A stretch of DNA of 64,000 nt, taken from assembly GCF_020283565.1 (NCBI RefSeq), contig NC_060063.1:22250777-22314776 (forward strand), given 5' to 3'. Made by a program: the position numbers and the translations under genes. The notes beneath the pieces were generated by a model. The model had not been told where the DNA came from. It made no database searches and was given only the letters and a program-made list of their open reading frames with translations. Shown here one piece after another: positions 1-64,000 of this stretch. The stretch is from Trifolium pratense (taxonomy: Eukaryota > Streptophyta > Magnoliopsida > Fabales > Fabaceae). How positions within the stretch are numbered: position 1 is the stretch's first letter; every line of letters begins with the position of its first letter.

Positions 1-446
1 ACCGTGAGTATAAGTAGAAACGAGGCTGGAAAAATAGTTTCTTGCAGTGAGGTAACACGTCTAAGATTTAATAACTGTTACAGTTAGCGTCTCATACAAC
101 TAATGTTTGCAGAGTATATTAATTTTGCGAGTTCTTATAGGGTGTTCAGACATTAGCGTTGCAACATAAAGCTAGATGGTTCGTAACTTTAAAAGGAGAC
201 GGTTCTAAGGCTCCATGCAAATGGTAGCTTTTGTCGGGCCATATTGGTTGCAAACTCACAAAAGAAGTAAAAGATTAAATACTACGGATGTGATTTTGTG
301 GCTTTAACTTTTGGCTTTTAAAGATTAAAGCGAGCTGACAAAATATATATTCTTTATGCATTGCTTTTACTACTTTCTCACACTGCAAATTTTACCACTG
401 TTACTATTTGCGTTGTTCTAAAGTAGTTTTATTATATATGACTCAG
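1..446. other. 5' part of CAMTA locus, no recognised exon
   Basis: The first recognisable CAMTA exon starts at 447 after a CAG acceptor and enters in the middle of a codon, so at least one coding exon lies upstream. I could not identify it here. A GTGAGT at 4-9 could be the donor of an exon that ends at position 3, but the codon phase does not fit the exon at 447, so I leave it open. The stretch is most likely intron. Confidence 0.5.
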
Positions 447-3400
447 ACTTGGATGTTGGCGAAACCTTGGAGGAAGCAAAAAGCAGATGGCTTCGTCCGA
501 ACGAGATTCAAGCCATACTCAGCAATCACAAATATTTTACTATCCATGTCAAGCCATTGCATTTGCCGAAAAGTATATTTCTATCGGAAGCAACTTGACG
601 TTTATTGCATTTAAATGTATTTCCATATATACTATACATCATCAATCATATTTATTCGTGTCTGTTTCCACTTCTATTTCTTAATTTGCAAGAAACAAGT
701 TGTTAATTAGCATCTAAATGACAAGTTTTCACCTGATTATGAATTAAACGATGTCAGTCAAACATGATTTGAGTGACTGATGCAAATTTATTATAATGCT
801 GTGTGTAAAACAGGTGGTACTGTTGTACTATTTGACCGCAAGATGCTTAGGAACTTTCGAAAAGATGGCCACAACTGGAAAAAGAAAAATGATGGGAAAA
901 CTGTTAAAGAAGCTCATGAGCATTTAAAAGTGAGGATTTTAAGTGTTTTGTGGTAGCACGCAGCGTATTGACTGCATACAATGTTTATGTTTATTCACAT
1001 TTTTATCATTCAATAACTATGTTCATTCTCTTATCTTTGTCAACAGATTACACTGTTTGTTTTTACTATAATTTTTTTTTCGTCCTACCATTTTTGTTAT
1101 ACTTGATTTTGATGTTAGTTTAGATACTATTGATTAATGTATCTGATTGTTGACATGTTTTCTGTTCATTCTGATTTGCCTCTATCAATCAGGTTGGTAA
1201 TGAAGAGAGGATCCACGTATATTATGCACATGGCCAAGATAACCCAAGCTTTGTTCGAAGATGTTATTGGTTGCTTGATAAGTAAGTATATCAATTTTTA
1301 GCTATGCATATTCATATCTGTGATCTAGTAAAAAGAAGTCTGCAAATAGTAAAGTGACTTACGATTGTTGTTACTGTTTTCCTTTCAGGAGTTTGGAGCA
1401 CATAGTCCTTGTTCATTATCGTGAAACACAAGAGGTCATGTTAATCATTTTCTTTTTTTCCTTTGCCTCTTAAAATTTTAACTTCACCTGACAAATAATG
1501 ATGTAAATATTGCTTTGTCCGATAGAAAGACTCAAAGACCCTACGAGTATTGTTGTGTTGCCATGTTTACCAATGAATGTGTTTAAGGGTATCTCATGTC
1601 TCAAAAAACTTCGTCACCAAATTTGTCTCTAAAACAAGCATGTGATCTATTTATTTATTGAAGAGGTTTGTCTTGCTAACATTCATTAGGTTGTCGATTG
1701 ATACAGTCTCAAGGTTCTCCTGTTACACCGGTGAATTCAAATTCGAGTTCTACTTCTGATCCAACTACACCGTGGATTCTATCAGAAGACTTAGATTCTG
1801 GAACCAACAGTGCTTATACTAATGGTGAGAAATGACATCTAGTATAATCAAATTTCTTTCATGTTATGCTCGTCAGGCAATCGACATGAAAATTTTATTC
1901 AGTATTTACCTCTGCCCCTAAATATAAGCACATTTTGGAAAATAAATTTGTACTTAAATATTATCCGTATTTTAAATTACTAGATATATTTATTATTTTT
2001 TCTAAATATACTCCTTATTAATACACTACTAATCTAATTTGTCTCGAGAGATAAAGTCAGAATTGAACACATATATACTCGATGAAAATTTAGTAATATT
2101 CATACACAAAATGTACACATTAATTGCACTGTCAACCTTAATTTGTTATGATATATTGTTGTCGTAGATATGTTTGTTTCCTTGACTGTGTATACATATT
2201 TTCATTTCTGTAACTGTTTTTGGTGGAGATAAACAGGGCTCAATGGGAATTCAACCGTCGAAAGTCATGAACAGAAGCTTCACGAGCTTAATACACTTGA
2301 TTGGGATGATTTGGTGGCTTCTAATGCTAACACTCCCACTATACATAATGGAGGTAACTATTTGCGCTTTATCAAAACCACTGAACAGTGACTTGTTGGG
2401 AAAGAACCTTACGGTTTTATGCTTTAAATTTAACTTTCGGCAGGCAATGAACCGGCTTTCTATCAACTAAATCAAAGCTTACTAAATGGAAGCTTTGGCA
2501 ATGTAAGATAATACGTCCTTTCATTTGTGTTCTCTATTCTGCTCAATCTCGTGCTTCCGCTTTCTTTTTTCTAGTGATATCGGCAGTGTACAGTTATATT
2601 GTTCTAACCTATAGGAGTTTTTATTACCAGGTTCCTTCGTTTAGCAATCCAACTCCGCCTGAGTCTGGGATTAGTCATGTTTCTTACAGTTTTCCAGAAA
2701 GTGTTAACCTTCAGAATAATCATCCTCTGACTTTTGGCGGTGTTGATTCCATGGAGGACACTTTAGTCAATGAAGGTTTGCAAAATCAGAACAGCTTTGG
2801 AACGTGGATGAACAATGCCATAACTGATACAACATGTTCCGTAGAGGCGTCGCCTCTTGAATCATCAATTCCTTCATCTGTTCCTGATCCATTTTCATCC
2901 CTGCTGATGGATAATAATCAGCAATCTTCTCTACCAGATCAAGTATTTCATCTTACTGAGGTGGCTCCTGCATGGGCTTCTTCCACTGAGAAAACAAAGG
3001 TTTCCTTTTGCTTTTACTCACACGTCTAGTTGCAATTAATTATTTTGTTGTAGCATCCTTTTTTCATGCTAAATGTAATATTTAGTTTCTTAGTTGATTT
3101 CTATTGGGAAAAACCGAATTCCCACATTGAATAGAGATAAGACCTGAAATGAGTTTATTAAGTGGCACAAAGCACAGACAAAGACACATCGACACCGATA
3201 ATAATTTGAGAAAATGACACAATTCAATGAAATCATAAGTGTTGGTGTCGGACACCGGCACGTGTCTGAGACCGGGACACGCCTAATCCAAGGAGTGTCC
3301 GTGCTTCATACTGGCACCTCACCTTCGAAGCCATTTTGTAAGGATGATTTAAGTCAAACTTTAAAACTTAATGATATCAGAGCCTATCCATTGAGCCACC

Positions 3401-6209
3401 ACTATTTATATTGATGCATCAAGCTTAATAGTGTGGGCGTGAGGGGTGTATTTGACAAAACCGAACTTCTATATTGAATAGAGATAAGACTTGGAATGAG
3501 TTTATAAGAGGGACATCCCTCACCTTACAATCCAGTTTTGTTAGGATGAGTTAGACCCAATATAAAAACCTATTAATTTCTCAGAACTAGAACTTTCGTT
3601 CAGTTCCGGAATATACTATTCTCATGAGCTATATAAAAAGCATTTTCATTAGGTGCCATGAGTAACACTCTGCATGCATGTATATTTTAACTTGTGATTT
3701 CCCGCCTTATGATCAAGTTGTGTGTTTGCTACTATTATTTTGCAATTATAACCGGACATTCTTGTTTTTATTTCTTACAGGTCCTGGTAACTGGATATTT
3801 TCACAATGATTATCGACATCTTGCAAAGGCCAATCTAGTGTGCATCTGCGGCGAAACAAGTGTTCCTGTAGAAATTGTTCAGGTTGGAGTTTACCGATGC
3901 TGGGTATCACCGCAATCTCCTGGATTTGTAAATCTTTTTTTGAGCTTTGATGGTCATAAACCTATCAGTCAAGTTGTTAATTTTGAGTATCGAACTCCTA
4001 TTTTGCACGATCCTGCTGCTTCAATGGAAGAGACATACAACTGGATTGAGTTTCGACTTCAGATGAGGCTTTCTAATTTGCTTTTTACAACACCAAAGAC
4101 CATTGATGTTTTCTCTAGTAAAGTATCACCTACTGCACTGAAAGAGACTAAAAAGTTTGCCTCCAAAACATTATTTATTCCCAAAAGTTTGAAACACTTT
4201 ATGAAGTCGTCTGACGCAAATGCAATTCCATATCCACATGCAAAAAATACCTTGTTTGAAATTGCGTTGAAAAACAAACTAAGAGAATGGCTTTTGGAAC
4301 GAATTGTCTTAGGATCCAAGGTTACTGAGTATGATGCACAAGGCCAAGGTGTACTTCATTTGTGTACACTTTTGGGATATACTTGGGCTATTGCTTTGTT
4401 TTCATGGGCAGGCCTGTCGCTTGATTTCCGTGACAAATTTGGATGGACGGCTCTTCATTGGGCAGCATATAATGGAATGTATGATTCACAGACACCCTAC
4501 TCGTTTGAACATTCAGCTTTGTTGCAACATTGATCTAAATAATTTTCCTAGACTAAACCATCAATTTAGTCTTCTAAGTACCACTCTCTCGTACTTAGTC
4601 CTAAAGTATATAAAAATATTAAGTAGTCCTTCAATTATATGAAATATGTCAAGTTAGTCCCTAAAGAGACAATTTCGTATAGTTCAGGGACTAACTTGAA
4701 AGATTTTATATAGTTTAAGGACTACTTATCACTTTCATACAGTTTAGAGACCGAGTAAGAGAGTGTGATATTTGAGGGACTAATTGATGGTTTACTCATT
4801 CTATACATAAGCATTTTCTGATATGCATTTTTCCCCTTCTAATATGGTTTTGAGCCTGAACAGACATATCATTGTTTGTTTGTTTGATTCAAAATTTGTC
4901 TTCAGGGAGAAAATGGTTGCAACTCTGCTGTCTAGTGGGGCAAAGCCCAATTTGGTCACAGATCCAACTCCACAAAATCCTGGTGGCTGTACTGCTGCTG
5001 ATCTTGCTTATATGAGGGGCTATGATGGTTTAGCGGCTTATCTTTCTGAAAAGGGTCTGGTTGAGCAGTTCAATGACATGAGCTTAGCTGGAAATATCAG
5101 TGGTTCACTCGATACCTCGACAAATGATCCAGTAAATCCTGAGAACCTTACCGAGGACCAGATGCACCTAAAGGATACATTGGCAGCTTACCGAACAACA
5201 GCTGAGGCAGCAGCACGCATACAAGCTGCATTTAGAGAGCACTCGCTGAAATTGCGATATCAGTCGGTTCAATTTCTTAGCCCAGAGGAGGAAGCGCGCC
5301 AAATAGTAGCAGCAATGAAGATTCAACATGCCTTTCGCAACTTTGAGACAAGAAAAGCGATGGCAGCCGCTGCTCGGATCCAGTATAAATTCCGTTCATG
5401 GAAGCTGCGTAGAGAGTTTCTCAACATGCGACGTCAGGCTATTAAAATTCAAGTAAGAGCTGCTCTTTTCGTCTCTGTTATTGTTGATTGTCCTGATATT
5501 TTCTCTTTAAATTGTTATTATAATTTACATAATCTTGAAAATCTTGTTTGCTTATATTTCCAATGCAGGCTGCATTTAGGGGATTTCAAATGCGTAGGGA
5601 TTACCGTAAGATTCTATGGTCGGTTGGAATTCTTGAGAAAGTAATCCTGCGTTGGCGTTTAAAGAGAAAAGGTTTCCGCGGGCTTGAGGTGAATCCCGAC
5701 GAAGACATGAAAGATGAGAAGCAGGAAAGCGATGTAGAGGAGGACTTCTTTAAGACCGGTAGGAAACAAGCAGAGGAACGTGTTGAGAGATCAGTGGTAC
5801 GCGTACAAGCCATGTTCCGTTCTAAGAAAGCGCAACAAGAGTATAGCAGGATGAAGATGGCACATAGTCAAGCAAAGGTGACTAAAATGACATAAATGAT
5901 ATTTCGATGTACAAATTTAACAACAAATATCAACGACAACTTAGATGGTTAACGTGTTCAAATATGTGATTAATTTCGTTATGTGGATGGTTAATGCTTG
6001 CGAGTTGCGACACATTTTTTTCTATTCATCAACCATCTACTAAACGTAATTAACCATGTATTTGAACAGTATTAACTATTTAAATTCTTATTAACTAATT
6101 TGATTTGACATAGTTATTAACTTGGTAGAATTGCTTTGTGCAGTTGGAACTTGAATTAGAAGAACTCATCAATTCTGATGTGGACATGTCAACACCAAAG
6201 ACATCATAG
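447..6209 (+). CDS. CAMTA5-like: Calmodulin-binding transcription activator, CAMTA5/6-like (5' partial)
   Basis: A nuclear transcription factor that binds CGCG-type elements and calmodulin in calcium and cold/stress signalling (family knowledge). I read exons 447-572, 814-929, 1193-1281, 1389-1434, 1707-1824, 2237-2353, 2444-2502, 2631-2999, 3781-4478, 4906-5452, 5569-5877 and 6144-6209. All junctions are GT-AG and keep phase, giving about 885 codons; the family has about 920. Domains in order: CG-1 DNA-binding domain in exons 1-4 (RWLRPNEI, FDRKMLRNFRKDGHNWKKK, CYWLLDKSLEHIVLVHY); a variable region; a TIG/IPT fold at the start of exon 9 (VLVTGYFHNDYRHLAKANL); ankyrin repeats (GVLHLCTLLGYTWAIALF, GWTALHWAAYNG); three to four IQ motifs (RIQAAFREH, KIQHAFRNF, RIQYKFRSW, AAFRGF); and the calmodulin-binding helix ILRWRLKRKGFRGL. 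At the exon 9/10 junction the usual YGREKMV reads NGMEKMV. Reading through the last intron would instead stop at 5895. The N terminus lies outside the window. Confidence 0.95.
3103..3576 (+). mobile_element. TRIM-type retrotransposon in CAMTA intron 8
   Basis: Two related arms (3113-3368 and about 3455-3576) share ATTGAATAGAGATAAGAC, GAGTTTAT and CTCACCTTACAA-like blocks. They flank a core with a tRNA-Met-type primer site (TGATATCAGAGCC near 3374) and a purine-rich GGGCGTGAGGGGTG near 3435. That is the plan of a terminal-repeat retrotransposon in miniature, with LTRs of about 120 bp once the nested insert in the left arm is removed. No protein is encoded. Ends are approximate. Confidence 0.6.
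3169..3309 (+). mobile_element. MITE-like element nested in the TRIM left LTR (copy 1)
   Basis: Terminal inverted repeats AAAGCACAGACA at the left and TGTCCGTGCTTC at the right. TGGCAC flanks it at 3163-3168 and 3312-3317, consistent with a short target duplication. The same sequence occurs in opposite orientation at 11006-11168. Confidence 0.55.
4554..4794. mobile_element. Palindromic MITE in CAMTA intron 9
   Basis: Ends TAAACCATCAATTTAGTC and GGGACTAATTGATGGTTTA are inverted repeats of each other. Inner arms (AGTCCCTAAAGAGAC and GTTCAGGGACTAACTTG) also pair. It has no coding capacity and lies wholly within the intron between exons ending at 4478 and starting at 4906. Confidence 0.65.
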
Positions 6210-6955
6210 GTTCCTACGAAAGGTTTATGTTTGTAAGATGCATCCAACTCCTTTAGACTTGTGTCATGTAACAAACTAGTGACTTTTTTTGTTTGTTTTT
6301 TGTATAGCATGTAGATCTTGTAAATTCCATAGTCTGTAAATTGTACTCATGATGACCCTTTCAAATTGCTTTAATATCTTGAAATGGGTCATCTTTGAAA
6401 CTTTCATGCTTAATTAAGATGTTAGGTGGATGCTTCTAATGCAACATGGAGTGTGTAACTTAAATGATGATAAGGCCTTTGATTTAATTATTAGACATAA
6501 TTGTTGTTAGAACTGTTATGTATTAATAAAGTTTCAACTATTTAATGAGTGATTAATATCTCTCCACATGTTTGTGTAGCATGGAACACTAACATAACAC
6601 ACAACTTTTCTATTTGCAAAAACAAAATCCACAACTTTTCTAGGCATGTGGTCTTTCATATACTGTTATCATCATCATATTCTACATTCTACAATACCAA
6701 ACAGTTCTCCAAATTCATTAAATTCCCCCTCAGCAAGCAAAACATTATCCAACTAAGTTTTAGTTAGGGTTGGCATGAGACCAACCATTGTACCTCCATC
6801 TGGTTTTGTCCCAAATACTTAATTTCCTTGCAAATCTTCAATGCACCATCAAACTGCGTGTCATGTGCATAACTAGCAACCATGGAATCTAGGACCATAC
6901 TGTTAATTAATATATTCTTTTATAGTAATTTGTCAAAGAAAAATGGTGTTACTAG
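6210..6955. other. 3' flank of CAMTA, no gene seen
   Basis: AT-rich sequence after the CAMTA stop, which should include the 3' UTR. I see no ORF with recognisable similarity. Confidence 0.5.
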
Positions 6956-7492
6956 TAGGGATGGCAAAAAAACTCAAACCCGAGAGACTCACCCGAATCT
7001 AAACTCAAGTCAACGGGCGAAACTCGATTTGACTGTGGGTTCGGGTGACACCCGATAATATGGGTGTGGGTTTGGTATCAGTCAAACCCACACCCGAAAC
7101 CCATACACCCACCCAAAATATTTTATAATTACCTAATTACCCCCATAGTCTCCCTCAATTTCCTTGGAAGACCTTAAATTTTAGTTGTAATTTAATTTCT
7201 TGAAAGTCTATGTTGTAATTTCTTGAAAGTCTATGTTTGAATTTCCTTGGAAGATCTTAATTTTAGTTGTAATTTAATTTAAAGTCTATGTTGGAATTTA
7301 ATTTCTTAAATTTGCAAATTATTTTCAAATGTGCTGCGGGTTTGGGTTTGGGTGGAAAAAACCCGAACCCAATGGGTGTGGGCGTGGGTGTTGTTTTGCC
7401 ACCCGAACAACCTTTGGGTTTGGGGTGATGATTTCGGGTGTGAGTTTGGTATATGTCAAACCCGCACCCATGGGCGCTCGTTGCCATCCCTA
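6956..7492. mobile_element. hAT-type non-autonomous element (MITE)
   Basis: Terminal inverted repeats TAGGGATGGCAA (6956) and TTGCCATCCCTA (ending 7492) with an 8-bp target duplication GTTACTAG (6948-6955) / GTTGCTAG (7493-7500), one mismatch. An 8-bp duplication and this terminus are typical of hAT elements. Subterminal regions are rich in CCCGAA/TTCGGG and GGGTGTGGGT blocks on both arms. The centre holds short direct repeats of a TCTATGTTG-containing unit. No transposase. Confidence 0.8.
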
Positions 7493-7724
7493 GTTGCTAG
7501 CTACAGCCAATCTAATAAAAAGGGTCTACAATTGGATCAGGTTCACATTATGGTTATCAAATCAGGATGGGGCCGGAAACACTTATGCCAGAACGGACCC
7601 CCGAAAGTGGGTCGGATACTGGTGGTGAAAACAAAAACAAAATTGATAATCAAATTATGAATCCTAATATGCTTTATTAATAAAAGTGATATTTTAAATA
7701 TACATAAGTTGGTGTGTTATATAG

Positions 7725-8254
7725 GAACTTCAAAATGATGACTCAAAGCATAAGTGTGCTACTGAGTTTACTGATGAATTCAACTCAGCTTCTAAGAAGC
7801 CACCTGCCACTCAACCATCAATTTCGAAGCCTTTCTGGACCCCTCCAAAGCGCGGGCATATCAAAGTAAATGTGGATGCAGGCTGTTTTGCGGATGGCCA
7901 AACCGGGTGGGGAATGGTGGCTAGAAACTCAGCTGGCCTAGTGATCCATTCTGCCACTAAAGTTGAGTTGTTGACAGTTTCCCCCCTCTTAGCTGAATGT
8001 TTGGGTCTGAGATGGGTTATTCCTTGGGCAGCTGAGCAAAATTTCAGCAATGTTGTGTTTGAAACAGATGCAGAGATGGTGGTGAATTGTATTCAGGGAA
8101 CTTTGAAGATGTAGAGATTGAGAACATTGTTGTGGACTGTCTAGAGGGTCTCTCAAAATTGTCTAATCCCTTAGTGGTAAGCATAAGTAGAGATAGTAAT
8201 GATGTAGCTCATAGCTTAGCTAGCTTGTTTATCAAAGTCTGTTGGTTCTTGTAG
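7725..8254 (+). pseudogene. RNase H-like (RVT_3) fragment of a LINE or captured host copy
   Basis: Reads WTPPKRGHIKVNVDAGCF, then GWGMVARNSAG, ECLGLRWVIPWA and VVFETDAEMVVNCIQG. This is the order of the plant RNase H-like domain that ends many non-LTR elements and also occurs alone. The frame stops at TAG 8112-8114. The remainder (EDVEIENIVVDCLEGLSKL to ISRDSNDVAHSLASL, with the late conserved His) continues in another frame to TAG 8252-8254, so there is a frameshift near 8105. An AG at 7723-7724 could be a splice acceptor. No reverse transcriptase is present. Confidence 0.7.
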
Positions 8255-8426
8255 TTGGTTGGGTTGTGTCCCAGTCCATTGCTTTTTTTCCTATTGTAAG
8301 GATCTTTCTTTCATCAATTGAATGAAGTGTTTCATATCAACAACAAAAAAAACTGGCTCATCAGACAAAGTTTAAGTGTTCAACCTCTCAAAAAACATAA
8401 TCCAACAATGGCTTTTAATATAATCT

Positions 8427-8645
8427 GTTAGTTAGTTAATTAGAGTTGTTAGTGATCAAAAGGAGAGCATAGGCTATAAATAATAAGAATGAGAGATTAG
8501 AAGAGAGCTTATATGAGTAACGGAGTCGTAAGGAGAGATTCAAACACCTTGAAAATACACTGGAATTGTAATACATCAATGAAAATTTGTCTCTCTTTTC
8601 GTAATAGATTTGATTTCCTTTACTGTCTTCATACTCATTCTCTCA
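8427..8645 (+). mobile_element. Possible degraded copia-type LTR
   Basis: TGTTAGTTAGTTAATTAGAG start, a CTATAAATA box-like stretch near 8475 and a CT-rich end resemble short copia LTRs. The following CCATATCGGAGC at 8648-8659 looks like a mutated tRNA-Met primer site. No interior or second LTR was found. Confidence 0.3.
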
Positions 8646-8659
8646 ACCATATCGGAGCA

Positions 8660-9068
8660 ATTGATTCAGGAATGGTGAGCAAGCAGTTATGAAGGATTCA
8701 TGAAACCTTCTTGGCATTCTTGAAAGGCAAACAATATTATCTTGTCTTGGAGAAAGAAGACATGGTGTCCAATTTCACATGGTAGAATATAAGAGAAAAC
8801 TAAGCTTCCATTCATATCTAAGAGGAAAAACTGTATTAAGATTCTTCAAAATTATTTAAGTTTCTGCCAAGTAATGCCATCCTACAACAGAATCAAGTAT
8901 TTTAAACGACAAATTCCACCCAAAAAAAATATCTAAAGATACAAATCTTATCATATAATATTACTGCAGTTGTATCAAATAATCCGATCGAAAGCAAAAA
9001 CAAAGGTAAATAACTTGTGATTTAACTGCAGACGACAGTGCCTAGTTGACCGGTGAACGGATTGGACT
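8660..9068. other. Gap between relic LTR and SAR1 stop
   Basis: Includes the SAR1 3' UTR on the minus strand. Nothing else recognised. Confidence 0.4.
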
Positions 9069-11686
9069 CTACTTGATATATTGTGAAAGCCACTGGAAGC
9101 CTTCACCATATCCCATCTTGCGGACAATGCTGCACATGAACACTTCAAGAGGTCGAACGTTGGAGTCTGTAAGATTGACCCTTCCTTTGCCTGTGGTGAA
9201 ATTGGTTAAGCCGAGATGGTATCGTAGCTCATCTTCTGAAGCTGCATATGGGATGTCAATCTTGTTTCCTAGAATAAGAAATGGAACATTTGCCAAGGAT
9301 TCATCTGAGAGTAAGGCATCAAGCTCCTTCTTAGATTCTGCGAACCTCTCTTTGTCGTAAGCATCGACCAGGTAAACTACAGCGTCAACCTGGACAACCA
9401 AAATAGGTGAGAACTCTAAAGTCATAAGTCCATAACCAAAAACAATAGAAGTTATAGTACATTGAAAAATATTGTCATGTCAGATAAAGACAAGAAAAAT
9501 TTGTAAGTCAAACATATAGCTCAGTTTGTAAATAGAAAGGTGATGTATCTAGATAGATTCTAAGCAATGTTTACCAAACAAACTTCAATCTTTTGTTATG
9601 CGAACCTCTTCTGTCTAAAGGAGAAATGATATGGCCATGTTTTGATAAACGGTTTAATTAAGCACTCTTATCATATAAGTACTTATGTATAAGATATTTC
9701 TATGACAAATGATAAAATAAAGTCAAACTCTTCTCATATAAGTTATAATCTGTTTTTATAAACTGTCTTGGAGAGCTTATGAAAATAAGCTGAAAACAAC
9801 TCTTGGGCATGATATAAGTTATTTCCACAATCTCTTCCGAACAATCTCACAAGTGTTTATGTTATTTGATAAACTCAAAAAAGTCAATCTAAACAGGCCA
9901 TGTATCAATTCAAAAGTACATCTTCTAGAGCTTAAAAGAAATGATTAAATGTGTGGAAGGCAACTAGTAAGCACCTCCTGAAAGGTTTAAAGGGGGGTAC
10001 TATCAGCGAATCTTCCCGTCACTTTAAGCCTCCCATGAATCAGATAAATACAAAGAGCTTTATCTGGGATTATGGAGGCATATAAACTTCTGGATCGGTG
10101 AGCATTTGTGTAAATTCAGCCAATAATCGTGTTACAGTAAATTATTACCAAGAAGAATGAATCATAAAAAGTTGCACAAAGCCAGAATCTAAAATGTATA
10201 TGATGAATATTTCAAATACTTATAGCAACAGCAACAAAAGATCGTCAGAAATGAAAATCCATCACCACATACAACAAGAAGTAATGCTAATTAACAACCA
10301 GGAAGGGCAGAAAGTCGTAACATAACAAAACAATATACTACTTCCGGTTCTTAAAATAAGAGAAAATTTATTTTTTAGATACATTGAGTAACTAATGTAT
10401 CTAGTCTATATTATAGGCAAAATACATTAGTTACTCAATGTATATTAAAAGTAAGTTTTCTCTTACATTAAATACCAGAGGGGGTATTTGTTTAGGAATT
10501 GCTATATGAATAGAAAACACTCAATTACGTCCCTAAAGAAGCTACAAAATGAGTTTCTGAACATCTTAGTAGCATCATAATCAGATAAGCATAGACACTG
10601 GACACAAGATTTACACTGACACGTAGGCACCGTTAATAATTTACGACAATGAAAGTGTCAAACATAACTACATGTGCCGTTGTCAGACACTAGACACACC
10701 GATGTGAAATGTTGATGCAACATAGATTATAGATTATAACCTTGTCAAGCAATAGAGTCTCAATAAAAATGTTACAAAGACCAAGAACCTATCAATAGCT
10801 ATCTTCATCCGTCCAGTTGAAAAGAAAATCAGCACAAACACACACAAAGGAATAAAAATCACTTATAACCATACACTATAACAAGTTGAAAACAAATAAC
10901 AAACCCCTCAAACATCACCACAAACAAATCCCACTTTCACAAACTCTAAATCACATAAAAAAATCAGCAAAAAAGGACTAACAAAAACAAAATCACTTCA
11001 AAACTATGAAGCACGGACACTCCACGGATTAGCCATGTCCCGGTGTCGGACACGCATTGGACCAACACCGACATGATACCAACACGACACTGACACTCAT
11101 GATTACACTAAATTATGTCATTTTCTCAAATTATCGGTGTGACATGTCGGTGTCCGTGTCTGTGCTTGATAGCTTAAAAACCAAGTTGAAACAAAATTAA
11201 CAAACTCTTTTCACATACAATCACCACAACACAAACAAATCCCACTTTCACAAACTCAAAATCACATATACAATTGCAAATAATCACTAAACAAAAAATT
11301 AACAAAATCAACAGAGATCTAAACCCAAATCAAAAAAGACCTTAGCATAATAATCTTTCCAGACTCTTCTAGCAATTTGATGACCACCCAAATCAAAAGC
11401 TTTAAACTTGATCTTCCCAATACTCAATTCCTCCGAAGTAGGATGTTGGGTCGGTTGGTGTTGAACTAATCTCTGCAACAAAAATTAAAAAATCAAATTT
11501 TGAATCTAAAAATTCAATTTTTATGATAAAGGGTCAAAGGAAAAAAGATCAATTCACCTCATCCTTGAGCATATGCAAAAGGGTAGTTTTTCCAGCATTA
11601 TCAAGACCAAGGAAAAGAATCTTGGCTTCTTTTTGCCAGAGACCAAGGGAAGCAAGAATGCCATAGAACCAATCAAAGATGAACAT
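9069..11686 (-). CDS. SAR1: SAR1-family small GTPase (COPII vesicle budding)
   Basis: The protein is the GTP switch that recruits Sec23/24 to ER exit sites to form COPII vesicles (family knowledge). Exons on the minus strand are 11686-11558 (43 codons), 11472-11341 (44 codons) and 9389-9069 (106 codons plus TAG). All junctions are GT-AG in phase 0, giving 193 aa, the usual SAR1 length. Visible features: amphipathic, hydrophobic N terminus [18 protein letters not shown]-loop GLDNAGKTT; switch I region QHPTSEEL; switch II DLGGHQ (His in place of the Ras Gln, as in SAR1); NKID guanine-specificity motif; C terminus [10 protein letters not shown]. The ATG at 11686 gives the family N terminus. The gene is complete with no lesions. 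Its second intron is long (about 1.95 kb) and has collected several MITEs. Confidence 0.97.
10336..10487. mobile_element. Stowaway-like MITE in SAR1 intron 2
   Basis: Ends CTACTTCCGGTTCTTAAAAT and TTAAATACCAGAGGGGGTA are imperfect inverted repeats of the CTCCCTCCG type. Inner arms ATACATTGAGTAACTAATGT and ACATTAGTTACTCAATGTAT are near-perfect complements and would form a long hairpin. Confidence 0.65.
10586..10703 (-). mobile_element. Degenerate third copy of the AAGCACAGACAC MITE
   Basis: Weakly similar to the elements at 3169-3309 and 11006-11168 (AAGCATAGACACTGGACAC, ACACTGACAC, TTGTCAGACACTAGACAC). Orientation and boundaries are uncertain. Confidence 0.4.
11006..11168 (-). mobile_element. 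MITE-like element, copy 2, in SAR1 intron 2
   Basis: Starts ATGAAGCACGGACACTCC and ends GTGTCCGTGTCTGTGCTT, so the ends are inverted repeats. The body (CGGTGTCGGACACG, TCATTTTCTCAAATTATCGG) matches the reverse complement of the element at 3169-3309. Confidence 0.6.
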
Positions 11687-12341
11687 GGTTGAGAGAGATC
11701 TAAACCCAAAATTGAGAAGGAATGGGTTGAATCTGAAAGAGAGAATGTAAGGAATGAAGATGAAGGAAGTGAAACAGATCCTACGAAGATCACGTGTCTG
11801 TCCCTCTTGGCCAGTTCAGCTTTGCAAAACGCATGTGTTTTGTTTTCTTGTGTTTTGTTTTTTTTGAGAGAAAAATTAAATTTATTAATAAGAAGAAAAT
11901 TGATTTAGGGTAGAAATTATGGAGGCCCAAACTAAGATAAACTTCATTGGGCTTAAGTGTAGCAAAATTTGGAAAGTGATTTTCTTTTACTAACGTATTC
12001 ATTTTCTCGGACGCGTAAAAATTTCTAGGGCACGCGAGAAGTAGGTAAAACAGTAAAAGAAAATCTCATTTGAAAAAGTTTTTTCATACCTTAGAAATTA
12101 CTTGCAATATACACATCTAAATATTAGTTTTTGCGTTATTTGAATGTGTACTTTCAAACTAAAATTTTTGAACTAAAATATAGTTGTGGTTTGTTATCGT
12201 AATTGAAATTGATATAGACAGTGTCTTATGATGTTATTTTTTTGAGATGAAGTCACGAATAGATTTATGTGTCAGTTTGATGCTTTTGAAGTTGTGCCTC
12301 GGTTAGTACCTCATGTTTATACCATTATAGATGATTTTTTG
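11687..12341. other. SAR1 promoter/5' region and AT-rich spacer
   Basis: Contains the SAR1 5' UTR and presumably its promoter on the minus strand. I see no gene and no certain TATA box. Confidence 0.4.
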
Positions 12342-12527
12342 TGTTGGGTCATGAGGGGTCCGGGGAATCATCACATTAGACATTGAATAGCTACACAAGT
12401 GAGTTGAACACCACACATTAACCCAAAACCTTAAGGTGTTAGGTTTATGGGTCCTCTCACTTATAAATCATTCAACATTCACTGTTTTATCCGATGTGAG
12501 ACTCAACTCAGACTTGAAATACCAACA
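12342..12527. repeat. Short TG...CA repeat, possible solo TRIM LTR
   Basis: Begins TGTTGGGTCATGAGG and ends TTGAAATACCAACA, so it has TGTTGG/CCAACA ends like an LTR. Flanking bases show no convincing 5-bp duplication, so the assignment is tentative. Confidence 0.4.
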
Positions 12528-14029
12528 TTTTAAAATTCGGAGACATGTGTGTTTTAGCAAAATGTACATTATAGTAAGTATATCACATAACAATAATGAC
12601 TATTTATCATACACTAATCTCTTGTATCCTTTAAAATTCAAAACTTATGAGTTCAATGAGCAAACGTTGTGATCTATAATATGTAAAAAGCCAGACTTAT
12701 TTCTCTTTCTCTCTCCTCTCCTCATTCAACCTCATTTCTCACATTTAATGTTGAAACATCACAATGATACTTTTGGATAAAAAAAGAAATATCAAAAGTT
12801 TCTGTTTTTGTTTTCAAGGTAGGAAATCATGTACAATTATTTAAAATCAAGACAAACAAGGTTACTAATTAAGGTAGTATCATCCTTATCAAAAAAAAAA
12901 TTTAAGGATAAGCATCAATTAGTTACTGCTATTAAGGTAGTATCATCAAAATAAATATTTAATGTGATATTAATTTTTTGTCACGAATTATTTTTGTCAA
13001 ATGTGATATACATATTAAGTCAACAATTATTTTTAATTTTTTTTTAATGTGATATACATTTTTTGTCACAAAAATAAATATATATACTCATATTTTAAAT
13101 ATAATATATTAAAATGATTTTTAACATAGAAAGTTAAAAAAATTTACGTACAGTTTTTTTTTTTACAATATTCAATCATTTTCTTCCTAAGGTAGTCACA
13201 AATTATTTTTGTCAAATGTCATCAACTCACTATAACAAAAGAAACAAATAAATTAAGGCATCTAAATTATCATAAGATCATTATTATAAAACGGGGATGA
13301 TTTATAAACTCATAAAGTAATGCCTTATATGATAGTTTTCTATAATCAATCCAGCTGTTTTGTTTATTTTATTTTTTTAATTTTATTATTATAAAACGAA
13401 TTTTACTAATTATTTAATTTATTTTTTTAAAACCAAAATTCAGAATTTTTTGTAAACACGTAATTTACTAATTTTAATTTATATTTTTTATATAATACAC
13501 ATCAAAAACAAAATAAACAAAACAATCATTGTGCTATTAATAAATATGGAATTAATTTATTACACAATTATATTTTTATATTTATGTAGTTATGTAGTGT
13601 ATATGAGTGTATATGATATCACAATATTCATTCTCATAATAATGCCACCTAATTTATACGATTTTCATAATTACACTATAATGTCGGTTTCATGTATTTT
13701 TGGTTGAAATTAAATTTTGAAGATTACGACTTAAAAATATAAAACACGCATAAACCATTAAACATATTATTTGAGAGCTTTACACCTATAAATAGACCCG
13801 TGCCATTATTTGAGAGCTTTACACCTATATTTTTCCCCGTTCTTTACATTTTTTAGTTTTGTTTGTCTTTTCAATTTGCTACTTTTACGTTTTGGAGATT
13901 TATGTTCAGTTGTTGCAATGTAATGTAATTTGATTTATGATATAGACATATATAACTTTTTTTTTAATTTCAATGTTTGTGTCGAATGCATTATTTATGA
14001 TAATTTTTTATTACATAATGTGGTTTTAT
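12528..14029. other. AT-rich spacer with short duplications
   Basis: No gene seen. About 75 bp at 12678-12752 (AGCCAGACTTATTT, CTCTCTCCTCTCCT, ACATTTAATGTTGA) recur at about 15551-15625. At 13767-13831 the unit TTATTTGAGAGCTTTACACC occurs twice, separated by a short spacer. Confidence 0.5.
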
Positions 14030-15546
14030 TAATCAAGGCATAAGATATGCTAAAATCGGAACACTTGCACTGTCCAATAAAGTCATATAATAGAAAAGTA
14101 GAAGAAGATGATCCCATCACAGTACATCGTGTTCCTGGAGTTAAACAACAACAACCCCAAGTCTCTTAAAAACACAAAATTAGAAAAATTATGTCGCGCA
14201 ATTAAATTAGTTAGACTATTAATGTGTACGATTAAATAATAAAAAATTATGTCCGCAATATGTGACTAATTTTTTGGGTCATGTTAATTCTTAGAGTACA
14301 TGTTAAAGAATCCAAATATCAAAATATTCTCTTCAATTTTGTGCATTTTTTTTATATAATAAATTTTTCTGCATTTTATTTATGAAAATTTAAACTTGAA
14401 TTAACCGCATGAATTTTAATAAAATATTTTTTTATTTAAATCATTATATGTGTTACATTAATTTTAAGGGAACAAGTTAGCATTTTCCTATTTTTTTCAT
14501 AGTTATTTTACTTTAGATATTATGAAATTAATTTAACTTTTTCTGTTTGCTTGGGGGATTTATTTTAAGACATTTATACGAGATTTTATATTTTTACTCA
14601 TATATTCATACATTGATCTATTTTTTGTATTTTTTATCGGGTCTGTGTTCATTTTTTTTGTTATTTATATATAACTTCTTTTTTGTTGATTTATATGAAA
14701 ATTATATATTTATATTCATATATTAAGACGGAAATCTATTTTTATTTTATAATTTACGTGAGACTTTTGTATTTATAATTTACATGCGCATATATTTTTG
14801 CACATGTATTACTTTGGGGCTATACTTACCTGATAGTCGAACTGTGAATTATCAGCGAATTCTTCCACGAGAACAAGAGTGTTAATACTACTTAATACCA
14901 AAAAAAATATATTACAATAAATACGTTATTTTTATTCATATATTAACACAAAGACATATTTTTTTCCAATAATTTATACGATGTTCTATATTTATTTTAT
15001 TTGGAGGATATTGATGTGGAAATTAAATTAACTAATACAAGATATATTCAAATAATTTTTTTAGGGTATTTTTGTTTCATATTTAATTTACTATGGGTAT
15101 TATGAGATTATTTTAACTTTTTTTTGTTTGTTTGGGGGGCTTTTTTTAAAAATGTTTACACACGAGTCTATATTTTTACGTATATATTAAGAGACATGAT
15201 TTATTTTTTTGTAATTTATACGGGGCCTACTCTTTTTCTTTTTTTTTTGTGATTCACGCGGGAAATATATTAAAATTGTACGTTTAATTTTCGGTAAAAT
15301 AAAAAATCAGAGGTACAATTTTAATTGAATTGTAAATGATTTTAAAACTATTTTAATTGACTATATTTATATATTAATACGGGATCTTAATTTATTTTAT
15401 TTTTGACAAATACGGGATCCTACTTTTTTTATATTATAGTTTTTCATTTTTCATCCTTTTTATTTCAGAATGATGAAAATTTTAATATTAAAATGTTAAT
15501 TTTTTAGTCTCATTTTACCCGTGCTTGGCACGGGTCCGGATACTAG
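14030..15546 (+). mobile_element. Helitron-like repeat, 3' terminus at 15546 (copy 1)
   Basis: The 3' end is a hairpin ACCCGTGC-TTG-GCACGGGT (15517-15535) followed by CCGGATACTAG and then T, the hairpin + CTRR + T arrangement of Helitron termini. The body has repeated ACATTTATACGAGATTTTATA and CATATATTAATAC blocks shared with the copies before 18943 and before 32335. The 5' end was not located; an A|TCTATAATATG at 12672-12673 is only a candidate. No ORF. Confidence 0.6.
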
Positions 15547-16733
15547 TATGTAATAAGCCAGACTTATTTGCCTTTCTCTCTCCTCTCCTGATTCAACCTC
15601 ATTCCTCACATTTAATGTTGATATACATATTAATCCTACCATTAAGTCATTAAGTGGGCGGATTTCAAAATAAAGGTCAAGGTCAATTCTTAGAATGGGA
15701 TTGATTTATAGCATTCAATTATCTTGCCTCAAAACAGATACTACTATTTATTAGGAATCATTTTTTTTAATCATTTAGGAATCATTTTAGCCATTATTTT
15801 AATATTTTAATGCTCATTGATTAACAATACGTTTCACCCCTAATTATTGCATCCATATCAAATACATCTAATCAGAAAATATTGGTATTATTTGCATTAA
15901 TACATATTAATTATGACCGCAAATAAATCAGGTTATGAGCATATTAGTCTGAGTATGAATGAGAATGACTCAAATATATAGATATGTATGCACTCTCATA
16001 TTCTTCACTTTTGAAAACTTATATGCTGATTTTGTACCCAAAAATATTCATAGGCTGACATGAATACATAAGGAATCCAGTGACAATGGATGTTGCCAAG
16101 TGGCCACAGTCTCAAATTCACGGGTACAATTCTTAAACTTTTTGTACCCTTCTCTTTTCCGCTTATTATTCATCTTAATCTATATTCACCATTCTTTTTA
16201 ATTTTTGCAGAAATGGATCTTAGATGAAGAATATGGTATCTGAACTCTATAGATATTGGATCTGACACTATTGATTAAAATTGATTAGTTTTAAGTGAAG
16301 ATTATTTTGCCACATAATTATGAATGTTGTAAATTGGTTTTAAAGATGTAATGTGTATTATTATTTTTACATAAAAGTGTAATGTGTATTGTAAATTTTA
16401 AGTGACAGTCAAGTAATGGTGTTGTTTTGGTTGAATGATTACATTATACATTCCTGTGATATTGTTATGTTTTTTCATTATGAATTTTCATCCTAAAGTT
16501 TTTTTATTACGAACTTTCATTCAATTATGATTTTTAGTATCCGGATTTTTAGTCACATTTTTCCCCGTGGGTCTGAATTTGGTTATTGTTTATTAGCCTC
16601 AAATTTAGATTATCTAATTACATATATAATTTCATTAAAATGTGTTCTTTTGTAGTTTAATCTACGAACTATTAAAAAACTTCATTATTTGGTGACAAGT
16701 TTTATACATCAAGTTTATAAGATGTCAAATAAA
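15547..16733. other. Spacer between Helitrons
   Basis: AT-rich, no ORF of interest. The start repeats the 12678-12752 sequence. Nothing else recognised. Confidence 0.4.
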
Positions 16734-16924
16734 CTAGACGTTTACCCGTGCGATGCACGGGTCTTATGTTATGCTCTATTTTATATTATAATGTTAAAAA
16801 ATTATTTGTATAAGTAGTAATTTCAAATTGAAATAATTGGTATTATCAAAATAATAGTAACAATAAAAGTTATCTAAATGTGATATAGATGTTAAATATG
16901 TGTTTATACATTTAAAAAACTTAT

Positions 16925-17053
16925 TTATTTATACATCACATTTGAAGTTACTTTGGTATTTTCTTCGTTAACATTGGTTAGCAATATCTTTAACTCATTC
17001 TTTAAAATAACTTTGGAAATGACAACATATAATTGACCATGAAAAACAATTGA
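16925..17053 (-). pseudogene. C-terminal tail of PIF1-like Helitron helicase
   Basis: On the minus strand: SIVFHGQLYVVISKVILKNE, then LKILLTNVNE, then TSNVMYK and a stop at 16925-16927. This matches the end of PIF1-like helicases (HGQLYVA-SRV...GLKILI...TTNV-K-VF), also seen at 39860-40003 in this window. Only about 42 codons remain, so the 848-bp element is a deletion derivative of an autonomous Helitron. Confidence 0.75.
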
Positions 17054-17374
17054 CGTTGAATAAGGCATGATTATGAGTTGGATAAACTACTTTATTATTG
17101 AATTTGTCATTTATATTAATTTGAAACTCATTGGAGCAACGATAAACCAACTTAACTCATACTCAAAATCGAATATGATAAAAATCATGCGGTGCATACC
17201 AACCATTAGTATTTTTTTTTTTTACTAATATTAGGAAGTAGTCCTAACAATCGACCAACTCCTTATATACACAAAGAATAGACAAATTTTGAACATTAAC
17301 TATTTTGAAAAAAAAACAATAAAATACACAAAATAATAAAATTTAAAAAAATTAAAATGGATAAAAACCCAAAA

Positions 17375-17375
17375 C

Positions 17376-17463
<88 letters not shown>
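17375..17463. repeat. (AAT)n(ATT)n palindromic microsatellite
   Basis: About 18 AAT units run directly into about 11 ATT units, so the tract is self-complementary and could extrude a cruciform. It lies inside the 848-bp Helitron, near its 5' end. Confidence 0.9.
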
Positions 17464-17765
17464 ATTAGTACCACACATTAAATGGATGTAAGTGATGTGG
17501 CTAAATGAAAGGTTTTAATTGGTTTGTGGATTAGGGTTTAGATAGACAATTGGACAACTATCTAGGATTTATATATATAGATGACATTGGAGAGTCGATC
17601 AAACTTAAGGTAATATTAGATCCTCAATTTCTCTAATCATTTCATCTTTTGTTCGTCCCATAAGCTTTTAATCATAACTTGAAATTTATGACTCAAACTA
17701 ATGTCAGTTTAATAACCTTTAGATACTGAATGGTGAAAGACAACAAATTAAATAATTCTCTTTTC

Positions 17766-18943
17766 ATAGTAGTATTGAAATTTTCCTCCGTTTTATATTA
17801 TAAATAAATAAAAAAAATACATACTTATTAAGAAAAGTAAAATAGAATAATTTAAAATTAGAATTTGTGTTTTACTTGAAATAAGTTTCATGGAAAAAAG
17901 AATTTACAAACACGTTTTTACTCGTGATTTGAGTCCTTTTTTCAAAGAATTTTATACACATGCCATGTCCAAAAGGTTTCTCTTCTCATATGGCTTTGAC
18001 AATTAATTCACATAATTCACATGAGAAACCAAAAACTCAAATTCTACATAGACAATTGATGATTTATAGTTGTACCATTAATACTAATAATATGCAAATT
18101 TGGACGTTATTAAAAACATTCTATAATGAAATAGGCGATGCAACATTCTATTAATAGTTGTACAGAAAATTCACATCGTTAAGGAATATTCTTTTTATTG
18201 CAAACATTAATTTTATTATATTTATTGTACCGTAAAAATATCCAAAGCAATGTTTTATATTGGATTTAATCATTTATTATATTATATTTTATTTGCATAT
18301 GTATAGAAAGACTATGAAAGGAATGAATTAATACCAAGTTGATTGCGATATAACTTGACGGGATCAATGATATTCTTTTCTTAGAGTGGATTAAATTTAT
18401 TTGATTAGGTTAAGATTATTTTATGTATTAATTTTTTATTTATTTAGAGAAGACCAATAATTTGTACCAAAAAAAAAAGAGAAGACCAAGAGGAGGAAGA
18501 GAATTGTTCAAAAAAAAAAGGAGGAAAATAGTACAATTATTTTAAGACATTTATACGAGATTTTAAGACATTCTCCTATTTTTTATTAATTTTCCTATTT
18601 TTTTTAATCTATTTTATTTGTTATATTTTTTATCGTGGTTTTATACTTTTATTTTAAGACATTTATACGGGATTTTATACTTTTACTCATATATTAATAC
18701 ACAGACTTATTTTTTTGTATTTTTATGTGGCCTGTATTCTTTTTATTTTGTTATTTATATATGATCTATTTTTTTAATTTATGTGAGAATTTTGCACATG
18801 TATTATTTGGGGATATATATGCACATGGCGGTCGAACTATTAATTATCAGAGAATTCTTCCCCTAAGAACAAGATGGTAAATACCAAAAAGTATATATTT
18901 TTGATAAACGAACCAAAAAAATATATCATTATAGGAACCGTAT
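17766..18943 (+). repeat. Helitron-like repeat, middle copy, left part
   Basis: Begins CATAGTAGTATTGAAATTTT and runs nearly colinear with 30701-31917. At 18943 it is broken by the 1948-bp LTR element and resumes at 20892. The uninterrupted form, GGAACCGTATGTTTGTTCAT, stands at about 31907. Confidence 0.75.
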
Positions 18944-19319
18944 TGACGCAGTACGGAAGCGCTAGGTTAGCAAAACGCTAAACCTAATGGATAAAGACAA
19001 GCCGCAAACACAAACTTGTCAAAATAGGGTTTCGGAGTCCACCGAAAGAGTAATTTGGAATCCACCAAATTTGAGAAAAATCTCTAAATTTTTATTGAAT
19101 CAAAAGGTTTTCTTCAAGGCTACAATAGTTTAGCTTAAATAGGAGTGAAAAATAAAAATAACAAATCTCCTAAAAGATTGTAAAAGAAAATAACAAACCT
19201 AACTAAATAAAAATAACAAATCTACCTAAAATATAAAAATAACTAATCTATGTGAAATATAAAAATAAGAAATCTACTTAAAATATAATAAAACTAAATC
19301 TATCTAAAATAATAAATTA

Positions 19320-20444
19320 CTAAAGAAACTCTCCTACATCAGTCTCCTCTACCTCAAAAGAACTCGACCCCGAGTTCTCATCTTGATACTGACTCATGCG
19401 TTTATCATAGTAGAAACTTAGTATTGGTTCTGCTTTAATTATCAAATTCTTTCTCGTTTGCTTGATTACTACTTTTTGCTCTTCCTTTAGTCTTGCCTCA
19501 TACTGACTCTTTTCTTCTTTAAAAACTTGATTTTTATCCTCTAACTTGAGATAATAGCTTGTTAATCCGTTTAATAACTCCACAAGGGCGGTAGAACTTA
19601 TATACATAACATGAGAGTACCGATAAATGTTCACAAGTTTCTTTGTTTGTGTTGTCCTTAAGGTTGCATCATATTGCGTTGCCGATGACGATAAATTTGT
19701 TACACGGCATTCTTTCTCCTTTGTTTCTTCATCAATTACTGGCGTCGCATCTATTTGGATGTCGCAATCCATGTCATTGTTGTTCTCGTTGAAACTACCC
19801 TCCAATTCTAGATTGAACACTCTTTCCTCATCGATTGTAGTTTCTACCATTTTAGACTCCACATCTGTTTGATCCTCTTTCTCTGAATCATCATGTTCAT
19901 CGATCTCTTCCTTCTCATCTTTCGATTCATCAACTTCAACCAAAGCATCTTGTTCAACAACTACTTCGGTTTCTTTCGGTTTGGATTTATAAGCAGGATC
20001 GTCAAGTTTCTCGGGAAGAGATGGTTGGTTATCATCTAGGGTTTCGGTAGCTATGTGGCGTAGATGAAAATTATTGGCATGATTGTTGTTATTGGCATTA
20101 TTGAAGATGCTAAATGCTTCCTCAAATTTAACATTAACATACCAATTAACATAAGTTATCAAAACAGAATGTTTAGCAACATCTTTAATCGTTTTACGCG
20201 AGTTACCTGCCATTCTGTAAGCATGCCTCAAAAGGCCGGACAACGAGTAATCTTTGTTGTAACAAAACGGACAACGATATGTCGAATCAGAGATTTTAAA
20301 CTCGTAGTAATCATCCTTCAACCTTTTGTAATATCTACGCTCATAATATTCCAAATCAGATTCACCACGAGTATGTTCTGATTTTATGTACGTAACAATA
20401 TGGTTGTTATTGCAAACCCTAATAACCGGAATTGATTCTCCCAT
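19320..20444 (-). CDS. zf-XS domain protein captured by the LTR element
   Basis: 374 aa from ATG 20444, about 36 nt inside the primer site, to TAG at 19320-19322. Residues about 30-99 look like the zf-XS zinc finger: LEYYERRYYKRLKDDYYEFK, then YRCPFC with Cys58 and Cys61, LLRHAYRMAG with His74 and KHSVLITYV with His92. In plants this domain occurs in SGS3, IDN2 and FDM proteins of RNA silencing and RNA-directed DNA methylation (family knowledge). Those proteins also carry an RNA-binding XS domain, which I do not see here. Residues about 145-230 are very acidic (Glu/Asp/Lys), and residues about 285-350 look like a coiled coil, as in the dimerising tails of SGS3/IDN2. There are no internal stops. 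The stop and the last six residues lie inside the 3' LTR, and the polypurine stretch is coding. A silencing-related role is inference. Confidence 0.8.
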   Translation of the reverse strand: MGESIPVIRVCNNNHIVTYIKSEHTRGESDLEYYERRYYKRLKDDYYEFKISDSTYRCPFCYNKDYSLSGLLRHAYRMAGNSRKTIKDVAKHSVLITYVNWYVNVKFEEAFSIFNNANNNNHANNFHLRHIATETLDDNQPSLPEKLDDPAYKSKPKETEVVVEQDALVEVDESKDEKEEIDEHDDSEKEDQTDVESKMVETTIDEERVFNLELEGSFNENNNDMDCDIQIDATPVIDEETKEKECRVTNLSSSATQYDATLRTTQTKKLVNIYRYSHVMYISSTALVELLNGLTSYYLKLEDKNQVFKEEKSQYEARLKEEQKVVIKQTRKNLIIKAEPILSFYYDKRMSQYQDENSGSSSFEVEETDVGEFL

Positions 20445-20479
20445 GTCTGATCACGTTAGGAAAAGAACAGGAGAAACCT

Positions 20480-20491
20480 GCTCTGATACCA
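20480..20491 (-). promoter_or_regulatory. tRNA-Met primer binding site of the zf-XS element
   Basis: Minus strand TGGTATCAGAGC, two bases from the LTR end; complementary to the 3' end of initiator tRNA-Met and the most common plant LTR primer site. Confidence 0.9.
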
Positions 20492-20891
20492 ACTGACGCA
20501 GTACGGAAGCGCTAGGTTAGCAAAACGCTAAACCTAATGGATAAAGACAAGCCGCAAACACAAACTTGTCAAAATAGGGTTTCGGAGTCCACCGAAAGAG
20601 TAATTTGGAATCCACCAAATTTGAGAAAAATCTCTAAATTTTTATTGAATCAAAAGGTTTTCTTCAAGGCTACAATAGTTTAGCTTAAATAGGAGTGAAA
20701 AATAAAAATAACAAATCTCCTAAAAGATTGTAAAAGAAAATAACAAACCTAACTAAATAAAAATAACAAATCTACCTAAAATATAAAAATAACTAATCTA
20801 TGTGAAATATAAAAATAAGAAATCTACTTAAAATATAATAAAACTAAATCTATCTAAAATAATAAATTACTAAAGAAACTCTCCTACATCA

Positions 20892-21174
20892 CGTATGTTT
20901 GTTCATATGTTAATACAGAGACATATTTTTTATTTATAATATATACTAGGTTCTATATTTATTTTATTCGAAGGATATTGATGTGAAAATTAACTAATAT
21001 AAGATATATTATATTATTTGGACTTTTTTTTAGGGTTTAATGTACACATGACACACTCATATCAATCCTCTTCTAGCATTATTTTGACATTATTATCATA
21101 ATCAAATTAATAACAAAGTTGATCTTTCTATCATTATTATGCTTCAAAAAAATAAAAGGAAACAGAGCAAATAT
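20892..21174 (+). repeat. Helitron-like repeat, middle copy, continuation
   Basis: Continues the repeat after the zf-XS element (GTATGTTTGTTCATATGTTA, GGATATTGATGTGAAAATTA). It departs from the third copy after about 21010 and is cut by the chromovirus at 21174; flanking sequence resumes at 30153. Confidence 0.65.
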
Positions 21175-23421
21175 TGTAACGACCCATTTTTCGTATTCGT
21201 ATATTTTATTAAATGTTATTTTATTTATTAATTGGCTTTTATTATTTTAGTGAGCGACGAATAATTATTTAGCCGATCGTAAGTTATTAGGCGCGAGAAC
21301 CTTGTTTTGGGCTTATTAGGCGTGTGAGAGGCTTGGGCCTAAGCCAATTGGGCTTGGTCCATGACTTTAGGGAATGGTATAAGTAGCAATATCAACCATG
21401 AATAGTATCATAACTTCATTTCTTTGAGCTTTGAGTGAGTAGAGCAAGAGCAAAACCATAGAGCTAAGCTAGGGTTTGATCAAGAGAGAAAGCTTGAGCA
21501 AGAGAAGGCTTGGATCATCATCTTTGCTTAAGGTAAGAGATTAGAATTCATGATTCTTGAGTGGTAAGGAGAGGGGAGATTGTCTATGTCTCCGTTCCCG
21601 AACTCTCCTACTCAATTTCTTTTAGATTTTGATTAAGCTTTTGTATGTGAGTATGATGTTCTTCATCATCACTTTGTATGTGTTAATCACTAGCTTGATC
21701 CCATGATGAATATGTATGTGTTTGGATCATTTTTGGAAAGTTTATGAAAGTTACTTAAAACCCAAGAAATTGCCATGATTTTGATTGTTAGAGGTATTTG
21801 GATGTTTGGGAGGGATGATTAATGTTCCTTGATACCATATATGTTTGAAATGGCTGTTTATATGAATTTATAACATGTTTGGATGAATTTTTGAGTTGAT
21901 TTAAGGTTAAACCGCCTTAGAAACTCAAGAACAGATATTTTCTTTCTGGTGTAGTTCGCTAAGCGACCAGGAGTTCGCTGTAGCGAACAGGTTCGCTGGA
22001 TCTCGCCGAAGCTCGCTATGAGCAGGTGACTCCCGGGTGAGGTTCGCGTAGGCTCGCTAAGCCTTCGCTCAGCGAATGGTTCGTTGAAGCTCGCCAATGC
22101 TCGCCATGAGCAGGTTACTTCCTGGTGTGGTTCGCCATGTCTCGCTAAGGCTTCGCTTAGCGAAGGCCTCTGTGACAGCAATTCTTGTTGATGGTTGTAA
22201 GTGTGATTAGGCACTTGTAACATGGTTTAAGAGTATCCTTACATGATTGTTGATACATGTTGATACTGTTAATGCTTATTGTTAATCGTTATATGAATGA
22301 TAAACGTGTATGCAATAAGTTGTAGCTTAAAGTGAGCAATGTTATGTTTTGGCATTAATTTGCAATGTTAAGTGAATGTGTTAGGATTGTGTTCCCGCAT
22401 TCATAAAAGAGTAGCTTCGAGCTAGAGAATATCATATGGTTGATATGTGTATGCATACATGCATTCATGATTGTATGTGAACATTGGAAACTTGGGTTCC
22501 AATAACGAAAATGGATTATGTGTCCATAATGAAGCCGAGGATCGGATTAGATGAATCCATGAGTCCAGAGCTGCTATCCAACAGGATATAAAACTGTTTT
22601 GGCTTATCCAAGGGAGATAAGATGGTTCGGTAAGTTCCGACATATCCAGCATGATATAAAACTGTTCTTGGTCCACCGTTGGTGAGACATCTTGGTACCA
22701 CATGCATTTAGTTATGTCTAGGGATGGCATGACAGTGAATTAATTGGCATTAGATACCTTAGGGTAAATGCGCATATATTTGATAAATGGTAAGTGACAT
22801 TATTTGGTTGAATGGTGTTGAACCTTATTAATTGATAATTGTTTAGTGCGATGTTTTGACGTGAGTTAGAATATGTATGATGTAGTTCGAAAGTGTAAGG
22901 TCTTTCTTATGCTCGTATGATATGCGATTATGTTTTCTAACTCTCTGCTTTGTGTTATTTGCTGGACCTTTGGGGGTTCAGATATTCAGGCTGAGGATTG
23001 TGCCAACGTTTAGACTGCTGTTCTAGCGTGGTGTCGAAGTACCTTTTGGTGAGGAGACTTAGCATAGATTACTCCTCTTAGTACTAGCTTTTGACTAGAG
23101 TTTGTAAATAGTGAATGCTCTGGTAATGTAACATCGAGTCGGGGATTACGCTTGGATTTCATCGTATATCGGTGTTACCTTTTTGTTATGCTAGTTCTTG
23201 TATAAGTGACATCCTTAGGGATGAATATGGCTTATGTATATATATATGTATATATATGCATGCTTGGTTTGATTGGAATCCGCTGTTGCTTTTCATGTTA
23301 AATTTCATGATGCTCTGTGTGTATGCTTGTGTTTTAATTACCGCGTGGCACTCTGCCTTTACACTTGTTGAAAAGTTTTTAAAATTACGTTTTTAAGGGT
23401 AGTATGGGTTAGGGTGTTACA
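21175..23421 (+). repeat. 5' LTR of the chromovirus
   Basis: Contains a block at 21950-22170 dense in TTCGCT/AGCGAA half-sites, several pairing with each other, and GGATATAAAACTGTT repeated at about 22577 and 22650. The minus-strand ORFs here read across these repeats and I do not regard them as genes. Confidence 0.9.
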
Positions 23422-23545
23422 ATAGTGGTATCAGAGCCTGGTTGGTTCGTGTGAACCAATTAGGACTTTTCTTTTCCCCGTATGAGCATGTGTAGGGAAC
23501 ACTGTTAGTACTTTCTAACGTCTAGTTGTGATTCGTTCAGGAATC

Positions 23546-26500
23546 ATGGCTGCTGCAAGAACGAATGCTCAGATTGCGGAAGCTTTGGCCGCACTCACCA
23601 ACATTGTGGTTAGAGATCATCAACCTGGAAGAGAGGTAGAGATGAGGTTGGAAAGGTTCATGAAGCAGAAACCGCCAACGTTTACCGGAGGTTACAACCC
23701 GGATGGAGCTCACAAGTGGCTGGAGGAACTTGAGATAATTTTTGAAGCAATGGATTGTTCCGAGGAAGGGAAGACAACCCTTGGGACATATGTGTTGCGC
23801 GAGGAAGCGAATGTGTGGTGGAAGAACGCCAAGTTGAGGCTAGGACCCGGTGGTATGGCTATACCATGGGCAATGTTTAAAAGAGAATTTTTGGTTAAGT
23901 ATTTTCCTGTGGATGTGAAGAATAAGAAGGTGGTGGAATTCATGGAGTTGAAACAGGGAAATATGACGGTAGCTGACTATGCCGTCAAGTTTGAGACTTT
24001 GTGTGCATTTAGCCCGCATTACAACACTATGGAAGCGGAGAACGACAAGTGTGTGAAGTTTGAAAGTGGTCTACGTCCAGACATTAAGCATATGATTGGA
24101 TTTTCACAGATAAGGGATTTTGCGACCCTTGTGAACAAGAGTACGATCTGTGATGAGGATGGTAGAGCTAAGGTGAACTACTATAAGGCTGTGAACGACC
24201 GAAAAGGGAAAGGGCAAGAGCGCGGAAAACCTTATGATAACCGCGGTAGGGGTAATACAAGTGGAAGTAAGAAGCCGATGAATGGAAGTTGTTATAACTG
24301 TGGAGAACGGGGTCATATATCTTATGATTGCCCGAGGAAGGGAGATAGGTGTAAGAATTGTGGAAAGCTGGGCCACAAGACCGAAGTGTGTAGGACGAAA
24401 GTGGTGTGTTTCAACTGTGGAGATGAAGGCCACAAGAGTCTGACTTGTAAGAAGCCCAAGAAGGTGATGGGCAAGGTGTTTGCTTTAAGTGGAGAGGATG
24501 CTAGCCTTGAGGACAATCTCATTAGAGGTACGTGTTTCATCTATGACACTCCTTTAATTGCGATTATAGATACGGGAGCGACGCATTCTTTTATTTCTTT
24601 GGATTGTGCGAAGCGTCTTAGTATTCCTTTAACGGATATGATGGGTAGGATGGAAATAGAAACTCCTGCTAATGGTTCAGTGATTACCCGACAAGTATGT
24701 CGTAACTGCCCCGTAACCATTTTTGGTAGGCATTTTGGTATGGATTTAGTGTGTATTCCACTTAGTGGTATGGATGTGATTTTTGGTATGAATTGGTTAA
24801 TCTTCAACCGAATTCATATCAACTGTCGTGAGAAGGCCGTTGTTTTTCCGAAGCCGGAGGAGAACTTGCATTTGATGAGCGGGAAGGAAGTATCGGAAGC
24901 GTTGAAAGAACATGCCGAGATGTTCATGATGTTTGCATCATTGAAACTCGAAGGAGGAGTTAAGATAGAAGAGTTACCGATCGTTTGTGAATTCCCAGAT
25001 GTGTTTCCGGATGATATATCTGACGCGCCTCCAAAGCGAGAGGTAGAGTTTTCTATCGACCTAGTACCTGGAACTAGTCCGATATCGATGGCGCCGTATC
25101 GAATGTCAGCGTCAGAGTTGAATGAATTGAAGAAGCAACTTGAAGAGCTGCTTGAGAAGAGGTTTGTTCGACCGAGTGTTTCGCCATGGGGAGCGCCGGT
25201 ATTGCTTGTGAAGAAGAAAGATGGAAGCATGAGACTATGTATAGACTATCGTCAGTTGAACAAAGTGACGATCAAGAATAAATATCCACTTCCGAGGATA
25301 GATGACTTGATGGATCAACTAGTTGGAGCTTGTGTGTTTAGTAAGATCGATTTGAGATCTGGATACCATCAGATTAGAGTGAAGACGGAAGACATACCTA
25401 AGACTGCATTTAGGACGAGGTATGGGCACTACGAGTATTCAGTTATGCCGTTTGGTGTGACCAATGCACCTGGAGTTTTCATGGAGTATATGAACCGAAT
25501 TTTCCATTCATTTTTGGATAGATTCGTGGTGGTGTTCATTGACGACATTTCGATTTACTCAAAATCCGAGGAAGAGCACGAGGAGCACTTGAGGATTGTT
25601 TTGCAAGTCTTGAAGGAGAAGAAGTTGTATGCCAAGTTGTCGAAGTGTGAATTTTGGATGAAAGAGGTAAGTTTCCTAGGGCATATAATTTCAAGTGGAG
25701 GAATCGCGGTAGATCCTGCGAAGGTTGACGCTGTGTCACAGTGGGGAACGCCGGAATCTGTTTCAGAGATTAGAAGTTTCCTTGGTTTAGCCGGTTATTA
25801 TAGAAGATTCATCGAAGGTTTTTCGAAGTTGGCTTTACCGTTAACCAAGTTGACGAGGAAAGATCAAGCGTTTGTTTGGGACGGTAATTGTGAGGAGAGT
25901 TTCCAAGAGCTCAAGAGAAGATTGACTACTGCACCCGTGTTGATTTTACCTGATGCCAAAGAGTCGTTCGTCGTGTATTGCGATGCTTCGAAGTTAGGAC
26001 TTGGTGGAGTGCTTATGCAAGGGGGTAATGTGGTAGCATATGCTTCAAGGCAACTGAAGGTTCACGAGAGGAACTATCCAACGCATGATTTGGAGTTAGC
26101 CGCTGTGGTGTTTACTTTGAAAGTGTGGAGACACTACTTGTATGGATCGAGGTTTGAAGTGTTTAGTGATCACAAGAGTCTGAAGTACTTATTCGACCAG
26201 AAGGAGTTGAATATGAGGCAACGTAGATGGCTCGAATTCTTAAAGGACTACGATTTTGAATTGAGTTATCACCCCGGAAAAGCCAATGTAGTGGCCGATG
26301 CATTAAGTAGGAAAACTTTGCATATGTCATCATTGATGGTGAAAGAGTTAAAGTTGATTGAAGAATTCCGAGACTTGAGTCTTGTGTGTGAGGTTACTTC
26401 TTCAAGTGTGAAGCTTGGAATGTTAAGATTGACGAATCCTTTTCTTGAAGATATTAAAGAACGTCAGAAATCGGATAAGAAATTGATGGAGAAGATGGTA

Positions 26501-27910
26501 CTCATCAATGAAGGCAAGGAGACCAATATCAAGATTGACGAAAGTGGAGTCATGAGATTTCAAGGAAGAGTTTGTGTACCGGATGTACCCGAATTAAAGA
26601 GAATGATCATGGAAGAAGGTCACAGAAGTGGTTTGAGTATTCATCCTGGAGTAACCAAGATGTATCAGGATTTGAGGAAGTTATTTTGGTGGCCGGGAAT
26701 GAAGAGGCAAATTTCTGAATTTGTTTATTCATGCTTAACTTGTCAGAAATCGAAGATTGAGCATCAGAAGCCGTTTGGTTTGTTACAACCAATGTTTATA
26801 CCCGAATGGAAATGGGATAGCATTGCAATGGATTTTGTGGGAGGTTTACCGAAGACCAAGAAAAGTAACGAGGTGATTTGGGTAGTAGTAGATCGTTTGA
26901 CGAAGTGTGCTCACTTCATTGCTATCAGGAAAGGTACTTTGGTGCCTAAGTTGGCCGAGATTTATGTGGAGCAGATTGTGAAGCTACATGGTATTCCAAC
27001 AAGTATTATTTCGGATAGAGATCCGAGATTTACTTCTAGATTTTGGGAAAGCTTGCAAGAAGCTTTAGGAACGAAGTTGAGGTTGAGTTCAGCGTATCAC
27101 CCTCAGACAGATGGTCAGTCGGAGAGGACGATACAATCCTTAGAGGATTTGTTGAGGGCGTGTGTTTTGGAGCAAAACGTGAATTGGGATTCTTGTTTGC
27201 CATTGGTAGAGTTTACATACAACAACAGTTACCATTCTAGTATCGGAATGACACCGTTTGAGGCTTTGTATGGGAGAAGGTGTAGGACACCTCTGTGTTG
27301 GTATGAAACTGGAGAAGGTGCAATTCTTGGACCAGAGATTGTACAAGAAACAACAGAGAAGATTCGGATGATTCGTGAGAAGATGAAAGTGTCTCAGAGT
27401 CGACAGAAGAGTTATCATGATAAGAGGAGGAAGGACATTGAATTCCAAGAAGGGGATCATGTATTCCTACGAGTTAAATCGACTACTGGAGTAGGACGTG
27501 CATTGAAGTCAAGGAAGTTAACATCGAGGTTTATTGGGCCGTTTGAGATTTTGAAGCGAGTTGGGAAAGTTGCGTATAGGATTGCATTACCGCCATCATT
27601 GGCGAATTTGCACGACGTTTTCCATGTATCACAGTTGCGCAAGTATGTGTCTGATCCGACACACGTGATTGAATCGGACGATGTTCAAGTGAGGGATGAC
27701 TTGACCATCGAGACTGTGCCTTTGAGAATCGAAGGAAGAGAAGTGAAGAGGTTGAGAAACAAAGAGATTGCATCCGTGAAAGTCGTGTGGGGAGGACCGG
27801 CTGGTGAGAATGCGACGTGGGAGTTGGAAAGCAAGATGAGAGATTCTTATCCCGATCTGTTTCTAGGTAATTTCGAGGGCGAAATTCTTTTAAGGGGGGT
27901 AGGATTGTAA
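23546..27910 (+). CDS. Gag-pol polyprotein with chromodomain
   Basis: 1454 aa from ATG 23546 (an upstream in-frame GTG at 23528 is not a likely eukaryotic start). Approximate residues: gag about 35-230; three CCHC zinc knuckles at about 249-301 ([42 protein letters not shown]); aspartic protease [10 protein letters not shown] near 339; reverse transcriptase with [20 protein letters not shown] near 561 and catalytic [13 protein letters not shown] near 662; RNase [16 protein letters not shown] near 810; integrase zinc-binding H-H-C-C near 1025-1065 and D,D,E catalytic residues near 1093, 1155 and 1192; C-terminal chromodomain about 1391-1440 ([26 protein letters not shown]). Domain order and chromodomain place it among chromoviruses. 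The TAA stop at 27908-27910 is formed by the first bases of the 3' LTR. No lesions. Confidence 0.97.
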
Positions 27911-30152
27911 CAACCCATTTTTCGTATTCGTATATTTTATTAAATGTTATTTTATTTATTAATTGGCTTTTATTATTTTAGTGAGCGACGAATAATTATT
28001 TAGCCGATCGTAAGTTATTAGGCGCGAGAACCTTGTTTTGGGCTTATTAGGCGTGTGAGAGGCTTGGGCCTAAGCCAATTGGGCTTGGTCCATGACTTTA
28101 GGGAATGGTATAAGTAGCAATATCAACCATGAATAGTATCATAACTTCATTTCTTTGAGCTTTGAGTGAGTAGAGCAAGAGCAAAACCATAGAGCTAAGC
28201 TAGGGTTTGATCAAGAGAGAAAGCTTGAGCAAGAGAAGGCTTGGATCATCATCTTTGCTTAAGGTAAGAGATTAGAATTCATGATTCTTGAGTGGTAAGG
28301 AGAGGGGAGATTGTCTATGTCTCCGTTCCCGAACTCTCCCACTCAATTTCTTTTAGATTTTGATTAAGCTTTTGTATGTGAGTATGATGTTCTTCATCAT
28401 CACTTTGTATGTGTTAATCACTAGCTTGATCCCATGATGAATATGTATGTGTTTGGATCATTTTTGGAAAGTTTATGAAAGTTACTTAAAACCCAAGAAA
28501 TTGCCATGATTTTGATTGTTAGAGGTATTTGGATGTTTGGGAGGGATGATTAATGTTCCTTGATACCATATATGTTTGAAATGGCTGTTTATATGAATTT
28601 ATAACATGTTTGGATGAATTTTTGAGTTGATTTAAGGTTAAACCGCCTTAGAAACTCAAGAACAGATATTTTCTTTCTGGTGTAGTTCGCTAAGCGACCA
28701 GGAGTTCGCTGTAGCGAACAGGTTCGCTGGATCTCGCCGAAGCTCGCTATGAGCAGGTGACTCCCGGGTGAGGTTCGCGTAGACTCGCTAAGCCTTCGCT
28801 CAGCGAATGGTTCGTTGAAGCTCGCCAATGCTCGCCATGAGCAGGTTACTTCCTGGTGTGGTTCGCCATGTCTCGCTAAGGCTTCGCTTAGCGAAGGCCT
28901 CTGTGACAGCAATTCTTGTTGATGGTTGTAAGTGTGATTAGGCACTTGTAACATGGTTTAAGAGTATCCTTACATGATTGTTGATACATGTTGATACTGT
29001 TAATGCTTATTGTTAATCGTTATATGAATGATAAACGTGTATGCAATAAGTTGTAGCTTAAAGTGAGCAATGTTATGTTTTGGCATTAATTTGCAATGTT
29101 AAGTGAATGTGTTAGGATTGTGTTCCCGCATTCATAAAAGAGTAGCTTCGAGCTAGAGAATATCATATGGTTGATATGTGTATGCATACATGCATTCATG
29201 ATTGTATGTGAACATTGGAAACTTGGGTTCCAATAACGAAAATGGATTATGTGTCCATAATGAAGCCGAGGATCGGATTAGATGAATCCATGAGTCCAGA
29301 GCTGCTATCCAACAGGATATAAAACTGTTTTGGCTTATCCAAGGGAGATAAGATGGTTCGGTAAGTTCCGACATATCCAGCATGATATAAAACTGTTCTT
29401 GGTCCACCGTTGGTGAGACATCTTGGTACCACATGCATTTAGTTATGTCTAGGGATGGCATGACAGTGAATTAATTGGCATTAGATACCTTAGGGTAAAT
29501 GCGCATATATTTGATAAATGGTAAGTGACATTATTTGGTTGAATGGTGTTGAACCTTATTAATTGATAATTGTTTAGTGCGATGTTTTGACGTGAGTTAG
29601 AATATGTATGATGTAGTTCGAAAGTGTAAGGTCTTTCTTATGCTCGTATGATATGCGATTATGTTTTCTAACTCTCTGCTTTGTGTTATTTGCTGGACCT
29701 TTGGGGGTTCAGATATTCAGGCTGAGGATTGTGCCGACGTTTAGACTGTTGTTCTAGCGTGGTGTCGAAGTACCTTTTGGTGAGGAGACTTAGCATAGAT
29801 TACTCCTCTTAGTACTAGCTTTTGACTAGAGTTTGTAAATAGTGAATGCTCTGGTAATGTAACATCGAGTCGGGGATTACGCTTGGATTTCATCGTATAT
29901 CGGTGTTACCTTTTTGTTATGCTAGTTCTTGTATAAGTGACATCCTTAGGGATGAATATGGCTTATGTATATATATATGTATATATATGCATGCTTGGTT
30001 TGATTGGAATCCGCTGTTGCTTTTCATGTTAAATTTCATGATGCTCTGTGTGTATGCTTGTGTTTTAATTACCGCGTGGCACTCTGCCTTTACACTTGTT
30101 GAAAAGTTTTTAAAATTACGTTTTTAAGGGTAGTATGGGTTAGGGTGTTACA
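27906..30152 (+). repeat. 3' LTR of the chromovirus
   Basis: Same length as the 5' LTR. Differences seen: TGTAACAACCC for TGTAACGACCC, CTCCCACTC for CTCCTACTC, CGTAGACTCGC for CGTAGGCTCGC, TGCCGACG for TGCCAACG and GACTGTTGTT for GACTGCTGTT. Confidence 0.95.
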
Positions 30153-30700
30153 AATATCATTTATTTTATCGTTATACATTTTGATTCAAATTTCACAATA
30201 AACAATGGTCATTTATTTCTAATTGCAACGTCAATTGCTATTGGAATCTATTGATATATTATTTGATAGCTGTTTTTCAGAGACTTTTGTACACATGACA
30301 TTTTGATAGTGATCCTCTTCTCATATGATTTTGACAATAAATTCACGTAAGCAATATCAATCTCATTCAATGTAAAACGCTGCAATTTATTGATCTTTAC
30401 TAATAATATATATTTTTTTTTACAATTTTTTACCAAAAATTACTAATAAGCCAAATATATTTGAGAGAAAAAATATAATATTTTTTAATATAATTAAATG
30501 CTTTAAATGCTATAATTTGAGTATTAATCCTTTCTCAAAATATTTGGTAAGGATTGGTTAAAAAAAAATTTGGTAAGAAAATACTACAATGACGAAAGAA
30601 AAAGTATTTAAAAAAGAGATTTAGTAAAAAGTACTATATATAATCAGTAAAATAAAAGTAGTGGATAAACGGGAAGTTAAATTTGAGGAAAAGAATTCAT
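30153..30700. other. Right flank of the chromovirus
   Basis: AT-rich. Partly echoes the repeat (GTACACATGACATTTTGAT, CTTCTCATATGATTTTGACA), as if the middle repeat copy were internally reiterated. No gene. Confidence 0.45.
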
Positions 30701-32335
30701 AGTAGTATTGAAATTTTCCTCCGTCTTATATTATAAATAAATAAAAAATTCATATTTATTAAGAAAAGTAAAATAGAATAATTTAAAATATGAATTTTTG
30801 TGTTTTACTTGCTTGAAATAAGTTTCATGGGAAAAAGAATTTACAAACACGTTTTTACCCGTGATTTGAGTCCTTTTTTTCAAAGAATTTTGTACACATG
30901 CCATGTCCAAAAGGCTTCTCTTCTCATATGGCTTTGACAATTAATTCACATAACTCACATGAGAAACCAAATATTCAAATTCTACATAGACAATTGATGA
31001 TTTATAGATGTACCATTAATACTAATAATATGCAAATTGGACGTTATTAAAAACATTCTATAATGAAATAGGCGATGCAACATTCTATTAATAGTTGTAC
31101 AGAAAATTCACATCGTTAAGGAATATTCTTTTTATTGCAAACATTAATTTTATTATATTTATTGTACCGTAAAATATCCAAAGCAATGTTTTATATTGAA
31201 TTTAATCATTTATTATATTTTATTTGCAGATGTATAGAAAGACTATGAAAGGAATGAATTAATACCAAGTTGGTTGCGATAGAACTTGACGGGATCAATG
31301 ATATTCTTTTCTTAGAGTGAATTAAATTTATTTGATTAGGTTAAGATTATTTTCTGTATTAATTTTTTATTTATTTAGAGAAGACCAATAATTTGTACCA
31401 AAAAAAAAAGAGAAGACCAATAATAAAGAGGAGGAAGAGAATTGTTCAAAAAAAAGATGGAGGAAAATAGTACAATTATTTGAAGACATTTATACGGGAT
31501 TTTAAGACATTCTCCTATTTTTTTATTAATTTTCCTATTTTTGTTTATCTATTTTATTTGTTATATTTTTTATCGTGGTTATATACTTTTATTTTAAGAT
31601 ATTTATACGGGATTTTATACTTTTACTCATATATTAATACATAGACCTGTTTCAAAAAAAAATAAAAATACATAGACCTATTTTTTTGTATTTTTATGTG
31701 GCCTATGTTCTTTTTATTTTGTTATTTATATATGATCTATTTTCTTATTTTTGTGAGAATTTTGCACATGTATTATTTGGGGATATATATGCACATGGCG
31801 GTCGAACTATTAATTATCAGAGAATTCTTCCCCTAAGAACAAGATGGTAAATACCAAAAAGTATATATTTTTGATAAACGAATACCAAAAAAATATATTA
31901 TTATAGGAACCGTATGTTTGTTCATATATTAATACAGAGACATATTTTTTATTTATAATATATACTAGGTTCTATATTTATTTTATTCGGAGGATATTGA
32001 TGAGAAAATTAACTAATATAAGATATATTATGATAATTTCTTTAGGGTATTTTTGTTTCATATTTATTTTACTATCGAATTTAACTTTTTTTGTTTGTTT
32101 GTTTTTTTTTTTTTAAAGTTTACACACGAGTCTATATTTTTACATTGAGATTTACACGGGATTTATATTTATATATTAATACGATATCCCATGTTTTATT
32201 TTTTACTAATACGGGATTTTTTTTTATGTTTATAAATTTCCATTCTTTTTAATTGAGAATTTTGAAAATTTTAATATTAAAATATTATTTTTGTAGTCTC
32301 ATTTTACCCGTGCTTGGCACGGGTCCGGATACTAG
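30701..32335 (+). mobile_element. Helitron-like repeat, copy 3, 3' terminus at 32335
   Basis: Nearly colinear with 17766-18943 plus 20892-21010. It ends with the same hairpin ACCCGTGC-TTG-GCACGGGT plus CCGGATACTAG|T as copy 1 at 15546. It supplies the empty site for the zf-XS element insertion. Confidence 0.7.
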
Positions 32336-32487
32336 TATAGATAATTTCACAATCACATCGAATGAAAAACTACAATTTTTCCATGACATACTTTAAGAAT
32401 ACCCTTGCAGCAATGGGATGATGCGGCAAAATAGTAAGTTTTCATGTAAAACAGTTTCACACTAACTATAAATATCCAATTATCCAA

Positions 32488-35314
32488 CTTATGTGTTAAA
32501 AAAAGCCCACTTTTACACTTATTTATTTGCATTGCCCCTGTATAAATCAGCTTCAGATTTTATTAAAGTAAAACCGTCTAAAATTAAGACAAAATTGAAC
32601 TGCACATCTATTGCATTGTTATTTTTTTACCAAATTTAATGTATCATTTTTTTGGTAGAATTTACTGTATTTTTTTGTGCTAACTCTTCAATTTTTAATT
32701 TTTTTTATAATTTTAAATTTGACTACGAAATAAATAAATTTAACTAATGATTTTGTAACAGCCCGATTTTAATTACTAGAAGAAAAAATTAAAAGAGAGA
32801 ATTATCAGAGTTAAATAAAGAATAATTACCAAAGTATGAAGAAGTAATTGAAGGTCATAAATATTCTTGTAGTAGTGAGTGAAGGGCAAAAATGTAAGTG
32901 CAAATTAGAAGAGACTATACAACAACTCATGTTTTATTTGTTTCATTTACCCAAAGTCAGGACCTGTTCTTCTTCTCTCCACGCCATCACCACCAACTAC
33001 CACCATTGTTCTTCTTCTCCATAAAAAAAAAAAGTTTACTATTTTCAATCACCCAAAATCACATGCAAATTCTTGGCTAAACTCCTCACAACCCAAGGAT
33101 TAAGGCAATTAAGGTAATAGAAAAATAAACTCTTCTTTCCTCACCAATCTCTCTGCCTCTCGTACTCTCTCATTTTCACAAACTCCAATTTCATTCTTTC
33201 CTCACCAATCTCTCTGCCTCTCGTACTATCTCATTTTCACAAACTCCAATTTCACTCTCAATTCTTAGTTGCATGTGCTGTTGTTCATTCAATCATAAGG
33301 ATATGGGCCATTGGAATTCTAAGGTAAGGGTAGTAATTTCAGTTTCATTCCTTTTCTCTATGAACCCTAAGACCAATATATGTCCCTACCCATTGGATTG
33401 ATTGTTTGTACATGATTTTATGTTTTGGAACACTCATGAGAGCTTGAGACCTGCATTGAACAAGAAAATAGGAAAGAAGAACAGAAATTGGAAACAAGCA
33501 AAAATTGGAATGAGCCTAAGGAAATTCTGTGTTTGGGATATGCCTGCAGTAAAACAGTAAGTACTCTCTCCCTGTAACTCAGAATTGAGTGATTTTTGTT
33601 TCTATTGAAAGCTGACGCAATTTCCTTCTACTGAGTACCAATTTGGTAATTTTTGGATTAATAATGAAGTCTCAGTCCACGTTTGAATCTAGGGTACTGA
33701 TGCTGTCAAATTCTGGGTTTTGGATTGTGAGTTTTATGCGCTCGGATGCTCGAGAGTGTACGGATCAGTTCAGTGATGCTGAATATCTCACGTGGGTTTG
33801 TTTAAGTAGAGACATGGCAACCATAAGTCAAAGCATAGGAATTTATAATTTCTAAGTTAGAAAAATTGATGAATTAAATTAGAAATGCATACTTTGAAAT
33901 GCTTGAGTAGTCTCCTTTTCCATGCTCAAATGTGTTGTGAATACGTTTGGATAATTGTAGTTTCATGAGGTATAAGTTAGGAGTCAATGGGCATTGTTAA
34001 AAGTGATTCAAGAACTTAATTTTATGAAAAATAACTACATTTGTACAGTACCGATCGATTGGCATGTTGTACCAATTGATTGTCATCTTTAAAAACACAT
34101 GAAAAATTAGTTTTGGACTGTACCAGTCGATTGGTCACTGTAAAATGGAGAAAATCTGTTGTTTTAAGTTCGGATGAGTCCCGACTCATACAATAATGAT
34201 CCTCGATTATTAGACATGTTCACACACCATTTCAACATCAATTTTAGAACAGTATAATAACAATTAGAGCTTATGACTTGTGCTGGTTTTCCCATATTTT
34301 AGACATGTTAACGCCATATTCGATTGTGGTATTGTATTGTGGTAATAACTTAGAGTTGACTGATTTTCATAACAAATAAATTGTTTTGGAGCTCTAAGTG
34401 ATTAGTACAATGTATGTAAACCCTCGAACGTCTAATGTGAGTTATCATGTATAGACGCATGAGAACATAAGTTGTTTTAGTTCCCCGGGACTGGTTGTTA
34501 ATTAAGAATGTTAGAATTAGTATAGTTGATCATATTGTGGTTAATCCCAAACCACAATTCAGTATAGCTTATGCTATAAGAGGATTTCTGCATATGAGTA
34601 GAAATTCGTTATGTAATTATTGTGAGTAAGACCAACGTGACATAGCTATGTCACAACGGGTAGTGGAGAACATCCTAAGTGGAGAACATCCTAAGAGGAG
34701 TACATCCTTAGTGGACCTTTCGAGATATACTCACCTCGGAAGCTTCCTGTAAAACGAACAAGATAATATTTGTGTGATACACTTTTATTTATATTATGTT
34801 ATTCTTTAATGAATATAAGATTATTAGTGATCAACTATTTTCAGGACCCCGGTGTTAGTACACCAAGTAGAGGGTAGTAAGAAACTCACTGAGGCTTAGT
34901 AGTCTCACCCCACGATTTATTGATTACAGATAAACAGGTTGCTCAAGGCATGGAGGCTGCGAGCTAAGTGGAGCAGGAGGCATCCAGAGATATTAATTAG
35001 ATGTTATCTGTTTCAATTTATGTGTCATAATGGTTGTACAATATTTTATATGTATTAACCTTTTCAGTCCTACCAAGTTAGGCTTGTCTGACGAAGAATT
35101 ACCTCGTAATCCTACCATGTTAGACAAAAGAATTCTGTAATTTTAATGTATCATGATTCAGTTATGTATACTCCTATTGATATTCTAGATAAATTAATAT
35201 GGGGTGTTATAGATTTCATTCTATTATATATAATCAAATTCAGATTTATCATTTTTTTTATTTAATTGAAAATGAGTATTTAACTTTTGACAAATTATTC
35301 AGAGTAAGTTCAGT
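32488..35314 (+). repeat. 370-bp unclassified repeat, split by a solo LTR (copy 1)
   Basis: Starts CTTATGTGTTAAAAAAAGCC and ends GAGTAAGTTCAGT. It is about 90% or more alike by eye to 56043-56406. The two halves, 32488-32753 and 35212-35314, flank the solo LTR. No coding capacity. Confidence 0.8.
32754..35211 (+). mobile_element. Solo LTR (2458 bp), gypsy-like
   Basis: Starts TGTAACAGCCCG and ends GGGGTGTTATA. Perfect 5-bp target duplication GATTT at 32749-32753 and 35212-35216. The empty site is preserved in the paralogous repeat at 56043-56406. Inside there is a tandem duplication of about 67 bp (CTTTCCTCACCAATCTCTCT unit, 33137-33255) and recurring CGATTGG/CCAATC motifs near 34060-34130. 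Termini resemble the chromovirus LTR above but the bodies differ. No interior or second LTR. Confidence 0.8.
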
Positions 35315-35329
35315 CGCAGAAACTTTTGA

Positions 35330-36885
35330 CAAACAGTTGCTTACAATGATCTTGGTGATCCTATAACAAAGTGTGGTTTTTGTGGAGCATGCATGTGGTT
35401 TCAAGAAAAAAAGAGAAAAGATTGCGCTGCAACCATATCATTTCAATTGTGTTGTGGAAATGGAAAGGTACAACTTCCCACATTGAAAGAACCTCCACAA
35501 CCATTAAGAGATCTTTTGTTTGATAACAATGATGTTGATAGCAAGAAATTCCAAGCTCAACTTAGAACTTACAACATGATGTTTGCATTTACATCTCCTG
35601 GAGCTACAGTGGATAACAGCTACAACATTGGCAAAGGCCCTCCAAACATTCGAATTCAAGGCCAAACCTGTCATTGAATTGGTAGTTTATTGCCTAAAGC
35701 TGGCGATGCACCAAAATTTGCTCAACTGTACATCTATGACACAGACAACAAAATCGAAAATCGAATGCAAGGTCTAAGGTATGTTCACTTAGACCAATCT
35801 TTTTTAAATATTACATTCTATATGATGAATTTGTTGCCTGCTACTTATTTTCATGTCCATCGTTTGTTTCTTCAAATAACATGTAGGAGCTCTAACAAAA
35901 TTGATCCACTCATTGTGAAAAAATTGTCTGACATGTTGTATCAACATAACACACATGTTCAATCATTTAAAATGACAAGAGATATGATAACAGAAGGAAA
36001 TGTACAGGATCTAAAACTCAGACTTCTCTCAGATCGAAAAACAGATGGAAGAATCTACAACCAGTCAACAGTTTCAGAAGTTGCGGCATTAATTCTTGGT
36101 GATATTGACTATGCTGAAGAAAGGGATATCATTATCCAAACTCGAGGTGGCCAACTCCAAAGAATAGATGAATTTCATGCAAGCTACTTATCTTATCAGT
36201 ATCCATTACTTTTTCCTTACGGTGAAGATGGATATAGACCTAAAACTGCTCACAGAGATGATGACCATGATGAAGCGCCAGACTTTAATAAGCGAAATAG
36301 ACTCACTATAAGAGAGTGGTTAGCATATTGAATTCAGACAAGGTCATTTGAAGCCAAAACCTTATTATCTTCTAGAAGACTATTTCAACAATTCTTAGTT
36401 GACGGTTTCTCTATGTTGGAGTCTGAAAGGCTTAAATGGCTTGGAAAGAATCAGTCCAAATTAAGGGTTTCTAAGTATGACAATCTCAGTGGACAAGAAT
36501 CTCAAAATCAAATCCAAGGTTCAAACACCGGTAGAAGAGTTGTGTTGCCATCTTCATATGTTGGCGGTCCTCGATTTATGGATCAATTGTATTTTGATGG
36601 CATGGCTATATCTAGCAAAGTTGGATTTCCTGATCTATTCATCACTTTTACTTGCAATCCCAATTGGCCAGAAATACAGCGATTGTTGGCACCACTTCGT
36701 CAAAAGGCACATGATCGACTTGACATTGTCGCAAGGGTTTTCAAGTTTAAATTTGACAACCTATTACCCGATTTAACAAAAAAAGGAATATTAGGGAAAG
36801 TTCTTGCATGTAAGTTTATGTTTATTATTTTTTACACTTCTCAGCCAAATATGTATTTCTACCTATAACTTTCTGCTTACGTTTT
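35330..36885 (+). pseudogene. Helitron transposase, N-terminal and Rep region (broken)
   Basis: Plant Helitron replicase/helicase protein, which drives rolling-circle transposition (family knowledge). Readable parts: CGFCGACMWFQEKKRKDCAA, LCCGNGKVQLP, AFTSPGA, then IGSLLPKAGDAPKFAQLYIY, HASYLSYQYPLLFPYGEDGY, the conserved RRVVLPSSYVGGPRFMDQLY and FITFTCNPNWPEI of the Helitron-like N-terminal domain. An intron can be read at about 35780-35886 (GTATGT...TGTAG). In-frame stops at 35675-35677 and 36329-36331 both stand where the family has Arg, consistent with CGA to TGA changes. The rolling-circle HUH motif continues into the next segment (GLPHAHILLFLH). Confidence 0.85.
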
Positions 36886-38400
36886 CAGATATGTATACCA
36901 TAGAATTCCAAAAGAGAGGGCTTCCACATGCCCACATTCTCCTCTTCTTGCATCCTTCAAGTAAGTATCCTACTCTTAATGACATCAACAAAATCATTTC
37001 TGCTGAAATATCATCTGTACAACTTGGTCAAAACTCATATGATGCATGGTCCATGTGGAATAGTCAATGACAGTTCTCCTTGCATGAAGGATAATAAATG
37101 TTCGAAATTTTATCCAAAGAAATTCCAACCAATAACCGTTGTTGATCAAGAAGGTTTTCCTGTTTATAGGAGAAGGGATAATGGTTATACAATTGACAAA
37201 AATGAAATTCTTCTGAATAATCGTCATGTTGTGCCGCACAATCCTCAATTGCTTTTGAAGTATCATGCACACATTAACATGGAATGGTGCAATCAAAGCA
37301 GTTCAATCAAATACCTTTTCAAGTACATCAACAAAGGTTCTGATCGAATTAGTGTTGTTATCGTTCCATCTGACATAAATTCAGAATCTCAACCAATACC
37401 ACGTGATGAAATTAAACAATATCTGGATTGTAGATACATCTCACCAAGTGAAGCATGCTGGAGAATATTTGCCTATTCCATACATGGTAGAAAACCGGCT
37501 GTTGAGCGAATGTTTTTTCATGACAAAGGACAAAACTCAGTTTATTACAGAGACTATGAGAAAATTGGGAATGTTCTACTTAAGCCGAGTGTGACTGAAT
37601 CAATGTTCACTTCATGGATGCAAGCCAATAAAGTCTGCCCAGCTGTCAAGTTGCTAACATATGGAAAATTTGTTGAAAAATTTGTCTACATTAAAAAAAC
37701 AAGAGCATGGCTACCAAGAAAGAAAGGATATACAATTGGTAGATTGATGTGGGTTCCACTACTAGTGAATTGTATTATTTAAGAATGATGTTGACCATTG
37801 CAAAGGGACCAACAAGTTATGTGGATATCAAATTTGTTAAAGGTTTTCAATATCTTACATTTAGGGAAGCATGTTTTGCTATGGGATTTCTTGGTGATGA
37901 TAGGGAATACATTGCAGCCATAAGAGAAACTCGCCAATGGGGTTTCGGTATCTTCTTGCGCAAGTTATTTATCAAAATGCTTCTATCTGAATCTATGGAT
38001 AGACCCGATTTTGTGTGGCGTGAATCTTGGAAATGGTTATGTGATGGAATACTATATAAACAAAGACATCTAACCCAAAACCAAGGTTCTTTTTTTGAAT
38101 TTACAATTTTAAATCTTTTTCTTTCATTAAAACTGGCGTTCTGGACAATGCTTTTCAATTCATTGATTTTTTTTTTTTTTAGATTTATTACTCACAGATG
38201 AAGAACTGCAATATCTCACACTATTGAGATTGAAAAGCACCTACAAACAAATAATCGAAGCTTACACCAGTTTAAATGCATGCCTTTTTCTACTGGATAT
38301 GTTACTGATTTATTGGGAAATTTATTGATATATGATGAAAGAAACTATGATCCTGTCGAACAGGATCAAATTTTCCAACAATTATTTGCTACTCTAACAG
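36886..38400 (+). pseudogene. Helitron transposase, Rep C-terminal and linker region (broken)
   Basis: Continues after a probable intron at 36811-36888: EFQKRGLPHAHILLFLHPSS (HUH-type His-hydrophobic-His), HGPCGIVNDSSPCMKDNKCS, then CSKFYPKKFQPITVVDQEGF, KYLFKYINKGSDRISV, CRYISPSEACWRIFAY and MDRPDFVWRESWKWLCDGIL. The reading frame changes near 37015-37030, near 37752 and near 38224. Each is a small indel within an otherwise well kept family sequence, so the copy died fairly recently. Confidence 0.85.
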
Positions 38401-38484
38401 GTATTACTAAATATGCTATACTACCTATAAATGATTAAGTTGTTTACATTTTCAACACTTTACTTTTAATTTTTCTTTCTTTTT

Positions 38485-40003
38485 TACGTCTTAATAGATG
38501 AACAACGATGCATATTTGAAAAAATCATGGAAGCTGTTACTAATCAAAAGGGTGGAGTTTATTTCCTGTACGGCTATGGCAGCACCAGCAAAACTTTCAT
38601 GTGGAGCACCCTGGCTTCTGCTTTGAAATCAAAACGAAGCATCGGGCTAACCGTTGCATCTAGCGGTATTGCATCTTTATTACTACCAGGTGGAAGAACA
38701 ACTCATTCCAAGTTCAAAATACCAATACCGATTCTTGAAAAAGATATTTGCAAAATTGACAAAGGAAGTGACATTGCTGAATTGTTAAAATTGACTCAGT
38801 TAATCATATGGGATGAAGCACCAATGGCACATAAGTTCTGTTTTGAGGCATTGGATACTTCTTTGAAAGATATCATGAGCATCGATGGTGTTCCATCAAA
38901 AGAAATTTTTGGTGGAAAAGTTATAGTGTTTGGTGGTGATTTTAGACAAATACTCCCTGTAATACCTAGAGGTACTCGATCTGATATTGTCCATGCAACT
39001 TTAAATGCCTCTTATATTTGGGACCATTGTACTGTTTTCAAACTGACAAGAAACTGGAAAACCAACAAACATCGGAAAATTCAGAAGAAGTTAAACAATT
39101 TTCAGATTGGATATTAAAAGTTGGTGATGGAAAGTAGCTGAACCAAATGACGGCATTGCAGAAATTCCAATCCCATCTGAACTTTTACTTTCAGATTTTA
39201 ATGATCCAATAGATGCAATTGTGAATAGCACATACCCCAATTTGCTTAATAATTTTAAGAATGGTGATTACTTGAGAAGTAGGGCAATTTTAGCATCTAC
39301 AATTGAAGTTGTTAATGAAATCAATGATTACGTTCTTAATCTCATTCCAGGTACGTTTTAATCCCTAACTATCTTACATAGAATTTTTTACATTATTAAT
39401 ATCAACACTATATTATTTTCCAGGTGAAGAAATGGAATATCTAAGTTCTTATTCAATTGATCGAACTGAAGCAAATGACGACGACATTTTTGAACAACTA
39501 ACACCAAAATTCTTACACTCTCTGCATACATCTGGACTACCTAATCATGCAATAAAACTCAAAATTGGCACACCAATCATGTTACTCAGAAATCTAGACC
39601 AGTTTGAAGGATTGTGCAATGGAACAAGGTTAAGTATTACTAGACTTGCAGATCACGTCATTGAAGCAAAAATTATAATTGGAAAAAATATTGGCAACCT
39701 GATGTACATCCCAAGAATGCCTATGTCTCTGTCACAATCCCCGTGGCCATTTAAACTTTTGCGAAACAATTTCCAATTATGGTCTCTTTTGCAATGACGA
39801 TAAACAAATCTCAAGGTCAATCCTTAGATTATGTTGGTTTGTACTTGCCAAGAGAAGTTTTCAGTCATGGCCAACTTTATGTCGCTTTGTTTAGAGTTAA
39901 AACCAAACAAGGACTTAAGATATTAATACATGACAAGTCCAAAGCTCCATTGAATGACACAACAAATGTTATTTTCAAGGAAGTGTTCCAAAATATTCTC
40001 TAA
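38485..40003 (+). pseudogene. Helitron PIF1-like helicase domain (broken)
   Basis: Superfamily 1B helicase part of the Helitron protein. Visible: Walker A region GYGSTSKTFMW at 38572-38604, Walker B LIIWDEAPM, FGGDFRQILPVIPRGTRSDI, LTRN, then after frameshifts near 39060 and 39130 SDFNDPIDAIVNSTYPN, GTPIMLLRNLDQFEGLCNGT, and SFAMTINKSQGQSLDYVGLY, FSHGQLYVALFRVKTKQGLK to the stop at 40003. Family Walker A is GGTGKT; here both invariant Gly positions read Ser, so ATP binding should be lost. Another shift lies near 39760. An intron fits 39351-39423 (GTACGT...TTCCAG). Confidence 0.88.
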
Positions 40004-40941
40004 TTTCATATCTCATTTATGTTATCCATGTAAGTTTTTTTTTACTTCTTACCTACAAATCTTTTTTTCCCTTTAATCATTTTCATTTATTAATCAATCT
40101 AACATTAAATAACTATTGTTTATTACCTTTTTCAGGGTGCTTTTTTTGTTACCATAGCAACAGTTGAACTCTTCATTAACCAACCATGTTCAAGTTATGC
40201 CATTCTGAAAAATTATCATTTTCTTATAACTTTATAAGATATGTTTTGTACACTATCTCCCTATCAAAATTATGTATTTCGGACACCATTCTATATCTGC
40301 TATTTAATTTTACCACTGCATATATTTATAGGCTAACTATGAACCTAAAGATATCATAACATTAGTTCAACACCAATTTACATGGCAAAGGTTTCTAAAA
40401 AGACTAATGATTAGACTACCAGATCTAATTACCTAAGTCACATGCAACATATCTTTAGTTTGATATTTTCAACACACTACTCGTGAAAACCACATTAAAG
40501 AATCTAACTTATGTACTATATCTCTTCAAAAACCAAAACCATATCTTAACATTGAAAACAACATTACAATGACCATCACTATATAAACCATCTTCTATTC
40601 TCACCATTCTATTACAATTTATACGTTAAAACTTCTTCATAAATCTTCAAGTACTAACCATTGAAATGACATCATTGGCAATAAGAAAAGTTGCAAAAAG
40701 AACAATCCTTGGAGGATTCCAAATGCTCAACATCTCAACCTTAATAAGTTCTTTATCATAAACTTCTTCACAAATCAAATTTCAAGATGAATGCTTAGAC
40801 ATGCAAACCTCTAAACTGTTATTTAAACATCAACATTTTCATTGCTTAATATTTTACATGCAAATATCTAAACTCTCTAGAATTCAATTAATGAAATAAC
40901 AATTTTTTTTATTCCTTAACATTTTTTGATATTTCTTAAAG
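40004..40941. other. Spacer between helicase and B3-like pseudogene
   Basis: AT-rich. An ATG at 40664 opens a 32-codon frame that could be a first exon of the following B3-like gene, but nothing confirms it. No Helitron terminus recognised. Confidence 0.35.
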
Positions 40942-41638
40942 GACTATGTTGAAATCGATCCTGCATTCGTTGACGAATTTTATGACGAACTTAGTCCAAG
41001 TTGGAATATCATTGATCACAACGGAAATTCGAAAAATGTTGCATTCAATGAAGATATGACCCTACCATTGTTGACTGATGGTTGGAATGCAATTAGAGAA
41101 TCTTACAACCTAAATAATATGCAAAACATTTATCTTAACTATTTGGGTCAAAGTCGATTTTTAATTCACTTGGGAAGCATCACTCAAGATACTAACAAGT
41201 TGCCATCCTATCATAGCCGAAGTACAAAGCAAGGACGAACCGTCTTTTTTTATGTTACTCTTAGTTCTTGCAGATGGCAATTCCTACTTAAATGGTTATT
41301 TCAATATTTTTTCATGCCTACTTAATCTTCTAAAATCATTACTATACAATTTCTTTTAACTCAGTATGATTACTTTTCTATTTCAGATCGTACCCGACGA
41401 CTTCAACGATTTCTTAATGGAATATGATTTCGATTATTTGAGGTTATTTGGAAAGTGCCGCTATCCACATCTTTGCAATATTCTCTACCAGAACGTACAA
41501 TCTATGCACACCAAATTAGTCAATGATTGGAAGTTTTGTTGCGAAGATAATCAATTTCAGCTTTGAGATATCATTCGCTTCCAGTTTTTTGACCTCTATT
41601 TCAGTCACATGGTCCATGTTTACAAAATCAATCCTTGA
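40942..41638 (+). pseudogene. B3-like two-domain gene, broken
   Basis: First visible exon starts at 40942 after AAAG (DYVEIDPAFVDEFYDEL, then VAFNEDMTLPLLTDGWNAIR and NIYLNYLGQSRFLIHLGSI). The second starts at 41387 after TTTCAG (IVPDDFNDFLMEYDFDYLRL...WKFCCEDNQFQL). Both align in pattern with B3 DNA-binding domains (GW near the middle, a closing GD-I-F strand) and with the intact genes at 47627-48529 and 49496-50337. TGA at 41564-41566 interrupts the last domain just where the family has the Gly of the GD motif; the frame then runs on (DIIRFQFFDLYF) to TGA 41636-41638. The first exon lacks a clear donor at the family position. B3 proteins are plant transcription factors; assignment is by motif pattern only. 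Confidence 0.6.
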
Positions 41639-42189
41639 TCAGTACAATTTTATCTCTGTCTTCAGCATCATGTTTAGGAATTATTCAAATTTTTCAGTTT
41701 AAGTTCCATTTTAATTTAATCAAATATCTATTCAGTTTTCTGCTTTCGATCAATGTACTTTTCTTATGTTCTATCTATTGAGTTGTTAAATATAATGAAA
41801 TGTTGTTACTATCAACTATGTCTCAATCTCATTTTTCATTTTTATTTGTATACTACTCTAATGAACAAAACAATGATAATCATAATTCATTGTTTACATG
41901 ATCCATCTAACATTGATTTCATTCATTACTACATTTATAAAACATTGTATACATCCATCAAAATACAACCAACAACTTAACTTAACTAATTCAGATTTCT
42001 TTACGATTACTTTCTACAATTACTTTCTTGATTATTCGCTTATAGTTACCTAAATCTTTTAATACCATTCATACATCATTCCATACATGGAACATCATAC
42101 ATTCATTACGATACATTTACTATTTTTCATCCATCTACAATTACATTCTTACTTAATCACTTTCATACATATCACGTAAAGTAGGATTA
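41639..42189. other. Spacer
   Basis: AT-rich, no gene recognised. Confidence 0.35.
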
Positions 42190-42725
42190 ATCTCAAAGTC
42201 GCTTTCATCACCAAACATACATTCTCCCTTTTTTTTTTTTCAAATGTCACAATATTTGAAATTCTAAAACCTTCAGGAATGATTCTTAATATATCTCCAG
42301 CCTTAAAACCATTTTCCATGAAAAATTCCTTCCAACCATAATCTAATTGTATGCAATAATCTCCAACTTAAAAAACATTCAATGACCATGGTTCATATTG
42401 TAATTTGTAAAAATCCCACAATTCTCTCCAACCTGTTGTTAGTCTAGGCATATCTAGGTTCATATTGTAACCTACTATGTGTTGCACTTCATTAATGTTA
42501 TAAACAATCTTCAACCATGGTTTTAACTCTTTGGCATATTTTCTCGCAAAGCTAGCCTCCGGCTCTCCTTCTGCCTATACAAAATCAATTCAACATATCA
42601 AACAACAATACTATAATTATAATAAGGAAATATGAAAATTTAACTTATTCATTAAAAATGTTACATGATCTTTTGAAATCACGGTAATAAAACATTCCTT
42701 CAATCTTTTAGAGCTATTGCCACTA
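42190..42725 (-). pseudogene. B3-like gene remnant
   Basis: On the minus strand a short exon (SSKRLKECFITVISKDH, about 42715-42665) is followed by a longer one starting after TATAG near 42578: AEGEPEASFARKYAKELKPW, then MPRLTTGWRELWDFYKL. A stop interrupts it, and GWKEFFMENGFKAGDILRII follows, again with the GW...GD spacing of B3 domains. It is a collapsed copy of the cluster's gene plan. Upstream of it stands a solo LTR. Confidence 0.5.
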
Positions 42726-42821
42726 TTTTCACTCAGGTTCTTCAATAACACTTTTACTCAAGCTCAAATACACATAGCCATACTTCAACTTGATAAAAAT
42801 GATAGCAAAGTACATCATATT

Positions 42822-43894
42822 TGTTGGGTTTTTGTATGTTGGCTACATTTTGCAAAAACATCTTTTAGCCAAGTGTTGAGACAGATGTGGGTACACATTG
42901 GAACAACACCTGTCTATCTGACTATGCGCGCCAGCTAGCGTTTTTATTTTCTATTCAATCTTTCAAAGATTTGATTGAAGAATTATTTCGTGGTTTCTTA
43001 CACAACAAGGCGCACGTGGTCTATTGTTTCTGAAGGCAGCCGAACCCTAGTTCTATTTTCTAAAGGAATAAAATAACTTTTAGAAAATATAATATTTGTT
43101 TCAAAAATATATCTTGTGAAGATTGCTGCAGAAAATATAAAAGATTTATTTCAAATAAATCTTTGTGCTTCAAGAAGATTAGAAGAATTAATTTTAAAAT
43201 ATATTTACAACAAATATATTTATGGGAGGAATATTTGATGCAAAAAAAGATTTGGTAAAAATATATATTTTGCATCTAGAAGATTTCTTGGAGCTGAAGC
43301 ATTATGAAAAGCCCACGAGGCTCTGTTATTTATAGGGTGCTGCTAACCCTATTTTATTTACCGAAACTTGAAGCAAAAATAGAATATCAAAGATGTAGTC
43401 TTTTAGGGTTTCGTGTCTTTGAGCCACTCTCTAGGAGAGTTGGTGTAAAGTGAATCACTCGGGTTGTGAGATGGTCACCGTGTCCTCACTCAGAAACCTG
43501 TAGGTAATGAGTTAAGTATTGTACTTGGAGGAAGCTTTTAAGCAACTCCAAATTGTGAACTTAGTCGTTGGCTAGGTGTTAATGTCATTGAAGTGTGTCT
43601 TCATCTTTGTCAATGGAGAGTGTCTCAATTCTGTTGTTATTGAAATTCTTACTGGTTGTAAGGTTGGGGGAGTGAGACGGGGTCTCATATCTAGGAGTTC
43701 CTAGGTAGAAGTTGCATTGGTATCCCCCAGATTAGGTTGTTAGGCTGAACTGGGTTAACAATTATGTGTGTTGTTTATGTTTTTCAGTATCTGTTTTTAA
43801 TGCTCTGCTTTATTGTTCTTACTGCTAAGACAAGTGTTACGACAAGTGTCTGAACATTGTGGACAACATTTGTCTATTGTGTACCAGAATTTCA
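42822..43894 (+). mobile_element. Solo LTR (1073 bp), copia-like
   Basis: Starts TGTTGGGTTTTTGTATG and ends ACCAGAATTTCA, with a perfect 5-bp target duplication ATATT at 42817-42821 and 43895-43899. No primer site or interior on either side. It lies beside the B3-like remnant that ends at 42725. Confidence 0.75.
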
Positions 43895-43935
43895 ATATTT
43901 ATATACAATTATTAGTTACATTTTTACAAAACCAA

Positions 43936-43962
43936 CTAGGTACATACCCGTGCATACGCACG
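43936..43962 (-). mobile_element. Helitron 3' terminus, minus strand
   Basis: On the minus strand: hairpin CCCGTGC-GTAT-GCACGGG followed by TATGTACCTAG and then T. The element would extend to higher coordinates, under the minus-strand B3-like genes. Its 5' end was not found. Adjacent 43966-44050 is GC-rich with repeated GCGCCTTCGGCGCGTT units. Confidence 0.6.
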
Positions 43963-44232
43963 GGATGCGCCTTCGGCGCGTTATATTGCGTCGGTACGTT
44001 AGGTCGTAAGGGTTCAACGGCGCGTTGCACGCGCCTTCGGCGCGTTGCGAAATTGGCATCAACAAAGAATTTTTTTTGATAAATAGAATAATTAATTGAT
44101 TTAAAAGGTTGCGTTATCATTAATGGACACAATGTTTGTTTGCGACAATAGTTAAAAAATAAAAAGTTAATCAAATCCATTACAACATTATATCGGAAGA
44201 TAAATAACTTAGGAAATAACATAATACTTAGT

Positions 44233-45165
44233 CTAAATTATGGAAACCTGACAAACATTCAAGCTTATGTCTTTGAATTCAAAACTTATTCTATCTCCCA
44301 ATTGAATATTGTTGTCAAAACAGAAATTTTTCCATCCTCTGGCAATCTTGACATTCTCTGAAGGATTGTTCGGATATTTCAAGTGAACTATTGAACTGCC
44401 TTTGGTTGGTACTTGCAGAACCAGCTTATGAAAATTGTATCGCCTTACATAATTGCTAAATTCAGAAGATAATGTCTACAAAAAGTAAGATTATTTATCA
44501 GAATAAGGCAGTATAAACAACATCGCAGTAGAAGAATCAATGAAACAAATAAACATTAGGTTGAATTACAACTTACAAATTTTTTGAGTCTTTGTAGCAT
44601 TGTTTAGGTCATAAATAGTCAATTCAAAAACATATGATTCAGTTAGTTGACCGGTAATTGACAAACCACCGAAAATTTGACCGTAAACATTATCAGTACA
44701 CTAATCTATGTTATTTTCAGTATGTGAAATGTTCTCATCATTTATAGGTGATCCTTGACCATCATAATTGTCATAGTTTTTTGCATAGTCATCAAGAAAT
44801 TTTGCATATTCTGCTTCCAGTTCATCAATTTTAAAATCACTATATAAAAAAATGGATTTAAACAATATCAGCTCATCAATTATGAAATTAATATAAGTAT
44901 AATTATGAATACGACATTGAAAAGTTTGAAGCATAATCAAATCGGGATAAATCAAATTGATATGAAATAGAATCGAAACAAATATTTGTAAACAATATCA
45001 GTCAAAGAATTGATCTAATATGTTTTCCAATTAGGGTTCATAATATTATTTTTATTCCTAGGAGTAATATGAAAAAAAAAATTGGATTAATTCGTTTAAA
45101 AAAAAAGTTGAATTAATAAGAAAGCAAAGGAAAACCGATGTATACCTGTTATTTGACGAATCCAT
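44233..45165 (-). pseudogene. B3-like gene, disrupted copy
   Basis: Minus strand exons: 45165-45146 (MDSSNN plus split codon), 44839-44577 (SDFKIDELEAEYAKFLDDYA ... GGLSITGQLTESYVFELTIY) and 44475-44233 (TLSSEFSNYVRRYNFHKLVL ... VKIARGWKNFCFDNNIQLGD, RISFEF, stop). The last exon is a well kept B3-like domain of 80 codons, matching the final exons of the intact neighbours. The middle exon has TAG at 44703-44701 and ends in a phase that does not fit the next acceptor. Its N-terminal part also differs from the other copies, so it may be a chimera. Confidence 0.55.
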
Positions 45166-46393
45166 TTGTATCCTATATGATGATTTACAACAACCAGTCA
45201 AGAAAAATATAGAGAATTAATATAAATAATCAAAGAAACATGATTGTTGAAGGATTAATGAATTCATAATAATGGTAAATTGAAGTATAATATTTGTTTA
45301 TTAAGGAAGAAGGGAAAACAAAAATGGCAAATCGTATGAACAAATGGTATTAAGGAAGAAGGGGAAAAAAAAAGCTCACCTGATGGAGTTGCAACCGTTT
45401 TACGTTATGCGATGGTAAGATGGAAGTGGAGTAGGTAATTTGATGTTTAATTGGGCCAAATGGGTCTTATAATTGGGCCAAAAAAAGATGTACAAATTAA
45501 AAAAATAAGAAGGCTTTATTGAATATGAAAATATGCACTATACCAAAAAAAATCACTACAAAAAATATGTCCTATATTGTAGAATAAAGAAAGTTTAATT
45601 ATAATTTTAAAAGTTATTAAACTAAATATTATTTCCTTGTTGCCGAAAGTTTTTGTAAAATTTGAAATCGCGTGTCGATTAATAATAAGTAAGCTAAAAT
45701 ATTTATAATTTGATAATAGTAACAATACCAAATAATTAAAATTCTAAAAAAAAAACATATAGATGAAATTTTGAGTTGATTAGTTGATAATGTTGGGACA
45801 TATTCCTTTGATAAATGTTAAAACTAATTTATTTATTTATTGTTGAAAATTTAATTAGAAATTAGGAGAGGTATATCAATGTTTCATCTGTTGAATTTGC
45901 ACTTGAACATTTGGAATAATGGGAAAAAATGTATTATCGATTTGAAATCATCTTGTTACATACAACAAAGATGAAATGCATTCTATTATTACAAATGAAT
46001 GCAAATAGATAAAATAGGTTTTTGATCTACACCAGAATGAAGAAATCCAATTCGCCTATCAATGTGGATTCAATTTTAGTTTCATTGATTTGTATCAAGA
46101 TAAACCAACAACACTAATAAGTACTTGGCTAAAATTTTGAATAATTTTATTGTTTTGAAGAGGAGGGTTACCTGTCTAATTGTTTTTAAGTTATGGCAAT
46201 GAATAGTTATAAATTGATATGCTAATATATCACACATTCACAAAACATTGCTTATCATACAACATATCATCATATTACCCAATTAGAGTACAAATTCATA
46301 TAACATAATAAGTTTCAAAATGAAATTAGAGAGTGCAAATACTAAATTTACATATTGATCATAAAGTTTGGTAGTTGACATATTGAACTCTAC
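45166..46393. other. AT-rich spacer in B3-like cluster
   Basis: No gene recognised. Could hold promoter sequence for the copy below. Confidence 0.35.
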
Positions 46394-46636
46394 CTGGTGA
46401 GGAATTCCATCTCCATCATACAATTTTCATTGAGCACCCAGTTGCTTAGAATATTTTCTAATAAAAAAGGATCTAATTCTCCAAAAGTCTGCAAGTGATT
46501 GACTAATGTTAAGTTTTATAGTATGCAATATTCAAAAAGCAAGAAAATTATTTTTTCAAACCTCATTAGGAAGATGGACTGCTTCAAACATTGCCAGAGG
46601 ACTTCCATGAATTATAGGAGGCCATTTTGATGCCAT
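46394..46636 (-). pseudogene. B3-like gene, 5' remnant
   Basis: Exon 46636-46562 (MASKWPPIIHGSPLAMFEAV, 25 codons, donor GAG|GTTTGA) and 46488-46394 (TFGELDPFLLENILSNWVLN..., donor CAG|GTAGAG). The second exon opens like the long exon of the intact genes (TAAEIDPWFAAEFF) but is only 95 nt against 351. The final domain exon is missing, so this is a truncated family member. Confidence 0.45.
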
Positions 46637-47030
46637 TGATTATGAAGTAACAAAAGTAAGTAAAGCTTTGTTAAATGAATGTATTTATAGATAAAAAATA
46701 ATGAGTATTTTATAAAAGAAACTTTTTTTGTACTACATGTAATTAACTTTTAGATATGATTAATTTATTTTGTAATAATTTAATATTTAATCCAATTTAA
46801 TTATCATATTATTTGGCAAAATAATGTAATGTGAGCTTAATTTATAGGCTCTTTTTGAGTTTAATTTAATGTAAGAATTATTATATTTCTCCTAATTAAT
46901 CTTAGAGTAATTTATAGGCTCTATCAAATATATTGATACTGTCTCAATGCTTAAGACTGATAATAAAGTTAATATTAAAAGAAAAAGGAAAAAAATTAAT
47001 TAAAATTTTGAAGAAATGAGGAAATATAAA

Positions 47031-47370
47031 TGGTAAAATTACACTACAGGTCCTTTATCTTATTTTTTTGTAACAATTTGGTCATTTATCTTTTTTTTTG
47101 GTAACAATTTGGTCATTTATCTTCTTTTTTTGTAACACTTTGGTCCTTATCTTATTTATTTATAAAAAATAAAGGACCAACGTGTTACAAATAAAAAAAG
47201 ATAAAGGACCAAACTGTTACAAAAAATGGGACTAAAGTGTTACAAATAAAAAAAATAAAGGACTAAAGTGTTACAAATAAAAGATAAAGGACCAAAGTGT
47301 TACAAAAAAAAGATAAAGGACCAAAGTGTTACAAAAAAATAAGATAAAGGACTTGTAGTGTAATTTTGCC
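47031..47370. mobile_element. Long-hairpin MITE with internal tandem repeats
   Basis: Ends TGGTAAAATTACACTACAGG and TTGTAGTGTAATTTTGCC are inverted repeats. AAATATAAA directly flanks both sides (47022-47030 and 47371-47379), a 9-bp target duplication typical of Mutator-type elements. Each arm carries three or more repeats of a roughly 25-30-bp unit: TTTGTAACAATTTGGTC on the left and its complement, GGACCAAAGTGTTACAAA, on the right. Nearly the whole element folds into one hairpin. Confidence 0.8.
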
Positions 47371-47626
47371 AAATATAAACCATAGAAACAATATGTGCGA
47401 TGTACCAAGGTAATATATCATAGAGAAATACAAATTTAACGTAAAAGACTTCATAGATAATAATTCCATTAATTAATAATGATAATACAAAACACCATAA
47501 TAAAAAAAAAGTAAAGAAAAAAAAAATACACAAATTATTTGATTGCCAAATTCAACGAAAAGTTGGCAAATAAGTAGTGCTTTTAATTGATAAAGAGAAC
47601 CAATAGAACATAACAAATAACAAAGA

Positions 47627-48529
47627 TCATGCATTGGTAATTTCTGGTAGCTTCCACATGTGGCATCGATCATGTGGATCATTAATCGCAAACTTAAAAC
47701 GAATTGTATCACCAGTTTTGAAAGAAATTTCTTGACATAGGTCTTTCCAGGTATTTCCCAATTTTGTTGTGAGAGGATTGGTAGAATGAACAACCTTCAT
47801 ATGTTCTTTGTGGGGATAATTGCCGCAGATAGTAATAAATTTGAACTTTTTATCCATCAAGAAACTTGCAAAGTCCATAGGTAAAATCTTGAAAAAAAAT
47901 AAGGAAAAGAGTTAATATATTTTATAATTAAACTTATTAAATGTGAAATAAATATATAAAAGGAAATTGATACGAAATATAAAAACAATAAAAAATGTAA
48001 TTTAATTGACAATACCAAATTTTTGTTCTTCACACTTTCAGTAGTCAGTAGAATGTCAAAAAATACGGTTTCATGTGGTATTATACTACGACTGTGAAAT
48101 GGCAAAATATCAGTTTCAACAATAGGTTCCTTAAAAGATTTGATTCCAAAACAGCTTCCACCATAATAGTCTAGTTCAAGTTCAATGTTATTCGGCAATC
48201 CATGAAGTTCTATTAATTCTTTCCAACCATTAAAGATTATAGGATTATCATAGCTTTTATTGTACTTAAGTACGGTCAAACCATTGTCTGAATTGCATAC
48301 GAACCACATATTGTCTAACTTATTATAATGTTCGACAATGAAAGTTGAATCTATTTCTTCGTAACCCTATGAAACACAAATGAAATGTTTTTATTAGTAA
48401 AAAAGATTACCATAACAAAGTAAACAAAAATGAATTAATTAAAAAAGTAAAAATTATTACCAGATTAGAAAGTCTTACAACTCTGCAAGTTGTAATTGGT
48501 TTTGATTGTAGCATTTCAGCAATACTCAT
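47627..48529 (-). CDS. B3-like two-domain protein, intact
   Basis: Three exons on the minus strand: 48529-48461 (23 codons, MSIAEMLQSKPITTCRVVRL), 48366-48016 (117 codons) and 47887-47627 (86 codons plus stop). All introns are GT-AG in phase 0; 226 aa. The middle exon (WFVCNSDNGLTVLKYNKS, IIFNGWKELIELHGL, ELELDYYGGSCFGIKSF) and last exon (ILPMDFASFLMDKKFKFITI, TWKDLCQEISFKTGDTIRFK) each show the B3 pattern: opening strand, mid-domain GW or TW, GD then a hydrophobic strand. B3 proteins bind DNA in the nucleus as plant transcription factors (family knowledge). No lesion was seen. Its target is unknown. It shares its exon plan with 49496-50337. Confidence 0.7.
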
Positions 48530-49495
48530 TTTGTTAATAATTATAAGTGTTAAACATAAGTAATAGACACAGCCACACACATGTATATAATAATTGGTTA
48601 TTAAATATTGTTTGTTTGCAAAATGAAGTACATGTCACGTGAGACATGTAGGTTGATTTCAAAGCCATTATGAATTATTTAAAAGGTAGATTCTTCAACT
48701 TAAGAAAGTACAAATCATCAAGTTCAAAACTTGTGGATGAGATAAAAAAAGTACTGCATGATCTTTATTAAAGACATGCAAAGATATTATAGGTTAATAA
48801 AAAAATACTTTTTTAAAGTACTGCATGATTCTAAACATAATGTAATATTGGTTCTTTAGTTTGAAAGAGAAATTATGCTAATGTGATGATGAATAACTTT
48901 CACAAGTGGTCTAGTTTTGACAAATTAAGCACTGAATATGAATTTTACGAAATTCAGTTTTGAATTAAAATTTGTAATTTTATTGTTTTTACGTGTCTAA
49001 ATTACATATCAAATGATTTTCAATGTATATATTTAATAAATTTACAATGTAATGAAGAATTTGATAAAATTTGTAATTGTTATAATGTTATTCGTGGCTG
49101 GTTAATCGTGGATCATTTGATGAAGTGGTTCATATTTGAATTTGCCTGATAAATTAATATATTGGAGATATATTTTGAATTAAATACATTAGATCTTGAA
49201 TTATTGGAACTGCTAGATTATCATGTTGTGAAGAAAATGAGGTAAAGGCAGGAAATAAATCAGAAGCAGCAGATATAAAAGTAAGATTGATTCAAAGTCA
49301 TGTGTACTTGAAAATTGATTGCAAAAAAAGACATGGCTAATTGATAAAGGTTATTGTTGCTTTAGAGAATCTTAGGCTATATATTCTTCACGTGAACATC
49401 ATATCCTTTGATTCTTTTGTACTCTACTCCCTCGATCTCAAGAGATTTAATTAGGTAGAATGGTCTGGTACAATATAGTTATAATAATATTGAGA
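48530..49495. other. Promoter-side spacer between two B3-like genes
   Basis: Upstream region of the 48529 start and downstream of the 49496 stop. No further gene recognised. Confidence 0.35.
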
Positions 49496-50337
49496 TTATA
49501 TCAATTTACGGACGATAATACAATTAGTAATCATATTATAAGGACAATGAAATGTAAGCACATCTCCATTCATTATATTATTTGCAGCGCAATAGCTTTC
49601 CCAGCCACGTCCAATCATCAGCTTTGGTTCGGTGTCGGGGCTTATTTGTAATCTACATGGAATTTTGATGTTTAGTGGACCGCACAAGTAAATATATTTC
49701 TTCTTTGCCTTTAGTATGTAGTTGGCAAAATCATTAGGAATCGTCTGGAACAGGCAAAAAAAAAAATTATAAATAGTTAGAAATAATATATTGTATTAGA
49801 ACAATAGTTAGAAATATTTTGAAAAATTAGTTTACCAATGGTTTATTGATAGCCGGACTTCTTTGAAGAAAAACACAAAATGATGGATATATTTTTGGAG
49901 CAGTGCTTAAACTATGGAATGGAGGAAAAACATTTGAACCAACTTGAGAGATATCAATTTTTATTTTGAAAGAATTATCTCCGAAATAGCTAAAGAATAT
50001 TCTTCTATAGCCAACGAATTTATATGTATCTCTTAATGCAGTCCAACCATTTGTTAGTTTAGGATGTAAAATTGATTTATTGAAGGTCATAGTATGAACA
50101 ACTTCATCTGATACTTTGATATGCCATGTATCTTCCAATTCATGAAAAAATTCAGCTGCAAACCATGGATCAATTTCAGCAGCAGTCTAAAAACAAAATT
50201 AAATATAGTTAGATATAAAAACCAAAATATTATGAAATCACAAATATAGAAGTAATATTGATAATGAAATAAACCTGATTAGCTGCATGAATGGTTACAA
50301 ACTTAGATATGACTTCTCTTTTGTTATTACGAAACAT
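49496..50337 (-). CDS. B3-like two-domain protein, intact paralogue
   Basis: Exons 50337-50275 (21 codons, MFRNNKREVISKFVTIHAAN), 50186-49836 (117 codons) and 49744-49496 (82 codons plus stop), phase 0 throughout; 220 aa. First domain: WHIKVSDEVVHTMTFNKS, LTNGWTALRDTYKFVGYRRI, FFSYFGDNSFKIKI. Second domain: TIPNDFANYILKAKKKYIYL, MIGRGWESYCAANNIMNGDV, LTFHCPYN. The GW-x-x-GD spacing in the second domain is the clearest B3 signature in the cluster. The middle exon has exactly the same length as in 47627-48529, so the two are tandem duplicates that have diverged strongly in sequence. Expression and target are unknown. Confidence 0.72.
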
Positions 50338-50533
50338 GACTTGATTAACTTAAAATTGTTATCAATATGATTTTATCATTCATTGTATTTCTATTTTTGG
50401 GGATATTTATAGTGATTGAGTTGAGTTGTTGAGGAAATGTTTATTTAATCAATTTTATTTAAGGAAAATGTACCACCATAATTATGATGTGGTACATGAA
50501 ATTTCATTGTTTAAATACTGATGCCAACAAAAT

Positions 50534-50705
50534 ACTACCTCCGTCCCAAATGATAAGATTCAAAAACTAATTTTTTTGTCCCTAAATTATAAGGGAAAAA
50601 GTTATTTTCAAGAATATTTTTTCCTTTTTCTCATAAAATTAAATGCAAATTGCATTAAATTTTATCTCTCTCTTCTTTTCTCAATAAACAAATTGTTTTA
50701 TTTTT
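50534..50705. mobile_element. Stowaway-like MITE fragment
   Basis: Starts CTACCTCCGTCCCAAATGAT, a typical Tc1/mariner MITE end. The opposite terminus is not evident. Confidence 0.4.
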
Positions 50706-52802
50706 TTAGGACCGGATTAGATGATCGGATCATAGGTTGAAGAACCTTAGAAAAATATGCAGGTCTAAGCAATATTTTTCAAACCACTTTACTATAGAAA
50801 TTCTTTTTACCGTGATGTTTTATAGGGGAATTTTTTAGAATGATTGTTGTAGATTTGATATGATTTGTAGTACAATTATGAATAGTAAAATATTGCATTT
50901 GATATTCATTGATGTTGATAAATCTTGCTTGTTGATTGACTTGTGATGGTCTACTCCTACTCATGGTCCTCCATAAAGTTTGATTGTATGTTACACACCT
51001 AAATTATTGAATCACGAAAGTTTCAAACATTGAAAAAAAAAATATATTTTATTTAAAAGTTTAAAATATAATGTATATTTGTAAAAAAAAAAAAAACTTA
51101 AAAAATAGGAAATTTGGTGAATATTTTAGATGGTCTAGTTGTACTCATGGGTGTGTACCAAGTAATAATAATGAATGTGAAATATAGATAATCAATATAT
51201 TAGCTTTTATTTAAAAATTATAAAAAAATTTATATTTGTAAAACAATGAAAAAAATATTAAATTTGGTGTATTTTATATTTTTAGGTGATAGAATTGTAG
51301 TACTCAACAATAATTAAAGTTGTCATGACATTGGTTGGATAGTTTTAGGTGATAAGAAAGTAGCTTGTTGATTTGTACAAAATAAGTGGTAAGTTATTTT
51401 TGACATTCATTTTTATTCGTTAACTAAAGTAACTCAATGAATAAAATTGAGAATGATAAAGGTGATCTTCTCCATTTTTTTGAAAAACAATTTTTATTTC
51501 TATTGGAAATTTATCCATTTTTTTAGAGGGCAAAACGATAAATTTTTTAGGTTTTATTATAGGTTTTTTACGTTCAAATAAGAGAAAAAATAATTTTGAT
51601 ATGAATAAAAAATAAAGGTAATTAACGGGCATTACTGAAATTTTTTGCACTGTTTTGAATTATCTAAATTTTCAATTAAGGTATGTAATGGTAAGATCAA
51701 GATTATTTTCGCTACAATTTTTATAATAAAGGACAAATTTTAGTTATTCATATATTCTAATTTATGAAAGTTATAATTGATTAGTAGTAGTTTGATAAAG
51801 GTGTAGTAGTTAAGATGAAGTGGATAGACATTGGATACTTTGGCTTGTACTATAAATTTTGTCATAAAGCCTCTTACATGAGGTGATGTTAGCTTGTTGA
51901 AGAAATCAAAATCATTATAAATTTAGTTGGATTTTGAAAATATAAAGAAGCTTTATCGGAACCTAAATATAAGAGGAAAATTAAGTTTGAGATTCATTGT
52001 TGATCTAATATATTTATACTACATTATATTATGAATGAATATAAAATAAATCGAACGCAACATTACAAAATTAAGAACAAACAATGTGTATTTTCAACTA
52101 CGTGCGCGTTAATAATTTACAACCAAACATCAAAATTTTTATCGATACCTTTTTGTTAACCTCCATTGAAACAGATCCTTGAGGTAAATTCTAAACAAAT
52201 CGAACACAACATTACAAAATTAAGAACAAACAATGTTTATTTTCAACAACGTGCGAGTTAATAATTTACAACCAAACAACAAAATTTTTAAATATGTTCA
52301 CCTTTTTTTCAACCTCCGTTGTAGTTGATCCAAGTTTTGATTTCTAAAAAGTCCAAAGAAAAACCATCAAAACTAAAAGTTGAAGTTCATGGAGACATAG
52401 ATTGTTAATAATACTCACCCAAAATCTCATATAAAACCATAAAAACTTAAACTTCCTTTCATACAAACTTGTATTGTTCATGTATATGCCCAAAATTGTA
52501 GAATCATCTTTCATACTTCAAATCATCTTCGAATAGTTGAAAAAAAAAGAAGATAAAACGCGCCAATTACATAGAGCCTTATAAACTGTCGTAAATAGCT
52601 CTTCCGTTGAATTTTCCAATGCTCTTAAAGGGACAAACCGCTACTAAATATAAACCGCCGCAAATTGGTTACAACTATTAAAATTGCACCAACAAAAGGC
52701 TTTTAACAATGGTTTTAACCACCGCAATTAACAATTACAACAAGCGCAATTCTTAACAGAAGGATACTCTTTATTATATCTTAAAACTACTAATGTGCAT
52801 AT
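50706..52802. other. AT-rich intergenic stretch with a tandem duplication
   Basis: No gene recognised. A minus-strand frame from 50964 (MSRSRPSQVNQQARFININE) is too short to judge. About 145 bp at 52044-52188 (CAACATTACAAAATTAAGAA, GTTAATAATTTACAACCAAA) is repeated at 52190-52333. Confidence 0.45.
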
Positions 52803-53900
52803 TGAAGGTGTGAAAACACAAGAAGGGGGGGGGTTGAATTGTGTTTTAACCAAGTTAAAACTTTTCCCAAGTTTTTAACTTAACTAAGTTAGCAGCGGAT
52901 AAATAACACAAATAATAACAAGATAAGAGAGAGAGAGAGAGAGAAAGCACACAAGCAATTTATACTGGTTCCTCTCACAAAACGAGAGTAGTCCAGTCCC
53001 CTTGCACTTCCAAGGGATTTCACTATAATCACACAAGATTACAAATGCTCAAGCACACAAGCAAGAGACTTCACAACAATGCTCAAGCACACAAGCTTAA
53101 GACTTCTCACTTAAACACACAAGCTTAAGTTTCCTCAAGTACCAGAGATAATAAAATAGTTGAAAGAATACAACTGCTCTTAAGAGAACCTTAAAGAGCA
53201 AATACAATGAATACAAAGTATTTGGACTAAGAGTGCAAAAACACTAGTTCAGAGGTTCAGAGCTTGTATTCGTAATTCAGAGTTTGTTCGAGCGCGTGTG
53301 TAATCCTTGATAATTTTGCAACTGATTCTTCTATTATATATATAACCAGAAAAGAGTCGTTGCAGAAATGACTGTTGAAGTAGATAACCTTTTGTCTTCA
53401 AACAGCTTGTCTTGATGCAGTTTGGTTGTTTCTAAAACTGAGTAAGAGTTTCAGACACTTTGACCATGTGCAGAGAAGACTTTCCTTATTCAGCTAACAA
53501 GTCAGATGTCCCACGTTCTCAAGAGTGGACAGACAAAATGAGAGTAGCTGTTCTGATCAAGCTTGAAAGGTCCTTTTCTTCATTGGTAGAAGAGTTGACT
53601 TGCAAAAGAGAATCTTTACAAACTTCAAGAAGATCTTCAGAGTTTGATGAAGCTTAGACCTTAAGAAGTTCTGACGACTTCATCATCTGAAGGTTGTAAC
53701 TTCTGAAGTTCAACATCTTCTGAGCGCTTGTGAACTTCTGAATACATATCTTCCGAGCTTCATTCAGAGCTTATCTGAAGCTAATATCTGCACACTTAAA
53801 TTAAATTTTTAGTCCTTCCAATTGTTTATTAATACTTTGTTATCATCAAAACCTTAATAGATTTAGGGGCAAACATTTTTAAATCAATTTTGTTCCAACA
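52803..53900 (-). mobile_element. Solo LTR (1098 bp), SIRE/Maximus-like copia
   Basis: Minus strand starts TGTTGGAACAAAATTG and ends TTTTCACACCTTCA. Perfect target duplication CATAT at 52798-52802 and 53901-53905. It contains TTGATGATAACAAAG near its start and a CCCCCCC tract near its end, as in Sirevirus-type LTRs. A GA microsatellite sits at 52927-52944. Confidence 0.8.
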
Positions 53901-53905
53901 CATAT

Positions 53906-54651
53906 TTATTTTACCTCGTTAGATTGGGATCTTCTTATTTAGCTTCCCGATCTATTTTTACATCATTAGATTCTTTTTTAACTTTGTTATATAAAACTTT
54001 TTTACCTTTCCAACACACTTCTCTATTCCAACACACTTTTCTACTCTACTCATACTCAAACCATCCTATTAAAAGTCTTCTACTACTCAAACCATTCTAT
54101 CTCTCTCTCACACATTATCCAAATTGATCTTACATATCTCTACATTGACAAAGGATAACTTGACCAGGTTATATATATCTTCCATTATTTCATCTTCTTT
54201 TTCACAGTCAAGATTTAAATGCTTATTACATTTGTGCATGTTTATTATTCTTCCTCACAACATCCTGTCTAAAGCATTGTTGATCCCTTCTTCCATGGCT
54301 TCAAGCTCTAAAAGGTTCCATATTTCTTATACTTTTAAGTTACTCATGCATGTTAATTGATTTTTCTAACTGTATAGTATATTAGATCTTTCACAACTTA
54401 TACATTTGAAATCTAACTTTATTATATATGTATAAGAAATTACAAACATCTAAGTTTATTTATAACATTACTGCATTTTTTTCACTTTTTTGTTGTTATA
54501 GTATTTATATTAATAGCTTATTTATGAAATTTACGGATTCAATGACTAAATCTGAGGTTAAACCATTTCATAGATATAAATTATTGTTTTTACTTCATAT
54601 ATTCCTGTAATGATTTTTTTTTCCTTTCAATTTAGACAAAAAAGGACAAAA
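53906..54651. other. Spacer upstream of B3-like pseudogene
   Basis: AT-rich. Short frames here show no recognisable domain. May hold the promoter and 5' UTR of the gene at 54652. Confidence 0.35.
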
Positions 54652-55676
54652 ATGCATGCAAAAGAAGAGAAGATGTTTCATACAGTGCTTTATCCAGATA
54701 AGGTTCTTATCTCTATCTAAGTGTAACATCCAGTTTGAAATATAATGTTATAAATTTGATTAAATACTGAAATTTTATTAATCTCTTAATAGCCTTAGAT
54801 TAAAATACCTGCTACTTTCAAGAAAAAATTGTATAAAAATATGAAAAAACATGATCATGTATGGCTGGTACACCCAGATGGAGAAAAAACTTTGGTTCAT
54901 TTGAATCTCTACAAGTTTGACTCATATATGTCCTCAGGAATAATCGTATCAAAGAATTTGAACATTGAAGAACCAACTGAAGTAATTATGGAATATGTAG
55001 AAGCTGATAATAGATTTAAAGTAACAATTATCAAAAATGAAAAAGATGATATCTTGAAGACAATACCAATTGCTGGTGCTGGTGCTGCTGCAAAAAATTC
55101 CAATGCTCAAACAAGAACACAATCAACCTTTAACTCTGCTATAAGTGATCCACATTTGCTGGATTTCAATTTTCATGGTGCTTACAAATGGGACAAGAAA
55201 GTCAGAAAAGCAAATGCAAGCCGGAAAAAAAAACCAACATTTGGTAGGCTAAATTATTTTTATTTCTACTCTTTATAATTATTTGTCAATGAAGCTTTTA
55301 CTTTGTTATATCAAACATTTCATACTCTATATCATGTCTATTGAAAATTATTTTGGTATTCTCAACAAAATCTGTTTTTTCTAACATTATCTTACTTTAT
55401 ATACATTCTAAGTATGTTCCAAGAGATGGAGTTCGACACTTACTTCAAGATAAAGAATTCATCGTTGTCCAATGTGCACACTGTGAGATTTTGGTTAAGT
55501 GGAAGATTTCTCACGCTGCTAGAGATGACAAAAACACTGAGAAATACATTACCACAGGATGAAATGACTTTGTTAAGCATAAGAAACCCAAAGTTGATGA
55601 CAAAATGTTCTTTGAATTGAATCAGGCTGAAACTGTTCTGCGTGTCAAATTTGTTAATAATGACACAAATAACTAA
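54652..55676 (+). pseudogene. B3-like gene, nonsense-mutated
   Basis: Exon 1 54652-54702 (MHAKEEKMFHTVLYPDK, 17 codons) and exon 2 54799-55243 (IKIPATFKKKLYKNMKKHDH, VWLVHPDGEKTLVHLNLYKF, VIMEYVEADNRFKVTII, then an alanine-rich and basic linker). A last exon from about 55412 follows (YVPRDGVRHLLQDKEFIVVQ, KYITTG, stop, NDFVKHKKPKVDDKMFFELN) to TAA 55674-55676. Two B3-like domains with a longer linker than in the minus-strand genes. TGA at 55560-55562 stands where the domain should have the Trp of its GW motif. The exon 2 to exon 3 phase also does not fit at the obvious splice sites. Confidence 0.6.
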
Positions 55677-56042
55677 TATGATGTTGTTTTCGTAGTGACG
55701 AATTTGTGCCTTAATCTACTATATGAAACTGTCAACATTGCCTTAATCTACTATATGAAGGATATGTGCCTTTTGTTGTTACCAATTAACTTTTGTAATA
55801 TTTTGAATGCTACCGTCTATGAACAACTTGAATGAATGTTTTGTATTCCTTAAGTAATGCAATTTCAATTTATGAGTTAATCTTTATTTTAATTTTCCAT
55901 TTGCGTGTTTATATCTTTTTTTCATTTGCGTGTTTATAGTTAATGTTTTCAAACATTTAAAAATTTCATATAATATTCTCACATTTGTATATGTCGTTAA
56001 TAAATTTTGCAAAGTTATAAGGTAATGTTAACCCTCGTAACT
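55677..56042. other. Spacer downstream of B3-like pseudogene
   Basis: AT-rich; ATTTGCGTGTTTATA-type short repeat near 55899 and 55923. No gene. Confidence 0.35.
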
Positions 56043-56406
56043 CTTATGTGTTAAAAAAAAGCTCACTTTTACACTTATTTATTTGCATTGCCTTGTATAA
56101 ATCAGGTTCAGATTTTATTAAAGTAAAACCGTCTAAAATTAAGACAAAATTGAACTGAACATCTATTGCATTGTTATTTTTTTTTACCAAATTTAATGTA
56201 TCATTTTTTTGGTAGAATTTACTGTATTTTCTTGTGCTAACTCTCCGATTTTTAATTTTTTTTTATAATTTAAAATTCGATTACGAAATAAATAAATTTG
56301 ACTAATGATTTCATTCTATTATATAATCAAATTCAGATTTGTCCTTTTTTTATTTAATTGAAAATGAGTATTTAACTTTTGAGAAATTATTTAGAGTAAG
56401 TTCAGT
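56043..56406 (+). repeat. 370-bp unclassified repeat, uninterrupted copy 2
   Basis: Matches 32488-32753 plus 35212-35314 and preserves the junction CTAATGATTTCATTC, which is the empty site of the 2458-bp solo LTR. Confidence 0.8.
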
Positions 56407-56410
56407 GGCA

Positions 56411-56801
56411 TGTCGCGTATCACGAAGTTCTAGGGAGTTTGCAAAATTCTGGTGGTTATTTTGTTGCTGCTGATACAAACAAACTTATGCAAAATTTTAC
56501 TATGGTAGAAGGTGAAACTATGTCTATTTAATTTGGAGGCTATGCACGTAGCCATCTCAAGAAGGTGGACCATTATTGTGTTTGAAAGCGATTCCAAAGT
56601 CGTCGTAGACGCCAAACATGCTAATCTCCAAGGAATATCAAAACAAAACTCTCTTATTTCATCGATTAAATTATTGTTACATTGTAATACGAACTTTGAG
56701 ATTAAGTTTACTAAGCAACAAACGAACATGACGTTAGCAAGTGCAGTCATTTGTTGGTATAGTCGCGCCTACTTTAACCGTGTCCCTCGTTGTATTATTT
56801 G
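56411..56801 (+). pseudogene. RNase H-like domain relic
   Basis: LEAMHVAISRRWTIIVFESD, SKVVVDAKHANLQG, SLISSIKLLLHCNTNFEIKF and TKQQTNMTLASA give the second half of a plant RNase H-like (RVT_3) domain. An earlier piece (GSLQNSGGYFVAADT) is in another frame, so there is a frameshift near 56520. The late His region is also altered. Confidence 0.6.
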
Positions 56802-56910
56802 AATTTTTTTTATAGACGAAATGACAAAGCTATTGAAAATTCACACACACACAAAATGGAATGACCGTGGTTCGAACCCCGATCCTAACGTCCGGAAATT
56901 ATTTTTTTCT
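56800..56910 (-). mobile_element. Partial tRNA-derived SINE
   Basis: On the minus strand GGGGTTCGAACCACGG resembles a Pol III B box. Further on come a TTTTGTGTGTGTGTGAA tract and an A-rich tail (complement of TTTTTTTTATAG at 56809-56815). The A-box half is not evident. Confidence 0.4.
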
Positions 56911-57009
56911 ACCCCAACAATCTTCATTCTACCCCAACATATTTTTTAAAATACCCAATATACCCTTATTAAAAATTAATATATTTTAAATTTTTTGTTG
57001 TCGTATTAT

Positions 57010-57215
57010 ACTGTTCCGGTAGAATTTTCATCCTCCCAAAAAACTGTTCCGGTAAGTATTTATCGTTACCGGTAAGTTAACGTTACTGGTACACTTTTTA
57101 AAAAGTGTTCCGGTATGCTATATTGTCTTCGGTGATCATTATACATACCGGTACACTTTTTTAAAGTGTTCCGGTAGTTAAAGTGTTCCGGTATATAATA
57201 AGTGTACTGGTATGT
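57010..57215. repeat. Array of GTTCCGGTA motifs before the MULE transposase
   Basis: About ten copies of (T)GTTCCGGTA or close variants (TTACCGGTA, TTACTGGTA, ATACCGGTA) in both orientations within about 200 bp, ending about 50 bp before the transposase ATG at 57263. Could be subterminal transposase-binding repeats or promoter sites; no clear terminal inverted repeat was found. Confidence 0.6.
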
Positions 57216-57262
57216 TATTATAATTTTTTAATTTTAATTTGTTTTTTTATTTTTAAACAGAT

Positions 57263-59253
57263 ATGGCTTATCTCGGCGATACAAGTCAAATATTGGTAGA
57301 TACTACGGATGTTTTTACAACTCATCAAAAAATTGCTACCCCAGATGATGTTGTCACATGGGCTCGAGATGTTGGAGATGCCAATAAAGTCGGTATTATC
57401 ATTACTCGGTCGGATAAAAAGAACGGAATAAGAGGAAGAAATGACAAGTTGATTTTGGGTTGTGACAAAGGTGGAAAGTATGACTCTTCAGAAAGTTCCA
57501 CGACAACTGCATCGAAAAAGTGTACTGTCCATTTAAAATTAGAGTTGCACCTTCAATAGATGGTTCAAGATGGAAAGTTCAGGTTATTCATGGAGTTCAC
57601 AACCACGGGCTACCTGACCAATATCGTGGTCATCCTCGCAAGGCACGTTTAACCGCTGATGAAAACAAACGTGTTCAAGATTTGACAAAGCGTAAAGTAG
57701 CACCAAGGCACATTATTTTAGATTTGAAAGATCAAAATCCAGAGTCTGTTGTTGATGCCACACTTATATATAGGAAAAGACACATTATGCAAATACAGGA
57801 AAGAGGCTCCAAAACAGAGCTGCAAAACTTACTGCAGTGGTTAGATGATGCAAAATATGTCAGCCGGAATAGAAGAAAAGATGATGGCTTCGATGTTTTG
57901 AGTGATATTTTTTGGGCACATCCAGATTCAATCAAGTTGTTGAACTTGTTTCCCATTGTTTTGGTTATTGACTGCACATACAAAACTAATAAATATAGAC
58001 AGCCACTGCTTGAAATTACTGGCATAACGTATTTGCTGTTGGATTTGCTTACATGGAATCTGAGAAGACGGACAATTATCATTGGGCGTTAGGTAAGTTG
58101 AAGGAATTGGTTACTAAGCAAGATATATTTCCTAGAGTAATTTTGACCGATATGGAGTTTTCTTTGATGAATGCAATTAAAGATATATTTCCAGATACTA
58201 CTAATATGCTTTGTACGTGGCACATAATCAAAAATGTGAATACGAGATGCACTCTGCATATACCTAAGGATATGCAACAGAAGGTGAAAAATTTGTGGAG
58301 AGATGTTGTTGAAAGTCCAAATGAGGTGGAGTACCAGCAGCGGTTGAATGCGTTTCAGCAAGCATGTGTTAATTGAAACAAGTTTGTCGATTATGTCAAT
58401 AACACCTGGTTGGCCCCTCACAAAGAACAATTTGTTGCAGCATGGACCAATCGACTGATGTATTTAGGAAACACAACGACTAATAGGTATGATTTTTTTA
58501 TTTCAAAATTGTAATTATATTTTTCTTTTTTTGGCGTTTAATTGACTATTGTTTGCAATTTGATATTTAGAGTCGAGTCTGCACATTGGAAACTGAAGCA
58601 AATGTTGGAACACAGCAAAGGAGACTTATGCAAGTCTTTGGAAACAATGAATAACAACATAATACTACAAGTTGACAAAATTAAGAAGTCTTTTCAAAAG
58701 AGTTTTTATTATGCAGAGAAGACACACAACAGTCCATTTTTTTAATATTTGAGAAACTTTGTCTCCAGGGCCGCTATGACACTAATTTTTGATTAGATGA
58801 AGAGAATTGGCATTGTTGAAACAGATAAAAACTTGTGTGGTTGCAAACTTAGGTCAACATGTGAGTTGCCTTGTGCTTGTGAATTGAGTGGATATACAAC
58901 CAGTGGTGTACCGATACCATTAGATTCAGTTCACGGTCACTGAAAGAAATTAACTATGGAAGAACCATTGGAGGATGACACAGAGGATGGATATGAGTTG
59001 GACATGAGTAATGGAATGGAGGCAATATGGACTCGATTTCGATCACTTGATATTGTTGGTAAAAGAGCGTTGAAGAGTAAAGTGTTTGAACTTGCTTATC
59101 CAGCCTCAAGTTCATTGTGTCCACCACCTGAAAAAATAAAAACCAGAGGAGGAGTGAAGAACAAAGATAAAAGAAAAGCACCAAAGGGTTATGATGTGTA
59201 TCGTGATCCATCATATTTTGAACATGTTGAAAGAGAATATGGTGATTCACAAG
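57263..59253 (+). pseudogene. MULE transposase with FAR1-type DNA-binding domain (broken)
   Basis: FAR1/WRKY-GCM1-type DNA-binding part (VVTWARDVGDANKVGIIITR, then CPFKIRVAPSIDGSRWKVQV, IHGVHNHGLP), MULE transposase core (PIVLVIDCTYKTNKYRQPLL with the first catalytic Asp, VILTDMEFSLMNAI with the second, LCTWHIIKNV) and a SWIM-type zinc finger (CGCKLRSTCELPCACEL). Frameshifts lie near 57520 and near 58040. In-frame stops follow ACVN at 58374-58376, at 58743-58745, after LIFD near 58790 and near 58940. A real intron fits 58489-58570 (GTATGA...TTTAG). The last segment (58956-59253, MEEPLEDDTEDGYELDMSNG) joins in phase, through GT-AG 59254-59354, to the OTU exon below. Confidence 0.85.
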
Positions 59254-59354
59254 GTGACTAATTTATTTTTTTTATAATATAGTTATTGCTTATATTTTTA
59301 TTTCTATATTCTATTATTATATATTCAACTTTTTTAGTTTTTACATAAATCTAG

Positions 59355-60001
59355 GTACATCGAAGAGGTTGTGTACACAACAATCACAGTCATCTCAGAA
59401 GGAACTATCTCAACCCTCTCAGAAGCAACAATCTCAACCATCTCAGAAACAAGTATCTCAGATGTCTAAAAAACTGACATCTAAGAAATATTTGGGGCAA
59501 TTTCCTGATCCTATACATCCACATATTGTTGACATTGCTGATGTGCTTGAAGATGGAAATTGTGGTTTTAGAGCTGTTGCATCTTTACTTGGTTACACAG
59601 AGGAAGGTTGGTCCATCGTCCGCCGGGAGTTAGATGAAGAGCTTAGAAATAATAACAGTTTGTATGAGAAATTATTCAGACAAGATTTGCAGGTTGTGAG
59701 AGATTCGCTGGTAGCAAATAGATGGTTCACCATATCTGCTATGGGTTACTTGGTAGCAAATAGGTATAATGTCGTTTTCGTCACGTTGGGTAAACCTAGT
59801 AAGACTTTCTTTCCTATGATGACTTCATATTCCTCTTCAGCAAGGTCTTTTTGTATTGGTTTTGTTGATGGAAATCATTGGGTTCCGGTAAACATGTCAA
59901 AGGGGTTTCCGTTGCCCGAAGTTACAGCTGATTGGAAGAAATTTTGTTTACATGAAGCAAGGTCTTGGATGTCAAACTTAAACGGACGGCTACAATATTG
60001 A
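59355..60001 (+). CDS. OTU-like cysteine protease exon fused to the MULE transposase gene
   Basis: Open frame from the acceptor TCTAG at 59350-59354 to TGA 59999-60001. A Gln/Ser repeat linker (SQPSQKQ units) is followed by an OTU fold: EDGNCGFRAVASLLGY with the catalytic Asp-Gly-Asn-Cys motif, LVANRWFTISAMGYLVANRY, and FVDGNHWVPVNM with the catalytic His. OTU proteins are deubiquitinating cysteine proteases (family knowledge). Plant MULE-related genes are known to carry accessory proteases, Ulp1-type or OTU-type. The exon continues in phase from the broken transposase part. Unlike that part it has no stop or frameshift, and both catalytic residues are present. Alone, its first Met in frame is after the linker (QMSKKL). 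Confidence 0.8.
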
Positions 60002-60397
60002 CAACTTCTAAATCCTCCGGTGAAACCTCTTACTGGTGTTATGTCTGTTGAATAATTTTTAATTTTATGTCAATTAATTAAATATTACCTATTTTTAATT
60101 TTTATTTTATGTCGAATATTTATATTACTTATGTTTTATCAAATATCTAAATTCTTTAGTAACGTTCATTGTGTCAAAAAATATTTTATGTCAATAAAGT
60201 GCAATGCCTACTTTAGTAACGTTCATTGTGGCAAAAAAATAATGTATTGAAGTACAAAAAACATTTGATCGATAAAGTTCATAATCTAAATAAAGTACAC
60301 GATCTAGTAAAAATAGTTCAACAAAATACACAATCTAAAAATAAAAGTACATAAACTAGTGTTCTTCAAAAAAAGCTCCTCAAATCCCTCATCATCC
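60002..60397. other. Spacer after MULE-OTU gene
   Basis: AT-rich. TTTAGTAACGTTCATTGTG occurs twice (60157 and 60213). No terminal inverted repeat of the MULE identified. Confidence 0.4.
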
Positions 60398-63212
60398 TGT
60401 TGAGGCAAAATCCATTTTAGTGTTTTAATGACAACAAACCTTCTGGAATAAATGTTAAGTTTTATGAATGGTGATCTACTGATGTTTGCACTTGAGTTTT
60501 TGTTGAAAGATAGGTAATGACAAAAGTGGACAAACTAGAAGCCACTCACATCAACAAGTGCATTTTATATACTCAAACAATGAAAGAATTGGAGTAGCAT
60601 CAAATGATCATAACAATAGCATCACAAGCTTCGTGAAGATTTTTAAAGGATGTGGTTTGAATCATAAGAGGTTTGATTTGAAGATTCAAACAAGAAAGCA
60701 AGTTTCATGGTTAATAGTCTTCCTCATCACCACAAGGTTCACAATGAGCTTAAAGATTCAAGGAAGAATATGAAGATCATAGTTGATGGAAATACTTGCA
60801 TCACAAGCTACACAAGAACATATTTGATGTTATCATGTCAAAACTCACATTGAGTTTTGTTACATGCTTTGAGGATTTACTACTACAATTAACATCAATG
60901 GAAATGATGTATATTTTGAAGATCTTCAAAACCTACTCAAAGTTTCATCTTAGCTTCTCAAGACAAGAATGATCTAAGAATGATTTTCCATGAATTTACC
61001 AAGGAGCTTATGCACCACAAGGCATAAAAGTTTTAATCATTGTCTAAGCTAGAAAATGATAATCCTCATGATGAGTACTCCCACGCCTCCACTAAAAGCA
61101 TCTCAAAGTACTCAATGAACAAGTAACAATGTGTGCAAAACATCAAGAGGAATTGTGGAAAGTTTTGCAGCAACATGAAGATCCCTCTTTAAGAAAATCT
61201 TGAGATACTGTTTTAAGAATGATCTGAGAACATTCTTAACAGACAGACTGCACTTTTGAATATAAGCATGTTTTGGATTAAGTGCTTTCTGATTTTATAA
61301 GTCAACTTTGGACAAAACAAATAAGAACTTTACAAAGGAAATATGGATCAAATCTCTACAGAAGATAATCTCTTTTGGGATCAACAACACTTGGTGGAAT
61401 TTTAAGTATATGCTTTCCTAGTCATAATTCATGCAATGGATTATGAGTTTGATCTTTCATGATCTTTTATGGTATTGATCATCCAATGGAAACACCTGAT
61501 CGAAAATCATAGGCCAATCAGATTGCAACAACACTCCTTGATCTATGAGTTATGATGCACTTGAGCCAAGTACACACAAGGAACATTCTTTAATAAAAGT
61601 GTCATAACAAGTACTTTTTGTCCTACATGCTTTGATACTTTTCCAGCTGGTTTATTCCCAAGCTAAACCTATTTCTGGACTGTCCTTAAGCCTACTGAAC
61701 AGCTGCACATCACAAAGGAAATAGAGATGAAGTTTCATCACACTTGTTGATGCAGTCAAGACTGGTTCAAGACTGATTCAAGAACGTTCCTGCACACAGT
61801 TTTGCAAAACCACCTCCAACTGTCATGAGTCCTTTTACTGAGGTTCCAAACGGCTATATCTGACCTCTGACATTGGAAGGAAGCAGGAAACAACTCATTT
61901 GTACTTGCCAACAGCTCACACTTCTTTGGCTCTTGTGGATCAAAGCAAAATTCAGTTCAAGACTGTTTTAAGACTGATGCAAGAATGATCCTGCACACAG
62001 TTTTTCAAAACCATTTTCAACTGTCATAAGTCCTTTTTCTGAGGTTCCAAACGGCTATATCTGATACATGACAGTGGAAGGAAGTAAGAAACAACTCATA
62101 TGTACTTGGTAACAGCTCACACATATTTGGATCTTATGGATCAAAGCAAAATGAAGATCAAGACTGTTCCAAGACTGAACAGAGAATCTGCAATTTTGCA
62201 GCAGCTGTCTAAAGCATCTTTGGCACTGAGTAACAGCTATAATTTGCTCTCTAACTGATATACTTGAAGGCCAAGACTCACACATAAGGTTGCATCTATA
62301 AAAGGCAAGCAAATCCAAGAGAAAGAGCAAGAGTTCAAGCTACAAATCATCAATTACTTGTTTTTGTGTACAAGTCCTAAAACTCTTCTTTCATCACTCA
62401 AACTCAGGCTCTTCATTCACATCATACTTCTGAGTTTATTGAGTGTTTCTATTTGCTTCTCAAACAACCTTTGAGTTTCTACAAGCAAATTTCTCAAGAG
62501 ACCACTTTTCAACATAACCCACTTTTAAGTGGTTATATCTTTGTCTCTCAATTTTACCACTCACACTCCAACTCTCTATCAACCTATTGGATCACAATAT
62601 TACTGAGTGTATTGAGTGTATTTTGTATAAGCCTCTCAAACTAGTTTTGAGTTTTTGTATAAGCTTAGATCCAGAACAACTTCCCTTTGTAAAAATAAGA
62701 TTGGCTCAAGTCAATACGTAACTATTGATTGAGTGACACCTCTGTAAGGCTGAGGTAGATCAAGCTTGTAGGGATTGGAGGTTTCCGATCGTGGTTTAGA
62801 TCAAAGAAGATTTGTATTTGAGATCGGTAGTATCTCGAGATCATAGTGGAAAACTCACAAGCGTGGGGACTGGACTAGCCCAGGATTTGGGTGAACCAGT
62901 ATAATTTTTGTGTGTGAATCTCTCTTACCTTTAACTATTTATTTACTGCAAACACACATCACACAAACCACTTAATCTACATTCACTTTGAATTCTCACG
63001 CAGCAGAGAACATTCTCAGAACAAGCTCATGCAGCAGAGAACATTCTCAGAACAAGCTCATGCAGCAGAGAACATTCTCAGAACAAGCTGTTTTATATTC
63101 CACTAACATTTATCCAAGTATACACTTGATATTAATTTTGTAGAGTGCAGGATTAATTTTAAAAGGGTCACAATTCAAACCCCCCTTTCTTGTGACTATT
63201 TCTTCCACTTCA
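60398..63212 (+). mobile_element. Long 5' LTR of a SIRE/Maximus-like copia element
   Basis: Starts TGTTGAGGCAAAATCC and ends TCTTCCACTTCA, followed after two bases by primer site TGGTATCAGAGC at 63215. 2815 bp. Contains a near-tandem duplication of about 205 bp (61752-61955 and 61956-62155) and three copies of a 33-bp unit (GCAGCAGAGAACATTCTCAG) at 63000-63090. A CAAACCCCCCTTTCTTGTGA tract near the end is typical of Sirevirus LTRs. Confidence 0.8.
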
Positions 63213-63214
63213 AT

Positions 63215-63226
63215 TGGTATCAGAGC
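63215..63226 (+). promoter_or_regulatory. tRNA-Met primer binding site of the copia element
   Basis: TGGTATCAGAGC two bases after the LTR end. Confidence 0.9.
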
Positions 63227-64000
63227 TCTGGCTCTAAGGTTTAAACACTTAACAGTGTTAGAGGAAAAGATTCAGGAAGAAGTGATGTCAAAACCTGCAA
63301 ATCAAAGTGCATGCTGTAAGTGCAAAAAGAAGGGACATTCCAAAACGAAATGTTCTCAAAACAAGAAAATGCAAAGAGAGCTCGCTTCCAAGAAGAAATT
63401 CATGATGACAACAAAATGTGACTTTGATGATTCAAAAATAGAAGAAAAAGGCAACACATGCCTAATGGTAAATAAAGAGGAATGTCTTTAAGCAATCAAG
63501 AAAAAGCTTTGAGGCTTGGAAAATTGATGCTCAAGGAATATGACTTTAGAAAGACAATATTTCCTCACATTTAAAAAGGGAGGAATGGTGAATCTACAAC
63601 CGTTGCAATCATCGACAAAAATCAAACCAAAGGTACATGTATCATTAAGTAAAATGATTTTGCATAAATTAAGGATGATTGATATGTTAAAGGTCTAACA
63701 CATAACTTCATTAAATTTTGGGAAAATTGGAATTAAAGTTATTTCATCCTCATCCACATGATTATGATACTTAGATGATTTTTAAATCAAAATCATGTTT
63801 TAATGTCCTTGAAAAAGATAAATATTTTGGACATAAAATGGCCTGTCAAATAAGTATGAAAACTTTGGCAAATTTTTTCAATTTTGATCTAGTTAGATAT
63901 TTGTTAAAAATTGGTTTTGAATATGATAAAGTTTGTGAAACTTGTATTTATTATGTAAAGAGTAGTCTTCATTTGAAAAATACAATTTTAACCAAAAATC
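63227..64000 (+). pseudogene. Internally deleted copia gag-pol, runs off the window
   Basis: A CCHC zinc knuckle (CCKCKKKGHSKTKC) appears only about 85 bp after the primer site and the frame ends at TAA 63489-63491, so most of gag is missing. Near 63850-63985 a pre-integrase segment can be read (MKTLANFFNFDLVRYLLKIG, then KVCETC), with stops between. The protease is not evident. This is a deletion derivative; the rest lies beyond 64000. Confidence 0.7.

What the first reader, a model, noticed from the sequence alone, without database searches (positions are those of the whole stretch)
18944..20891. Very young LTR retroelement whose only gene is a zf-XS (silencing-type) protein
Seen: two apparently identical 398-bp LTRs, CGTAT target duplication, tRNA-Met primer site, and a 374-codon open frame filling the interior. 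Residues 58-92 show the Cys-x2-Cys...His...His pattern of zf-XS, followed by an acidic linker and a probable coiled coil. Known: zf-XS occurs in SGS3, IDN2 and FDM proteins of post-transcriptional silencing and RNA-directed DNA methylation. Inference: a mobile element has captured and spread a gene from the machinery that normally silences it, and could act as a decoy or dominant-negative partner. An XS domain is absent, which would fit a decoy.
Basis: partly seen in the sequence, partly recalled or inferred. Interest (0 to 1): 0.88.

Follow-up and report, generated by a model that had tools for sequence, protein, structure and literature searches.

The report
Jumping gene carrying host-gene patchwork
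A recently inserted 1.9-kb jumping element in what is almost certainly the red clover genome carries one patchwork protein stitched from the element's own coat-protein start, the front end of a plant gene-silencing factor and a microtubule-protein domain; it belongs to a family that keeps swapping such host pieces, but nothing yet shows that it fights silencing.

Summary
Confirmed: window 18944-20891 is an intact minus-strand LTR element with identical 398-bp LTRs, CGTAT duplication, tRNA-Met-type primer site and a 374-codon frame ending inside the LTR. Pfam finds zf-XS (E 1.5e-5) and, inside the supposed coiled coil, a second captured domain, TPX2 (E 7.5e-9). The zf-XS part is an FDM4-like N-terminus fused behind a Ty3-gypsy Gag start; one junction is shared by Trifolium and Medicago relatives. 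This copy's mosaic LTR fits template switching between two co-packaged RNAs. The decoy idea is not supported: the IDN2 parts known to bind dsRNA and partners are missing, one recently active subfamily lacks zf-XS, 14 of 30 related loci have shortened frames, and dN/dS corrected for mutation bias is near neutral (0.78-0.89; zf-XS 0.64, not significant). Weak constraint remains possible. Best reading: a serially gene-capturing, non-autonomous, Bs1-like retrotransposon family.

The parts
18939..18943 (.). target-site duplication CGTAT, left copy
18944..19341 (-). 3' LTR, 398 bp, TGATGTAGGAG...TACTGCGTCA in sense
   Evidence: 0 mismatches to the other LTR
19342..19360 (-). polypurine-rich tract CTTTTGAGGTAGAGGAGAC just before the 3' LTR
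   Evidence: sequence; the same or nearly the same tract in the sister copies for which one search placed the second LTR correctly (not L004, L010, L012, which lie in arrays)
19320..20444 (-). 374-aa chimeric ORF; last 22 nt lie inside the 3' LTR
19401..19556 (-). TPX2 domain, residues 297-348, second captured host domain
   Evidence: Pfam PF06886, 35.8 bits
20166..20273 (-). zf-XS domain, residues 58-93, presumed zinc ligands C58 C61 H74 H92
   Evidence: Pfam PF03470, 25.6 bits; positions
20118..20390 (-). FDM4-like-derived segment, residues 19-109 (residues 2-91 of FDM-like P0027)
   Evidence: 73.6% identity to P0027; tree
20391..20444 (-). shortened Gag leader, residues 1-18 (MGESIPVIRVCNNNHIVT; the T stands where FDM Met1 would be)
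   Evidence: junction table; Gag homologues P0099, P0080
20480..20491 (-). primer-binding site TGGTATCAGAGC (tRNA-Met type, recalled)
   Evidence: the same 12 nt in L073, 5' of a gag match
20494..20891 (-). 5' LTR, 398 bp
20494..20579 (-). 3' end of the 5' LTR (LTR positions 313-398, probably U5): 86/86 identical to L062, L063 (F2) and L002, L003 (F1), but 50/86 to L004, the nearest copy over LTR 1-280
20892..20896 (.). target-site duplication CGTAT, right copy

Best explanation
The feature is a recently inserted copy of a non-autonomous LTR retrotransposon family of red clover and its relatives that serially captures host coding pieces. An ancestral element fused the Gag N-terminus of a Ty3-gypsy element to the first ~90-140 residues of an FDM4-like silencing-factor gene (shown by homology, junction and tree). 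A later lineage also carries a TPX2 domain (shown). The window element encodes no recognisable reverse transcriptase or integrase (shown), so it is probably mobilised in trans by gag-pol elements of the same genome that share its LTR ends, primer site and gag start (sharing shown for one 5' end, mobilisation inferred). New combinations arise when two different element RNAs are packaged together and reverse transcriptase switches template; the mosaic LTR of this copy is the footprint expected of such a switch (pattern shown, mechanism inferred). The chimeric protein is most likely a passenger or at most weakly constrained (inferred).
For: Structure. Domains. FDM homology starts at FDM residue 1-3 in the rows that reach that end, runs to about residue 91 in most full rows and to 142 in P0036 and P0007, while XS begins at 143 in P0027. 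20 rows, counting both halves of P0001 and the window, share the Gag-FDM junction; 6 of the 20 keep FDM's Met, the rest have Thr. Tree: 32 element rows against 13 FDM rows, one branch, 98/92; Medicago rows P0022 and P0039 lie inside. Gag leader: P0099 begins MGDQPVTRADFD and continues into gag and protease. Own genome: the window lies in G000, 413.6 Mb; 125 protein matches, 110 of 366 candidates scored; F1: 16 of 30 loci with frames of 360 aa or more; F2: 23 of 25 listed loci with open frames of 436-450 codons; F3: 11 listed with 349 (assigned by match pattern, sequences seen for L061-L063, L065, L068 and L064). They share LTR start, PPT and PBS, with one T/C change in the PBS of F3 copy L064. 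A gag match lies in a 1459-codon frame at C7:34008986; its 5' flank L073 has a U5 84/86 identical, the same PBS and the F2 gag start. Mosaic LTR.
Against: No transcript, VLP or transposition evidence. The partner's close match is U5, PBS and leader; over a longer stretch identity is only 79% with gaps, and its match list shows one TAG in the first gag part. The U5 donor is not identified: F2 and two F1 copies carry the same U5. The TPX2 donor gene could not be looked up (search unanswered), and the captured FDM part lies within one host match of residues 1-311, so capture through RNA is not proven by intron loss. Of 4 loci for which target duplications were computed, L002 shows none. Site-wise conservation (rho 0.41, P 2e-4) and zf-XS omega of 0.46-0.58 between subfamilies leave room for some function.
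Confidence: 0.82

Rival explanations
1. Anti-silencing decoy: the zf-XS fusion binds a partner of FDM/IDN2/SGS3 proteins or their RNA and weakens silencing of the family.
For: Presumed zinc ligands kept in 27 of 30 F1 loci and in 23 of the 26 protein rows that cover all four; element sites vary where FDM sites vary (rho 0.41, P 2e-4); idr mutants, whose proteins lack zf-XS, behave differently from idn2/fdm, so the domain may matter (PMC3935573, passages).
Against: XS and XH, and with them the parts with known binding roles in IDN2, are not found; F3 is recently active without zf-XS; corrected dN/dS near neutral; 14 of 30 F1 loci have shortened frames of 116-324 aa.
Confidence: 0.1
2. Substitute Gag: Gag leader plus zinc finger plus long helix joins the partner's particles and helps package the non-autonomous RNA.
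For: F2, F3 and L034 keep the gag start and leader in frame with the rest; Gag homology of the leader; long predicted helix 254-334.
Against: 15 of the 16 open F1 frames, the window's included, start at a shortened leader; no capsid or CCHC domain by Pfam in the window protein; the F3 relative P0015 has no zinc finger by Pfam; near-neutral evolution.
Confidence: 0.14
3. A host zf-XS/TPX2 gene that happens to be flanked by repeats.
For: A close relative is annotated as a gene in Trifolium pratense: P0001, LOC123914841.
Against: Identical LTRs, target duplication, primer site and polypurine tract; dispersed copies, 28 of 30 loci with at least one LTR match over 250 bp; P0001 reads as two element ORFs in a row.
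Confidence: 0.02

Closest known systems
Maize Bs1 (PMC13317346, passages)
   Same: LTR retroelement whose chimeric ORF is built from several host gene pieces
   Different: Here a Gag leader fused to an RdDM-factor domain is shared across subfamilies and two genera; cargo varies between recently active subfamilies; a gag-pol relative with a near-identical U5 was found
Gene-bearing TRIMs such as GmaRetroS15 (PMC4717578, passages)
   Same: Small LTR elements with exon-only host fragments
   Different: TRIMs are described there as without coding capacity; here a 374-codon frame and 398-bp LTRs
VANDAL anti-silencing factors, Fu et al. 2013 (title in the reference list of PMC13317346; the name VANC is recalled)
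   Same: A mobile element carrying a protein that touches host silencing would be the parallel if the decoy idea were right
   Different: DNA transposons with an anti-silencing factor shown by its authors; here an LTR element, untested, with no clear sign of selection for such a role
FDM/IDN2/SGS3 proteins
   Same: N-terminal region with zf-XS, 73.6% identical to FDM-like P0027
   Different: XS and XH not found; Gag leader in front, TPX2 behind

Membership tests
LTR retrotransposon | LTR pair, short target duplication, primer site after the 5' LTR, polypurine tract before the 3' LTR | tested here: met
Non-autonomous LTR retrotransposon | No reverse transcriptase, integrase or protease domain | tested here: met
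   Pfam scan of the only long frame, limit E 10; the 81- and 105-aa frames were not scanned
Bs1-type gene-transducing retroelement | Host-gene pieces in one ORF between the LTRs | tested here: met
   FDM4-like zf-XS and TPX2
Bs1-type gene-transducing retroelement | Captured pieces lack the donor's introns | tested here: inconclusive
   FDM piece lies within one host match of residues 1-311; TPX2 donor search unanswered
Ty3-gypsy derivative | Gag start, LTR end, PBS and leader shared with a gag-pol element | tested here: met
   leader; L073 beside a gag match in a 1459-codon frame
TRIM | Very small, no coding capacity | tested here: not met
   374-codon frame; definition from passages of PMC4717578
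XH/XS (FDM/IDN2) protein family | zf-XS | tested here: met
XH/XS (FDM/IDN2) protein family | XS and XH domains | tested here: not met
   not among the families listed at limit E 10
TE-encoded anti-silencing factor | Lowers silencing or methylation of its element | not testable with these tools
   needs expression and methylation assays

The most novel reading that the evidence does not exclude
The Gag-leader/zf-XS fusion, captured once before the spread of the family through Trifolium and Medicago and still carried with its zinc ligands by active subfamilies, is a trans-acting factor through which an LTR retrotransposon family interferes with FDM-dependent silencing, the LTR counterpart of the anti-silencing proteins of VANDAL elements, while the rest of the ORF is interchangeable cargo.
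Probability: 0.1. Interest if true: 0.9.

Novelty: new variant of a known kind. Interest (0 to 1): 0.62.

Why it matters
It gives a recently active plant LTR family in which the steps of gene capture can be read: gag-pol relatives, a fixed Gag-host fusion point, several cargo versions, and a copy whose LTR records what looks like a switch between two packaged RNAs. The fused module comes from RNA-directed DNA methylation factors, and its zf-XS domain has no settled function; element-borne zf-XS domains without XS are natural material for testing what it does. It also warns that some proteins annotated as zf-XS or XH/XS-domain proteins in clovers and medics (for example P0007, P0009, P0022) look like transposon ORFs.

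Tried and rejected
Rejected: (1) the acidic linker as pol-derived. P0052 joins a protease region to it, but gag-pol relatives fetched (P0061, P0063, P0066, P0069, P0099) continue differently after that point, so its origin is unknown. (2) Raw dN/dS of 0.45-0.52 as purifying selection: it is no longer significant once the mutation spectrum and the exclusion of nonsense changes are allowed for. (3) A first zinc-ligand count with wrong residue numbers, redone; a first ORF listing on the wrong strand for part of the loci, redone. (4) Some family hits as captures: P0016 and P0020 read as host genes run into an element's LTR end and primer site, and P0017 may be a fused gene model. (5) The structural model as a basis for a fold search: pTM 0.30. 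(6) viral contigs: no relative. (7) PDB by sequence: no match to the window protein at E 0.01. (8) The U5 donor as F2 specifically: L002 and L003, which have F1 bodies, carry the same U5. Not achieved: TPX2 donor gene, a census of all zf-XS loci, nucleotide copies from Medicago.

Full report
What is there. The element at 18944-20891 is intact and lies on the minus strand. Its LTRs (18944-19341 and 20494-20891) are 398 bp and identical, the insertion is flanked by CGTAT, the primer site follows the 5' LTR, and a purine-rich tract precedes the 3' LTR. Zero differences in 398 bp mean a recent insertion; with commonly used plant rates (recalled) well under a million years. The one long frame, 374 codons, ends inside the 3' LTR. 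Pfam gives zf-XS at 58-93 and TPX2 at 297-348, and lists neither XS nor XH. AlphaFold gives a poor model overall (mean pLDDT 55, pTM 0.30) with a helix at 254-334, confident at 281-330.

Where the pieces come from. A protein search found 53 relatives; those with a species name are Trifolium or Medicago, apart from one Vicia FDM protein and one Oxalis TPX2 protein. A second search with P0003 residues 1-175 gave 32 rows, 7 of them new. They are mosaics: a leader (MGDQPVTKTEF...NRGGEPIPVIRV), the zf-XS module, variable parts, and a tail (YQDENSGSSSFEVEETDVGGF); not every row has every part. In rows that reach it, the zf-XS module matches FDM-like P0027 from its residue 1-3, in most full rows to about residue 91, and in P0036 to 142 (72.9% over that stretch; P0007 also reaches 142, at 57%); XS begins at 143 in P0027, which is the nearest FDM for 35 of 36 element rows. 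20 rows, counting both halves of P0001 and the window, share the same Gag-FDM junction; 6 of the 20 (P0006, P0007, P0009, P0020, P0021, P0026) keep a Met at the FDM start and 14 have Thr. In a tree of the zf-XS region (45 rows; P0004, P0008, P0016 and P0048 dropped as too short) the 32 element rows form one side of a branch (98/92) against 13 FDM rows, with P0027 nearest and Medicago rows P0022 and P0039 inside. One capture explains this; for many of these rows the LTRs were not seen. In the host genome the best FDM match covers residues 1-311 without a break, so absence of introns in the captured part says nothing about capture through RNA.

The leader is a Gag start. A search with P0052, which holds a retroviral protease beside the linker, gave 154 proteins, 120 listed. 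P0099, annotated in T. pratense, starts MGDQPVTRADFD and continues through gag to the protease region; P0080 of Vicia shows EEPIRVLRGGN where the elements have GEPIPVIRVRNN. In 20 comparisons of element leaders with four Gag starts, z against shuffles ran from 5.1 to 18.1; 19 beat their best shuffle and one (P0022 with P0099) only equals it.

The genome. The own-genome search answered after repeated busy replies: G000 has 413,558,439 bases in 90 contigs. Contig lengths C1, C5 and C7 equal the longest-contig values of P0033, P0088 and P0042, all named Trifolium pratense; the species is thus inferred, not stated by the tool. DNA search: 67 matches, 40 of 524 candidates scored. Protein search: 125 matches, 110 of 366 candidates scored; counts are lower bounds. 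I distinguish F1 (zf-XS + TPX2, the window's type; 30 loci L031-L060), F2 (leader + zf-XS + other cargo; 25 listed, 23 with open frames of 436-450 codons, one cut short, one with a stop) and F3 (leader + other cargo + TPX2, no zf-XS; 11 listed with 349 open codons). F2 and F3 are assigned from match pattern and frame length; sequence was seen for L061, L062, L063, L065, L068 (F2) and L064 (F3). In L061-L064 the LTR pairs are 99.75-100% identical over the parts fetched. F1 keeps a frame of at least 360 aa in 16 of 30 loci; the other 14 have 116-324 aa. 28 of 30 loci of the DNA search have at least one LTR match over 250 bp, many of them only to LTR positions 1-312; of four loci for which target duplications were computed (L001, L002, L003, L022) three match and L002 does not. 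Several F1 loci form head-to-tail arrays sharing LTRs.

How it moves. The window element has no recognisable enzyme of its own. A gag search gave 110 matches, 81 of 2509 candidates scored; one lies in a 1459-codon open frame at C7:34008986-34010620, although the listing also gives one TAG in its first part. The 651 bases 5' of it (L073) hold an LTR that starts TGATGTAGGAGG, a U5 84/86 identical to the window's, the same PBS and ATGGGAGATCAACCGGTGACG, the gag start seen in F2; over longer stretches identity to the window element is 79% with gaps. L074, beside another gag match, has the other U5 type, 96% identical to F3 copy L064 over 238 bases. I therefore infer mobilisation in trans by this Ty3-gypsy group.

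A footprint of template switching. The 5' LTR could be cut out of 18 of 20 copies tried. The window's LTR positions 1-280 are nearest to L004 (274/279), but positions 313-398 are identical (86/86) to L062 and L063 (F2) and to L002 and L003 (F1 bodies), and match L004 at only 50/86. The leader after the LTR is L004-like, and the protein matches the copies at the L004 place best (L032 and L033, 98%). That is what an intermolecular first strand transfer would give: U5 from one packaged RNA, U3 and body from another. Which copy gave the U5 is not known, and recombination in DNA is not excluded. L022/L034, one locus, combines an F2-like full leader with an F1 body, 445-bp identical LTRs and duplication GACGG.

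Selection. Raw Nei-Gojobori dN/dS among the 16 open F1 copies is 0.45 pooled and 0.52 over 8 disjoint pairs. With the observed mutation spectrum and without nonsense changes the disjoint pairs give 0.89 (ORF spectrum, P 0.25) or 0.78 (LTR spectrum, P 0.07); by part, ORF spectrum only: zf-XS 0.64 (P 0.09), linker 1.27, helix 0.89. Four deeper F1 pairs over the whole ORF give 0.76, 0.59 (P 0.04), 0.82 and 1.04; 21 zf-XS pairs give 0.26-0.98 over both spectra, one reaching P 0.04 under one spectrum. Between F1, F2 and the P0020 type, over slightly different codons, zf-XS gives 0.46, 0.48 (P 0.04) and 0.58; six FDM pairs of the host give 0.50-0.96; twelve element-FDM pairs give 0.36-0.70, 8 of 12 at P under 0.05, but these include changes in the host gene. 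The pairs are not independent and no correction for multiple tests was made. At protein level, sites that vary in elements are those that vary in FDM (Spearman 0.41, P 2e-4, 76 sites; 0.27, not significant, over residues 22-55; 0.43, P 0.007, over 56-93; ligands P 0.03), with CCHH intact in 23 of 26 covering rows (10 rows did not cover all four, one of them with Ser at C58) and in 27 of 30 F1 loci. The rows were found by similarity, which favours conserved sites. Some constraint is possible, strong constraint is not seen.

The decoy idea. In IDN2, XS plus coiled coil suffice for dsRNA binding, the zinc finger is dispensable for it, homodimers need the coiled coil and paralogue binding needs XH (PMC3342958, abstract and passages). 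XS and XH are not found in the element. F3 spread without zf-XS. What zf-XS does is open (PMC3935573, passages).

Other cargo in relatives. Pfam or PDB matches: WGR (P0028), pectinesterase (P0031), a USP7-like stretch (P0030), ABC transporter (P0017), and a weak kinesin hit below the cut-off (P0025). Their DNA was not seen, so these may include gene-model fusions.

Literature. Searches, in an open-licence library only and judged from the listings, showed no paper on zf-XS, XS or TPX2 domains captured by an LTR element. Bs1 and TRIM captures are the precedents (PMC13317346 and PMC4717578, passages); a rice and sorghum survey exists (PMC3726574, passages), and PMC7264820 was seen in passages.

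Noticed in passing
window 23528-27910: Open 1460-codon Ty3-gypsy gag-pol frame, apparently of another lineage (gag, CCHC, protease, RT, RNase H, integrase).
   Followed up: no
window 35690-39117: Fragmented frames with a strong PIF1 helicase match at 38527-39117, probably a Helitron remnant (recalled).
   Followed up: no
window 57520-58092: MULE transposase fragment, weak Pfam match below the cut-off; next to it, 59369-60001 looks OTU-protease-like by eye, with no Pfam match.
   Followed up: no
window 2574-5644: Exon-like frames that look like a CAMTA gene (ankyrin/IQ-like) by eye; no Pfam match for the two pieces scanned.
   Followed up: no
G000 C1:46.93-46.94 Mb, C3:25.41-25.43 Mb, C7:8.10 Mb, C2:1.51 Mb: F1 elements in head-to-tail arrays sharing LTRs; the annotated protein P0001 reads as two element ORFs in a row.
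   Followed up: partly
G000 C7:53.58-53.76 Mb and 55.19-55.36 Mb: FDM4-like gene cluster present twice with near-identical matches: a recent segmental duplication or an assembly duplicate.
   Followed up: no
L064 and P0015: F3 carries an unidentified segment between Gag leader and linker, and a longer TPX2 match than the window copy.
   Followed up: no
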